A DNA stretch of 47,544 bases from Desulfococcaceae bacterium. GTDB lineage: Bacteria; Desulfobacterota; Desulfobacteria; Desulfobacterales; Desulfosalsimonadaceae. Each line of letters starts with the position of its first letter. The first letter of the stretch is position 1. The position numbers were made by a program, and so were the translations under genes. This document shows positions 1 through 47,544 of this stretch, one piece after another. The stretch lies in assembly GCA_030145385.1 (NCBI GenBank), contig JAQYVU010000030.1, forward strand, positions 1-47,544. Reading direction: 5' to 3'. Below the pieces are notes generated by a model. The model searched no databases, was not told where the DNA came from, and was given only the letters and a program-made list of their open reading frames with translations.

Positions 1-104
1 CCGTCTTTTGATGAAAGACTTTCGCCCAAAAGATTATGATTAAGAGAAAGATTACGATTAAGAATTTAACCGAATCATCGCTCAGGGCAGAGCCAATATC
101 TCTG
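1..104. repeat. Left copy of terminal direct repeat
   Basis: These 104 bases are identical to positions 47441-47544, the last bases of the window. The unit is AT-rich, carries a short hairpin (GTCTTT, loop, AAAGAC, near 3-19) and GATTA/GATTAAG-type repeats. It lies in the intergenic space beside the end of folD. Such an exact end-to-end match arises when a contig is circular or when it is cut at both ends in the same dispersed repeat. A short reading frame across it (36-227) has no credible start or family and is not called. Confidence 0.95.
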
Positions 105-170
105 ACCTGGCCCAAAGGACCAGGTTTTCAACATTTAAATAAAACCCTCATATTTCACATGAGAATACAC

Positions 171-202
171 AAAAAGGCCATGTCATACGACATGGCCTTT
201 TT
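171..202. terminator. Bidirectional intrinsic terminator downstream of folD
   Basis: This is a perfect inverted repeat: AAAAAGGCCATGTC, a 4-base loop ATAC, then GACATGGCCTTTTT. Each arm is 14 bases and there is a T run on both strands. It lies about 57 bases past the folD stop codon and would end the long minus-strand string of genes, as well as plus-strand transcription arriving from the left. Confidence 0.9.
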
Positions 203-258
203 ATTTATGCATTCAGTAAAGGAATAAACACATTTCCTTTAACAGGCAGATGATGAAA

Positions 259-1167
259 TTACATTAATCCGAGTTTGAACTTCAGGGATTTTAAGGTATT
301 GAGCATCAGCATGGTGATGGTCATGGGGCCGACGCCGCCCGGAACCGGTGTAATGTAGCCGGCGATTTCCTTAGCAGCATCGAAATCCACATCGCCTTTG
401 AGGATAGCGATTGTTTTGCCGGTCTTTTCACTGATTTTTTCGCCCACACGGTTAACACCGACATCAATAACGCATGCGCCGGGCTTAATCCATTCGGGTT
501 TAACAAGATCCGGAACGCCGGCTGCAACGATCAAAATATCAGCACGCTGACAATGGGCGGCCAGATCTTTTGTCCGGGTATGAACGATGGTAACTGTTGA
601 ATTGGCACCCGGGCCTTTTTGAACCATCATGTTGGCAATGGGTTTGCCGACAATATTTGAACGGCCGACGACAACAACTTCGGCACCGCTGGTTTCAACA
701 CCGGCCCGAATGATCATTTCCTGGATCCCGAACGGGGTACACGGCGGGAATTTCACTTCATCACCACCGATCATCAGACGGCCCACGTTCACCGGATGAA
801 AACCATCCACATCTTTATCCGGATCAATGGCATTTAATACTTTTTTCTCATCAATGTGCTTGGGCAGCGGCAGCTGAACAAGAATACCGTTGATGGAATC
901 ATCATTGTTATATTTGTCAATCAATGCCAGAAGATCGGCTTCGGAAATATCTACCGGCTGGTCATCCTGGACTTCAGTAAAACCGACGCGATGAGCGGTT
1001 TTAATTTTTAAGGTTACATAAGAAATAGATGCCGGGCTTGAACCAACAAGAATGGTCACCAGACCCGGAACAACTCCATGTTTTTCCTTAATTTCCTGTA
1101 CTTCTTTAGTAATTTCTTCAAGAATTTCCTCTCGAATTTCGGTTCCTTTGATCAGCTTTGCTGTCAT
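259..1167 (-). CDS. folD: Methylenetetrahydrofolate dehydrogenase / cyclohydrolase FolD
   Basis: FolD is a bifunctional cytosolic enzyme that interconverts 5,10-methylene-THF, 5,10-methenyl-THF and 10-formyl-THF in one-carbon metabolism. In acetogens and many sulfate reducers it also serves the methyl branch of the Wood-Ljungdahl pathway. Visible family marks are the N-terminal YVTLKIK segment with the catalytic lysine region, QLPLPKHI, DKDVDGFHPVNVGRL, the Rossmann segment VVVVGRSNIVGKP and the C-terminal PVPGGVGPMTITML. Its 302 residues are close to the usual length, about 285-300. The ATG is preceded by AGGAG at good spacing. It is the last gene of the minus-strand string, 76 bases after the PaaK-like gene, and a strong terminator follows. 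Confidence 0.97.
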   Translation of the reverse strand: MTAKLIKGTEIREEILEEITKEVQEIKEKHGVVPGLVTILVGSSPASISYVTLKIKTAHRVGFTEVQDDQPVDISEADLLALIDKYNNDDSINGILVQLPLPKHIDEKKVLNAIDPDKDVDGFHPVNVGRLMIGGDEVKFPPCTPFGIQEMIIRAGVETSGAEVVVVGRSNIVGKPIANMMVQKGPGANSTVTIVHTRTKDLAAHCQRADILIVAAGVPDLVKPEWIKPGACVIDVGVNRVGEKISEKTGKTIAILKGDVDFDAAKEIAGYITPVPGGVGPMTITMLMLNTLKSLKFKLGLM

Positions 1168-1243
1168 TTTAAGATCTCCTTTTTAAAAAGTTAATCAATA
1201 ATAAATTTATAAAATATAACAGTTAGTTAATATATAAAGTCAT

Positions 1244-2536
1244 CTATTGAAACTGACGTTTATCCATCACTTTTTCATCCGGGTTAAAGGTGCCGGGTTC
1301 AACAAGACGAACAACCACTTCCCAGCCGAGTAATTCCGACAACTCGCGGTGAAGCTGCTCGACAAACCGGCGCTGCTTTTTCATTTCATCGAAAAAATTA
1401 AGGTCTGAAATTTCAATCATTACAGTCATCTGGTCCTGGCCGTCACTTCGCTCCACCACTATCTGGGAAACCGGCTGCCCGCCGCTGACCCGGGACAGAA
1501 CCTGGCCGATCTGTTCAGGCGTTATCGCCATTCCCCGAACCACGATCACATCATCACACCGTTTAAAAATCCGGGAAATCCGGCAATGAGTTCTCCCGCA
1601 GGCACAGGGTGCATAATCGATCCGGCTTAAATCACCGGTCCTGAATCGAATCAGCGGAAACGCCTCTTTTGAAATAGAAGTCAGCACCAGTTCGCCTTCA
1701 GATCCTTCCGGAAGAGATTCAAGTGTTATTGGATCAATTATTTCAGGAATAAAATGATCTTCTGCAATATGCAACCCGTTTTTTTCCGGACATTCCCAGG
1801 CAACCCCCGGACCGAACAACTCCGTCATTCCATAAGTGTCCGTGGCGGTAATATGCATTTTGGTTTCAATCTCATCCCGGGTGGTTTCAGACCAGGGTTC
1901 GGAACCGAAAACGCCATATTTGAGAGATAATTTCTGCGGGTCAATATTCATATCTTCCATTTCACGGACCAGGCTAAGGGCCAGTGTGGGGGTTGATACC
2001 AGAACTGTTGTTCGGAAATCCCGCATGATTTTAATCTGGGCTGAAAATTTTCCCGACGACATAGGGATTACGGATGCACCGATTTTTTCAGCGCCCACCT
2101 GAATACCAAATGGCCCTGTGGTGATACCGAAATTAAGCGCAATCTGAACCACATCATCCTTGCTGATACCGACGGCCGTAAAATTCCGGGCCATCAGTTC
2201 CGCCCAGTTATTGATATCATTTTGAGTAAAACCGATGACAATGGGGTCTTCAAAATTAATGGAAGCCGTATGCAGCCGGACCACTTCCCGTAAAGGAACG
2301 GCAAACATATCATAGGGATAATTTTCCGAAAGATCCCGCCGGGTGATAAACGGCAGGCGCTTAAAATCAGAAAACGTGCTGAGATCCTCGGGCATAAAGT
2401 CGACTTCCCGGAATATCTTGCGGTAGTGCCGAACATTTTTATACACCCGGTTCAGGGTGGCCTGGAGCTTTTCAAGCTGAACTTGTTTAATTTCATCCCG
2501 GCTCATGCATTCAATTTTTTTATCCCAGAATTCCAT
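1244..2536 (-). CDS. PaaK-like (phenylacetate-CoA ligase family) protein with a degenerate P-loop
   Basis: This 430-residue protein belongs to the AMP-forming adenylate family, closest to phenylacetate-CoA ligase. It keeps TYGMTELFGPGVAWEC, GELVLTSISKEAFP, IRFRTGDL and CACGRTHCRISRI. The core phosphate-binding loop, normally SSGTTGKP in PaaK, reads ASINFEDP at residues 91-98, so the glycines, threonines and lysine are gone. The nearby SGGQT-type segment is also altered (SSGKFSAQ). The rest is full length with no frameshift, so the protein appears maintained. Its place beside a LIV-type transporter and an ACT-domain protein fits aromatic or branched amino-acid metabolism. Whether it still forms acyl-adenylates is doubtful. 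ATG start with CAGGGA upstream. Confidence 0.85.
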   Translation of the reverse strand: MEFWDKKIECMSRDEIKQVQLEKLQATLNRVYKNVRHYRKIFREVDFMPEDLSTFSDFKRLPFITRRDLSENYPYDMFAVPLREVVRLHTASINFEDPIVIGFTQNDINNWAELMARNFTAVGISKDDVVQIALNFGITTGPFGIQVGAEKIGASVIPMSSGKFSAQIKIMRDFRTTVLVSTPTLALSLVREMEDMNIDPQKLSLKYGVFGSEPWSETTRDEIETKMHITATDTYGMTELFGPGVAWECPEKNGLHIAEDHFIPEIIDPITLESLPEGSEGELVLTSISKEAFPLIRFRTGDLSRIDYAPCACGRTHCRISRIFKRCDDVIVVRGMAITPEQIGQVLSRVSGGQPVSQIVVERSDGQDQMTVMIEISDLNFFDEMKKQRRFVEQLHRELSELLGWEVVVRLVEPGTFNPDEKVMDKRQFQ

Positions 2537-2631
2537 ATTTTTTTCCCTGACATTCTATAGATTAAGTGACACAGAAGGTATTTCGGTTTAAGCGTATTAC
2601 CTAAAAATTGATTTCATGATTGTTTGTACCT

Positions 2632-2658
2632 GATCTTCAACCTTCAGCCTTCAACCTA
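2632..2658. repeat. GAAGGTTGAAG-type heptad repeat, copy 1
   Basis: On the minus strand this intergenic stretch reads TAGGTTGAAGGCTGAAGG and continues TTGAAGATC, three imperfect heptads of the GAAGGTT type. The 21-base core is also present at 33333-33353, and a variant lies at 3422-3449. It sits between livF and the PaaK-like gene and has no coding potential. Confidence 0.7.
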
Positions 2659-2669
2659 ACTACCTGTTT

Positions 2670-3407
2670 TCACTCCCATATCTCTTTTTGTTCTCTGCCC
2701 AAATATGCCCGTTTTACTTCCTGGTTTGTCATGAGTTTGCCGGCATTTTCTTCCAGCACAATCTTACCGGTTTCAATAACATAACCCCTGTCGGCAATTT
2801 TTAATGCCGCATTGGCGTTCTGTTCGATTAAAAGCACAGTGAGTTTCCGATCCGCCTGCAACTTCGCTATCATCTGGAATATGTCCTTAATGATCAGCGG
2901 CGCCAGTCCCATGGATGGTTCGTCCAGCAGCAACAGCCTGGGGCGTGACATGAGTGCCATGGCAATGGCCAGCATCTGCTGTTCACCACCGCTTAATGTG
3001 CCAGCATACTGAGTCCGACGCTCCTTTAAAATGGGAAACAGGGCAAATGTTTGTTCAATATCCGTCTTCAACTGTTTTTTGCCGTAATGTTTATAAATTA
3101 AATACCCACCCAGTTCCAGGTTATCATAAACGGACATTGGCCGAAAAATCTGACGGCCTTCAGGCACATGGGCAATACCCATGCTCACCAGTTTTTCAGG
3201 GCTGGCACCGGTAATTTCCTGGTCGTGAAAAAAAATTTTCCCTCTCCGTACCGGCTGAAGTCCGCTGATAGTCCGGAGTGTGGTGGTTTTACCGGCCCCG
3301 TTCGCCCCAAGCATGGTCACGATTTCCCCTTCACTCACATGCATGGACACATTTTTTAAAATGTGTATCAGACCGTAATAACTGTTTACATTTACCAAAC
3401 GAAGCAT
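2670..3407 (-). CDS. livF: Branched-chain amino-acid ABC transporter ATPase LivF
   Basis: LivF is one of the two cytoplasmic ATPases that power a LIV-type importer. The 245-residue protein has Walker A GANGAGKTT (residues 34-42), the ABC signature LSGGEQQM, Walker B LLLLDEPSMGL and the family mark HVPEGRQIF, which separates LivF from LivG. It starts at ATG with only a weak ribosome site. It lies 238 bases from livG instead of the usual near-overlap, because repeat elements fill the gap. Substrate specificity cannot be read from the ATPase. The linked PaaK-like and ACT proteins leave room for an aromatic or branched-chain substrate. Confidence 0.95.
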   Translation of the reverse strand: MLRLVNVNSYYGLIHILKNVSMHVSEGEIVTMLGANGAGKTTTLRTISGLQPVRRGKIFFHDQEITGASPEKLVSMGIAHVPEGRQIFRPMSVYDNLELGGYLIYKHYGKKQLKTDIEQTFALFPILKERRTQYAGTLSGGEQQMLAIAMALMSRPRLLLLDEPSMGLAPLIIKDIFQMIAKLQADRKLTVLLIEQNANAALKIADRGYVIETGKIVLEENAGKLMTNQEVKRAYLGREQKEIWE

Positions 3408-3421
3408 AATTTTTTAGGTGT

Positions 3422-3449
3422 ATAGGTTGAAGGTTGAAGACTGAAGGCC
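3422..3449. repeat. GAAGGTTGAAG-type heptad repeat, copy 2
   Basis: The plus strand carries TAGGTTGAAGGTTGAAGACT followed by GAAGGCC, a variant of the heptad repeat seen at 2632-2658 and 33320-33353. It lies between livF and livG. Confidence 0.6.
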
Positions 3450-3479
3450 AATTTTAATGATCAAGATCAAACCACCTCA

Positions 3480-3645
3480 GTTGTTAAGTTTTATAATAGT
3501 CGCAAAAAAATCAAACCTTGACGGCAAAGTATAAAAGCTCAAATTCAAAATACGTAAAACCTTCGTAATGATAAGTACTTTTCGTACTTTGAAGCAGCGA
3601 AGGCTGCAGCGTAACGCAGAAGTTGAGTTTTTTACGAAGCCGTCA
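3480..3645. repeat. Intergenic palindromic repeat element A (livG-livF gap)
   Basis: About 165 non-coding bases with short inverted repeats, including AGTAC-TTTTC-GTACT near the middle and a TTTTTTACGAAG end abutting the livG stop. Its style resembles the elements at 17440-17560 and 29158-29306: flanking runs of A or T next to ACG, and a central short palindrome. I could not align its centre to theirs, so family membership is uncertain. Confidence 0.45.
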
Positions 3646-4407
3646 TTATTCGCCCAGATACGCCGCAATAACATCTTTATTTTCCTGGATCTCGGCAGGC
3701 GGGCCTTGGGCAATTAATCTGCCGAAGTTTATGACCGCCACATAATCCGAGATATCCATCACCAGTTCCATGTCATGTTCAACCAACAGAACCGTGATAT
3801 TCATCTGTTTGATCTTTTCGATCAGCTCGCCCATGGCAATGGTTTCCCGGGCATTTAAACCGGAAGCCGGTTCATCCAGCAGCAGCAGTTTGGGTTCAAG
3901 TGCCAATGCCCTGGCAATCTCAAGCATGCGCTGGTTCCCTAAGGGAAGACTGCCGGCAGGTGTATGCGCATATTGAGCAAGATCCAGAAAATGAAGTTGC
4001 TCTTCTGCCGCCTCATGGATTCGCTTTTCTTCTTTTCGTAAAAAAGGCGGCAATATGCAGGAATAAAAAATTCCGGCGCGTGAACGAAGATGTCGTCCGA
4101 CCATGATATTTTCGATCACACTCATTTTCGGGAAAATCTGAACATTCTGAAACGTCCGGCCAATACCGATTGACGCAATGGTATGGGGTTTCATTTTATT
4201 TACGATGCGTCCTGAAAAACGAATCTGACCGGATGATGGTTCGAGAAACCCTGTCACTAGGTTAAAAATCGTGGTTTTGCCGGCACCGTTGGGCCCGATC
4301 AGAGATGTGATGGAACCTTGTTCGATGTGCAAGGACAAATCGGAAACAGCGACAACACCGCCAAAATTTTTCCGTAACATTTCCAGTTCAAGAATACTAT
4401 TGCTCAC
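3646..4407 (-). CDS. livG: Branched-chain amino-acid ABC transporter ATPase LivG
   Basis: LivG is the second cytoplasmic ATPase of the LIV-type importer. It has Walker A GPNGAGKTT (about residues 38-46), LivG-type GIGRTFQNVQIF, the signature PLGNQRMLEIARALA and Walker B LLLLDEPASGLN. The signature motif has NQRM where LSGGQ is usual, which is normal for LivG. I start it at GTG (4407), which has GGGGGA upstream and gives an 11-base overlap with the livM stop. A longer frame reaches 4443 but begins with TTG and lacks a ribosome site. Length from GTG is 253 residues, normal for the family. Confidence 0.93.
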   Translation of the reverse strand: MSNSILELEMLRKNFGGVVAVSDLSLHIEQGSITSLIGPNGAGKTTIFNLVTGFLEPSSGQIRFSGRIVNKMKPHTIASIGIGRTFQNVQIFPKMSVIENIMVGRHLRSRAGIFYSCILPPFLRKEEKRIHEAAEEQLHFLDLAQYAHTPAGSLPLGNQRMLEIARALALEPKLLLLDEPASGLNARETIAMGELIEKIKQMNITVLLVEHDMELVMDISDYVAVINFGRLIAQGPPAEIQENKDVIAAYLGE

Positions 4408-5428
4408 GGCCGGCTGATCCCCCTGAAAACTTCTTACCTGCAAGCTTTTTCATAGACGCCTTGACAAACCCAATGGCATTGACAAGGCTAACAAATATCC
4501 CTTCCGGCAGGAAGAGCATAATAGTCAAAAGAATACCGCCATAAACCAGGGTATCATAATCCGGCTGATATTCAATGCCCAGCAACTGTAGATAATCAGA
4601 TAAAAATGATAAAAATTCGGGCAGCAGTGAAAGAAAAATGGCACCGATCAATGCGCCCCAGATATTATGCAACCCACCGACCGCCACCATGGTGACAAGA
4701 AGCACGGAGTACGAAACGTCAAATGGTCCCGGATCAATATAATTCATGTAGTACGCATACAAACTGCCGCTTACCGAGGCGAACACAGCGCTTAAAATAA
4801 ATACCTGGACTTTATAAGATGTGATGTTAATTCCTAAGGAAGCAGCCGCATCCTCACTTCCGTGAATGGCCTGCAAACCCCGCCCCACTCTTGAATTAAT
4901 CAGGTTAAACGCGATATAGACACCCAGCGCGACCACACTCCAGGAAAAATAAAAATACTGTTTATCTGAATTTAAAACATACCCGAAAAAATCAAGCCTT
5001 GGAATATTGACGAGTCCCGAAGGCCCCCCGGTCAGATCGACTGCTGCCACCGCGACAATATGGACAATGGATGCAAAACCCAGTGTCGCCATGGCAAGAT
5101 AATGCCCCTTTAATCGTAAGGCAGGAATTCCGAGACAAAACGCAATGACAATGACAAGCAAAACACCGCAAAGCATGGCAATCCAGGGAGACCAGGCAAA
5201 TTTTGCGGTTAAAATCCCTGAAGTATATGCGCCGATGGCCACAAACGCGCCATGCCCGATGGAAATCTGTCCGGCATATCCCATCAGAAGACACAGACCG
5301 ATAGATGCCAGACAGTTGAAAGCCGTAAATATCAATACGCCAAGATAATAATCATTGGTAACCAGAAACGGTATCAATATAATCGAAATGATCAGAACTA
5401 AAAATCCGGCGCTGTTTTTTCCCTTCAT
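4397..5428 (-). CDS. livM: Branched-chain amino-acid ABC transporter permease LivM
   Basis: This is one of the paired inner-membrane permeases of the LIV importer. The 343-residue protein is highly hydrophobic with about nine or ten membrane segments. It carries the family marks GYAGQISIGHGAFVAIGAYT near the N-terminus and VAVGGLHNIWGALIGA toward the C-terminus, with the EDAAASLGIN cytoplasmic coupling segment between them. ATG start with GAGG upstream. It overlaps livG by 11 bases, so the two are probably translationally coupled. It follows livH after 162 bases that hold a palindromic element. Confidence 0.95.
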   Translation of the reverse strand: MKGKNSAGFLVLIISIILIPFLVTNDYYLGVLIFTAFNCLASIGLCLLMGYAGQISIGHGAFVAIGAYTSGILTAKFAWSPWIAMLCGVLLVIVIAFCLGIPALRLKGHYLAMATLGFASIVHIVAVAAVDLTGGPSGLVNIPRLDFFGYVLNSDKQYFYFSWSVVALGVYIAFNLINSRVGRGLQAIHGSEDAAASLGINITSYKVQVFILSAVFASVSGSLYAYYMNYIDPGPFDVSYSVLLVTMVAVGGLHNIWGALIGAIFLSLLPEFLSFLSDYLQLLGIEYQPDYDTLVYGGILLTIMLFLPEGIFVSLVNAIGFVKASMKKLAGKKFSGGSAGREQ

Positions 5429-5448
5429 AGCAGCGCCTCGTCAACTCT

Positions 5449-5580
5449 AAACTGACGCATACTGCTTGTCCTTTTTCGCGCCTGCATCGTTACGACTTGA
5501 GTCGCGTAGCCCACTATGTTCCTCCAGTCGCGCCTTGCAGGCACAACAAATTACGGCGCAATCTTACGCCATTTTATCCT
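5449..5580. repeat. Intergenic palindromic repeat element B (livH-livM gap)
   Basis: Non-coding sequence with nested inverted repeats: GCCTGCA (5480-5486) pairs with TGCAGGC (5536-5542), and inside lies CGACT-TG-AGTCG. The element separates two genes that normally touch in LIV operons, so it was probably inserted. It resembles the other intergenic palindromes here in design, but its sequence differs. Confidence 0.5.
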
Positions 5581-5590
5581 TAAAGAGGCA

Positions 5591-6496
5591 CTAAAACTCT
5601 TTTAACCTCATGGCTTCTGAACTTCCAAAAATACCGCTGGGGCGAATAAACAGGACAAGCAGCAGAATCACAAGCGCAATGGCATCCATATAGTGAGATG
5701 ATATGTAACCCGCACCCAGCGCTTCTAAAATGCCTAACAGTATACCGGCAAACACTGCCCCCATACTGTTGCCAAGTCCTCCCAGGACTGCTGCGCCGAA
5801 TCCTTTCAAACCCAGCATGGCTCCTCTGGTATAATCCATCTGAATGATCGGTGTGATGATAATACCGGCAATGGCACCAATGCCTGCGGATAAAGCAAAT
5901 GACAACATGACCATTTTCCGGTCATTGATCCCGGCCAGGCGGGCGGCATCCCGATTGATGGCACAGGCGCGCATGCATTTCCCTGTCATGGTGTAATTAA
6001 AAAAGATTACATATGCAACAACAAGAAAAAACAGAATCGCGAAAATCCACAATGTCTGCGGCAAAATGGTGGCTCCGTAAAAATCAAGCGACTCCGAACT
6101 CGAAAAATGGCGCATGTAATGGGAACCTTTTCCCCAGAAACACATGGCCGCCCCTTTGATAATGATTGAAACGGCAATGGTGATGATAATCAATCGTAAA
6201 ACAGTCGGCTCTTTCACGGGATTAATGGTCAGGCGCTCCATTAAAATACCGGCAACCATGACGAATAGAACTGTCAGGATAAACGCAAAAACAATTGACA
6301 GGTTAAATGCCATTGTCAATGACACCATCATCAATCCGCCCAATACCACAAATTCACCCTGGGCGAAATTGATAATCCCGGTGGCATTATAAATCATGTT
6401 AAACCCCATTGCGACCATGGCGTAAATGCTGCCACGCTGGATTCCCATGAAAAGAAACTGAAGCACGTCAATTAAGGTGCCATCCGTATGATTCAT
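5591..6496 (-). CDS. livH: Branched-chain amino-acid ABC transporter permease LivH
   Basis: This is the other inner-membrane permease of the LIV importer, 301 residues with about eight hydrophobic segments. Family marks are GSIYAMVAMGFNMIYNATGIINFAQGEFVVLGG at the N-terminus, the cytoplasmic RACAINRDAARLAGIN coupling helix, and LKGFGAAVLGGLGNSMGAVFAG. ATG start with a weak ribosome site. It is the first permease gene after the two binding-protein genes and is separated from them by a hairpin terminator that could reduce its expression relative to the binding proteins. Confidence 0.95.
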   Translation of the reverse strand: MNHTDGTLIDVLQFLFMGIQRGSIYAMVAMGFNMIYNATGIINFAQGEFVVLGGLMMVSLTMAFNLSIVFAFILTVLFVMVAGILMERLTINPVKEPTVLRLIIITIAVSIIIKGAAMCFWGKGSHYMRHFSSSESLDFYGATILPQTLWIFAILFFLVVAYVIFFNYTMTGKCMRACAINRDAARLAGINDRKMVMLSFALSAGIGAIAGIIITPIIQMDYTRGAMLGLKGFGAAVLGGLGNSMGAVFAGILLGILEALGAGYISSHYMDAIALVILLLVLFIRPSGIFGSSEAMRLKEF

Positions 6497-6562
6497 AAAG
6501 CACGCCTATCTGGTTGTTTATCGTTTTATAAATAAATTAATTAATTGTATTTTTACATAAAA

Positions 6563-6607
6563 CTTATCCGCTGTTTATGATTTTATGCATCATCAACAGC
6601 GGATAAG
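6563..6607 (-). terminator. Intercistronic hairpin between LivK-type gene and livH
   Basis: CTTATCCGCTGTT (6563-6575) pairs perfectly with AACAGCGGATAAG (6595-6607), a 13-bp stem with a 19-base loop. On the minus strand it is followed by TTTTAT. It lies just past the stop of the second binding-protein gene. Partial termination here would leave more binding protein than permease, a common arrangement in ABC operons. Confidence 0.75.
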
Positions 6608-6641
6608 CATTTTAATTTTGATGATATTATTCAGAAAAATA

Positions 6642-7796
6642 TTAATCCTTCAGAACAACAAACGCACCGTCTTTTACGGTTAACATCTCAAATGCATCTT
6701 TGCCCAGCCCGCAGTGATCTTCCGGTGACATTTTAAATATACCGGCAGTTCCGACAAACTCGGCATTTTCTATTTCATCACGAAGTTCTGCCGGGTCATC
6801 ACCGACTTTCTTTAATGCATTTACCACAATCCACAAGGCATCATAAGCGTGGCCGCCGAAAGTGCTGACCGTATCGTTGTATGTTTTTTCATATGCTTCC
6901 TTATAATTGTCCAGCACCTTTTTCTGGGGATTATCATCCGCAACCGTATCTGCCGCAAGGAGCCTTCCACCGGGGAAAATAATCCCGTTGCCCGCTTCAC
7001 CGGCAGCAGCCGCATATTTGACATTCCCGAATCCATGGCTCTGATACAGGGGAATTGTCAATTTGAGCTGCTGCATATTCTGGGGAACAATTGACTGAGC
7101 CGGAACAATTGACCAGTTCACCAGTGCCTGGGCGCCGGCATTTTTAATTTTAAGCAACTGTGCGGTCATGTCCGTATCCGCCGGACTGTATGTTTCGTCA
7201 GCGACAATTTCAAATTTATATTCTACGGCAATATCTTTTAACTGAGCACGACCGGCAGCTCCGAAACCGGTTGTCCCGGTAATGATGCCAATTTTTGTGA
7301 TCCCTTTGGATGCCATGTGATCATAAATCCGCTTCACACAGTCACTGTCTCTTTGCGGGACTTTAAATACCCATTTCCGCTCTTGGACCGGTGTAACAAT
7401 AACCGCCGCACCCGCGCAGGATACCAGAGGAACATTTGCTTCCGCTATAACCGGGAGGACTGCCATACTCGTTCCACTTCTTGAGGGACCGATAATTGCA
7501 CACACTTTATCTTTTTTAATCAGTTTTTTTACCGCGTTTACCGTTCTGGTATTATCTCCCTGTGTATCTTCGATATGGAGAACAAGCTTGTGACCATTGA
7601 TTCCGCCGGCAGCATTTATTTCCTTTGCAATCATTTCTGCTGTGTTTCTTTCAGGTTCTCCCAGCCATGACGCTTTTCCGGTCACGGCAAAAACACATCC
7701 CACATGATATTCATCGGATTCAGCGTATAGATACGGTGTTGAAAAAGCCAATAAAAATGTAACGACCATCGACAAAATTAAAATTCTTTTTTTCAC
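6642..7796 (-). CDS. LivK-type periplasmic substrate-binding protein (copy 1)
   Basis: A periplasmic binding protein of the Peripla_BP_6/LivK family, 384 residues, with an N-terminal signal peptide ending near YLYA-ES. The mature part begins EYHVGCVFAVTGKASWLGEP and keeps the ligand-pocket region IIGPSRSGTSMA. Start is GTG with AGGAGG ten bases upstream. It is a close tandem paralogue of the gene at 8016-9164: long identical stretches include GKASWLGEPERNT, KVCAIIGPSRSGTSMA and TGFGAAGR. It presumably delivers substrate to LivHM. Which ligand is bound is not visible. Confidence 0.92.
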   Translation of the reverse strand: MKKRILILSMVVTFLLAFSTPYLYAESDEYHVGCVFAVTGKASWLGEPERNTAEMIAKEINAAGGINGHKLVLHIEDTQGDNTRTVNAVKKLIKKDKVCAIIGPSRSGTSMAVLPVIAEANVPLVSCAGAAVIVTPVQERKWVFKVPQRDSDCVKRIYDHMASKGITKIGIITGTTGFGAAGRAQLKDIAVEYKFEIVADETYSPADTDMTAQLLKIKNAGAQALVNWSIVPAQSIVPQNMQQLKLTIPLYQSHGFGNVKYAAAAGEAGNGIIFPGGRLLAADTVADDNPQKKVLDNYKEAYEKTYNDTVSTFGGHAYDALWIVVNALKKVGDDPAELRDEIENAEFVGTAGIFKMSPEDHCGLGKDAFEMLTVKDGAFVVLKD

Positions 7797-7943
7797 GGTA
7801 AAAATCCTCCTGTGCGTCTATTGTTTAAATAGTGCTCTTTACCAACATTCCCTTATATGCATAAGCCCGCATGGGACAAATTTTTAATTTTGCCGGTACC
7901 ATTTAATAAAAACTACCAGAAAGTTCTATTTCCCGTATGTGCT

Positions 7944-7977
7944 AAAAATCGGCTGCCCGTGTTGATACGGACAGCCG
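7944..7977 (-). terminator. Intrinsic terminator after the distal binding-protein gene
   Basis: CGGCTGCCCGT and ACGGACAGCCG (7950-7977) form an 11-base stem with one mismatch around a GTTGAT loop. On the minus strand the stem is followed by ATTTTTA (T run at 7944-7948). It lies 39 bases past the stop codon at 8016 and separates the tandem binding-protein genes, suggesting that the downstream copy has its own promoter or depends on read-through. Confidence 0.8.
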
Positions 7978-8015
7978 ACAAATCACTTTGGTTGTACAAA
8001 TAATTTTTTAAACCA

Positions 8016-9164
8016 TCAGTCTTTTAATACAACAAACTTACCTTCTTTAACCGTTAATACCGCAAAATCATCTTTGTCCAGGCCGCAATGGTCTTTTTCA
8101 GAGTATTCGAAAACACCGCCGACGCCGACAAAGGTAGTTTTTTCAAGTTCATCACGGAGTTTTGCCGGATCATCGCCCACTTTCTTAAGCGCGTTTACGA
8201 CCATCCAAAGGGCATCATAGGCATGACCGCCGAATGTGCTGACATGTTCGTTATACTTTGACTCATATGCCTTTTTATAAGCGGCAAGGACCGGTTTCTG
8301 GGGTTGATCATCGGCCAACGTATCCACTGCCATAATCCTGCCGGCCGGAAAAATACAACCTTCTGCTGAATCACCGGCAGCCTCGGCATATTTAATATTT
8401 GCAAACCCGTGGCTCTGATAGAGCGGAGTGGTCATCTTCAGCTGCTGCATGTTTTTGGAAACAATTGACTGTGCCGGAACAATCGACCAGTTGATAACAG
8501 CCTGAGCACCGGATTTTCTGATACGGATTAACTGGGCAGTCATGTCGGTATCTGTCGGGCTGTATGTTTCGTCAGCAATAATTTCAATGCCATATTCTCC
8601 GGCAAATTGTTTGAGCTGTTCCCGACCGGCCGCACCGAATCCGGTGGTACCGGAGATAATACCAACCTGCTTGATGCCGGTGGCATTCATATGTTCAAAA
8701 ATATTTCGCGCCGCGTCACTGTCATCCGGGCCGACTTTAAATACCCATTTTCGTTCTTCCGCCGGCGTTGTAATAACTGCGGCAGATGCGCAGGAAAGCA
8801 TTGGTATCTTAGCCTGAGTGACGACCGGAATGGCAGCCATTGATGTGCCGCTTCTGGAAGGCCCGATGATGGCACAGACTTTGTTTTTTTTGATCAGCTT
8901 TTTAATTGCATTAACCGCACGGGTATTGTCACCCTGGGTATCTTCAATATGCAAAACAAGGGGATGACCGTTAATACCGCCGGCATCATTGATTTCCTTG
9001 GCAATCATCTCAACGGTGTTCCGCTCGGGTTCGCCCAGCCATGATGCCTTTCCGGTAACTGCAAGCGCACAGCCCACATGGTAGGCTTCCGGGTTCGCGT
9101 AAATCGTTGATGCGGAAAATAACATCACACCACACAAGCAAGCTAAAAGTAAAATTCGTTTCAA
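8016..9164 (-). CDS. LivK-type periplasmic substrate-binding protein (copy 2)
   Basis: Second LivK-family binding protein, about 382 residues from a TTG start, with a signal peptide ending near STIYA-NP and a mature part nearly parallel to the neighbouring copy. An in-frame ATG lies five codons upstream (9179), but the GGAGG ribosome site falls inside that extension, just after the ATG. The TTG also gives the same MKRILLL-type signal peptide as the paralogue. The protein lies directly after the ACT-domain gene. The pair could differ in ligand or affinity. Confidence 0.9.
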   Translation of the reverse strand: MKRILLLACLCGVMLFSASTIYANPEAYHVGCALAVTGKASWLGEPERNTVEMIAKEINDAGGINGHPLVLHIEDTQGDNTRAVNAIKKLIKKNKVCAIIGPSRSGTSMAAIPVVTQAKIPMLSCASAAVITTPAEERKWVFKVGPDDSDAARNIFEHMNATGIKQVGIISGTTGFGAAGREQLKQFAGEYGIEIIADETYSPTDTDMTAQLIRIRKSGAQAVINWSIVPAQSIVSKNMQQLKMTTPLYQSHGFANIKYAEAAGDSAEGCIFPAGRIMAVDTLADDQPQKPVLAAYKKAYESKYNEHVSTFGGHAYDALWMVVNALKKVGDDPAKLRDELEKTTFVGVGGVFEYSEKDHCGLDKDDFAVLTVKEGKFVVLKD

Positions 9165-9206
9165 AATCAGCTCCTCCATTCTTTTCAGTTCAAGATAAAA
9201 TAATGA

Positions 9207-9638
9207 TTACATTGTCAGTAAACTTTTTTCTTCTATCACGTTAATATCATTTTCCAAGAGTGTTTCAATGGCTTTATCCGTGTCATCAAACCGAAAAATT
9301 ATAATCGCCTGGTCCATGTTTTTTTCAACAAATGCATACATATATTCTACGTTTAACCCGGCATACTCCATGATCGACAGCAGATTGCCGAGTGCACCGG
9401 GGGTATCGGGTATCGCTACAGCGATGACTTTTGAAACCCGGACAGTAAACCCGTGATCCAGAAGCGTTTCTTTTGCTTTTTGTGTATTGTTGACAATCAG
9501 ACGCAAAATCCCGAAATCCGAAGTGTCTGCCAGAGACATGGCCCGGATATTAACGCCTGCGTTTCCGAGGGCAGTGGTTATTTTAGCCAGACGCCCGGAT
9601 CTGTTTTCGATAAAAACGGATATCTGATTTGTTTTCAT
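9207..9638 (-). CDS. Tandem ACT-domain amino-acid-binding protein
   Basis: A 143-residue cytosolic protein built from two ACT domains and nothing else. The first begins ISVFIENRSGRLAKITTALG and the second begins about residue 70 with VIAVAIPDTPGALGNLLSIM. Both show the ACT ligand-binding turn (N-R-S-G-R-L and D-T-P-G-A-L-G). Stand-alone ACT pairs act as amino-acid sensors. In deltaproteobacteria they often sit with PaaK-like ligases and LIV transporters, as here. ATG start, 32 bases after argC. It probably senses an amino acid related to the transported substrate. Confidence 0.88.
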   Translation of the reverse strand: MKTNQISVFIENRSGRLAKITTALGNAGVNIRAMSLADTSDFGILRLIVNNTQKAKETLLDHGFTVRVSKVIAVAIPDTPGALGNLLSIMEYAGLNVEYMYAFVEKNMDQAIIIFRFDDTDKAIETLLENDINVIEEKSLLTM

Positions 9639-9670
9639 AGTTCCATCAGGTTTTAAAATTTATAGTTAAT

Positions 9671-10708
9671 TTATAAAGGATACGGAACCGCGTTCAGCCC
9701 GGCTGATTCATCAAGTCCCAACATGATATTCATATTTTGCACCGCTTGTCCGGCTGCGCCCTTGACCAGATTATCAATGACAGACATCATGACAATACGG
9801 TCTTTGCCCTTTTCCAGAACAAACCCGATATCGCAGAAATTGGTTCCCCGGACATTTGCGGTATCTGTGGCAATTCCGTGATCATAGAGTCGAATAAACG
9901 GGCAGTCTGAATAAAATTCAGCCAGACAATTCTGAATTTCATCGGGCGTGACACGTTTTTTCAGATTGGCATAAATGGTTGATTCCATTCCCCGCGACAT
10001 GGGCAGCAGGTGCGGGATAAAGGTAATATCCACCGGTTTTCCGGCAACAGCGGCCAGGACTTCATCCATTTCCGGCTTGTGCCGGTGGCCCGTTACTTTA
10101 TAGGCTTTAAAGGATTCAGTGATTTCACAAATATGGGTTGTCAAAGAAAGCGAGCGCCCTGCCCCGCTGGCACCTGATTTTGAATCCGCGATAAGGGTGG
10201 TGACGTCAATTAAGTCTGATTTTAAAAGCGGATACAGCGGCAGAATCACACTGGTGGGGTAACATCCCGGATTGCCGACCAGATCGGCATTTTTGATCTG
10301 ATCCGTAAACACTTCTGAAAGGCCGTATACTGATTGTGACAAAAGATCTTTTGATGTGTGCGGCTGATAGGCTGCTTCATATTTTGCCGGATCTGAAAAC
10401 CTGAAGTCCGCGGAAAGATCAATAACCTTTTTGCCGTTTTTAAGCAGGTCCGGAACAAACGCCATGGGCAGTTTATGCGGCAGCGCGAGAAATATGACGT
10501 CTGCTTTACTGCAGATACTATCCTTGTCATATAACTCACAGTCCAACCCAATTACCCCTTTCATTGCCGGGTAAATTTTTTCAAATGGTTCACCGGCATA
10601 CTGGCGTGAGGTCAATACTGTCAGGCTGACATCCGGATGGCCTGCAATTAAACGAACAAGTTCAGCACCGGCATACCCTGTTGCTCCGACAATTCCGACT
10701 CTGATCAT
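9671..10708 (-). CDS. argC: N-acetyl-gamma-glutamyl-phosphate reductase ArgC
   Basis: ArgC catalyses the NADPH-dependent reduction of N-acetylglutamyl-phosphate to the semialdehyde, the third step of arginine synthesis. The 345-residue protein has the N-terminal Rossmann motif GIVGATGYAGAEL, the active-site cysteine at residue 149 in VGNPGCYPTS, and the GHRHKPEMDE segment carrying the catalytic histidine. Length is typical for the type-1 family. ATG start with CAGGGC upstream. It is the first gene of the minus-strand run and is divergent from the efflux operon across a 314-base gap. Confidence 0.96.
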   Translation of the reverse strand: MIRVGIVGATGYAGAELVRLIAGHPDVSLTVLTSRQYAGEPFEKIYPAMKGVIGLDCELYDKDSICSKADVIFLALPHKLPMAFVPDLLKNGKKVIDLSADFRFSDPAKYEAAYQPHTSKDLLSQSVYGLSEVFTDQIKNADLVGNPGCYPTSVILPLYPLLKSDLIDVTTLIADSKSGASGAGRSLSLTTHICEITESFKAYKVTGHRHKPEMDEVLAAVAGKPVDITFIPHLLPMSRGMESTIYANLKKRVTPDEIQNCLAEFYSDCPFIRLYDHGIATDTANVRGTNFCDIGFVLEKGKDRIVMMSVIDNLVKGAAGQAVQNMNIMLGLDESAGLNAVPYPL

Positions 10709-11022
10709 TATTTTATGCCCTGATTCTTATAGTTATGGCTAAATTATGGCTCTTTAAGTCACATATTCAGCAAATTATTCATATAGCATTTTATTGTAAA
10801 TTATCCCATGTGAGATAGCAGACGTTGGATTGATTTTCAAGTAGATTCATTTGCTTTTTGAAACAAGTACATAGAAACAATGTCAAAGATGAAGCGCATT
10901 AAGTCGTTTTTAAGATCAAAAATATTTATTTAAACAATTTGACAGGATAATTTTTTTTTGACATTTTACCTAACAAACGTTTGGTTGATTAATTTAATCA
11001 TAAATATTTCAAGGGGCGGCGT
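10709..11022. promoter_or_regulatory. argC / efflux-operon divergent intergenic region with TetR-type palindrome
   Basis: This 314-base gap separates argC from the RND operon. Facing the efflux genes are two TTGACA boxes (10939-10944 and 10958-10963). Just downstream lies the palindrome CAAACGTTTG (10974-10983) within AACAAACGTTTGGTT. A second one, GATTAA-T-TTAATC, lies at 10987-10999, and AAGGGGCGG follows before the ATG. The AAC-G-GTT architecture is typical of TetR/AcrR operators, and a TetR-type gene closes the operon, so autoregulation is likely. No convincing -10 box or argC promoter could be fixed. Confidence 0.6.
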
Positions 11023-12105
11023 ATGTTAAAGAAAAAATTTGTTTTTATGTCGGCAATAATTTCCGGCCTTTTTTTCATGATGGCCATGACGGTTCATGGA
11101 ACCGAGCAAAAGAAAGCAACAGCAACACCCATCACTACCAGTCCTGTTAAATCTCAGACCATTTCAATTACCGAAGAATCCGTAGGACGCATTGAAGCCA
11201 GATTCGCACCGCTGGTTTCAGCGGAAGAAACCGGATTAATCATCGATATTTCTGCGGAAACAGGCCACTATGTTGTGGCCGGAGATGAACTGGCGCAAAT
11301 TGACAATCAGGCATATATAATAGCGGAAGATGCCCGTAAAGCTGAAGTTCAGCGGCTTAAATCCCTGATTGCGAACCAGGAAAAAACCGTTAAAAGATAC
11401 CAAAACCTGCTGGCTAAAAAATCAATCCCTCAGGACCGGATGGATGCGGCGGATGTTCAACTTGCCTCACTAAAAGACCAGCTGGATGCTGCAAAAGCAG
11501 GCCTTGCCGACTCAAAACGCCGTAAGGGAAAAACAAAATGCAATGCCCCGGTATCCGGGTGGATCGAGAAACGATTCGTCACCACCGGTGACTTTGTAAA
11601 CATGGGTAAACCCCTGTTTAAAATTACCAGTGATGAAAAACTCCGTATTGTTTTACCGTTTCCGGAATCGGTTTCATCAAAACTCGAAAAAGGCCAGAAA
11701 GTCCTGCTTGATACGCCGATCACACCGGATGTTTCCATTGAAACGACCATTACCAAGATCCGGCCGTCTGTAAATACCGGCAACCGGGCCATAGAAGTCA
11801 TTGCAGATATAGATAACCCCGGCACATGGCGGCCGGGTGCCTCTGTCAACGGCACGGTGGTTATCGGCACGAAAACAGATGCCATTATGGTTCCGGATAA
11901 AAGCGTTATTCGCCGTCCGGCCGGTGAGGTGGTTTATGTCATTGATCAAAACACTGCAAAAGAACAGGTGGTCACCACCGGTATCAGGATCGGCGATTTT
12001 ATCGAAATTATTGACGGTGTCAGCACCGAAGATGTAATTGCCGTCTTTGGTGCGGGATACCTGACCAATAATGCCGTGGTAAGCGTACAGGAGAAAAACA
12101 AATGA
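11023..12105 (+). CDS. RND efflux periplasmic adaptor (membrane-fusion protein, AcrA/HlyD family)
   Basis: This is the periplasmic adaptor joining an RND inner-membrane pump to an outer-membrane channel. Its 360 residues begin with a signal peptide ending near VHG-TEQ. Next come a barrel/lipoyl half (EETGLIIDISAETGHYVVAGDEL), an alpha-helical hairpin rich in K, Q and A (about residues 105-165), the returning lipoyl half (NAPVSGWIEKRFVTTGDFV), and a beta-barrel containing RPGASVNGTV. ATG start with AAGGGGCGG. Its stop overlaps the pump start in an ATGA, so translation is coupled. The missing N-terminal lipobox cysteine suggests it is not a lipoprotein. Confidence 0.93.
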   Translation: MLKKKFVFMSAIISGLFFMMAMTVHGTEQKKATATPITTSPVKSQTISITEESVGRIEARFAPLVSAEETGLIIDISAETGHYVVAGDELAQIDNQAYIIAEDARKAEVQRLKSLIANQEKTVKRYQNLLAKKSIPQDRMDAADVQLASLKDQLDAAKAGLADSKRRKGKTKCNAPVSGWIEKRFVTTGDFVNMGKPLFKITSDEKLRIVLPFPESVSSKLEKGQKVLLDTPITPDVSIETTITKIRPSVNTGNRAIEVIADIDNPGTWRPGASVNGTVVIGTKTDAIMVPDKSVIRRPAGEVVYVIDQNTAKEQVVTTGIRIGDFIEIIDGVSTEDVIAVFGAGYLTNNAVVSVQEKNK

Positions 12106-15100
12106 ATATCCCGGAAATATCCATCAATCGTCATGTTTTTGCTTTCATGCTCAGCGCGGTCATCGTGTTATTTGGGATTGTCAGTTACAACCGAATCGGC
12201 ATCGACGAATATCCGAAAATGGATTTCCCCTACATAACCATTACAACAACGCTGGTTGGCGCGGACCCGGATATTATTGACGCGACTGTAACCAATATCA
12301 TTGAAACCGCTGTAAACTCCACACCGGGGATTGAACATATCCAGTCAAAATCAGCACCCAGTGTTTCCGTAGTCATGGTCATGTTTCAGCTGGATAAAGA
12401 CATCGACGTAGCGTTTAATGAAGTTCAGACCAAAGTCAACGAGGTATTGCGTGACCTTCCGAATGATGCAGACCCGCCGATTATTGCAAAACTGGAGTTC
12501 GGGACTGCGCCGATTATGTGGCTCACGCTCCAGGGAGACAGGACCCTGCAACAGCTTAACCTGTATACTAAAAATATCCTTAAAAAACGGCTGGAAAGCA
12601 TCGACGGTGTGGGTGAAGTCCGGATAGCCGGTGAAAGGGAACGCACCATCCGAATCAACCTGAAGCCGGACCGCATGGCAGCACTCTCCATTACCATCCC
12701 GGAAATTATCCAGGCATTTAAACGGGAGCATATCCAGATGCCAGGTGGGTTTCTTGTGGGTGGCAATCAGGAAGACCTTTTAAAACTGGATATTGAATTC
12801 CACAAGGTCGAAGAGCTTGAATCGCTGATTGTTGCCTACCGTAACAATGCACCGGTGCGCTTGAAACAAATGGCGGAAGTAGAAGACGGTTTGGCTGATT
12901 ATCGTCAGATTTCACGGTTTAATGGCACTCCTTGCGTCAGCCTCGGTATTGTTAAAGTTACCGGTGCTAATTCAGTGGCGATTGTGGAAGCAGTGAATGA
13001 AAAGCTTGAAAAAGATATCATTCCGCAGCTTCCGCCCGGGCTTGAAATTAAAATCGCTGCCAATGATACGGACTACATTCAGGAAGCGGTTGAAGCATTA
13101 AAAGAGCATTTATTATTCGGTACCTTGTTTGCGGCTCTGGTTGTTTTTGCGTTTCTAAAAAGCCTGCGTTCCACCTTGATTATTTCGGTGGCTATTCCGG
13201 TTTCCCTTTTGGGTGCCATCATGGTCATGTATTTTGCCGGTTTTACATTTAATAAAATGACCATGCTCGGGCTGCTGCTTTTGATCGGAATCGTGGTGGA
13301 TGATGCCATTGTTGTTCTTGAAAATATCTTCAAACAAAGAGAACTCGGTGAAATCGATCCGAAAGCAGCCGCCTTAAACGGAACCAACCAGGTCGTGTTT
13401 GCCGTTTTAGCAGCAACCTTTGCACTGGCATGTATTTTTGCACCGGTTATTTATATGAAAGGTATTATCGGCAGGTTTTTTACCGCTTTTTCCGTGGTCG
13501 TCACCATTGGTGTTCTGGTCTCCCTGTTTGTTTCCATCACACTGACTCCCATGTTGTGCTCCCGGTACCTGGTGGTTAAAAAACAGCATGGAAAATTTTA
13601 CCAGCTATGGGAATCAGCGCTCCGATCCCTTGAATGGCTCTATTCCAAAGCCTTGTCATTTTCTTTGAATTTCCGGTGGTGCGTTGTGATAATCACCATT
13701 GTCATTGTTTATTTCGCCCTGCCACTGTTCGCCCAGCTTGGAAAAGAGTTTATGCCGGAAGAAGACAAAGGACAATTTAAGATTACCTTTAAAACACCGC
13801 TGGGTTCCAGCCTTGACTATACCAATAACCGGCTGGCTGAAATAGAAAAAATCCTAAAAAAACACGATGAAATAGAAGGATACCTGTCAGCCATTGGTAC
13901 GGACGCCACCGGCCAGGTTTCTGCCGGCGACATTACCGTCCGTCTGACGCCTTTGAAAACCAGAAAACTAAAACAATATGATTTAATGCCGATTCTTAGA
14001 AAAGAAATCGCTGAGATACCCGGTATACAGGCATTCCCCACCCCGATTTCCGCCATCGGCGGAGTGCGTGGTGAAAAGCTACAGTTCAAACTGACCGGCC
14101 CGGAACTTGGCAAGGTGGCTGAATATGCCGGTATTCTTAACAAGCGCCTGCTTGTTGATCCGGATATCGGCCAGGTGGATCTTGACTTAAAGCTTGACCT
14201 GCCCCAGCTAAAACTCAAGATCGACCGCACCCGGGCAGCGGATCTGGGAATTTCAGGTCTGGATATTGCCTATGCCGTCAATGCGCTGGTCGGCGGTTTG
14301 GATATCGCAAAGTATAATGATGAACCCGGCGATGGCGAACGCTATGATATTCGCCTGAAGGCTGAAGAAGGAAATATCGTTCAAGCACAGGATTTCCGCA
14401 TGATCTATTTACGCTCTAAAACAGGTGAAATGGTGCGTTTGGATACGGTGGCCAGCGTAGAGAAAATTCTTGGTCCGGCAATCATTTCAAGATATGACCT
14501 GCAATATTCTGCGGATTTTTATTCCACACCCAACGCCGCTTTAGGCGATGCCATGAAAAAAGTGTACAAATTGTCTGAAGATATCCTGCCTATCGGTTAT
14601 GCATTAAAAATGACGGGACGTGCTGCGGAATTTGCCAAAACCGTCAAATACATCAGCTTTACTTTTATTATGGCTATTTTGCTGGTGTATATGGTTCTCG
14701 CCAGCCAGTTTAATTCATTTATTCAGCCGCTGGTGATCATGGTTGCCCAGCCGTTGGCTATTATCGGCGGTGTATTCGGATTGTGGATTTTCGGTCACTC
14801 GTTAAACATTTTCTCCATGGTGGGCCTGGTTCTGCTCATGGGACTGGTGGCCAAAAACTCCATTTTGCTGGTGGATATGACCAATCAGCTGAGAAGCAAA
14901 GGCAAAGGAATTGACCGGGCTTTGGCAGAAGCCTGCCCGAACCGCTTACGCCCGGTATTGATGACATCATTCACCGTCATCATCGCCATGCTCCCGGCAT
15001 CCCTTGGTTATGGCGCCGGGGCTGACACCAATGCACCGCTGGCTGTTGCCGTTATCGGCGGGATGCTGAGTTCAACTTTGCTGACACTGGTTGTGGTACC

Positions 15101-15197
15101 CGCCATTTACTCTCTGGTTGAAAACGGTTTTGAACGAATCCGTCTGCGGCTTACCTTAAGAGGAAAGCGCAATAAAAATAAAAATGAGGACAATTAA
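12102..15197 (+). CDS. RND efflux inner-membrane transporter (AcrB/MexB family)
   Basis: A proton-driven tripartite efflux pump of 1031 residues, the usual size for hydrophobe/amphiphile RND pumps. It shows a single N-terminal membrane helix, a large porter loop, and a repeated second half. The proton-relay residues are present: the aspartate pair D400-D401 in GIVVDDAIVVLEN and the lysine at 918 in GLVAKNSILLVD. The acidic and charged pair marks a multidrug-type rather than a heavy-metal-type pump. The substrate cannot be deduced. It overlaps its adaptor by four bases, and its stop lies just before the TolC-like start. Confidence 0.96.
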   Translation: MNIPEISINRHVFAFMLSAVIVLFGIVSYNRIGIDEYPKMDFPYITITTTLVGADPDIIDATVTNIIETAVNSTPGIEHIQSKSAPSVSVVMVMFQLDKDIDVAFNEVQTKVNEVLRDLPNDADPPIIAKLEFGTAPIMWLTLQGDRTLQQLNLYTKNILKKRLESIDGVGEVRIAGERERTIRINLKPDRMAALSITIPEIIQAFKREHIQMPGGFLVGGNQEDLLKLDIEFHKVEELESLIVAYRNNAPVRLKQMAEVEDGLADYRQISRFNGTPCVSLGIVKVTGANSVAIVEAVNEKLEKDIIPQLPPGLEIKIAANDTDYIQEAVEALKEHLLFGTLFAALVVFAFLKSLRSTLIISVAIPVSLLGAIMVMYFAGFTFNKMTMLGLLLLIGIVVDDAIVVLENIFKQRELGEIDPKAAALNGTNQVVFAVLAATFALACIFAPVIYMKGIIGRFFTAFSVVVTIGVLVSLFVSITLTPMLCSRYLVVKKQHGKFYQLWESALRSLEWLYSKALSFSLNFRWCVVIITIVIVYFALPLFAQLGKEFMPEEDKGQFKITFKTPLGSSLDYTNNRLAEIEKILKKHDEIEGYLSAIGTDATGQVSAGDITVRLTPLKTRKLKQYDLMPILRKEIAEIPGIQAFPTPISAIGGVRGEKLQFKLTGPELGKVAEYAGILNKRLLVDPDIGQVDLDLKLDLPQLKLKIDRTRAADLGISGLDIAYAVNALVGGLDIAKYNDEPGDGERYDIRLKAEEGNIVQAQDFRMIYLRSKTGEMVRLDTVASVEKILGPAIISRYDLQYSADFYSTPNAALGDAMKKVYKLSEDILPIGYALKMTGRAAEFAKTVKYISFTFIMAILLVYMVLASQFNSFIQPLVIMVAQPLAIIGGVFGLWIFGHSLNIFSMVGLVLLMGLVAKNSILLVDMTNQLRSKGKGIDRALAEACPNRLRPVLMTSFTVIIAMLPASLGYGAGADTNAPLAVAVIGGMLSSTLLTLVVVPAIYSLVENGFERIRLRLTLRGKRNKNKNEDN

Positions 15198-15198
15198 T

Positions 15199-16479
15199 AT
15201 GCAGATATTAAAGCGATATTTTCTATGTTTGGTGTTTATACTGAGCAACCTTATAATAATTACTGCAGCTCCTGCAGAAACCTTAGAAGATGCCTGGGCC
15301 GTATCCATAGCAAATGATCATTCATTAAAAGCGGCGGATGAGGAAATCGAGGCTGCCCGATTTGAAGTCAGTGCTGCAAAGTCAGCCCGTATGCCGAAAC
15401 TGAACCTGTATTCCGGCTATACCTTTTTAAATGAAGAACCAGCCGCATATTTTAACGGTACACCGATAACCACCGCTGATGATGAATTTTTAACGTATCA
15501 TGCCAGAGTATCCGTTCCGGTCTATACCCATTTCAGGATCACCAACGGTATTGAAGCGGCTGAATCCAACCTGGAAGCTGTTGGTTTTAAGCAAGCCGCC
15601 CGAACCCAGGATATCAAGCTGCAGGTAGCGGAAAATTATATATGGGTCCTGCTGTCTCAAAAGCAGGTGGAAGTGGCCCAAAGTCATGTCAAAAGCCTGA
15701 CTGCCATTGCCGATGATGTACAAAACCTCTATGATCAGGGAATGGTGGCAGTGAACGACCTTTTAGCGGCAAAGGTTTCTTTGGCTGATGCCAGACAAAA
15801 ACAATTAAATGTCCGCAATCAGCTGGATACCGCAAAAGCCGCATACAACCGGATACTGGTCCGTTCCCTTGACGTGCCGGTTGAAATCGAACCCCTTGAA
15901 TTTGAAGCGCCCTTAGATCCGGTTGAAGAGCTGACAAAAAAAGCAATTGAAAACCGAACGGAACTGGCTGTTTTGACAAAACAGATCGAAGCGCTTGAAA
16001 AAAGTGCGGCCGCTCAAAAAGCAGCCACCGGTCCTCAACTTTTTTTAAGCGGCGGAACCGAATACACGGAAAACAGCCACCAGGTCCATGAAGATTTATG
16101 GAATGCAAATATCAGCCTGTCCTGGGATATTTTTGACGGCAACATTGCCCGGCATAAAAGCAGCGCCACATTAAAACGGGCCGGGTCGGTTAAAGAGCAG
16201 CGAATGGATTATGAATCCATGATCCGGTTGCATGTTCGTACGGCATGGCTTAAGATGCAGGAAAGCAAAGAGCGCATCAAAGTGGCAAAAGACGCTTTAA
16301 AACAAGCAGAAGAAAACCTGAAAGTTTCAAGAAATCGTTATCAGGAAGGTGTGGGCACCAACACCGACGTACTCAACGCCGAATCTTTGAGAATCAACAG
16401 CCGGGTCAATTATGAAAATGCGTATTATGATTTTGGCATCGCAATTATGAGACTCAAAAGGGCTACAGGAAAAATTTAA
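15199..16479 (+). CDS. TolC-family outer-membrane efflux channel
   Basis: A 426-residue outer-membrane factor with signal peptide (MQILKRYFLC..., cleavage near APA-ET) and two OEP repeats of long amphipathic helices. The first opens with LEDAWAVSIANDHSLKAADEEIEAA. The C-terminal half contains LSWDIFDGN and ENLKVSRNRYQEGVGTNTDVLNAE, typical of TolC relatives. I chose the ATG at 15199, which has GAGGA eight bases upstream. An in-frame ATG at 15184 lies inside the pump gene and would place the ribosome site in the coding sequence. It completes the tripartite pump. Confidence 0.93.
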   Translation: MQILKRYFLCLVFILSNLIIITAAPAETLEDAWAVSIANDHSLKAADEEIEAARFEVSAAKSARMPKLNLYSGYTFLNEEPAAYFNGTPITTADDEFLTYHARVSVPVYTHFRITNGIEAAESNLEAVGFKQAARTQDIKLQVAENYIWVLLSQKQVEVAQSHVKSLTAIADDVQNLYDQGMVAVNDLLAAKVSLADARQKQLNVRNQLDTAKAAYNRILVRSLDVPVEIEPLEFEAPLDPVEELTKKAIENRTELAVLTKQIEALEKSAAAQKAATGPQLFLSGGTEYTENSHQVHEDLWNANISLSWDIFDGNIARHKSSATLKRAGSVKEQRMDYESMIRLHVRTAWLKMQESKERIKVAKDALKQAEENLKVSRNRYQEGVGTNTDVLNAESLRINSRVNYENAYYDFGIAIMRLKRATGKI

Positions 16480-16480
16480 T

Positions 16481-17077
16481 ATGCGGCCGATTCATCCGAA
16501 AACAAAAACCGACATCCTTGAAAAAGCCATCCCACTTTTTGCCAGGGCTGGTTTTTCAGGGGTCACCATGCGTCAGATTGCCACAGCAATAGGAATGAAT
16601 GCAGCCTCCCTGTACCATCACTTTCCGGACAAGCAGACATTGTATGTTGCCGCTGTCCAGCAGGCCTTTTCCAACCGGGAATTTGTGTTGTCTGAAATTC
16701 TGTCCATGCAGCTTCCCGTGGAAGAAAAACTGCATCGCTTTGTGAAACGGATCTGCGATTTTATTGAGGAAGAGCCGGACTTCAGCATGCTTATTCATCG
16801 CGAAATTTTAGATGGGGATGGTGACGAAACCAGGCTGCGTTTAATTGCAGACCATGTTTTTAAAAACTTTTTTGCCGCTGTTATCACCATGGCAAAAGAA
16901 CTATCCCCGGAAAAAGACTCCCATCTCCTGGCCTTCTCCATTTTCGGCCTGATTGTTTATCATTATCAAACCGCTCCGGTCAGACAATTTTTCCCAGGAG
17001 CAAAACCGGAACACAATGATTCACAGGTTGTAGCAGATCATATTACTGATTTGTTGTTGGCGGGCCTGAAGAGTTAA
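16481..17077 (+). CDS. TetR/AcrR-family transcriptional regulator of the efflux operon
   Basis: A 198-residue TetR-type repressor. Residues 10-55 form the DNA-binding head (ILEKAIPLFARAGFSGVTMRQIA, AASLYHHFPDKQTLY), with the family's typical YHHF at the end of the recognition helix. The C-terminal ligand half is variable and gives no clue to the inducer. It begins one base after the stop of the channel gene, so it is co-transcribed with the pump. Together with the palindrome at 10974-10983 this suggests negative autoregulation of the whole operon. Confidence 0.92.
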   Translation: MRPIHPKTKTDILEKAIPLFARAGFSGVTMRQIATAIGMNAASLYHHFPDKQTLYVAAVQQAFSNREFVLSEILSMQLPVEEKLHRFVKRICDFIEEEPDFSMLIHREILDGDGDETRLRLIADHVFKNFFAAVITMAKELSPEKDSHLLAFSIFGLIVYHYQTAPVRQFFPGAKPEHNDSQVVADHITDLLLAGLKS

Positions 17078-17124
17078 TCCAACACATTGCCCATTTTTCA
17101 AATCAAGTGTGATCCGATTGACTG

Positions 17125-17235
17125 TTTCCGACTTTTCAAAATCTTATTGCAATCTCTGTCTGGTCAAACAAAGCCGAATGGGAAGCATGGCTGAATTCGG
17201 AAACGAGGCGCAATCCTGAGTCCAGCCTCGATTAA
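17125..17235 (+). pseudogene. Possible remnant of an antibiotic-biosynthesis-monooxygenase (ABM) domain
   Basis: One frame ending in TAA at 17233-17235 encodes ISVWSNKAEWEAWLNSETRR, which matches the W-x-S-x-x-A-x-x-x-W-x-x-S-E-x-R pattern near the end of small ABM-fold proteins. Upstream in this frame there is no start, ribosome site or remaining N-terminal half. I read it as the tail of a decayed gene. A chance match cannot be ruled out from 30 codons. Confidence 0.35.
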
Positions 17236-17439
17236 AACCTGAAACAGCCCCCGATAATCCGATCCCTTATGTCAGGTGCCGATTATCTGGGAGGCGTTTT
17301 TGATGAAGTTGTGCATGAAACGAAAACTAAAAAACAGATTAAAAAAGGTCAATCCCGTTTTCCTGTACCTGCCAAAGGTGCTTGAAGGTAGTGTTGCGGG
17401 TGAAATCATTTCGCTTAGTTAGTGGCCGACCAAAAACCA

Positions 17440-17560
17440 CTAATTTTTCCAATTTCTTCGTTGGGCTCAAATTTTAATCCTCAAAATACTAAATGTATTC
17501 CTCCTGTTAAAATTCTCGCCCGCCTTGAACTTGAAAAAATTTTCAGGTTTTCGTTCAAGC
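17440..17560. repeat. Intergenic palindromic repeat element C
   Basis: AATTTTAA (17470-17477) pairs with TTAAAATT (17507-17514), and outside it GGGC (17463-17466) pairs with GCCC (17518-17521). The centre CTCAAAATACTAAATGTAT (17480-17498) matches 29201-29219 at 17 of 19 positions, so this and the element at 29158-29306 belong to one dispersed family. Together with the decayed sequence to its left it fills the 527-base gap between the TetR gene and the next operon. Confidence 0.65.
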
Positions 17561-17604
17561 AATAGTTAGCAGATAATTGAAAAAAAATCCACCAGTCCCT
17601 TGAC

Positions 17605-18372
17605 CTACCGCCGCTTCCGAAACTTTGTACGCCCGCCCTTTGCCCCTTTCTTAGACCTGGATTGCACACGCAGCTCCCCTCCCCCTTTAGGCAAAATTTT
17701 CTTGTCTTCTGAAGCGACAAATATAAAACGGGATTGGGTTTTACTCCCAAGGTACGCAGGAACCCGGAAACGGGTGACATAAAAACCGCAGGTCATCAGG
17801 CGCTTTTCAAACTTCTTATTCGGTTCTGCCGACCACACCGCCAGAACGCCCTGCTTGCGTAAAGCCTGCTTACAGGCTTCAATGCCTTCCTGACCATACA
17901 GACGACGGTTGCCTGAATCAGTCATCGCGGCAGGGCCATTGTCAATATCCAGCAGGATCGCATCAAATTTATTTTTGGAACGTGAAATAAGCCCGACGAT
18001 ATCGCCTGCCTGAACATCCACCCGATCATCTGCCAGGGGTTGATCGTTGAGCTGACCCAGAAATTCACGATTCCATTCGACTACAGGCTCTAACAGTTCA
18101 CCCACCATCACTTGAGCTTGAGGGCTGAGCATGTCAAGCGCCTGGCGAAGGGTGAAGCCCATGCCCAATCCGCCGATAAGTATACCGGGCGACTTGCAGC
18201 CGGCCAGATGCGCACAGCCCAGCCGCGCCAGCTCCAGTTCCGACTCATGGTGAAGACTGTTCATCAGTTCCTGACCGTTGATATTAATCGAAAAATTGCG
18301 GTCATGCTGAAAAAGTTCCATCTCGCCGCCGTCCGGGGTTTGGGCGGTGGCTATGCGTAATCTTGGTTTCAT
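17605..18372 (-). CDS. Spermidine-synthase-like (Rossmann, SAM-binding fold) protein
   Basis: A 255-residue protein with the fold of polyamine synthases and class I methyltransferases. It shows the glycine-rich SAM loop GILIGGLGMGFTLRQAL (about residues 63-79), an acidic residue after the second strand (GELLEPVVEW) and the post-strand motif AILLDIDNGP. The N-terminal beta domain of true spermidine synthases looks shortened, so the product may not be spermidine. The C-terminal 25 residues are strongly basic (RSKKGAKGGRTKFRKRR), suggesting nucleic-acid or membrane contact. It overlaps the hydrolase gene by four bases (ATGA) and is last in the operon. Confidence 0.75.
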   Translation of the reverse strand: MKPRLRIATAQTPDGGEMELFQHDRNFSININGQELMNSLHHESELELARLGCAHLAGCKSPGILIGGLGMGFTLRQALDMLSPQAQVMVGELLEPVVEWNREFLGQLNDQPLADDRVDVQAGDIVGLISRSKNKFDAILLDIDNGPAAMTDSGNRRLYGQEGIEACKQALRKQGVLAVWSAEPNKKFEKRLMTCGFYVTRFRVPAYLGSKTQSRFIFVASEDKKILPKGGGELRVQSRSKKGAKGGRTKFRKRR

Positions 18373-19139
18373 GGTGTTATCTTTTTTATAAAATTTCTGA
18401 GAACCCGATTCACTTCTTCCGGTTTTTCAATGGGAGAAAGATGACCGGCATCGGTAATAACGGCAAGTTCTGATCCGGAAATGTGCTGATGCAAATACTT
18501 GCCATACTTGGGCGGCGTGATATTATCATCAGCACCAACCACTACCAGCACTTTTGCCTTGACCTCGCCCACCTGAGCCATCACATCAAATTGATCACAG
18601 GCGGTAAAATCCTTTAACGCAACATCTGCCTTTGTTACGGCAACAGCTTTCATTATTTCCTTTAATTGTGCTTTGTCACTTTTTTTTGAGACCGAAAAAT
18701 CAACCGCTAAATCAAGGTACTGGGAATAATCTTTTTCAATACTTTCAAAAATAAACGGAAACACTTTTAAACGGGCGCCGGTATGCATCAGAATGGCCGC
18801 TGTAAACAATTCCGGTTTTGTGATTAACAATTCCTGGGCCACTGCCCCGCCCATGCTTAACCCGCAGATAATCGGTTTCGGTACCTGTATTTTTTCAATC
18901 AAATGCGCCACGGCAGCCGCGCAATCGGAAATCCGATCACAGGCAGGTCCGGTTGAATCCATGTGGCCGGGGAGATCAATGGCAATGGTATTTGCAATAT
19001 CAGACAAGTCTTCTGCCTGGGCGGCCCAGAAGCCCTTGGATAATGCTGCGCCGTGAATAAATATCAGCGTGGGCTTCTCCGGCGCCAGCGGCCAGTTTCC
19101 CGCTAAAATCCCAAAATCCTCTATAATCAGTTTTTCCAT
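18369..19139 (-). CDS. Alpha/beta-hydrolase-fold protein
   Basis: A 256-residue cytosolic alpha/beta hydrolase. Visible are the oxyanion segment LIFIHGAALSKGFW, nucleophile elbow GLSMGG with serine at residue 95, the acid in VVGADDNITPP, and the catalytic histidine in DAGHLSPIEKPEEV. It is close to the 3-oxoadipate enol-lactonase / esterase branch, but the substrate is not evident. ATG start with AAGGAA. It lies 21 bases after the M23-like gene and overlaps the next gene. Confidence 0.85.
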   Translation of the reverse strand: MEKLIIEDFGILAGNWPLAPEKPTLIFIHGAALSKGFWAAQAEDLSDIANTIAIDLPGHMDSTGPACDRISDCAAAVAHLIEKIQVPKPIICGLSMGGAVAQELLITKPELFTAAILMHTGARLKVFPFIFESIEKDYSQYLDLAVDFSVSKKSDKAQLKEIMKAVAVTKADVALKDFTACDQFDVMAQVGEVKAKVLVVVGADDNITPPKYGKYLHQHISGSELAVITDAGHLSPIEKPEEVNRVLRNFIKKITP

Positions 19140-19160
19140 GTTATTCCTTTTTTATCTTGT

Positions 19161-19814
19161 TTATACAGCGGCTTTTACCTGGCTGCAGCGGGTAAAAACC
19201 TTGGATACATCTGCATCATGATCATATTCAATAATCGTATATTTGGGAGCAATCGCATCTAACGGATCAATAAATACATCCCGTTCCACGGTATTTAGAA
19301 ACTCCCATTCCAGACGATTGGCCGGAGGCAGCAAATCCGGTTTTGCCAGGGATATGTGCAGATGGGGCAAAAGAATTTTTTTCCTGTTTTCAAACCCCGC
19401 TATTTTGGCAAATATTTCACCGGCTTTTATTTTATCACCGATTTTAAGATCTCTGTCCGGATTCAGATGCCCGCACAGAGACAGCAGAGCCGGTTGGTGC
19501 GGATCGTCAATAAAGTGGCGGGTAATGACGGTTTGCCCGAGAAAATCGTCGGTTATGTGTTCCACCCGGCCATCATAGAGCATGGGGACGTTAACGGTTT
19601 CATCCAGCCGGAAGTATTCATTGCGGATATTTGCAAAAAAACACAAATCCAGGCCTTCGTGCGAAGAACCGCGAAGCCCTTTTTTCCCCCACCATTTTTT
19701 TTCCGAACCAAACATCATTCCGTGGAAAAAAATAAACCGGTCAAAATCACTCGCATTCAGTAGATTGATGCGGATCAGGTGAGATACGAATTCTGATTGA
19801 GGAAGATGATTCAT
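19161..19814 (-). CDS. M23/LytM-like metallopeptidase-fold protein without signal peptide
   Basis: A 217-residue protein with the LytM zinc-ligand pattern: H52 and D56 in SSHEGLD, H115 in CGHLN, and the H151-x-H153 pair in LPHLHISLA. M23 enzymes cut peptidoglycan cross-bridges in the periplasm. This one has no recognisable signal peptide or membrane anchor and begins MNHLPQSEF. That could mean an unusual export route, a cytosolic role, or that exported activity is not its job. Its start overlaps the stop of the TPR gene (TAATG), showing translational coupling. Confidence 0.75.
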   Translation of the reverse strand: MNHLPQSEFVSHLIRINLLNASDFDRFIFFHGMMFGSEKKWWGKKGLRGSSHEGLDLCFFANIRNEYFRLDETVNVPMLYDGRVEHITDDFLGQTVITRHFIDDPHQPALLSLCGHLNPDRDLKIGDKIKAGEIFAKIAGFENRKKILLPHLHISLAKPDLLPPANRLEWEFLNTVERDVFIDPLDAIAPKYTIIEYDHDADVSKVFTRCSQVKAAV

Positions 19815-21046
19815 TATGAAAAAGAAGACGACTGATATCTTGCAGCTTCTGCCGTGTTCCCCAAAGCCGTGTACAGCTCATAAATTCTTTGATAATAATC
19901 GTCTTTATTGTCCGGATCTTCCTGCAGGATGGACAAATAAAGTTCAAGCAGCTGAGTCGTTCTTTCACCGCATGCAAAACAAAGCTCTGCATATCTTCGC
20001 AAAATAAACGGATCAGACCGGACACCGCACTTGGTGCAGCCGTTTAGAATTTGCTGGTAAATATCACGGGCCTTTTCCAGATCGCCTAATGCCTCATACG
20101 TCTTTGCAAGTGAACGGGTAACAATCTCATTTTGCCCGAATTTTTTTTCACAAGCAACAAACAGAGATTCTGCCTCAGCATATCGTTCCATCTGGTAATA
20201 GGTTTCCCCCAAAAGCATCTGAATGGGGAAGGTTTCCCTTACAGGAGACGGACATTGATCAATGAGTATAATGGCTTCATCATGATTTCCCATAACCCAG
20301 TACATGTCGCATAGCATCTGGTAGGCACGGACATTCTGGTCATTTGGCTCATTTACTTCAATAAAATCCTCAAGCAGAGAACAGGCCCGGTCAAATTGCC
20401 CCAGGTTCACCAGAGCTGCGGAAAGTTCCAGCGGAATCAACGGGTGCTCAACGTCAGACGCATTCATTGATTCCGTGAATTTGTCCACGGCCAATTGGAA
20501 GTCACCATTATTTAATGCAATAAAGCCCTGCTTGAATGACTGATCATAGCTTTTATATTCTTTTCTGACATCTTCGGGCAGAACATTGCACAAAATTGAA
20601 AAGTATTCTTCATCACCGTCTGCTTCTTCAGCCGTCGGAAATGGCTCGGACCCTGACATAAACATTTTTGAATCCTGGGAATCATCTGATGCAAACTCCT
20701 GATGCAGTTTTTTTAAAGAGATTTTTATCTTTTCTTTAAGTTGATCATTTTCCGTTAATTCCAAAGCCAGTTCCAGCAGATCTTCTGCTTCGGTATAATT
20801 TTGAGATTCAATCAGGTGCTCGCTGTTCTGCTGATGGAACAGTGCAAGGGCTTCTTTTGAATCTTTAATTTTTTCGTAAAGGCGTTGTATGAAATTCTCT
20901 TTTTCCGGAAACTTGTTTTCCGCTTTGTTGACAGCTTTTTCATATTCCATTTTTGCTGCCCCGAATTCCTTGGCTTTAAAAAATTTATCGCCAACCAGTT
21001 CTATTTCTTCCGGTGCTTTACCGGTTAAAAAACTGAATAATCCCAT
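19814..21046 (-). CDS. Tetratricopeptide-repeat protein
   Basis: A 410-residue soluble protein made of TPR-like helical hairpins. Clear units include AKMEYEKAVNKAENKFP near the N-terminus, FKQGFIALNNGDFQLAVDKF around residue 170, and ARDIYQQILNGCTKCGV near residue 330. Near the C-terminus two CxxC pairs (CTKC and CFAC) could bind metal. TPR proteins are scaffolds, so the partner is unknown. Coupling with the peptidase-fold gene makes that product the first candidate. First gene of the four-gene operon, ATG start. Confidence 0.85.
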   Translation of the reverse strand: MGLFSFLTGKAPEEIELVGDKFFKAKEFGAAKMEYEKAVNKAENKFPEKENFIQRLYEKIKDSKEALALFHQQNSEHLIESQNYTEAEDLLELALELTENDQLKEKIKISLKKLHQEFASDDSQDSKMFMSGSEPFPTAEEADGDEEYFSILCNVLPEDVRKEYKSYDQSFKQGFIALNNGDFQLAVDKFTESMNASDVEHPLIPLELSAALVNLGQFDRACSLLEDFIEVNEPNDQNVRAYQMLCDMYWVMGNHDEAIILIDQCPSPVRETFPIQMLLGETYYQMERYAEAESLFVACEKKFGQNEIVTRSLAKTYEALGDLEKARDIYQQILNGCTKCGVRSDPFILRRYAELCFACGERTTQLLELYLSILQEDPDNKDDYYQRIYELYTALGNTAEAARYQSSSFS

Positions 21047-21266
21047 TCAACACTCCTGTATTATTTTAGTTTGATGTAATAATGATTCCATGCTATTTAA
21101 AAATTTAACTATTAAATCTATAATAGAATGAGAAATAAAGTTACCGGAAAGAAAACCCGAAACCTTTAATTTTTTTAACTTTAAACCATTCCAGCTGGGA
21201 TACCAGGTGATCTATGATAATTAATATATTTCAGATGGAAATTAAAGGGTAAAAACAAGGATAAAT

Positions 21267-21509
21267 ATGTTTCAATTAATGCTTTTTACCGGAAGTATTA
21301 TCGCCTTTATCATCGGCGGACTGGTGGTATTAATCGGTATTGGTGCAATTACAGGCTGTGCCGGAGGCCTGATCATTATGATGGCCGGCGGAATTGTCGC
21401 ATTTTTAGGCGTCTGGTCAGCAATCTCCTTCTTCTTTCCGTCACCGGAGATCATCCCGCCTAAAGCCCGTGTTATCAACCTGATCAACCATGACGGTCAA
21501 TGGACATAA
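21267..21509 (+). CDS. Small hydrophobic membrane protein
   Basis: An 80-residue protein of unknown function. Two glycine-rich hydrophobic stretches (residues about 5-30 and 33-56) should span the inner membrane as a hairpin, followed by a polar tail with PSPEIIPPKARVINL. ATG start with AAGGAT eight bases upstream. It stands alone, divergent from the TPR operon and convergent with the first PhaR-like gene. No family recognised. Confidence 0.6.
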   Translation: MFQLMLFTGSIIAFIIGGLVVLIGIGAITGCAGGLIIMMAGGIVAFLGVWSAISFFFPSPEIIPPKARVINLINHDGQWT

Positions 21510-21510
21510 G

Positions 21511-21616
21511 TAATCATTTCCAGAGTGCGGCATCTGCTTTGCTGCCGAGTACTTGAAGTACAAAAGTCCGTCTGCGATCTCGGCGCCACGCACCTGCAGC
21601 ACCCAGTAAATGATTA
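21511..21616. repeat. Intergenic palindromic repeat element D
   Basis: TAATCATTT (21511-21519) pairs perfectly with AAATGATTA (21608-21616). Inside, GCCGAG pairs with CTCGGC, and the centre holds AGTACTTGAAGTAC-like sequence. It lies between two convergent genes. It has no T run like a classic terminator, although transcripts from both sides would fold here. Confidence 0.6.
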
Positions 21617-21633
21617 CAGACCATTGGTTAATA

Positions 21634-22188
21634 TTACCTCTTCTCAAGTTCCTTAACTTTTTTGGCAAGTGCATCGACTCGTTGAGTCAGCTCATTCACC
21701 TGGTCTTTGGATGAAAGGTTCATCACTTTAAGTCCTTCAGAAACCCGCTGATCGATATTGTCAATAATCCAGGATTTCAGGTTATTTGCAAAACCCAGAA
21801 TCTCTTTTTTTAAATTTTTCCCCTCCGATTCTGAAATTTCCTTATCGTTAACCAGACTGTTAACCAGCTTTTCGATCTCGTCTTTCGACAGGGTTAAAGC
21901 ACTTTGCCAGAGGGAAACATACTTTTTACCATACCCGAAAAGCGTCCCCCTGCCCTTACGCAGCATCTGCATCAGCACACGCGACGGAACGGCCTTATCC
22001 GTATCTGAATCTTCTCTTGCCAGCAGCTGAGAGACGATTGAAGACGTAAGATCATCTCCGGTTTCATTATCAATAATTGAGACCTCTTCACCGGACTTTA
22101 TGAGTTCTGCGAGTCGATCCATTGTCAGGTAACGCTTATCGGTCGTATCATAAAGTTTTCGATTGGCGTATTTTTTTATCAAATGCAT
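21634..22188 (-). CDS. PhaR-type regulator with phasin-like C-terminus (first copy)
   Basis: A 184-residue protein. Residues 1-60 form the PHB/PHA-accumulation-regulator DNA-binding domain (IKKYANRKLYDTTDKRYLTM, followed by ELIKSGEEVSIIDNETG). Residues about 80-184 are helical and end in a phasin-type coiled coil (LSSKDQVNELTQRVDALAKKV). In Ralstonia and Paracoccus, PhaR represses phasin genes and itself, and leaves DNA when it binds polymer granules. Start is ATG at 22188 with AGGAG seven bases upstream, and a longer frame to 22224 lacks a ribosome site. A predicted operator lies in its own promoter. With no PHA synthase nearby, the sensed granule may be neutral lipid. Confidence 0.88.
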   Translation of the reverse strand: MHLIKKYANRKLYDTTDKRYLTMDRLAELIKSGEEVSIIDNETGDDLTSSIVSQLLAREDSDTDKAVPSRVLMQMLRKGRGTLFGYGKKYVSLWQSALTLSKDEIEKLVNSLVNDKEISESEGKNLKKEILGFANNLKSWIIDNIDQRVSEGLKVMNLSSKDQVNELTQRVDALAKKVKELEKR

Positions 22189-22337
22189 ATACACTCCTGA
22201 AGATACATTTAAAACATTCATCAATTATTTAAAAAGACTGAAATGAATGAATAGTAATAATTAATTAATTTCTAAAAAGCAATCCGGAACAAAAAAAGCC
22301 AATAAGATCATGCTTATTTCCGTTAACGGAAGATAAA

Positions 22338-22368
22338 TAAATATGACGCTGCGCGTTATAAGTGTCAA
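22338..22368 (-). promoter_or_regulatory. Predicted promoter of the first PhaR-like gene with 15-bp palindromic operator
   Basis: On the minus strand, TTGACA (22368-22363) is followed after 19 bases by TATTTA (22343-22338). A palindrome, TGACGCTGCGCGTTA (22344-22358), fills the spacer. The same motif (TRACGC-N3-GCGTYA) recurs four times before the phasin gene at 27968-28117 and was not seen elsewhere in the window. Each time it is followed on the plus strand by TGTCAAGC. A repressor bound between -35 and -10 would block this promoter. The divergent lipid-synthase gene starts 119 bases away and could share control. Confidence 0.7.
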
Positions 22369-22476
22369 GCTTTTTTAAGATTTTTGATCTTTGAAATCAA
22401 AATTTCAGATTGCATTCACAATCATCCTCTGCTATTTAGTAAGGAAATTCAGATAAAATTTCTAAGGAGGCGTTTA

Positions 22477-24156
22477 ATGAAAAAACAGGTTGAAATCATG
22501 TCGAGTATTGACAATTTCTGGCTTCACATGGATCACCCAACAAACCTGATGGTCATTACAGGTTTTCTGCAATTCGACGAACCACTGGACTTTGATCGCC
22601 TGATTGAAACGTTCAAAAACCGTTTGTTATGTTACGATCGTTTTAAAAAACGGGTAGTTCGCCCCATGAGCGGCGTAGGCAATGCCATCTGGGAACTGGA
22701 CCCCAAGTTTGATATTCGTTCTCACCTCCATCGTATAGCGCTACCGTCTCCCGGAAACAAAGAAGCACTCCAGGAACTCATCAGCGATTTAACCGCAACC
22801 CCGCTTGATCCTACCAAACCGCTCTGGCAGGCCCATTACATTGAAAATTATGAAGACGGCGGATCCGTATTATTTATTCGTATTCATCACTGTATCGGGG
22901 ACGGCATTTCATTAATCCGCGTTCTGCTTTCCATGGCAGACGTAGAACCGAATGCCATCTGGACCGACAATGTCTGTGAATTAAAAGGGGAAAAAGAAGA
23001 CTCTGCTTTCTTTCCGCCTTTTGAAAAAGCATTTAAAAAAATTAACCGGGCAAAAAGACGTGCCTTCAAAGTCAGCGATTTTATTTCAAAAGAAATTGAA
23101 TCCAGCATTGCCAGGCCGTCACACATTATAGAACGCGCAAAACTTGTGGGCAAATACGCTGTTGATGCCACTGCCGTGATTAGTAAAATCCTGCTTCTGC
23201 CGGCAGACAAAAAAACCGTTTTTAAAGGCGAGCTTGGAATCCGGAAAAGCGTTGCCTACAGCGACCCGATTCCGGTTCCGGATATTAAGGCCATCGGCAA
23301 GTATTTTAACGCCACCATTAATGACATTCTTGTTTCGATGGTAACCGGCGCATTGCGGCGATACCTGCAGCAAAGCAACAACCTGGTCGGAGATCTGGAC
23401 ATTCGGGTTGCGATGCCGATCAACATCCGTCCTCTGGAATCCGAAATCAAACTGGGCAACGAGTTCAGCCTGATACTTGTCGGACTGCCGGTACATATCG
23501 ACGATCCGGTGCTCCGGATCAGGGAAGTGCAGCGCCGGATCAATGATTTGAAAGGAGCCCCGGATGCTGTTGTTGCTTATGCCTTATTAAATGCCCTCGG
23601 TGTTTCATCCGCAAAACTGGCCAAAACAGCCGCCACCCTGTTTGCCAATAAAACAACAGGTGTATTCAGCAACGTGCCAGGTCCCCGGCAACCATTATAC
23701 TTTGCCGGAAAAGAAATTAAAAATATCATGTTCTGGGTTCCCCGAATCGGCGGACTGGGTCTTGGTATCAGCATCATCAGCTATAATGGAAAAATTTCTT
23801 TAGGGATCGCCACGGATACCGGACTCGTTCATGACCCGAAAGCAATTTTAGATAATTTTGAAAATGAATACCGAATGCTGCTTGGGATGTACCGGGCCGG
23901 GCAGATTGAAAAGGATCCCCTGATTATTAATGATCGTTTTCAGGATACGGCTGAAATAACAAAAGAAGAAACCACAGGCGGGACAATCCAGGCTATCCGA
24001 TGCAAAGCGATCACCCGTGCCGGCTCCCAGTGCCACAACCGGGCGGCAACAGATTCCCTGTACTGCACAATTCACCAGAACAAGTACGAAAGCTTTGCTG
24101 ACCTGAAACCGGAATCAGACAAAAAAGACAAAAAAGACAAAACAGCATCGGCCTGA
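22477..24156 (+). CDS. WS/DGAT-family acyltransferase (wax ester synthase / diacylglycerol acyltransferase)
   Basis: This family esterifies acyl-CoA to fatty alcohols or diacylglycerol and makes the neutral lipids of bacterial storage bodies. The 559-residue protein has the catalytic HHCIGDG at residues 137-143 (HHxxxDG), an upstream PLDPTKPLWQ, and the C-terminal-domain segment GVFSNVPGPRQPLYFAG. After the normal end it carries an extra tail with Cys at about 509, 519 and 530 and His at about 533 (C-x9-C-x10-C-x2-H), then a K/D-rich end. That motif resembles small stand-alone zinc-binding domains. ATG start at 22477 with AAGGAGG; a longer frame upstream has no ribosome site. Confidence 0.92.
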   Translation: MKKQVEIMSSIDNFWLHMDHPTNLMVITGFLQFDEPLDFDRLIETFKNRLLCYDRFKKRVVRPMSGVGNAIWELDPKFDIRSHLHRIALPSPGNKEALQELISDLTATPLDPTKPLWQAHYIENYEDGGSVLFIRIHHCIGDGISLIRVLLSMADVEPNAIWTDNVCELKGEKEDSAFFPPFEKAFKKINRAKRRAFKVSDFISKEIESSIARPSHIIERAKLVGKYAVDATAVISKILLLPADKKTVFKGELGIRKSVAYSDPIPVPDIKAIGKYFNATINDILVSMVTGALRRYLQQSNNLVGDLDIRVAMPINIRPLESEIKLGNEFSLILVGLPVHIDDPVLRIREVQRRINDLKGAPDAVVAYALLNALGVSSAKLAKTAATLFANKTTGVFSNVPGPRQPLYFAGKEIKNIMFWVPRIGGLGLGISIISYNGKISLGIATDTGLVHDPKAILDNFENEYRMLLGMYRAGQIEKDPLIINDRFQDTAEITKEETTGGTIQAIRCKAITRAGSQCHNRAATDSLYCTIHQNKYESFADLKPESDKKDKKDKTASA

Positions 24157-24197
24157 TAAATTATAAAAAAGACGCCGCATAATAAATGATTAAATGA

Positions 24198-24233
24198 GAA
24201 TGCGAAGATTTATTTCTTCGCATTCTTTTTTTT
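24198..24233 (+). terminator. Intrinsic terminator of the WS/DGAT gene
   Basis: GAATGCGAAGA (24198-24208) pairs with TCTTCGCATTC (24215-24225), an 11-bp perfect stem with a six-base loop, followed by eight Ts. It lies 42 bases past the stop codon and separates the gene from the convergent ATPase gene. Confidence 0.93.
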
Positions 24234-24262
24234 GGGCTCATCTTTTTTTCATTGAAAAAATT

Positions 24263-25417
24263 TCATTCCGCCGCGTTGCTTTCAAACAGTCGGGCCAATC
24301 GATATAAATCATCCAGACTCACGATTTCGCTATCTGCGAATGGAATCTGCAAGACATTCTCCCCTGCCCCTGTTTTCGCAATCAGGCGATTAACCGATTG
24401 GGCATCATTTCCCGCCATTTTCATCATATTTTTATGGGCAGCTATCAACTTTTCCCTTAATTCCGGATCAATGCGTGCTTTTGCAAACACCTTATCCGAA
24501 TCGCGTCCCTGCAGTTCCGTGTTTGAACTTGCAACGTTTACCCGGTTTATAATAAATCCCCCAAACGGCATTTCATTGAGCCGCAATTTCTCTCTTAAAA
24601 ATATCGCTTCATCCATTGGTAAGCGCTGAGGGGTTGCCACAGCCAAAAACAGAGTTTTGCTGCCGGCAAGCAATGTTTTGACCTCAGCTGCGCGTCGGGA
24701 GAAACCTTCAAACATGATATCATCCCACAATTGCATAAAACCGGCAAAATCATCTAAAACCTGTTTTCCAAGCATCTTGCTGACACCTCTTAACACCGGT
24801 GTTGCAAGGATGTTCAGGAAGCGAACTCCCCACCTTCCGGCCTTTAGATAGGGTTTAAACATCCTCATGAAAAAATTGTAACCGAGAATATTCAACATTT
24901 TCTGGGGTGCTTCCAGAAAATCAAGTGCCCGGCGGCTGGGGGGGGTATCCAGAACAATCAGGTCATAATGATTCTGATTGAATATTTCATAAAGCTTTTC
25001 CATTGCCATATATTCATGGGAACCGGCCATATTGTTCGACAAATGCTGGTAATACCTGTTTTTGTAAATATTTTTCTGAAATTCAGGAGGCGCGTACCGG
25101 GCAATCAGTTGATCAAACGTGTGTTTGGCGTCCAGCATCATGGCATACAAATCTGCTTGAAAAGCGGGCTCGCCATTAAATGCGATGAGGTTTTCAACCG
25201 GGACCCGCTGCGCATCCGCAGCAAATCTTTTCAAACCGAGTGAATCCGCTAATCGATTGGCCGGATCAATGGTCAAAACAATTGTTTTTTTGCCGGCCAA
25301 CACACCATATAAACCGATGGCGGCAGATATTGTTGTTTTCCCGACACCGCCGCTGCCGCAGCATACGATAATTTTTGGACCGTCAGGATCCTTGATGCAA
25401 TTTAACATGCCGGTCAT
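24263..25417 (-). CDS. ArsA/Get3-family ATPase (second of a pair)
   Basis: A 384-residue SIMIBI-class ATPase. It has the deviant P-loop GSGGVGKTT at residues 21-29, switch-like LTIDPANRLADSLG, the motif VLDTPPSRRALDFLEAP and a helical middle rich in hydrophobic residues and methionine. Family members deliver hydrophobic tail-anchored proteins (Get3) or energise arsenite export (ArsA). The ArsA metal-site cysteines, a fused second ATPase half and neighbouring arsB or arsR genes are all absent, so a Get3-like hydrophobic-cargo role is more plausible. It follows its partner gene after 22 bases. The start codon is uncertain because no clear ribosome site is visible. Confidence 0.87.
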   Translation of the reverse strand: MTGMLNCIKDPDGPKIIVCCGSGGVGKTTISAAIGLYGVLAGKKTIVLTIDPANRLADSLGLKRFAADAQRVPVENLIAFNGEPAFQADLYAMMLDAKHTFDQLIARYAPPEFQKNIYKNRYYQHLSNNMAGSHEYMAMEKLYEIFNQNHYDLIVLDTPPSRRALDFLEAPQKMLNILGYNFFMRMFKPYLKAGRWGVRFLNILATPVLRGVSKMLGKQVLDDFAGFMQLWDDIMFEGFSRRAAEVKTLLAGSKTLFLAVATPQRLPMDEAIFLREKLRLNEMPFGGFIINRVNVASSNTELQGRDSDKVFAKARIDPELREKLIAAHKNMMKMAGNDAQSVNRLIAKTGAGENVLQIPFADSEIVSLDDLYRLARLFESNAAE

Positions 25418-25439
25418 AGTGCTTTTTAAAAAATTCGAA

Positions 25440-26474
25440 TTAATGACGAAGAATCAAAGACGTTAATTCCTGAATTTGATCTATTGTCAAATCATTTGTA
25501 AAGCAAAACGGTATCGCCTGAACGTGGCCGGTGGCTTTTGCATGAATTTCTTTAATATGTTTTTGCTGATCAATTCGCCGGCGGTTTAAAATCCTTGCAG
25601 ATGCGATAAGCTCGCTTACAGGGGAAAAAGAAAGATCAGGATCCTTTTTTTCAAAAATTTCAATTTGCTTCAAATCAGAAGGACTGAAAACAACCGGATA
25701 TACACAATTGATAAATGTAGCAGCAATCGGGATATTAAGCGTATCTTCAGCCATTGAATAAAATTCCACAGCTTCATTGACCGGAAGTTCTTCAGGAAGA
25801 GACACAAGAACAAGACTGGTTTTTTGATGATTTTTCAGAAGACGCTGAAGGCCGCGTATCTGGTTTGCCACCGGGCCTACACGGATCATGTTGATCAATA
25901 ACTCAGGCAGGCGCAGCAGGCTCATTGCATGGCCGGTTGCCGGCGCATCAATAATGATCAAATCATATGTTGGCGCGGCGAGGTTATCAGCCTGCTTCTC
26001 CCATCGCCACAGGCGACCGAGACTCATGACCTCCTTTAAGCCGGGAGTTGCTTCAAAAAGATAATCAAACAACCTGCTGCGAATTATTTTACCGGCAATA
26101 AATCCGGGTGAAACATGCGCACGGACATAAGCTTCCAACTCAGCTTTAGGATCAACCCGCGCACCCCATATGTTTTGCGTTAATTTCCGGGGGACTTCCG
26201 ACAGGGGCTGGTCCTGATACAGCCTTCCAATGGAATCCGTATCTCCGATTTCCGCCAGAAGTACTTTTTTGTGCATGCGCTCCGCAACACCCGCAAGGGC
26301 AATACTGATAGTTGTCTTGCCGACCCCGCCTTTTCCCATTACAAAGACCAGCCTGCCGGAGAACAACTGATCCATCCAGAGGTTTGCCGGTTCTGCTAAA
26401 ACAGATGAACCGGCAGAAATGCCGGCTGTCTTATCTCCGGGAATCCGGTGTTCATCTGTATTAATGGCTGACAT
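25440..26474 (-). CDS. ArsA/Get3-family ATPase (first of a pair)
   Basis: A 344-residue ATPase of the same family as its neighbour. P-loop GKGGVGKTT is at residues 47-55, after a roughly 35-residue polar N-terminal extension. The switch motif is IIIDAPATGHAMSLLRLP. The two proteins differ in their middle helices, suggesting a heterodimer rather than a recent duplication. Paired Get3-like ATPases are known in actinobacteria (Rv3679/Rv3680 of M. tuberculosis). Here the pair sits between two phasin-like genes and a neutral-lipid synthase, so one inferred role is handling hydrophobic lipid-body proteins. ATG start with a weak ribosome site, 28 bases after the PhaR/phasin gene. Confidence 0.87.
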   Translation of the reverse strand: MSAINTDEHRIPGDKTAGISAGSSVLAEPANLWMDQLFSGRLVFVMGKGGVGKTTISIALAGVAERMHKKVLLAEIGDTDSIGRLYQDQPLSEVPRKLTQNIWGARVDPKAELEAYVRAHVSPGFIAGKIIRSRLFDYLFEATPGLKEVMSLGRLWRWEKQADNLAAPTYDLIIIDAPATGHAMSLLRLPELLINMIRVGPVANQIRGLQRLLKNHQKTSLVLVSLPEELPVNEAVEFYSMAEDTLNIPIAATFINCVYPVVFSPSDLKQIEIFEKKDPDLSFSPVSELIASARILNRRRIDQQKHIKEIHAKATGHVQAIPFCFTNDLTIDQIQELTSLILRH

Positions 26475-26502
26475 TCAAAAACCGGGAAAAATTTATATAT
26501 GG

Positions 26503-27147
26503 TTATTTTGTCGCTTTTTTGGACGCTGCAGCTTTTTTTGGCGTGGCTGAAGTTTTTGCTTTTTCGAGTTTTGTAATTTTATTATTCAACGACTTGATTT
26601 TTGTTGTCAGATCCAGAACCTGATCCCTGTTGGCAAGGTTCATTTTATTGAGGACTTCGTTAATCCGATGATCAATGTTATTAGTAATCCAGCTTTGAAT
26701 ATTATCGCGATATTTGAGTATTTCTTTTTTCAGTTTTTTTGCTTCAAATTCTGAAATTTTGTTATCTTTGACCAGCAAATTAACCACTTTGTCGACCTCT
26801 TCCTTGGACATGGTCAACATTTCCTGCCACATCGAAGAATATTTCTTACCATAATCCGACAGAGTGTCGCCGCCTTTACGGAAAAGCTGGACGATAAAGC
26901 TGGCCGGTTCCTGCTTTTTCTTTGCAGCAGCTGTTTTTTTTGCTTTGGGTTTCTGCTTACCGGATTTTGCTTCCTTGGCCTTGATCTGTGAGACTACTTC
27001 TTTAGTAATATCCGTTCCGGACTTTGTATCAATGATCTCAATCTTTTTTTTGGAACGAATTAATTCAGAAATCTGGGAGCGTGTGATGTAATTTTTTGTA
27101 ACGGTATCGTAAAATCGACCATTGGCATATTTTTTTATAGTATACAT
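26503..27147 (-). CDS. PhaR-type DNA-binding head fused to a PhaF-like phasin with basic tail
   Basis: A 214-residue paralogue of the protein at 21634-22188. The PHA-regulator domain occupies residues 1-60 (IKKYANGRFYDTVTKNYITR). After a lysine-rich insert (KQKPKAKKTAAAKK) come a phasin-like helical region (about 80-175) and a coiled coil (LANRDQVLDLTTKIKSLNNK). The end is an Ala/Lys tail (TPKKAAASKKATK) like the histone-like AAKP tail of Pseudomonas PhaF. Such a protein could tie granules to the nucleoid as well as regulate. ATG start with AGGAGG. It heads the operon containing both ATPases. No copy of the 15-bp operator was seen directly upstream of it. Confidence 0.85.
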   Translation of the reverse strand: MYTIKKYANGRFYDTVTKNYITRSQISELIRSKKKIEIIDTKSGTDITKEVVSQIKAKEAKSGKQKPKAKKTAAAKKKQEPASFIVQLFRKGGDTLSDYGKKYSSMWQEMLTMSKEEVDKVVNLLVKDNKISEFEAKKLKKEILKYRDNIQSWITNNIDHRINEVLNKMNLANRDQVLDLTTKIKSLNNKITKLEKAKTSATPKKAAASKKATK

Positions 27148-27265
27148 CCGGACCTCCTTTAGCGTGCATTAATTCAAATTGATTAAAAATATATTTTGAA
27201 GAAATTTGAATAAATATATCACAAAAAAACTAAAAACAAAATATCGGATATCTTATTCAGTTAAA

Positions 27266-27296
27266 ACGGCGGCCCGCACTAAGTGAGAACCGCCGT
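27266..27296 (-). terminator. Probable terminator after the phasin gene
   Basis: ACGGCGG (27266-27272) pairs with CCGCCGT (27290-27296), with a palindromic CACTTAGTG-like loop. On the minus strand only four Ts follow. It lies 15 bases past the phasin stop, so some read-through into the PhaR/phasin-ATPase operon is possible. Confidence 0.6.
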
Positions 27297-27310
27297 CGTA
27301 TCATATCTTA

Positions 27311-27862
27311 TTATGCTGTCTTCTGTTTTTTCATTGTTTCAATATTTGTATTTAATGCCTGCATGGCCATGGTCAGTTTTTCGATTTCACCTTTGTTCGG
27401 CATGTTGACAAAGCCCGGCAGAGAATTCAGGCCTTCAGTGACTTTCTTTTCAACCGTTTCCACCATGGGAATTTTATACATAAACTTTTTACCGTTAACC
27501 ACGACTTCATCAAGTTTTTTAAGGGCGTCTTTTTCTAAATCACGGCCTTTTGCCAGAACGTCGTCAACGGTTTTGGTAGCTTTCTTATACGGACCATCAA
27601 AATATTCTTTGCCTTTTTCAAGGTTTTTTACAACGTACTTCTCATTGTATTCCTTGAAGGTCTCTTTACCCTTTTCAATATTTTTGGCAACGTATTTTTC
27701 ATTGTACTCTTTGAAAGTTTTCTTTCCCTTTTCGATATTTTCCGCCAGATACTTCTCATTGTAGTCTTTGATTTTTTCTGTGACAGTATCAGATGCTTTC
27801 TGAATTTTTTCCACGATTACATTGTTTTTCACTTCTTCTTTTTTTGCTTCTTTCTTAGCCAT
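27311..27862 (-). CDS. Phasin-like granule coat protein with three 19-residue repeats
   Basis: A 183-residue, lysine- and glutamate-rich, wholly helical protein without signal peptide. Residues 32-50, 51-69 and 70-88 are three tandem 19-residue units of the form KEYNEKYVAKNIEKGKETF. Their aromatic and aliphatic residues could face one side of an amphipathic helix. The C-terminus (VNMPNKGEIEKLTMAMQALN) matches the coiled-coil end of phasins and of the two PhaR-type neighbours. Phasins coat storage granules and are often the main target of PhaR. Two predicted promoters carrying PhaR-region palindromes precede it. ATG start with GGAGGG. Confidence 0.78.
   Translation of the reverse strand: MAKKEAKKEEVKNNVIVEKIQKASDTVTEKIKDYNEKYLAENIEKGKKTFKEYNEKYVAKNIEKGKETFKEYNEKYVVKNLEKGKEYFDGPYKKATKTVDDVLAKGRDLEKDALKKLDEVVVNGKKFMYKIPMVETVEKKVTEGLNSLPGFVNMPNKGEIEKLTMAMQALNTNIETMKKQKTA
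27599..27769 (-). repeat. Three tandem 57-bp coding repeats in the phasin-like gene
   Basis: These encode residues 32-88, three consecutive 19-residue units that differ at only a few positions. Unit number could vary between strains by slippage or recombination. This is coding sequence, not a CRISPR array. Confidence 0.85.
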
Positions 27863-27967
27863 GGTAATACCCTCCTGAAAAATTGTTTTTATGACGTATA
27901 TGTTAAATATCTATCAGACCTGTTTGTATTTCAAATTCTTTAAATTCGTGCTGCCGAACGACATTGA

Positions 27968-28012
27968 TGACGCGTTGCGTTACAATCTATAACGCAACGC
28001 GTCATATGTCAA
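27968..28012 (-). promoter_or_regulatory. Predicted phasin promoter P1 with two palindromic operators
   Basis: On the minus strand, TTGACA (28012-28007) and TAGATT (27989-27984) are 17 bases apart. The palindrome TAACGCAACGCGTCA (27990-28004) lies in the spacer. Its exact reverse complement lies at 27968-27982, over the expected transcription start, with centres 22 bp apart (two helical turns). This is a classic repression layout. The leader to the phasin ATG is about 105 bases. Confidence 0.75.
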
Positions 28013-28077
28013 GCACTTTGTTAAAAAAAACTTACTTCGAGGAGACAAAAAAATTAGTTTATTGTTAAATAAAAACA

Positions 28078-28127
28078 TAACGCGATGCGTTATGTGTATG
28101 TATGACGCAATGCGTTATCCCTGTCAA
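28078..28127 (-). promoter_or_regulatory. Predicted upstream phasin promoter P2 with two further operators
   Basis: A second TTGACA (28127-28122) is followed after 19 bases by TACATA, with TGACGCAATGCGTTA (28103-28117) in the spacer. Just downstream is TAACGCGATGCGTTA (28078-28092), whose arms extend to a 9-base perfect inverted repeat (28075-28095). The 3' flank TGTCAAGCA-TTTT is shared with P1. The 395-base gap also contains a candidate plus-strand TTGACA (28171-28176) for the divergent patatin-like gene. Confidence 0.65.
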
Positions 28128-28257
28128 GCATTTTATTAAAAAAAAATTATTTTATTTATATCAAACCGAATTGACATGAATAATTTCATAGACTAAGTTG
28201 AACCTGAATTGACTTAGGTCGATGCATTAAAGACATTTGAACTTATACGGAGGCATA

Positions 28258-29151
28258 ATGAAACGAGCTTTAATTCTATCCGGCGGCGGAGCCAGAGGCG
28301 CTTTTCAAGTCGGCGTCATGAAGTACCTGAGCGAAATCAACTGGACACCCGACCTGATCTGCGGCACATCCGTCGGCGCCATTAACGCCGTGGCATACGG
28401 CTCCGGAATGTCAATCAACGATATGACAAGATTGTGGCAGACCTATCGCCGGAAAAAAATGTATCGCGTCACGCTGCCGATTTTACTTCGTTCATTGAAA
28501 AGCCGAAAACGATTCTCCCCGATGTCTGACACCCGGCCTCTAAAAAAACTGCTTGAATCGCACTTAAACATAGAAGCCCTCCGAACCAGTAAACCGGAAA
28601 TAATTATCAGCACCCTGAACATGATTACCGGCCAGCTTGCATACTTTAACCAGCATGCCATTAAAATAAAACACATTATGGCGGCAAGCGCTATTCCCGG
28701 CCTGTTCGGCTGGCAGTATATCGACAATGTTCCCTATTGGGACGCCGGGCTCATGGTTAACACACCGATTGCCCCGGCGCTCAAACTGGAGGCAAAAGAA
28801 ATAATCGTCGTACTGCATTCTCCGGTTGGCGCCTTTAATACCAGAGAACCGCGGAGCCCCATGGAAGTGGCAGAGCTTGTTTTCGAACATTTTCTGATCG
28901 GCTCTTATACCAACTCCCTGCCTGATTCTTCATGGCAGATCAACCCGGATGCCCATTGCCATAAAACCCCGTTGCCCAATTCCCCACAGCTTCAGCTTGC
29001 CGCAAAAGGCACACGGATTTTAACGGTTGCACCGGCCCGCATGCTTGGACTTCGATCGCTGCTTAATTTTTCTCTCCGTCAGGCAAACACCCTGATTGAC
29101 GAGGGGTACAATAACGCCCGGATGCAGCTGAAACCGAATTTGCAAAATTAA
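28258..29151 (+). CDS. Patatin-like phospholipase / lipid acyl hydrolase
   Basis: A 297-residue patatin-fold protein, with the oxyanion loop GGGARG (residues 9-14), nucleophile Ser38 in GTSVG and catalytic Asp162 in the DAG motif. The Ser-Asp dyad hydrolyses ester bonds of phospholipids or neutral lipids. No signal peptide is visible, so it acts in the cytoplasm or on the inner membrane. It lies divergent from the phasin gene and could mobilise stored lipid, but this is inferred from context only. ATG at 28258 with CGGAGG upstream; a longer TTG frame lacks a ribosome site. Confidence 0.87.
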   Translation: MKRALILSGGGARGAFQVGVMKYLSEINWTPDLICGTSVGAINAVAYGSGMSINDMTRLWQTYRRKKMYRVTLPILLRSLKSRKRFSPMSDTRPLKKLLESHLNIEALRTSKPEIIISTLNMITGQLAYFNQHAIKIKHIMAASAIPGLFGWQYIDNVPYWDAGLMVNTPIAPALKLEAKEIIVVLHSPVGAFNTREPRSPMEVAELVFEHFLIGSYTNSLPDSSWQINPDAHCHKTPLPNSPQLQLAAKGTRILTVAPARMLGLRSLLNFSLRQANTLIDEGYNNARMQLKPNLQN

Positions 29152-29157
29152 TGGCGT

Positions 29158-29306
29158 CGTAAAAAGCCCCATCTACTGCGTTGCAGCGGTTTTTCAGACA
29201 CTCAAGATACTACATGTATGATTTCGAGCCTGAAAAACCAATACGCCCTGCCAAATTTTATGGGATTGGCGGAACTTTTAACTTAGCCATCCTGCTACTT
29301 TTTACG
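29158..29306. repeat. Intergenic palindromic repeat element E
   Basis: Outer arms CGTAAAAAG (29158-29166) and CTTTTTACG (29298-29306) enclose perfect inner arms GGTTTTTCAG (29188-29197) and CTGAAAAACC (29230-29239). The centre CTCAAGATACTACATGTAT (29201-29219) matches element C at 17 of 19 bases. It follows the patatin-like gene directly and may also act as a transcription stop. Confidence 0.7.
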
Positions 29307-29364
29307 GGACCTTCAAAATTAATTCAAAATGTGGATAACCTGATTTTTGAATTCATGTTTTTTA

Positions 29365-29398
29365 TTGACAGATCCTGCATCAACTGGTATGACCTCTT
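29365..29398 (+). promoter_or_regulatory. Promoter of the fadR-like operon with a FadR-type operator
   Basis: TTGACA (29365-29370) and TATGAC (29388-29393) are spaced 17 bases. The 17-mer AACTGGTATGACCTCTT (29382-29398) covers the -10 box and agrees with the E. coli FadR consensus ANCTGGTCNGACNNGNT in its core TGGTNNGACC. Repressor binding would exclude RNA polymerase. The regulator gene starts 40 bases downstream, which suggests autoregulation released by long-chain acyl-CoA. Confidence 0.75.
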
Positions 29399-29438
29399 AC
29401 CAATTTACTGTGCATTTAACTATGGAGTTAAAATATAA

Positions 29439-30131
29439 ATGACTGCTGACAAGCCTTTTCGACCCGCTCAATTTACAGAACATAAATTGATTTGCTCAAT
29501 TCTTGACGGTACCTATCCGCCGGGAACCGCCTTACCGTCTGAGCGGAAACTGGCCGATCAGTTTGGGGTTACCCGGCCGACCATCCGTGAAGCGCTTCAA
29601 CGGCTTGCCGGGCAAGGCTGGATTACCATCCGCCACGGCAAGCCGACCCAAGTCAATAATTACTGGGAAACAGGCGGCCTGCAACTGCTGGGAACAATGG
29701 CCAGGCACAGTGAAGTTTTGCCGGAGTCCTTTATCATTTATCTTCTCGAACTCAGAGGAATTCTGACACCTCCGATTGCCCGACAGGCCGTTAAAAATGA
29801 ACCATCTTTGATATATGACAAACTGGCAGACAGGAAAAAACTCAAAAACACGCCGGAAGCATTCACTGAATTCGACTGGCAACTGCAGCAATTAATGGCT
29901 CGCTATTCCGGGAATCCCGTTTATCCGATGATTTTAAATGATTTTGCATCAATATTTAAAACCATGGGCATTTTGTATTTTATAGAAAAGGATGCCCGAC
30001 AGGCCTCGTTAGCCTATTACGACAATCTGCAGCACGCGATTGAAAAAAAACATTTCGAAATAATAGAAAATGTTGTCAGAAAAGCAATGCAGAAAAGCAT
30101 TGAAATATGGACCCGGTTGAAAATTTCTTAA
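29439..30131 (+). CDS. fadR: FadR-like GntR-family regulator of fatty-acid metabolism
   Basis: A 230-residue GntR-type regulator that matches FadR rather than the general family. It has PPGTALPSERKLADQFGVTR and REALQRLAGQGWITIRHGKP in the winged-helix head, VNNYWET after it, and a C-terminal all-helical acyl-CoA-binding-type domain with SGNPVYPMILN. In gammaproteobacteria FadR represses beta-oxidation and activates unsaturated fatty-acid synthesis. A FadR-like operator over its own -10 box supports the assignment. It heads an operon with an ether-lipid-type flavoenzyme and a GlpD-like gene, so it may control glycerolipid synthesis. ATG start. Confidence 0.87.
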   Translation: MTADKPFRPAQFTEHKLICSILDGTYPPGTALPSERKLADQFGVTRPTIREALQRLAGQGWITIRHGKPTQVNNYWETGGLQLLGTMARHSEVLPESFIIYLLELRGILTPPIARQAVKNEPSLIYDKLADRKKLKNTPEAFTEFDWQLQQLMARYSGNPVYPMILNDFASIFKTMGILYFIEKDARQASLAYYDNLQHAIEKKHFEIIENVVRKAMQKSIEIWTRLKIS

Positions 30132-30144
30132 ACGGAGGTTGATC

Positions 30145-31743
30145 ATGCAGCGATGGAACGGATGGGGAAATGAAAACATAGAAATGCCGCTGACGTCATC
30201 GGCTGAGGTACTATTAAAAGAACTTGTGGGTGAAACAGGCCCGGGCCCTGAATATTCCCTTGAAAACGCTTTATCCGGCATCCCTGAGTCCCGCATAAAA
30301 ACACTTCATCCTTCAATCTCGATTGACCCGGAAGACCGTTTTGACCATGCACATGGTCAGAGCTTGCCGGATTGGGTGAATATCCGGTGGGGGACGCTCA
30401 AACAATTTCCGGACGGGGTGGCGTTTCCGACATCCGAACAGGAAATCAATGATGTCCTGCAACTCGCTTTTCGCGAAAAAATGATGGTCATCCCTTACGG
30501 CGGGGGAACCAGTGTGGTTGGCCATCTGTCTGTACCGGAATCTGATTTGCCGGTTCTCTCGCTCTCCCTTGAACGCTTTAACCGCCTGACAAATATTAAT
30601 CCCTGTAATATGCTTGCCACATTTAATGCCGGTGTGCGCGGTCCCGACCTTGAGGCCCAGCTGGCAACCCATGGCTATACCCTTGGCCATTACCCTCAAT
30701 CCTTTGAGCTGTCAACCCTTGGCGGATGGATTGTAACCCGCTCCAGCGGTCAGCAGTCCCGCTATTATGGAAGGATTGAGGATCTGTTTGCCGGAGGTGA
30801 TCTGATAACCCCGAAAGGCAAAATGCACTTTTCACCATTTCCCGCATCCGCCGCCGGCCCGGATCTCCGACACTTGTTAATGGGGTCTGAAGGCCGCATG
30901 GGTGTTGTGACCAATGCAACGGTTCGGATCAAAAAAACTCCGGAGGCAGATGATGTGTGCGGTTTTTTCTTCCCATCATGGGATGCCGGTGCCGAAGCAC
31001 TCCGGGAACTGGCAAACTCCGGCCTTTCCATTTCAATGGCCCGTTTGAGTAATCCGGCGGAGACCGCAACGAACATGGCCATTGCCGGTCATAAAAACCA
31101 GATTGATTATTTAAAACGTTATTTGCGACTGCGGGGGCTGTTTGACAACACCTGGTGTATGACATTAATCGGTTTTACAGGATCGAAGAAAACCGTTTCG
31201 TTCACAAAGCATGAAACCAATACCATCATCCGTAAATTTAAAGGAATCTCCATTGGTAAATCCATGGGAAATACCTGGAAAAAGAATCGGTTTCTTGCGC
31301 CGTACCTGCGCAATACTTTGTGGAAAAGGGGATATGCGGTAGACACACTGGAAACGGCGGTAACCTGGGAAAACGTCCGACCCGCCATGGCCGCTATCGA
31401 GAATTCCATTGCCCAGGCTTTGGAACCCAGAGCCGAAAAAGTACATGTATTTTCTCACCTGTCGCACATTTATTCCACCGGATCCAGTATTTATACAACG
31501 TATCTGTTCAGACTCGCTGATTCTCCTGAACAAACCATGGACTGGTGGCAGACAATCAAAACCGCCGCCAGTATGGAAATTGTCAATTCCGGCGGAACGA
31601 TTTCCCATCAGCACGGGGTGGGGATGGATCATAGAATTTTTCTGCCGGCTGAAAAAGGCGGCCTGGGTATTGATTTGATGAAAAAAGCCTGGAAGTATCT
31701 GGATCCTGACCAGAAAATGAACCCGGGCAAGTTAACAGAATAA
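30145..31743 (+). CDS. Alkyldihydroxyacetonephosphate synthase-like FAD-dependent enzyme
   Basis: A 532-residue flavoprotein of the vanillyl-alcohol-oxidase fold, close to alkyl-DHAP synthase, which swaps the acyl chain of acyl-DHAP for a fatty alcohol to form an ether bond. Marks are the N-terminal RWNGWG, the FAD loop YGGGTSVVGHL, HYPQSFELSTLGGWIVTRSS and a C-terminal ISHQHGVGMDH. Animal AGPS has three histidines at this last site; here the middle one is glutamine (H488-Q489-H490). Catalysis of the AGPS reaction is therefore likely but not certain, and another FAD-linked oxidase role is possible. ATG at 30145 with GGAGG. Confidence 0.82.
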   Translation: MQRWNGWGNENIEMPLTSSAEVLLKELVGETGPGPEYSLENALSGIPESRIKTLHPSISIDPEDRFDHAHGQSLPDWVNIRWGTLKQFPDGVAFPTSEQEINDVLQLAFREKMMVIPYGGGTSVVGHLSVPESDLPVLSLSLERFNRLTNINPCNMLATFNAGVRGPDLEAQLATHGYTLGHYPQSFELSTLGGWIVTRSSGQQSRYYGRIEDLFAGGDLITPKGKMHFSPFPASAAGPDLRHLLMGSEGRMGVVTNATVRIKKTPEADDVCGFFFPSWDAGAEALRELANSGLSISMARLSNPAETATNMAIAGHKNQIDYLKRYLRLRGLFDNTWCMTLIGFTGSKKTVSFTKHETNTIIRKFKGISIGKSMGNTWKKNRFLAPYLRNTLWKRGYAVDTLETAVTWENVRPAMAAIENSIAQALEPRAEKVHVFSHLSHIYSTGSSIYTTYLFRLADSPEQTMDWWQTIKTAASMEIVNSGGTISHQHGVGMDHRIFLPAEKGGLGIDLMKKAWKYLDPDQKMNPGKLTE

Positions 31744-31753
31744 AGGACAAGCA

Positions 31754-33307
31754 ATGAACTTAGACAAACTCGCGGGGAACTGGGACCTGGTTGTCATCGG
31801 CGGCGGAATCACCGGTGCCGGAATCTTTCGCGAAGCCGTAAGAATCGGACTGAAAACACTTCTGGTTGAAAAAAATGATTTTGCATGGGGCACATCCAGC
31901 CGTTCTTCAAAACTCATCCATGGAGGACTCCGGTACCTGAAAGATGGGCGCTTACTGTTGACTTATGATTCCGTTCGTCAGAGACAGCGTCTCATGAAGG
32001 AAGCGGCGGGCATGATCGAACCGATTAATTTCATGGTACCTTTGTATAAGGGTGCCAGCCCCGGCAGATGGACATTAAAAGCCGGACTTTCCATTTATGA
32101 TGTGATGGCCGGAGCAAAATATCATTCCCATTACAATGCCCGGCAGTTTACCCGGATGATCCCGCGTATTAATCAAAACGGGCTGACCGGCGGATTCCGT
32201 TTCATGGATGCCCAGGTAGACGACGCCCGGCTGGTTCAGCGGTTAATTAATGAATCTGCCGCAGCTGGCGGTACGGCATTGAATTACACTGCAGCCGTTG
32301 AAATCATCAGAAACCGCAGTGGCAGGGTAAATGGCGTCCGTCTGGAAGATTCAGAAACCCGCGACACCCGCACCATAACAGCTTCTGCTGTAATAAATGC
32401 CACCGGTACCTGGGCGGAACAACTGCATCCGTCGCCTCAGAAAGATCTTCACATACGGCCGCTTCGGGGCAGTCATCTGATTTTCCCCGGATGGCTGCTG
32501 CCCATCAACCAGGCGATTACTTTAACCCATCCGGCAGATAAACGGCCGCTTTTTATCATTCCCTGGGAAGGCGCCCTGCTACTGGGCACCACTGACCTTG
32601 ATCATGGCAATGATATTTCAACAGAAGCGAAAATCACAAAAGAAGAAGCCCGTTACATGATGGAGGCCCTGACCGCTTATTTCCCCTCATCAGGGATTCG
32701 CCTTGAAGATGCCATATCGTCACTTGCGGGTGTCCGGCCGGTGCTGAGCAAAGGAAACCGGCCGCCATCCCAGGAATCCCGGGAATTTATCGTCTGGATC
32801 AACAAAGGTCTTGTCACGGTCACCGGCGGCAAGCTCACCACCTTTCGAACCCTTGCAAAAGATGCATTAACGGCAGCCGCTCCTTATTTACCCGGAAAAA
32901 CAAAGGTAAAAATTGATGAACCGGTATTTGTACCGACCCCGCAACTGCCCAAACAGCTGAACGGGTTGGACCCGCTGACCTGGCGGCGGTTATACGGAAG
33001 GTATGGAAAAATTGCCGAAGAAATGGTCATTGGCGCCAATATCAAAGACCTGGTACCGATTACCGGAACCCATACACTGTGGGCGGAACTGCCGCTGCTG
33101 GCAAGAACCGAGCAGGTCAGGCATCTGTCAGACCTCATGCTTCGAAGGGTCCGTATCGGATTGTTAACCCAAGACGGCGGGCGGGAATTTTTAGACCGCA
33201 TACAGGCTTTATGTGAAAAATCACTCCCATGGGATCAAGCGCGTTGGGAAGTGGAAAAGCAAGAATATATTGAACACTGGGAATCTTTTCATTCAGTACC
33301 GGGATGA
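31754..33307 (+). CDS. glpD: Glycerol-3-phosphate dehydrogenase (FAD, GlpD/GlpA type)
   Basis: A 517-residue flavoenzyme that oxidises sn-glycerol-3-phosphate to DHAP and passes electrons to the quinone pool. Visible are the dinucleotide loop VVIGGGITGAG (about residues 13-23), FAWGTSSRSSKLIHGGLRYL, the substrate-region ALLLGTTD, and TGGKLTTFR of the family. Full length including the C-terminal helical domain. It begins 10 bases after the AGPS-like stop with AAGGAC upstream. Its product DHAP is the backbone of the AGPS substrate, which links the two genes functionally. Confidence 0.92.
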   Translation: MNLDKLAGNWDLVVIGGGITGAGIFREAVRIGLKTLLVEKNDFAWGTSSRSSKLIHGGLRYLKDGRLLLTYDSVRQRQRLMKEAAGMIEPINFMVPLYKGASPGRWTLKAGLSIYDVMAGAKYHSHYNARQFTRMIPRINQNGLTGGFRFMDAQVDDARLVQRLINESAAAGGTALNYTAAVEIIRNRSGRVNGVRLEDSETRDTRTITASAVINATGTWAEQLHPSPQKDLHIRPLRGSHLIFPGWLLPINQAITLTHPADKRPLFIIPWEGALLLGTTDLDHGNDISTEAKITKEEARYMMEALTAYFPSSGIRLEDAISSLAGVRPVLSKGNRPPSQESREFIVWINKGLVTVTGGKLTTFRTLAKDALTAAAPYLPGKTKVKIDEPVFVPTPQLPKQLNGLDPLTWRRLYGRYGKIAEEMVIGANIKDLVPITGTHTLWAELPLLARTEQVRHLSDLMLRRVRIGLLTQDGGREFLDRIQALCEKSLPWDQARWEVEKQEYIEHWESFHSVPG

Positions 33308-33319
33308 TATATAGAAGTT

Positions 33320-33353
33320 TAGGTAAAAGGTAGAAGGCTGAAGGTTGAAGATC
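33320..33353. repeat. GAAGGTTGAAG-type heptad repeat, copy 3
   Basis: The run TAGAAGGCTGAAGGTTGAAG followed by ATC shares a 21-base core exactly with the reverse complement of 2632-2652. It lies between the convergent glpD and peptidase genes and ends within the peptidase stop. Confidence 0.7.
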
Positions 33354-34590
33354 AAAGATCTACCTTCCCAATCGCCTCTAACCGTTTCAGCACCGGGGGG
33401 TGGGAATAATTCAAAACAACATACATGGGATGGGGCATGAGGTTGGATAGATTGTGAACCGCCAGTTTCTTTAGCGCGCTAATAAATGATTCCGCATCCC
33501 GGGTGGTTTCAACAGCAAACCGGTCGGCTGCATACTCATTTTTTCTGGAAAAATACTGCATAACAATACCCATGAAAAAATCAATGGGCGCAAATAAAAT
33601 ACCGAAAAAAACCAGCCCGGCATAAACAGACGGCGCGTCCATATAAAACGCTTCAAACAGCATTGGGGAAGATATAAAAAAAGACAAAAGATATAACATG
33701 ATACCGGTCTGAAGAATTCCGGTTAAAAGCATCCATAAGACATGTTTCTTTTTATAATGGCCCATTTCGTGAGCCAATACAGCTACCAGTTCATCTGTTG
33801 TATGATTTGTCACCAGAGTATCATAAAGGACAATCCGCTTGTGACGGCCAAAGCCTGTAAAAAAAGCATTGGTCTTCTTTGAGCGTTTGGAGCCGTCCAT
33901 TATAAAGACATTTTTTAAGGAGAAATCAATAGAATGTGCATAGGCCATAATCGCAGATTTTAATTCCCCGGGATCCAGCGGTTTAAACTTGTTAAAAAGC
34001 GGCATTATCCAGGTCGGCACCACAAACTGCATCACGACCATAAACACGACCATCACAACCCAGCAATAAAACCACGCATGGGGACCGGCATACTCAAAAA
34101 ACGCCAGAACCCCGCCAAGCAGCATACCACCGATAAGAACAGCAAGAACGAACTGCTTGCACCGGTCTGATATAAATATTTTCCATGTGGTTTTATTAAA
34201 CCCGAACCGTTCTTCAATGTAAAATGTCGAAAAAATCGAAAAAGGCAATGAGATGAAGGATTTTAATATAAATAAAATACCGATATAAAGAATTCCACAG
34301 ACAACCGGAGAAGCACTGATCACCCGGACCCATTGATCGATCAGGGGAAACCCCCTGCCGAACCACAGCCCTAAAAACAATACCAGATTGACAATAGCTG
34401 CCAGCCACTCAAAACGTGTATTTACCCGCAGATAATTTTGAGAAGACGCATACTGATCGTTATCATACCATCCCTTGAACTGTTCGGGCAGCTGATTTTT
34501 CAGCATCCTGAGATTGAAAATATCAGCAGTCATATGAAGCAGAAAATCTATAAAAACCGCGCACAAAATAATGGAAGCAATAAAATTCAT
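33352..34590 (-). CDS. M48-family (Ste24/CAAX-protease-like) integral membrane metallopeptidase
   Basis: A 412-residue zinc peptidase with about seven membrane segments and the active-site HEMGH at residues 274-278. Further marks are SKRSKKTNAFFTGFG before it and KNEYAADRFAVE downstream, which supplies the third zinc ligand. It is closest to Ste24, which in bacteria acts in membrane-protein quality control rather than prenyl-protein processing. I chose the ATG at 34590, which has AGGGAA upstream; an in-frame ATG at 34644 lacks a ribosome site. Single gene, convergent with glpD. Confidence 0.92.
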   Translation of the reverse strand: MNFIASIILCAVFIDFLLHMTADIFNLRMLKNQLPEQFKGWYDNDQYASSQNYLRVNTRFEWLAAIVNLVLFLGLWFGRGFPLIDQWVRVISASPVVCGILYIGILFILKSFISLPFSIFSTFYIEERFGFNKTTWKIFISDRCKQFVLAVLIGGMLLGGVLAFFEYAGPHAWFYCWVVMVVFMVVMQFVVPTWIMPLFNKFKPLDPGELKSAIMAYAHSIDFSLKNVFIMDGSKRSKKTNAFFTGFGRHKRIVLYDTLVTNHTTDELVAVLAHEMGHYKKKHVLWMLLTGILQTGIMLYLLSFFISSPMLFEAFYMDAPSVYAGLVFFGILFAPIDFFMGIVMQYFSRKNEYAADRFAVETTRDAESFISALKKLAVHNLSNLMPHPMYVVLNYSHPPVLKRLEAIGKVDL

Positions 34591-34811
34591 TGTATTCCCT
34601 TTTAACAGAATAGCATTCATCAACAATCTGTTATTAAAGTACATTTATCAAAAAAGCATCACCGGAATTTGATCTGAAATTCCGGTTTTGCAAACCGGAC
34701 ATACAGCTGAAATACAAAAACGACATTAATCCCTTTTGATTTAAACTGCTTTTTTTACCGTTGAATGATTGAAAAATCAAGTCTTCAAATGTTTTGAAAA
34801 CAATGAAAAAC

Positions 34812-34914
34812 TTGACAACATGGTTAAAAATCTATAACTAAATTAGAAGTATGGTGGAACCGGTCAGCCAACCATCGGCCATCGGTCTGATTGACAGCCT
34901 TGGCAAACCGGTTC
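34812..34914 (+). promoter_or_regulatory. Promoter and structured leader of the LysM gene
   Basis: TTGACA (34812-34817) and TATAAC (34833-34838; spacing 15, or TAACTA at 17) form a sigma-70-like promoter. The roughly 100-base leader contains GAACCGGTCAGCCAA (34857-34871) pairing with TTGGCAAACCGGTTC (34900-34914), with only two mismatches. CCATCGG is repeated in tandem inside. This could be a cis-acting RNA element, but I could not match it to a known riboswitch. Confidence 0.5.
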
Positions 34915-34951
34915 ATTTTGACTAACCCACAATTAATGACAGGGGCATGGA

Positions 34952-35992
34952 ATGGTAGTCAAAAAGTTCCCAATCCGATTTTTTCATTTTTCCTTTGCTT
35001 TTATTTTCTGCATGCTTTTTTTAACTTTCAATGCAGCAGCCGGCATTGAAGATCATGTCACCCGCACTGAATCAGGTTTTTATTACACCATTCAAAAAGG
35101 TGATACGTTATGGGATCTTTCAGAAGAATTTTCAAATTCTCCCTGGGTATGGCCGGAAATGTGGCACTATAATCCGCATATTAAAAATCCGCACCTGATC
35201 TATCCCGGACAGAAAATTCTTATTTATAAAAAAGAATGGGAAGGAAAAGAAAAACAACCCGAACCCGTTACTGAAGAACCTGTTCAAAAGATAGAAACAT
35301 TTCATACATTTAAAGAAATTGACCGTGTCGGTTTTATCCGTGAAAAAGCAGTCGCCCATCACGGCACGATTTTCAAGGCCCAGGATGATGTTGTATTGAT
35401 CACTACTGGAGCTCAAATCTACATTTATCCGGAACCCGATGCACCCCTGCTATCCGTCGGCAAAAAATACACCACTTACAGGACTATCAGCCCTGTAAGA
35501 GACAAAGCAACAAACGCAAATCTTGGCGTACAACATTTTTTGACAGGTATTGTTGAAATTACAGCTGTTGAACCGGAATTTGCTATCGGGACAGTAATCT
35601 ATTCGTATCGGGATATTCTCATCAATGATTATCTCATGCCGTATGAACCAAGATCCGTCAATATTCCAATAAAAGAAAGTAAACAGGGACTGAACGGAAA
35701 GATTATCAAAACTGAAGAAGATGAAGCGCTGACAGCCCAGTATTCAATTATTTTCATTGATAAAGGCGAGATTGACGGCGTTGAAACCGGCCAGTTTTAT
35801 TCTATCTATTTACAGGAATCCGCCCGGCCCAATCCGAAAAAATTCCAGCAGGTGGACCTTACCCCTTATCATATTGGGGAATTAATCGTACTTCATACAG
35901 AACAAACAACATCGACTGCTTTAATCACTAAATCAATACAGCAAATAACGCCCGGAAATCTCGTGCGCACTCTGGAGGTCGCAAGACCCTGA
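34952..35992 (+). CDS. Secreted LysM-domain protein
   Basis: A 346-residue exported protein with a signal peptide (hydrophobic core LFLTFNA, cleavage near AAA-GIE). One LysM domain follows at about residues 47-94 (YTIQKGDTLWDLSEEF to HLIYPGQKILIY), which binds peptidoglycan. The remaining 250 residues are beta-rich, with a long unrecognised region repeatedly mentioning GTVIYSYRD and GQFYSIYLQ. This architecture is common in deltaproteobacterial LysM proteins of unknown role. ATG with AGGGG; its own promoter and terminator make it monocistronic. Confidence 0.87.
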   Translation: MVVKKFPIRFFHFSFAFIFCMLFLTFNAAAGIEDHVTRTESGFYYTIQKGDTLWDLSEEFSNSPWVWPEMWHYNPHIKNPHLIYPGQKILIYKKEWEGKEKQPEPVTEEPVQKIETFHTFKEIDRVGFIREKAVAHHGTIFKAQDDVVLITTGAQIYIYPEPDAPLLSVGKKYTTYRTISPVRDKATNANLGVQHFLTGIVEITAVEPEFAIGTVIYSYRDILINDYLMPYEPRSVNIPIKESKQGLNGKIIKTEEDEALTAQYSIIFIDKGEIDGVETGQFYSIYLQESARPNPKKFQQVDLTPYHIGELIVLHTEQTTSTALITKSIQQITPGNLVRTLEVARP

Positions 35993-36024
35993 AACATAAA
36001 AATGACCTTTCAGTTTAAAAAATC

Positions 36025-36060
36025 AAAGGGCTTCTGCCGGTTGCGGCGAAGCCCTTTTTT
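36025..36060 (+). terminator. Intrinsic terminator of the LysM gene
   Basis: AAAGGGCTTC with inner GCCG, loop GTTG, CGGC and GAAGCCCTTT, then a T run, forms a long GC-rich hairpin 32 bases past the LysM stop codon. The convergent pilus ATPase gene begins beyond it. Confidence 0.93.
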
Positions 36061-36095
36061 AACAGTTTTACACAAATTTTCGTGAGAATTGCGGG

Positions 36096-37919
36096 CTAAT
36101 CGTTTTCCCAGGTTACCCGCATCACTTCCTCAAATGTTGTTATCCCCTCCAGCAATTTTTTGATGGCATTGTCCCTTAAGGTCACCAATTTTTCTTTAAA
36201 GGCGGCATCTCTTAATAAAGCAAGGTCCGTATGCTGTGTGGTCAAATTCCGGAGTGTCCTGGAATAAGGTAACGCTTCATAAATTGCCGTACGTCCAAAG
36301 TACCCGGTTCCCCGGCAGTTGGCGCATCCTCTCCCGCGATATAATTTAATCGGCCCTTCCTTATTTATTCCCAGCCCGGAATTCCGCAACTGAGAAGCAT
36401 CAATCATGTATGATTCAATACACTTAGGACAAATATTTCGAACAAGACGCTGGGAAATAATTCCGGTGAGCGTGGCCTGCACCAGAAAATAAGGAATACC
36501 GATATCTAAAAGTCTTATAATAGAAGACGGCGCATCATTGGTATGCAGGGTGGATAATACCAAATGGCCGGTCAAAGCTGCCTGAACAGCATTTTGTGCA
36601 GTTTCAAGGTCCCTGAGTTCACCGACCATTATAACATCCGGATCCTGGCGCAAAATATTTCGCATAATCGTTGCAAAGGTTATGTTAAGAGCAGGTTGAA
36701 CGGCTATCTGGTTGAATTCTTCATGAACCATTTCAATGGGGTCTTCAATGGTGGTTGTGTTAATTTCCGGTGTAGACAGCCGTCTTAATGTGGAGTACAG
36801 GGTTGTAGACTTACCGCTGCCTGTGGGTCCGCAAACCAGCACCAGGCCGTTCGGGCGATTCACCATATCATTATACCGTTTCAGGTCATCTGCAGAAAAC
36901 CCAAGCTGACCCAAATCTTGAAACAAAATATCCGGATCCATCACCCGCATCACCACTTTCTCACCAAAGGCAACCGGAATGGTGGAAATCCGTATTTCTA
37001 CTTCAACACTGCCTTTTGCAGTTTTGATCCGCCCGTCCTGAGGGCGTCTTTTTTCCGCCATATCCAATCGGGACATATTTTTTATCCGGCTGACCATCGG
37101 GGAATGGACTTTTTTCGGCAGCCGGTAGACCGTATGCAATACCCCATCGATGCGCATTCTGATCAGGGAAATGTCCCGTTTGGGTTCAATATGAATATCA
37201 CTGGCCCGCTGATCAAATGCATAATTAAACAAATGATTGACCGCATTGACGATATGATGATCATTTGACGGCAGTTCATCCGGGGTTTTTAAGCGCACAT
37301 ATTGTTCCAGGTTTCCCAGATCAACCACAGGCCCTGAAAACTGAGTTTCCGCTTCTGCAATGGAGCGTTTAAACCCGAAAAATTCATCGATTAACCGGAT
37401 AATATCCGATTTGGATGTCATGACCGTTTTAACCGGCATCAGGCTGACCCGGCCGATATCTTCAAACACCTCGGAATTAAACGGGTTGGACGTTGCTACC
37501 ACCAGACTCCCGTTTTCCACTTCAATGGGCAAAACCAGATGTTTCATGGCAAAACTGCGGGGAATAGTAGTGGTCACCAGGTTCAGGTCAAGCTTTAACG
37601 GATCGATTTTTACATACGCTTTGTCCCATTCCCTGGCCAGCATTTTAAATATGGCATCTTCATCAAGTTCAATGTCTTTTTTGTCTGACCGGGAAAATTT
37701 AAATGAACTGATGACATCAACAATGGTGGTGGGGTTGATGATCCGAACCCCAATCGGCATTTTATCGCGCCGCCTGGCCTTCTGCTTTTCAATACTCTCC
37801 CGGACCTTTTCCTTTTTTTCAAAAATTTCAAGGGCCTGTTCTTTAGAGATCGCCCCCTGCCCTACCAAGGCGATGCAAACTGCTTTATCTGAAAATGGAT
37901 GCCCGTTATCATTTATCAT
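36096..37919 (-). CDS. PilB/GspE-type secretion (assembly) ATPase
   Basis: A 607-residue hexameric ATPase that powers pilus or type II pseudopilus assembly from the cytoplasmic face. It has an N-terminal MshEN-type domain (about 75-190), Walker A GPTGSGKSTT at 364-373, Walker B-region PDVIMVGELRD (427-437), His box HLVLSTLHTND (452-462) and the four-cysteine zinc site C497, C500, C532 and C535 (CPKC and CANC). The zinc site places it with extension ATPases, not PilT retraction ATPases. Next to minor pilins and PilY1 it is best read as PilB-like, though GspE cannot be excluded. ATG start. Confidence 0.9.
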   Translation of the reverse strand: MINDNGHPFSDKAVCIALVGQGAISKEQALEIFEKKEKVRESIEKQKARRRDKMPIGVRIINPTTIVDVISSFKFSRSDKKDIELDEDAIFKMLAREWDKAYVKIDPLKLDLNLVTTTIPRSFAMKHLVLPIEVENGSLVVATSNPFNSEVFEDIGRVSLMPVKTVMTSKSDIIRLIDEFFGFKRSIAEAETQFSGPVVDLGNLEQYVRLKTPDELPSNDHHIVNAVNHLFNYAFDQRASDIHIEPKRDISLIRMRIDGVLHTVYRLPKKVHSPMVSRIKNMSRLDMAEKRRPQDGRIKTAKGSVEVEIRISTIPVAFGEKVVMRVMDPDILFQDLGQLGFSADDLKRYNDMVNRPNGLVLVCGPTGSGKSTTLYSTLRRLSTPEINTTTIEDPIEMVHEEFNQIAVQPALNITFATIMRNILRQDPDVIMVGELRDLETAQNAVQAALTGHLVLSTLHTNDAPSSIIRLLDIGIPYFLVQATLTGIISQRLVRNICPKCIESYMIDASQLRNSGLGINKEGPIKLYRGRGCANCRGTGYFGRTAIYEALPYSRTLRNLTTQHTDLALLRDAAFKEKLVTLRDNAIKKLLEGITTFEEVMRVTWEND

Positions 37920-38001
37920 GTTAAATTAACCTTATCTTGAGAAATATTTGCTCCATTACCAATAATCAAAAGCGGTAACTATTTCAATTAAAAAAAAGAA
38001 A

Positions 38002-38036
38002 CGGGCATCTGAAATGTAAAAAATTTCAGATGCCCG
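38002..38036 (-). terminator. Intrinsic terminator after the DUF4124 gene
   Basis: CGGGCATCTGAAAT (38002-38015) pairs perfectly with ATTTCAGATGCCCG (38023-38036), a 14-bp stem. On the minus strand it is followed by TTTCTTTTTTTT. It ends the pilY1 operon and separates it from the ATPase gene, which therefore needs its own promoter or read-through. Confidence 0.93.
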
Positions 38037-38074
38037 CATGTCCGTTTTAATCAGATATATTAATTCATTTGTAA

Positions 38075-38554
38075 CTACTGTCCGATTTGGGCGTTGAATG
38101 CTTTAATTTTTTCATCAAAATCCTTATACCGCTTTTCATAATCATCAATTCTGCGATTCAGTTCTGTAACCTTGTAGGTATAATCGGCCTTTATCCCCGA
38201 TCTGGAATTTTTGGGCGGCGGATCGCCGAGGGTTTTCTTTTCTGCTTCCAGCGCGTTATACTCGCGAAGCAAATCTTCCCTTATGGCGTCCAGCTCACTG
38301 GCAGAGTTCCGCACCTTCCCTGCCCCGGTTTCTTCAGATTGAGATGATGCTTGCTGCACCACCTCCTCAGGACTGTACGTGCTTTGAACGGATTCAAGGG
38401 TTTCCACATCTGAACGCTGATCTTCAGGAATCAAAGATGAGTCATCGGTAAATCGGACCACACCGCCTTCGTCCGTATACTGGTATATTTCAGCAGATAC
38501 GGTTGACGTCAGAAGGATTACAAGTGCGGCAATTGAAAAAATAAATTTGAGCAT
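38075..38554 (-). CDS. DUF4124-domain secreted protein with C-terminal coiled coil
   Basis: A 159-residue exported protein. The signal peptide (MLKFIFSIAALVILLTSTVSA) leads straight into a DUF4124 domain (EIYQYTDEGGVVRFTDDSSL), a short beta fold common in exported proteins. Then come a Ser/Gln-rich linker and a charged coiled coil (about 95-155, with ELNRRIDDYEKRYKDFDEKI). The function is unknown. It is the last gene of the pilY1 operon. Start is ATG at 38554 with GAGGAG; a longer frame to 38656 overlaps the upstream gene and lacks a ribosome site. Confidence 0.82.
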   Translation of the reverse strand: MLKFIFSIAALVILLTSTVSAEIYQYTDEGGVVRFTDDSSLIPEDQRSDVETLESVQSTYSPEEVVQQASSQSEETGAGKVRNSASELDAIREDLLREYNALEAEKKTLGDPPPKNSRSGIKADYTYKVTELNRRIDDYEKRYKDFDEKIKAFNAQIGQ

Positions 38555-38625
38555 ATCAAATATTCTCCTCTTCTTTGTGGAAACATTCACTATCGAACGC
38601 CCAGTCCACAGTAAACAACAGCCGA

Positions 38626-38997
38626 TTATCGCCGCGAGCGGGCAAGTGGTTCGCATGAAACAGCTTTGCCCTCATCATTGATTTTGATGCCCACATACAT
38701 TCCGACCTTGCAATTGACTTTGGCGTTCGGTGCCAGATCGATCTGCTTATCCCCGACACATATCGCTTTGTCATTAACTGCATCCAGAGTTCCCCGGGCA
38801 TAAAAAGTGCGCCTTTCAAGATCTTCGAAATTAATTTCCCCGGAATTAAACCCCGGGGGCCGGCGGATTTCCCTGATGGCAGCCGGACTGTCATCTGCAA
38901 AACAACTAAATGGCACTGAAGTCATAAAACATCCTGCGGCCAGAATAAATACCAGCATCGGAAAAGTTATGGCCCTGTTTTTATATAAGCTCTTCAT
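38626..38997 (-). CDS. Small secreted beta-barrel-like protein in the pilY2 position
   Basis: A 123-residue exported protein with a hydrophobic N-terminal segment (MLVFILAAGCFMTSV) that could be a lipoprotein-like or Sec signal. Its C-terminal half repeats the pattern of small OB-like or DUF5666-type barrels: RGTLDAVNDKAICVGDKQI, then VGMYVGIKINDEGKAV. It sits just after pilY1, where Pseudomonas has pilY2, but no sequence relation to PilY2 could be shown. ATG at 38997 with AGGAG; the GTG one codon earlier is too close to the ribosome site. Confidence 0.7.
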   Translation of the reverse strand: MKSLYKNRAITFPMLVFILAAGCFMTSVPFSCFADDSPAAIREIRRPPGFNSGEINFEDLERRTFYARGTLDAVNDKAICVGDKQIDLAPNAKVNCKVGMYVGIKINDEGKAVSCEPLARSRR

Positions 38998-39051
38998 CAC
39001 TGTCTCCTATGATTAATCATTTAACATCACCGCTCCGCTATAAACGCTCAT

Positions 39052-42000
39052 CTACTCGATAACTTGCCAGAACCACGCACCGACTGGCAGCGGAGGAACA
39101 TTCTTGCCGACGACTTCATCAAGGTCATTTAAATAAATAACATCTTGCAGCAGGGTCGGGTCCAGAAGCAGGGAATCAAATTCCTGCCCAATGGGCGGCA
39201 CATTGCCAGGGATTTCGTCACTATCAATAACTCCATTTCCGTTTTTGTCAAAAATCAAGAGTACATCATCCAAAGTAACAACGCCATCTCCATCAGCATC
39301 ATATGCGACCGCAAGTAGATCATCCAGATCGACACTTCCATCTCCGTCTACATCCAGATCAATCAGATCATCTTCATCAAAATCGCCGTCCCCGTCCAGG
39401 TCAAACTGGGGCTCTTCCGGCCACCCGCCGGAACATGCGTCAACCTGATACAGGTATGATCGACCACCCGCAGTACATGGTGATTTTTCCGGTATATTGG
39501 CTACAAAAGTAAACACATTGCTTCTGACAACCGGCCGACGCACCATTCGTTCTCCGTCATCCGGCAGGTCCATATACCACCCAAGAGCACCCCCCTCTTT
39601 GGTCTCCAGATTATAATAAGAAACCTCATTATTGGTTATAAAACGGTAGGTCTCCCCATTCATATCTGCCTCTTTGACAATTGACTGCTGCACCAGAATC
39701 AAATCTTTTCCGACTCCGGGCGCAGTATTTGAAAGTGTGCGTGGCGGGCCTGTGGTTAAGGTGCCCAAATACTTGTCTTCAGAACTGCCGGTCTCGGCTT
39801 CCCAGTCCAGTGCCCAGTCATAGACGCCGTATACAGATTGATGACTCAAGTCCGTGGTGTCCGTAAAACCCAGATACTTGCCAGTGCCGAACAGTAACAA
39901 AAGTCCATCGCTCCCCGGAGGATTGCATTCGTTCACAAACATAACACCGGGCGCGGTGGTGATGGGCTGGGGTGTACCGGAAGAGTCGGTGACTGTAATC
40001 AGGGGCTGCGGATTCGTGCCGTCATTAAACGCCACTTTCCAGTCCGCTACCGTCGCTCCTCTCAAGTCAAATTTCCACATATTGCCCTTTAAATCCCCGG
40101 CATAAACGAAATCAATCTCACCGTTTGAATCCGGGTCGACAATAGCCGGAGAGCTCAGACCGTTGCACCCGCCAACACCAGTGTCAAGTTTCGCCACCAC
40201 AGTACCGGTCAGCGCATCCATCAAATAAAGGACCGCATGTCCATTGACGCTTTCATACCCGTTGCCTGTGATCACCACCCAGCCCGCGGCCTTTGTTTTA
40301 AAAATCGTTGCCTGACTGTAAGTATATCCCAGATCCGGATCAATCGCCCCAGCTCCCGGGTATTCCCACAGCGGAATGTTGGTTGGATCCGCCTCTCCCA
40401 TTGGAATGGTCACATCAAGAGCGAACAGGCCCTTGTACCCTTTTCCCATGGGGCAAACCAGCAGTTTCTTCATGCCGGTATCCATAACAAACGGGGTGTT
40501 GTTCAAAAAATACTGATGCTGATAATTTGGAAGTGCGAGTTTCGGCAGTTCACTGTACAGCATATTGGGAACATATGTAGCCAGCTCATTACCGGTTTCC
40601 GAATGTATGGCGTGCAGCATGCCGTCATTGGCCCCCACATACAGCACATGATCATGGTATTCCGCTTCCGAATGAACAATATCACCCAACAGATTGGCCC
40701 GGGCCCTGAAAGGGCCGCCATTGGCTTCATCCTCGCTCACATCGCCCCGGAGATAATTAACCAGGTTTTCCACATCACCGGCATCAATCGTTCCGAATGC
40801 ATACGCCGCGTCAGTTCCGAACGCATAAGCCAGACCGTCAGACAGTCGGGTTTTCTGGTCACTGGTCATAGAATTAAAATCAAACAGCATTCCGCTTGAG
40901 CCATCATAAGAATAAATTTTTCGATCTGTATAATCGGTCACCAGATCCAGTTGATTTCTGGCCGACCACTTGTAATCCGGGTAGACCGCACCGGTGTCAA
41001 CATCGATTTCAAACGCTTTCAGATCTCCGGTCCACTTGCCGGTCATATATTCGCCCCGATACAGGTTGGAACCAATCTGGCGCTGGACTGAACTGGTGGT
41101 AACCGCTGCAGATGATCCGAGCCGTTCTTCTATGTTGGCCTTGATTTTCATCAATGCGGCCACCAGTTCCTTTGGGTTGCCGGCATTTAAAAACAGTCCC
41201 CGACCGTTGACCGTTGCATGGTACATGTCGTCGATAGTGGACAGTTCCCCTTCCACGGGCCATTCCCATTCCGGGCATGAGTTGTCGTTTCTAGGCATGG
41301 CTTTCGGACAATCCGGCCAATCGCCCGGAACAATACTTCCTTCAACGCCGAAGGTCAACGCATAGGTCACAACATGCTGCTGGGAGTTTTTATCCCACTC
41401 ATTGGTGGGCACCTCATTAGCGAGCATAGTCTTCATATCCCGCTCATAAAAATCCATGGAAATATCCGCCAGGGTGCCGGATTCAAAATCGTCCCCGAAC
41501 TCACCGCCATCCCATTCCGAGTCATTGTTCCCGTCATGGTTATCGATATTGGATGCCGCATTCATGTTGTACAACCCGTCGGTCATGGCGATCAAAAACG
41601 CCTGCTGGCATTCGCCGCCGTTTTCCGCATTCAGATACGGATAGGTGTCCACGGTTGCATACCCGCCGTCAACAAAATAGGCTTTGTCATGCGCATTGAC
41701 AAGGGATGCCGCGCCTTCAAAATATTCGGCGACTTTTAAAAATCCGTCTTTTAAAGGAGTGGCACCGCTGGGATTGGGAAGATTATAAACGTTGTTTAAA
41801 ACATCCAGGGTGTCATCGCGGTAAGACACCATGGCTTCCTTTATCGACCGGACAGCATAAATATCCCTGGAAGGAACAGTGGTCAACCCGAAATAAATAT
41901 TGCCCATGGATTCTACCAGTTTGCCCAGGGCAAACCGGCTCACCTTATCCCTGGTCCGGGCAAACTGGAACCAGTTGGCAAAATTCTGCCGTTCCCGTGT

Positions 42001-43689
42001 ATAGCCCCGGCCAGTATAAATGCCGAGATCTATAGCCTCGTTTTCGGTAATCTCAAACAGCTCACCATTTACCACGTCGTCATCAGTTGAAACCACGCGG
42101 TAGTATTTGATAGCCCCGTCGAGATTGACCAGATAGGTGCCGGTTCCGTTTTGGACATAATAATGGGCATTGACAATTTTCACGGGAGTACCTGCAACAG
42201 GCGGGGTGGGTACAAACGCCACCGCATCCGCAATAACTTTATAATCACCTTGAGAAGTTCTGAGTTCCACAACGCCTGTATCTTCTGAAAATGATATATT
42301 GTCCTTGAGCAACACCCAATAATTATCAGATTCCGGACTGTAACGCTGATCTATTGAAACGGTGGTGCCGTCAACCGTGTACTGCACAGCGTCTGAACGA
42401 TAATCTGTCGCTAACACCTTGACATAGGCACTGTATTTGGTTCCGTGGGAAAGGCCTTCAGCCGTCCAGGTGAATGTATGAGGCTCGTTAATTTCAGTTA
42501 TACGATAATCGTGTAAATAACGCTCAGTTTCAAATGCGCTTCCTGTCCTTGTGCCCCAGGGACCGGACCAGGTGGAGTAGGTAGCTGGATCAAAGGCGAA
42601 TTGGGGAACCAGCTGGATGGCGTCCACGCCGATCGAACGTCTGGTTTGTTTATCGAATGCTGAAAAATTCAGTTCAACCGTAACAGGTCCCTCGTCAAAG
42701 TCATACGCACCAAAAGATTCCCATACCTGGATTTCTCCTGATTTATTATATTGATTCGCGTCGATTACCTCAGTAGCGCCGCCGCTGTGGGTGATGGTAT
42801 ATGTTGCATCACTCAGGTCATTGACTCGACTAGTATCTTTCGGTATGCTGGCCAGCACGTCATACTTGCCGGCGTTCGTGACATAAAAGTTCCATGTGGC
42901 AGTCGCTGAAAACGCAACCTTCGTCGGGGCAAAATATGTACTGTAATCCGAGTTGTAATACGCTGCATCCGAATTGTCCGGATACCAAGTCCCTCCCTCA
43001 AATTCAATGTTAAAGTTATCAGCGTCCATGTCATCCACCACCAGAACCCGGGTATTCTCGTCGTCTGACTTTTCATCATCATTATCCACGATAATTCCCT
43101 GGTCCCTGATCAGGTCAGCCACATCAAAACCCGCACCGACGTCTATGGTTTCCCATTCACCGCCCAGATCAAAGGTGCTGGTCTCGGTGATCAGGTTAGA
43201 CCGGGGATTGTCCGGGTCTGCCTGGGGCGCGGCCGCAGGCAGGGGAGTTTTCACATCCGCTATGGTCGTCCATGCCGGCCAGGGCTCATACAGTACCGTC
43301 GGATCGTAATACACCTTGTTGTATCCGGACCACTGGGATTTCCAGCGCATCGTAGCATCCGGATCTCCTTGAATCACGTCCCCGATGACATTTTTTTTGT
43401 CATCCGCATACAGATAGCCATATTCGTTTCCAGCGGCATGAAACATGCCTTCATCTTCCTTGCACATAACCGAATACGCCATACTCCCTGAATTGTCATA
43501 CACAAACATGATAATCCCCGGCGCGCCCATGCTCTGGATTTCCAGCGGTTCATCCGCCAGATCAATACATCCGGCCCGGATGTTCGTTGATCCGGTGAAA
43601 ACGAATATTAGTGTGGAAAATAACGCCGCTGTCCAGAAAGGAAAACTTGTCCATGCCCGTTTTTTATTTCGTGAATCTGCTGTCTGCAT
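39052..43689 (-). CDS. pilY1: PilY1/PilC-type pilus tip adhesin with inserted domains and dockerin-like tail
   Basis: A 1545-residue exported protein that primes pilus assembly and acts at the tip. The vWA domain starts at residue 60 with the MIDAS motif DNSGSM (65-70), and its second half with MTDG lies at 702-705. In between are two beta-rich golvesin-like regions (about 170-362 and 385-495). The C-terminal half is the PilY1 beta-propeller, with LLGDIVHSEAEYHDHVLYVG, GYKGLFALDVT and a calcium loop in DPDSNGEIDFVYAGD. Residues about 1431-1494 carry four DxDGDG-type loops like a dockerin or EF-hand array. ATG with AGGTGG. The layout is much longer than usual in its N-terminal half. Confidence 0.93.
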   Translation of the reverse strand: MQTADSRNKKRAWTSFPFWTAALFSTLIFVFTGSTNIRAGCIDLADEPLEIQSMGAPGIIMFVYDNSGSMAYSVMCKEDEGMFHAAGNEYGYLYADDKKNVIGDVIQGDPDATMRWKSQWSGYNKVYYDPTVLYEPWPAWTTIADVKTPLPAAAPQADPDNPRSNLITETSTFDLGGEWETIDVGAGFDVADLIRDQGIIVDNDDEKSDDENTRVLVVDDMDADNFNIEFEGGTWYPDNSDAAYYNSDYSTYFAPTKVAFSATATWNFYVTNAGKYDVLASIPKDTSRVNDLSDATYTITHSGGATEVIDANQYNKSGEIQVWESFGAYDFDEGPVTVELNFSAFDKQTRRSIGVDAIQLVPQFAFDPATYSTWSGPWGTRTGSAFETERYLHDYRITEINEPHTFTWTAEGLSHGTKYSAYVKVLATDYRSDAVQYTVDGTTVSIDQRYSPESDNYWVLLKDNISFSEDTGVVELRTSQGDYKVIADAVAFVPTPPVAGTPVKIVNAHYYVQNGTGTYLVNLDGAIKYYRVVSTDDDVVNGELFEITENEAIDLGIYTGRGYTRERQNFANWFQFARTRDKVSRFALGKLVESMGNIYFGLTTVPSRDIYAVRSIKEAMVSYRDDTLDVLNNVYNLPNPSGATPLKDGFLKVAEYFEGAASLVNAHDKAYFVDGGYATVDTYPYLNAENGGECQQAFLIAMTDGLYNMNAASNIDNHDGNNDSEWDGGEFGDDFESGTLADISMDFYERDMKTMLANEVPTNEWDKNSQQHVVTYALTFGVEGSIVPGDWPDCPKAMPRNDNSCPEWEWPVEGELSTIDDMYHATVNGRGLFLNAGNPKELVAALMKIKANIEERLGSSAAVTTSSVQRQIGSNLYRGEYMTGKWTGDLKAFEIDVDTGAVYPDYKWSARNQLDLVTDYTDRKIYSYDGSSGMLFDFNSMTSDQKTRLSDGLAYAFGTDAAYAFGTIDAGDVENLVNYLRGDVSEDEANGGPFRARANLLGDIVHSEAEYHDHVLYVGANDGMLHAIHSETGNELATYVPNMLYSELPKLALPNYQHQYFLNNTPFVMDTGMKKLLVCPMGKGYKGLFALDVTIPMGEADPTNIPLWEYPGAGAIDPDLGYTYSQATIFKTKAAGWVVITGNGYESVNGHAVLYLMDALTGTVVAKLDTGVGGCNGLSSPAIVDPDSNGEIDFVYAGDLKGNMWKFDLRGATVADWKVAFNDGTNPQPLITVTDSSGTPQPITTAPGVMFVNECNPPGSDGLLLLFGTGKYLGFTDTTDLSHQSVYGVYDWALDWEAETGSSEDKYLGTLTTGPPRTLSNTAPGVGKDLILVQQSIVKEADMNGETYRFITNNEVSYYNLETKEGGALGWYMDLPDDGERMVRRPVVRSNVFTFVANIPEKSPCTAGGRSYLYQVDACSGGWPEEPQFDLDGDGDFDEDDLIDLDVDGDGSVDLDDLLAVAYDADGDGVVTLDDVLLIFDKNGNGVIDSDEIPGNVPPIGQEFDSLLLDPTLLQDVIYLNDLDEVVGKNVPPLPVGAWFWQVIE

Positions 43690-43757
43690 ATGCCACCTGC
43701 CTTTAATTACCAGTTAGGTTAACTCTGTCGTTAAAAAGAATTCAACTAAAGATGGAA

Positions 43758-44459
43758 TTAAAACATAAACTCTCTTTCCACACCCATGCTCAGACGAATG
43801 ATGCCGTTGTTTTCAGACACATATTCCGTCAGAATATCAGCGGTCCTGAGGACCGGCTGGCCAGCGGCCAGATTCAGATTACCTCCTCCTGACAACTTAA
43901 AATTCCACCCCACCATTGCGGACCGGATAGGGCTGTTGTCTGGGTCACCGTCCCATTCACCCCGATTGTCGATCAATTCTATATAATTTAGACCCAACAT
44001 CTCATTTGATATGGAAGCAGGCACCGCTGAATTGGTGGTGTCAAGGACGCGGCCGACGGTATCCGGATTATACCATTTAGCAAGATTTCCGCTGTCAAAC
44101 CATATGGCGGTGTCATTGATCCAGGGCATGTGGTTAGGCATTTGAGGATTAATCTCAAAGATCTCCAGGCTGGCCGTGTCATCCAGGCCCGCATCCAGCA
44201 ATATTTGTACGAACTCAGAGGCTGCAGCATCGACCAAATGGATGTTCTGTTTGCGGATACCGGTATTTCGCACGATAAACGACTCAGTGACCGTGATATT
44301 GGTAGACGATATGCCGATAATTGACATGAGTACCAGCAGCATCAAAACAATAAGAATGACAGAACCCTTCTGGCTCCCCATGGGTTGGTTTAGAGTCCGG
44401 CCACGCATTTTCTGATCACGCTGAATAAGGTTTAATATAACGAAAATTCGATTGATCAT
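43758..44459 (-). CDS. pilX: PilX-like minor pilin
   Basis: A 233-residue protein with the PilX N-terminal signature: a long positive leader ending QKG, then SVILIVLMLLVLMSIIGISS, with no glutamate at position 5 of the mature helix. The rest is a soluble globular part with a proline-rich middle. PilX-type minor pilins help form the priming complex with PilV, PilW and PilY1. Start is ATG at 44459 with AGGAG nine bases upstream; the longer frame begins with TTG and contains the ribosome site. Confidence 0.85.
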   Translation of the reverse strand: MINRIFVILNLIQRDQKMRGRTLNQPMGSQKGSVILIVLMLLVLMSIIGISSTNITVTESFIVRNTGIRKQNIHLVDAAASEFVQILLDAGLDDTASLEIFEINPQMPNHMPWINDTAIWFDSGNLAKWYNPDTVGRVLDTTNSAVPASISNEMLGLNYIELIDNRGEWDGDPDNSPIRSAMVGWNFKLSGGGNLNLAAGQPVLRTADILTEYVSENNGIIRLSMGVEREFMF

Positions 44460-44509
44460 AGTGTCTTTCTCCTGATTAAAATTCAATCTGGTTCTAACCT
44501 GCGTAATCC

Positions 44510-44950
44510 CTAGTTAGGATCCATTCTACGGAATTTGGCAAACCAAATCTCCGCCTGTATATCATTGGGGTTACTTGTCGGAGTGACCGATACCCGAACG
44601 GTTTTGGAGCGTGTCGTGGTTGTCCCGAATTCAAACACCCCCGAATCATAGGCAGGAATGGGCACATCAGGCAATACCGTCCACCGCACGGTAAACGGAG
44701 GGGCCGCTTCTGTGCCGGAAACAACGGCAGCTAAAGGTTGGATCATCAGCTCTTCCGATTTATCTTCCGCCAGGGTCAATGCTTCAGTGGTCCTGCGGGC
44801 AGAGTTCGTCTTGGTCAGTGCATTGATCTGCATGGTCCCAACGGCCAGAAAACCGATGGCAAAAATGCCAATGGCAATCAGCACCTCAATCAGAGTAAAT
44901 CCCCTGTTATCTTTTGCCGAACCGATCATGATGGGTTTCTTATTATTCAC
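44510..44950 (-). CDS. pilV: PilV-like minor pilin (type IV prepilin-like)
   Basis: A 146-residue prepilin with leader NRG, cleavage before FTLIEVLIAIGIFAIGFLAV and glutamate at mature position 5. The mature part is short, with threonine-rich strands toward the C-terminus. Start is GTG with AAGGAG eight bases upstream. Position and length fit PilV of the fimU-pilVWX operon. Assignment within the minor-pilin set rests mostly on gene order. Confidence 0.85.
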   Translation of the reverse strand: MNNKKPIMIGSAKDNRGFTLIEVLIAIGIFAIGFLAVGTMQINALTKTNSARRTTEALTLAEDKSEELMIQPLAAVVSGTEAAPPFTVRWTVLPDVPIPAYDSGVFEFGTTTTRSKTVRVSVTPTSNPNDIQAEIWFAKFRRMDPN

Positions 44951-45000
44951 GTTGGAATCTCCTTTGTTTCAGATACTTTAATACGACTTTTTGGGGGTAC

Positions 45001-45675
45001 CTATAACTGATTCCGGCAAACAACCGTTGTGCTTAACTGGAATCGCCGGAACGAATCATTCTGTGCAGGAAGAATGACTTCATCCTGAAGATTCTTATAG
45101 ACCGTATTGTCTGTATATGAGCGTAAAAAACCGGGATTTTTGGTATCAGCGGATCGAACAACAGCACTCACCTCAATGGCGTTGATTATAGTCGGGTCAG
45201 TCGAACGTATGTACACAAAATTGATGGCATCACAATGAAGAGCGATGGGCTGAAGGCCGCCACCGTCGACTTCCCGACAAAGGTCCCCATCTGAGTTGAT
45301 CGCATATCGAACATCCTCGTTGGGTCCAATAACACCGTCGGGCTGCCCCTCGGGTCCGCCGCCAATATCCATAGTAACCCTCAGTTCATCACTGTTCGCC
45401 GTTACAATCTGCGCATCAGAACTATCGGTGGGGTCACAACCTGCCATGCGGATGTCAGACGCAATCAGTTCCATTGCCGCCCTCAGGCCCTGAGTCATTT
45501 CCAGGGACACATCCTGGGACACCTGGCCTCGAACCTGAGCTTGAAATACAGAATACATGGCAGCGGAAATAATACTTGTAATGACCATGGCGATCATAAG
45601 TTCGATCAGCGTAAAACCGGAAGATTGGGACAATTTTACCGGTCGGGTGAAGCATTTACCTGTTCTCAAATGCAT
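45001..45675 (-). CDS. pilW: PilW-like minor pilin
   Basis: A 224-residue prepilin with leader SSG, mature start FTLIELMIAMVITSIISAAM and glutamate at position 5. The helix then continues VFQAQVRGQVSQDVSLEMTQ and LRAAMELIASDIRMAGC, a pattern typical of PilW. Two cysteine pairs in the globular part could form disulfides. ATG with AGGAG, 15 bases after the pseudopilin gene upstream, and in the order expected for PilW. Confidence 0.87.
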   Translation of the reverse strand: MHLRTGKCFTRPVKLSQSSGFTLIELMIAMVITSIISAAMYSVFQAQVRGQVSQDVSLEMTQGLRAAMELIASDIRMAGCDPTDSSDAQIVTANSDELRVTMDIGGGPEGQPDGVIGPNEDVRYAINSDGDLCREVDGGGLQPIALHCDAINFVYIRSTDPTIINAIEVSAVVRSADTKNPGFLRSYTDNTVYKNLQDEVILPAQNDSFRRFQLSTTVVCRNQL

Positions 45676-45690
45676 TGTTTTCTCCTGATT

Positions 45691-46158
45691 TTATATGTCA
45701 ATACGCGGCTTGCCGCTTGAGGACACTATCACCTGCCGTTGATGATTTTTTGAATCAGTAATCGTAACTGTACCGCCGACATTGTCGGACAGCATTCCCC
45801 GATTGTTATAAACCACATCATTATCAGAGAAGGTGTTGGTCATAGAGAGACCCGGCCGCAAAGTCAAGGACACTACTTTACTGGCTTTGGGATCTGTGGG
45901 GTCTGCTATAGCGCGATTTCTTTGAAAAGTAACAATCGTTCCGGCACCGGCATCAAACGTGATGGTCACACTGGAATTGCCCTTGATCGCCTGAAGCCGT
46001 GCTCCTTGAAACACCCCCTGTATTTCCCGGGCCATGCCGTTTAACTGGTGATTGCTGCGCCAACTGATTAAATTCGGAACTACAATTCCCGCAAGTATAC
46101 CAATGATTGCAATCACAACCATCATCTCAATTAAGGTAAACCCGGATTTATTTCTCAT
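45691..46158 (-). CDS. FimT/GspH-type pseudopilin
   Basis: A 155-residue prepilin with leader KSG, mature start FTLIEMMVVIAIIGILAGIV and glutamate at position 5. The GspH/FimT motif REIQGVFQGARLQAIKGN follows, then a beta-rich C-terminal domain. It occupies the fimU/fimT place at the head of the minor-pilin operon. Such proteins complete the pilus-priming complex, and some bind DNA for uptake. ATG with AAAGGA. Confidence 0.9.
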   Translation of the reverse strand: MRNKSGFTLIEMMVVIAIIGILAGIVVPNLISWRSNHQLNGMAREIQGVFQGARLQAIKGNSSVTITFDAGAGTIVTFQRNRAIADPTDPKASKVVSLTLRPGLSMTNTFSDNDVVYNNRGMLSDNVGGTVTITDSKNHQRQVIVSSSGKPRIDI

Positions 46159-46704
46159 TTTATCGTCCTTTCAATAATGTCTGATAAATATATAATTCAA
46201 TAACTGTGCCACTAAAACGGCAATTTATTCCTATTGAATAAAATAAAAACTAATGTATTGAAAATTTAGAATAAATGAGTTGGGCATATGGCCTGATATC
46301 CGCTTGAAAAAAACATTTACAACGAATTTTTTAATGAGGAGAGGGTAAAATTATTAATTTATTTTATATGACTATAAAATTTTTTAATACCTACGAAACA
46401 AGTAAAATAGTTTGAAGTGACTAAAGTTATGAACCGGAACAATTTCTTTAAACATTACTAATTATATGTTATGTTTGCATTTGTTATTTATAACTTCTCA
46501 AAAAGTCTTGGCATAATACATCTGGAGGGCATAAAGCCCTCCCCTACATGGGTTTGTGACAAATACCGTAGTGGCAGGGTTTATCCCCGCCAGATACTTG
46601 ATCAACTTTTGCCCATGTTTATTGAAAACACACTGTTATTTTTGCAGAAGCTTCAGGATTCTGAGCTGACAAACCTTAAATCGACAAACCAAGGAGTTCG
46701 CAGG
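46159..46704. other. 546-base AT-rich gap with two hairpin repeats
   Basis: The left part (46159-46490) is AT-rich and should hold the pilus-operon promoter on the minus strand, but no clear -35/-10 pair stood out. To the right are two short GC-rich hairpins: GGAGGGC-ATAAA-GCCCTCC (46524-46542) and GGCAGGG-TTTAT-CCCCGCC (46573-46591). Paired hairpins of this kind occur as dispersed repeats in many deltaproteobacterial genomes. No gene is called here. Confidence 0.6.
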
Positions 46705-47262
46705 ATGCGGAAATGGATATGGATGATGGTTTTTTTACCGGTGCTGGCGGTGCCGAAACTCTGCCCGGCAGCTTACCTCATTGAACTGAAAACCGGGACA
46801 AGCTTTATTACCGAAGAATACTGGGAAGAAGACGGACAGGTTAAATTCAACCATTATGGCGGTATTATGGGGGTTTCCAAAGAGATGATTTTGTCCATCA
46901 CGGATTCCGATGCGCCGGTGCCCGAAGAAATTATCCGGACGGATTCTCCTGTGATTGAAAACCTGGCCGAATCTGTGGAAACGGAAAAGTCCCTGGATGA
47001 GAATATTGACAACAAAAAGCAAGATCCGGATTTCGAAAAAAAGGTACAGGAATGCAAAGAAACCCAATGGCGCATCCAGGACGACCGAATCACCCAGACT
47101 GGATATTTCAACACCGCAAAGGAACAAAACAACCAGGCGGCCAAGGATGAGGCATGGAAGCTTTTAATTGAACTGAATAAAGAGCATATCCAGCTGAAAC
47201 AGAAAGTGCAGAACCTCTATCAAGGCACATTGCCGGAATGGTGGGATGAGGCCGACAACTAA
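46705..47262 (+). CDS. Small secreted protein of unknown function
   Basis: A 185-residue exported protein with signal peptide (WMMVFLPVLAVPKLCPA, cleavage near PAA-YLI). A short beta domain follows (LIELKTGTSFITEEYWEEDG, then FNHYGGIMGVSKEMI), then an acidic linker and a charged helical end (about 115-185). The beta domain loosely recalls DUF4124-like exported proteins. I do not recognise the family. The ATG at 46705 has AAGGAG eight bases upstream; a longer frame to 46471 would run through the hairpin repeats and is rejected. Confidence 0.75.
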   Translation: MRKWIWMMVFLPVLAVPKLCPAAYLIELKTGTSFITEEYWEEDGQVKFNHYGGIMGVSKEMILSITDSDAPVPEEIIRTDSPVIENLAESVETEKSLDENIDNKKQDPDFEKKVQECKETQWRIQDDRITQTGYFNTAKEQNNQAAKDEAWKLLIELNKEHIQLKQKVQNLYQGTLPEWWDEADN

Positions 47263-47269
47263 AAGGCAG

Positions 47270-47312
47270 ATGAACATCGAACGTCAAACATCGAACGCTC
47301 AACGTCGAATTT
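47270..47312. repeat. ATCGAACGTC-type short tandem repeat
   Basis: About four imperfect copies of a ten-base unit (ATCGAACGTC, AAACATCGAACG, CTCAACGTCG) in non-coding DNA. The stretch leads into hairpins (47325-47385) and the terminal repeat. Confidence 0.6.
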
Positions 47313-47440
47313 GGAACCCGGAACAGTAAGAATCCTGACCCAGAGGGCCAGGCATTGGGTTAAGCCCGAAGGGCATGGTCTACTAATTGATGATACCAAA
47401 ACTCAATTTTCATAATCCTAATCATCATCATAATCTTAAT

Positions 47441-47544
47441 CCGTCTTTTGATGAAAGACTTTCGCCCAAAAGATTATGATTAAGAGAAAGATTACGATTA
47501 AGAATTTAACCGAATCATCGCTCAGGGCAGAGCCAATATCTCTG
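47441..47544. repeat. Right copy of terminal direct repeat
   Basis: These are the same 104 bases as positions 1-104. The left flank here holds CATAATC/CTTAATC repeats that pair imperfectly with GATTATGATTAAG inside the unit. It lies between the small secreted-protein gene and the window end, and if the contig is circular it would be joined to the terminator and folD. Confidence 0.95.

Follow-up and report, generated by a model that had tools for sequence, protein, structure and literature searches.

The locus described here probably holds a PhaR-like sensor circuit, separate from the PHA circuit, that controls the storage of neutral lipid, wax ester being the likeliest. This reading is based on the genes, their synteny, and an operator with its distribution among genomes, all taken from the sequence. 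The locus lies within the window (the whole stretch of DNA analysed, 47,544 nucleotides), and all seven genes that an earlier note had listed for it are present as open reading frames where they had been placed. The analysis adds to the note the operator, ATRACGC-N3-GCGTYAT, and its link to this class of PhaR.

Genes of the locus

PhaR-like protein 1, the proposed sensor/repressor, is encoded at 21634–22188(−); its ORF (21634–22224(−)) opens with TTG at 22224, and the conserved, likely start is the ATG at 22188. The protein combines a PHB_acc_N head (PF07879, 77.3 bits with a cut-off of 25, E 9.7e-22) with a phasin-like tail. PhaR-like protein 2 (26503–27147(−)) carries the same head (66.2 bits, cut-off 25, E 2.9e-18), in which a glycine, found in 12/12 aligned homologues, replaces a conserved arginine of the DNA-binding head. 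Neither protein reaches the cut-off of the PhaR equivalog TIGR01848 (73.1 and 56.3 bits versus 109.45), and the tails stay below that of the phasin family PF05597 (23.8 for PhaR-like 1 and 19.1 for PhaR-like 2 versus 28.8). In alignment A1, which comprises 30 relatives of PhaR-like 1 picked by identity and independently of the lysine peptide mentioned below, a second lysine (residue 30) is present in all 30 sequences and a first (residue 23) in 27. Canonical PhaR proteins have S and R at these positions (10 of 12 rows each; two of the 12 rows are not anchored by the alignment motif). The scan for long-PhaR-like proteins demanded the peptide N[RG]K[LM]YDTxxK, which fixes both lysines; the count of 75/75 among the scanned proteins is therefore circular and was set aside. 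The term long PhaR denotes the class of PhaR-like 1, delimited by a hand-set score of at least 85 bits. The AlphaFold model of PhaR-like 1 is weak (mean pLDDT 62.3), and nothing matched it at E 0.001 when it was compared with PDB folds. When solved structures were searched with a profile of the PhaR-like 1 alignment, the 12 hits were coiled-coil and BRICK1-type chains.

The phasin-like protein (27311–27862(−)) is built on three 19-residue units. At E 0.01 this protein, the third "phasin" of the earlier note, hits none of the Pfam families, PF05597 included, and six of its homologues score 17.8 to 27.7 with PF05597 (cut-off 28.8). Its similarity to TIGR01837 is weak (E 0.017), although each of the 15 sequences in its alignment hits this model at E 0.1, and a profile comparison matched it to the tail of PhaR-like 1 with a probability of 95.4.

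The WS/DGAT wax ester synthase/acyltransferase is encoded at 22477–24156(+), the likely start being the ATG at 22477 with AAGGAGG upstream (ORF 22384–24156(+)). It passes TIGR02946 (367.4 versus a cut-off of 309.95, E 1.1e-109), and the motif HHxxxDG, here HHCIGDG, is kept in 17/17 sequences of alignment A2. The WS/DGAT and ATPase B genes converge on a terminator-like hairpin (24196–24227, no strand assigned), a consensus match only; the consensus search found eight such hairpins in the region versus 9.5 expected. ATPase B (BagB-like, 24263–25417(−), PF02374, P-loop GSGGVGKTT) and ATPase A (BagA-like, 25440–26474(−), PF02374, P-loop GKGGVGKTT) are Get3/ArsA-like; they score 93.0 and 95.8 with the ArsA_ATPase profile (cut-off 24.3) and miss the Get3/TRC40 cut-off (TIGR00345, 86.6 and 89.5 versus 135). 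The patatin-like lipase (28258–29151(+), likely start ATG 28258; ORF 28237–29151(+), opening with TTG at 28237) matches PF01734 with 94.5 versus a cut-off of 27.7 (E 1.2e-26) and shows the motifs GGGARG, GTSVG, and DAG.

Conservation of the neighbourhood

Eighty loci were gathered with PhaR-like 1, many of them interrupted by contig ends. The complete gene order was found again in seven of these relatives' loci, a recurrence that rules out chance neighbours. Linkage of the PhaR-headed proteins, the phasin-like protein, WS/DGAT, and patatin, as the earlier note had supposed, extends beyond one strain to several families of the order. WS/DGAT occurs in 35/80 loci, 21 of which have a reductase-like gene. 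The paired ATPases had also been counted as part of the system; the pair is present, but an ATPase gene accompanies WS/DGAT in just 10/80 loci, at least seven of these 10 from the window's own genus or family, and no operator (see below) precedes it at the independent loci (0/12 A genes, 0/15 B genes). In a survey of 116 genomes from this order, several of which are also represented among the 80 loci, the ATPase pair was found in at least 12, at least seven of them with WS/DGAT. Long PhaR is present in 14 of the 17 WS/DGAT genomes and in 32/116 overall (p 4.6e-7; counted by family p 2.0e-6). It sometimes adjoins genes resembling the transporter cluster of the window.

In other families, the neighbourhood also holds acyl-ACP-reductase-like proteins and an iron alcohol dehydrogenase, which together with WS/DGAT form a predicted wax ester pathway. 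A reductase-like gene was detected in 16/17 WS/DGAT genomes (20/116 overall, p 4.6e-15; counted by family p 1.7e-13). The genome under study has three such genes, while the window itself contains neither reductase nor dehydrogenase genes. Of the two lipids named in the earlier note, wax ester appears likelier than TAG because the locus of the relatives carries these fatty-alcohol genes.

The operator and its distribution

The palindrome ATRACGC-N3-GCGTYAT was first spotted by eye in 13 control regions. The window has five copies of it (0.41 expected), confined to the two divergent control regions, and likewise five of the exact inner 15-mer (0.01 expected); the entire genome has six exact 15-mers, five at this locus and the sixth within an ORF. 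One site, ATGACGCTGCGCGTTAT (22343–22359; no strand is assigned to any site), lies between PhaR-like 1 and WS/DGAT and overlaps the spacer and the first −10 bases of a TTGACA-17-CATATT promoter match directed toward PhaR-like 1. The phasin-like/patatin control region holds the other four: 27967–27983 (which differs from the 17-mer at one position and agrees fully with the inner 15-mer), 27989–28005, which lies over the spacer in a TTGACA-17-TAGATT promoter match toward the phasin-like gene, 28077–28093, and 28102–28118. A second palindrome in the control region at 22.3 kb, CCGTTAACGG, was dropped because the window alone of the 13 regions has it (L100 has its inner CGTTAACG).

At the independent loci, that is, those left out of operator discovery, the operator precedes 32/36 phasin-like and 16/26 WS/DGAT genes versus 21/405 other genes, sites in divergent regions being credited to both genes. 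It was found before only 13/70 long-PhaR genes and 0/21 patatin genes, so that autoregulation and control of patatin are not general; reductase-like genes were without it (0/45). In 81 loci, 95 operator sites were counted, whereas none of five other palindromes had more than one, and half-site spacings of 2 or 4 gave no site. Thirteen of 93 distinct sites fall inside ORFs. The middle bases are RNY in 68/80 intergenic sites, a pattern shared by the PhaR palindrome of S. meliloti (PMC12542648, the part available); those of the window's operator before WS/DGAT, TGC, depart from it.

The 32 long-PhaR genomes contain 101 sites (3.16 each; reversed control 9), compared with 11 in 26 genomes with canonical PhaR only (0.42 each; control 12) and 22 in 58 genomes without PhaR of either kind (0.38 each; control 27). 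Eleven genomes of the same genus have two to six sites each (reversed control 0 to 3). A regulator other than long PhaR, merely co-occurring with it, might bind the palindrome; we regard this as very improbable, since the palindrome tracks long-PhaR genomes rather than canonical-PhaR ones and shares core and spacing with published PhaR boxes.

PHA synthase and canonical PhaR

The earlier note described the locus as lacking a PHA synthase. This is true of the locus; the statement is restricted to it because PHA synthase genes sit elsewhere in the genome. Absence of phaC from the genome was rejected, as PhaC_N matches are located on contigs C42 (two) and C11 (one); further PhaR-domain genes lie on C11 and C31. 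Among WS/DGAT genomes of the order sample, 15/17 have PhaC_N matches, and WS/DGAT is missing from 18/32 long-PhaR genomes, which together indicate that the circuit is not reserved for wax esters. The proposal of a PHA-type control circuit for wax ester/TAG bodies is thus sustained by gene linkage and a shared operator with the PhaR-box core, but not as regards use for wax ester only. No PhaC_N match was found in G062 and G068 (88% and 75% complete), two genomes with both WS/DGAT and long PhaR, and five with long PhaR (G022, G037, G042, G067, G071) gave no WS/DGAT, PhaC_N, or reductase-like match.

The PhaR-like and phasin-like proteins might instead serve the PHA granules of the cell, with WS/DGAT lying next to them and answering to the same starvation signal. 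PHA is the target of published PhaR and phasins, and PhaC_N genes are present in this genome and in 24/32 long-PhaR genomes; however, PhaC_N accompanies canonical PhaR in 48/49 genomes. Of the 12 canonical phaR loci inspected, 8 by raw count, the two of this genome among them, have GTGC-N3-GCA within 350 bp upstream and none has ACGC-N3-GCGT, and WS/DGAT is itself preceded by the operator. We therefore consider this explanation unlikely. The canonical-type box has one match in the window versus 4.54 expected.

Slightly less probable still is a general lipid circuit, in which long PhaR would sense hydrophobic surfaces or a surplus of acyl chains and control a regulon varying by species, wax storage being one outcome. 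Long PhaR adjoining genes like the transporter cluster would fit, as would the sites in G067, which lacks WS/DGAT, before a phasin-like gene (identified by a match) and before acyl-CoA-dehydrogenase-like and esterase-like genes (both named by eye), and the site in G006 before an acyl-CoA-ligase-like gene (named by eye). However, the phasin-like gene is the most constant target, which points to a coated body, and some sites have no lipid theme (one before a ribonucleotide-reductase-like gene, named by eye, in G067; several within or close to short ORFs in G074).

Proposed regulation and known systems

In the scheme that we propose, the genes of the locus act on a storage body of neutral lipid, wax ester being the likeliest, with WS/DGAT synthesizing the lipid, the repeat phasin-like protein forming the coat, and patatin as a candidate for mobilization. 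PhaR-like 1 would repress its own gene and those for WS/DGAT, the phasin-like protein, and patatin by binding ATRACGC-N3-GCGTYAT over their promoters. A growing lipid body would capture its phasin-like tail, comparable to PHA granules with PhaR, and the promoters would thereby be released. Because the operator is unlike the GTGC-N3-GCA box beside canonical phaR genes, the two storage circuits would be kept apart. Amphipathic coat proteins may be the cargo of the ATPase pair. More tentatively, and with somewhat less than even confidence, we suggest that this class of PhaR was redirected from PHA granules to wax ester bodies, head and operator changing jointly (TGC-N3-GCA to CGC-N3-GCG), which would leave two insulated granule-sensing circuits of common descent in one cell, with the Get3-like pair delivering coat proteins. 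Such a system would make the control of neutral-lipid storage in anaerobic sulfate reducers open to testing, with an operator defined to the base, and would provide two related storage sensors, paired by nature, that differ in their DNA targets.

No description of this combination was found in the full-text literature among the matches listed, a search whose scope leaves out most subscription journals. In the part available, the S. meliloti PhaR operator is described with a YGC-N3-GCR core, in two copies before phaP1 and phaP2 (PMC12542648), and PhaR sites are reported to adjoin promoter elements (PMC12849132, likewise in part). The locus resembles the PhaR/PhaP circuit in its PHB_acc_N head and a YGC-N3-GCR-core operator before a phasin-type gene; it differs in its half-sites (ACGC/GCGT here, TGC/GCA there), a tail below the Pfam phasin cut-off, the lack of a PHA synthase at the locus, and WS/DGAT as a likely target. 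The MLDS/MLDSR system of Rhodococcus jostii, in which neutral-lipid droplets capture a DNA-binding regulator that controls the major coat protein gene, is similar in its published description; the available part of this account does not mention PhaR (PMC5504291). For polar-sediment Pseudomonadota, a scaffold that carries WS/DGAT together with a putative phasin gene has already been reported (PMC10351704, the part available). Bacterial wax ester clusters likewise combine WS/DGAT with fatty acyl reductase genes, whereas the relatives have a reductase of acyl-ACP reductase/PigE type, and PhaR-like proteins, ATPases, and operator are unmentioned in the available part of that report (PMC10351704). 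The adjacent ArsA-fold ATPases BagA/BagB (Rv3679/Rv3680), linked to glycerol and nitric oxide toxicity (PMC10597346, the part available), are the best NCBIfam matches of the locus pair, which differs in lying beside phasin-like genes and below both cut-offs (115 versus 400 for ATPase A, NF053622; 287.8 versus 521 for ATPase B, NF053621).

Gene content and conservation of the locus

All seven genes that an earlier note had described at 21634-29151 were found as described, and profile matches bore out their families: PHB_acc_N on two proteins (PhaR-like 1 and PhaR-like 2), WS/DGAT, two ArsA-type ATPases and patatin. The protein claimed as a phasin with 19-residue repeats does contain three 19-residue units. 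No Pfam family matched it at E 0.01, but the PHA granule protein model TIGR01837 was matched at E 0.1 by 15 out of 15 members of the repeat-protein alignment (the window's protein at E 0.017), and in a profile comparison the repeat proteins align with the tails of PhaR-like family members (probability 95.4). The ATPases form an asymmetric pair with differing P-loops, GKGG in at least 23 of 25 ATPase A proteins (two are not printed) and GSGG in 25 of 28 ATPase B proteins (no match in three), with some genomes counted twice in both sets. At the C-terminal end of WS/DGAT (24001-24075), a zinc-finger-like addition, C-x-A-x-T-x-x-G-x-x-C ... C-x-x-H, is found in 14 of 17 aligned proteins; Pfam matches were weak for three such tails.

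The neighbourhood is kept beyond one strain. Species genomes were scanned with the PhaR-like 1 alignment, only sequences with one short peptide being admitted, and the best 80 of 235 confirmed relatives were taken as loci. By title, one is from a Planctomycetota MAG; the others are labelled Desulfobacterota-type or unspecified proteobacterial and include Desulfamplus magnetovallimortis, Desulfatibacillum alkenivorans, Desulfocicer vacuolatum and Olavius algarvensis symbionts. Among these best 80, WS/DGAT was matched in 35 loci, acyl-ACP-reductase/PigE-like ("reductase-like") proteins in 25 and the ATPases in 14; WS/DGAT was accompanied by reductase-like genes in 21 and by ATPases in 10, and all three occurred together in none. 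The whole window order (patatin, phasin-like, PhaR-like 2, ATPase A, ATPase B, WS/DGAT, PhaR-like 1) was present in 7/80, unmatched ORFs being passed over. At least seven of the 10 loci with WS/DGAT and ATPases are from the window's genus or family, the same-genus genome G105 among them. The conservation search in 297 genomes of the phylum gave matches of at least 150 bits in G000, G067 and G053 within the order and in G120 and G191 outside it.

In loci L016, L020 and L021, the ATPase pair adjoins PhaR-like genes with no WS/DGAT near, in L020 together with a Pfam-level phasin; the pair's link may be with coat proteins and not with wax esters. The conserved neighbourhood of G105 also holds a PemK/MazF-type toxin gene (L012:4133-4705), at whose position the window has no ORF of at least 70 amino acids. 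Genes similar to a liv-type transporter cluster of the window (2670-9179, named by eye) occur in L061 to L063, L154, L164 and L168, which are loci of the PhaR-like 1 class ("long PhaR") in several other genomes.

A proposed palindromic operator accompanies the long PhaR

A conserved palindrome, ATRACGC-N3-GCGTYAT, the proposed target of PhaR-like 1, emerged when the control region separating PhaR-like 1 from WS/DGAT was read in 13 loci. The window contains five copies when up to two mismatches are allowed (0.41 expected) and five exact copies of the inner 15-mer (0.01 expected). One site lies between PhaR-like 1 and WS/DGAT and four between the phasin-like gene and patatin; two overlie the spacer of TTGACA-type promoter matches, of which the region has 27 (15.2 expected). 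The only other exact 15-mer of the genome, the sixth, lies within an ORF.

In the 13 discovery loci, the operator precedes phasin-like genes in 9/9 cases, WS/DGAT in 11/13, PhaR-like 1 in 10/12, patatin in 8/10 and other genes in 0/56. In loci outside this set, it was upstream of phasin-like genes in 32/36, WS/DGAT in 16/26, long-PhaR genes in 13/70, FFLEELY in 2/23, dehydrogenase in 1/26, hydrolase in 2/18 and other genes in 21/405, and was absent before patatin (0/21), PhaR-like 2 (0/11) and reductase-like genes (0/45). The 1.16 Mb searched contained 95 true palindromes versus 0 or 1 for each of five alternative palindromes and two altered spacings. Intergenic positions account for 80 of 93 distinct sites, 68 of these 80 with an RNY middle, and 19 neighbouring pairs have starts 22 to 27 bases apart. 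Ten exact 15-mers were found in genome G074 alone (L193 to L200), several in or near short ORFs; they are perhaps part of a dispersed repeat.

Across 116 genomes of the order, the operator tracks the long PhaR and not the canonical PhaR of the PHA circuit. It shares a GC-N3-GC core with the PhaR boxes given in the consulted parts of the reports on R. sphaeroides (CTGCNNNGCAG; PMC12542648), S. meliloti (YGCRNYGCR core of a palindrome; PMC12542648), R. eutropha (YTKNTGCRNYGCANMAR; PMC12849132), B. diazoefficiens (NGCN3GC[GA]; PMC10888616) and H. seropedicae (TGNTGCN3GCAA; PMC3206438). Canonical phaR genes of the order have GTGC-N3-GCA upstream in 8/12 cases, including both of the window's own genome, and ACGC-N3-GCGT in 0/12. 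The DNA-binding heads differ as well: PhaR-like 1 has lysine at residue 30 in 30/30 and at residue 23 in 27/30 aligned proteins; in canonical PhaR, S and R occupy these positions (10/12 each). In PhaR-like 2, G replaces a conserved R in 12/12.

PhaR is released from its promoters once granules form (PMC12849132; PMC3079617), and lipid droplets titrate MLDSR in like manner (PMC5504291), according to the sections consulted. The anatomy of the locus fits such a titration logic, with neutral lipid as the putative signal.

Probable PHA and wax-ester capacity

The claim that the system lacks a PHA synthase holds for the locus but not for the genome, a draft of 5.24 Mb with a completeness of 97.04% in which the window forms contig C34. 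There, the PHA synthase domain PhaC_N was matched twice on C42 and once on C11. Besides the two in the window, PhaR-domain genes lie on C11 and C31. Judging from these genes on other contigs, the cell can therefore probably make PHA, and the window locus is separate. Multicellular magnetotactic bacteria presumably belong to the window's group. Both PHB and triglyceride were seen in them by Raman (PMC11239054, in part), and two kinds of store within one cell are therefore plausible by analogy.

Among the 116 genomes, 32 encode long PhaR, 17 WS/DGAT, 20 reductase-like proteins and 52 PhaC_N. Genomes with WS/DGAT have long PhaR in 14/17 and reductase-like genes in 16/17 cases, and both associations hold when counted by family. 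Where WS/DGAT and long PhaR co-occur (14 genomes), the two genes are on the same contig and no more than 10 kb apart in eight cases and on different contigs in six. PhaC_N is present in 24/32 long-PhaR genomes (p 5.7e-5) and, more tightly associated, in 48/49 canonical-PhaR genomes (p 1.1e-26). Some long-PhaR genomes have neither WS/DGAT nor PhaC_N, and these show that the circuit has other uses as well.

By BLAST to L017 proteins, five related loci (L013, L014, L017, L018, L019) further encode an iron alcohol dehydrogenase, a FFLEELY-type protein and two large proteins, each roughly 700 residues long; all except L013 also encode an alpha/beta hydrolase. In L017, the two large proteins match long-chain acyl-ACP reductase and PigE models in their C-terminal half, with scores under the cut-offs; one of the two matches the solved structures 6jzq, 6jzu and 4ppm, and the L017 dehydrogenase bears an SCP2 domain. 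The simplest reading of these added genes is a route from acyl chain via aldehyde and alcohol to wax ester. The window's own genome has three reductase-like genes, on C78, C70 and C25. The one on C70 (L073:2053-6495) adjoins ferredoxin-like and glycerol-kinase-like genes, both named by eye.
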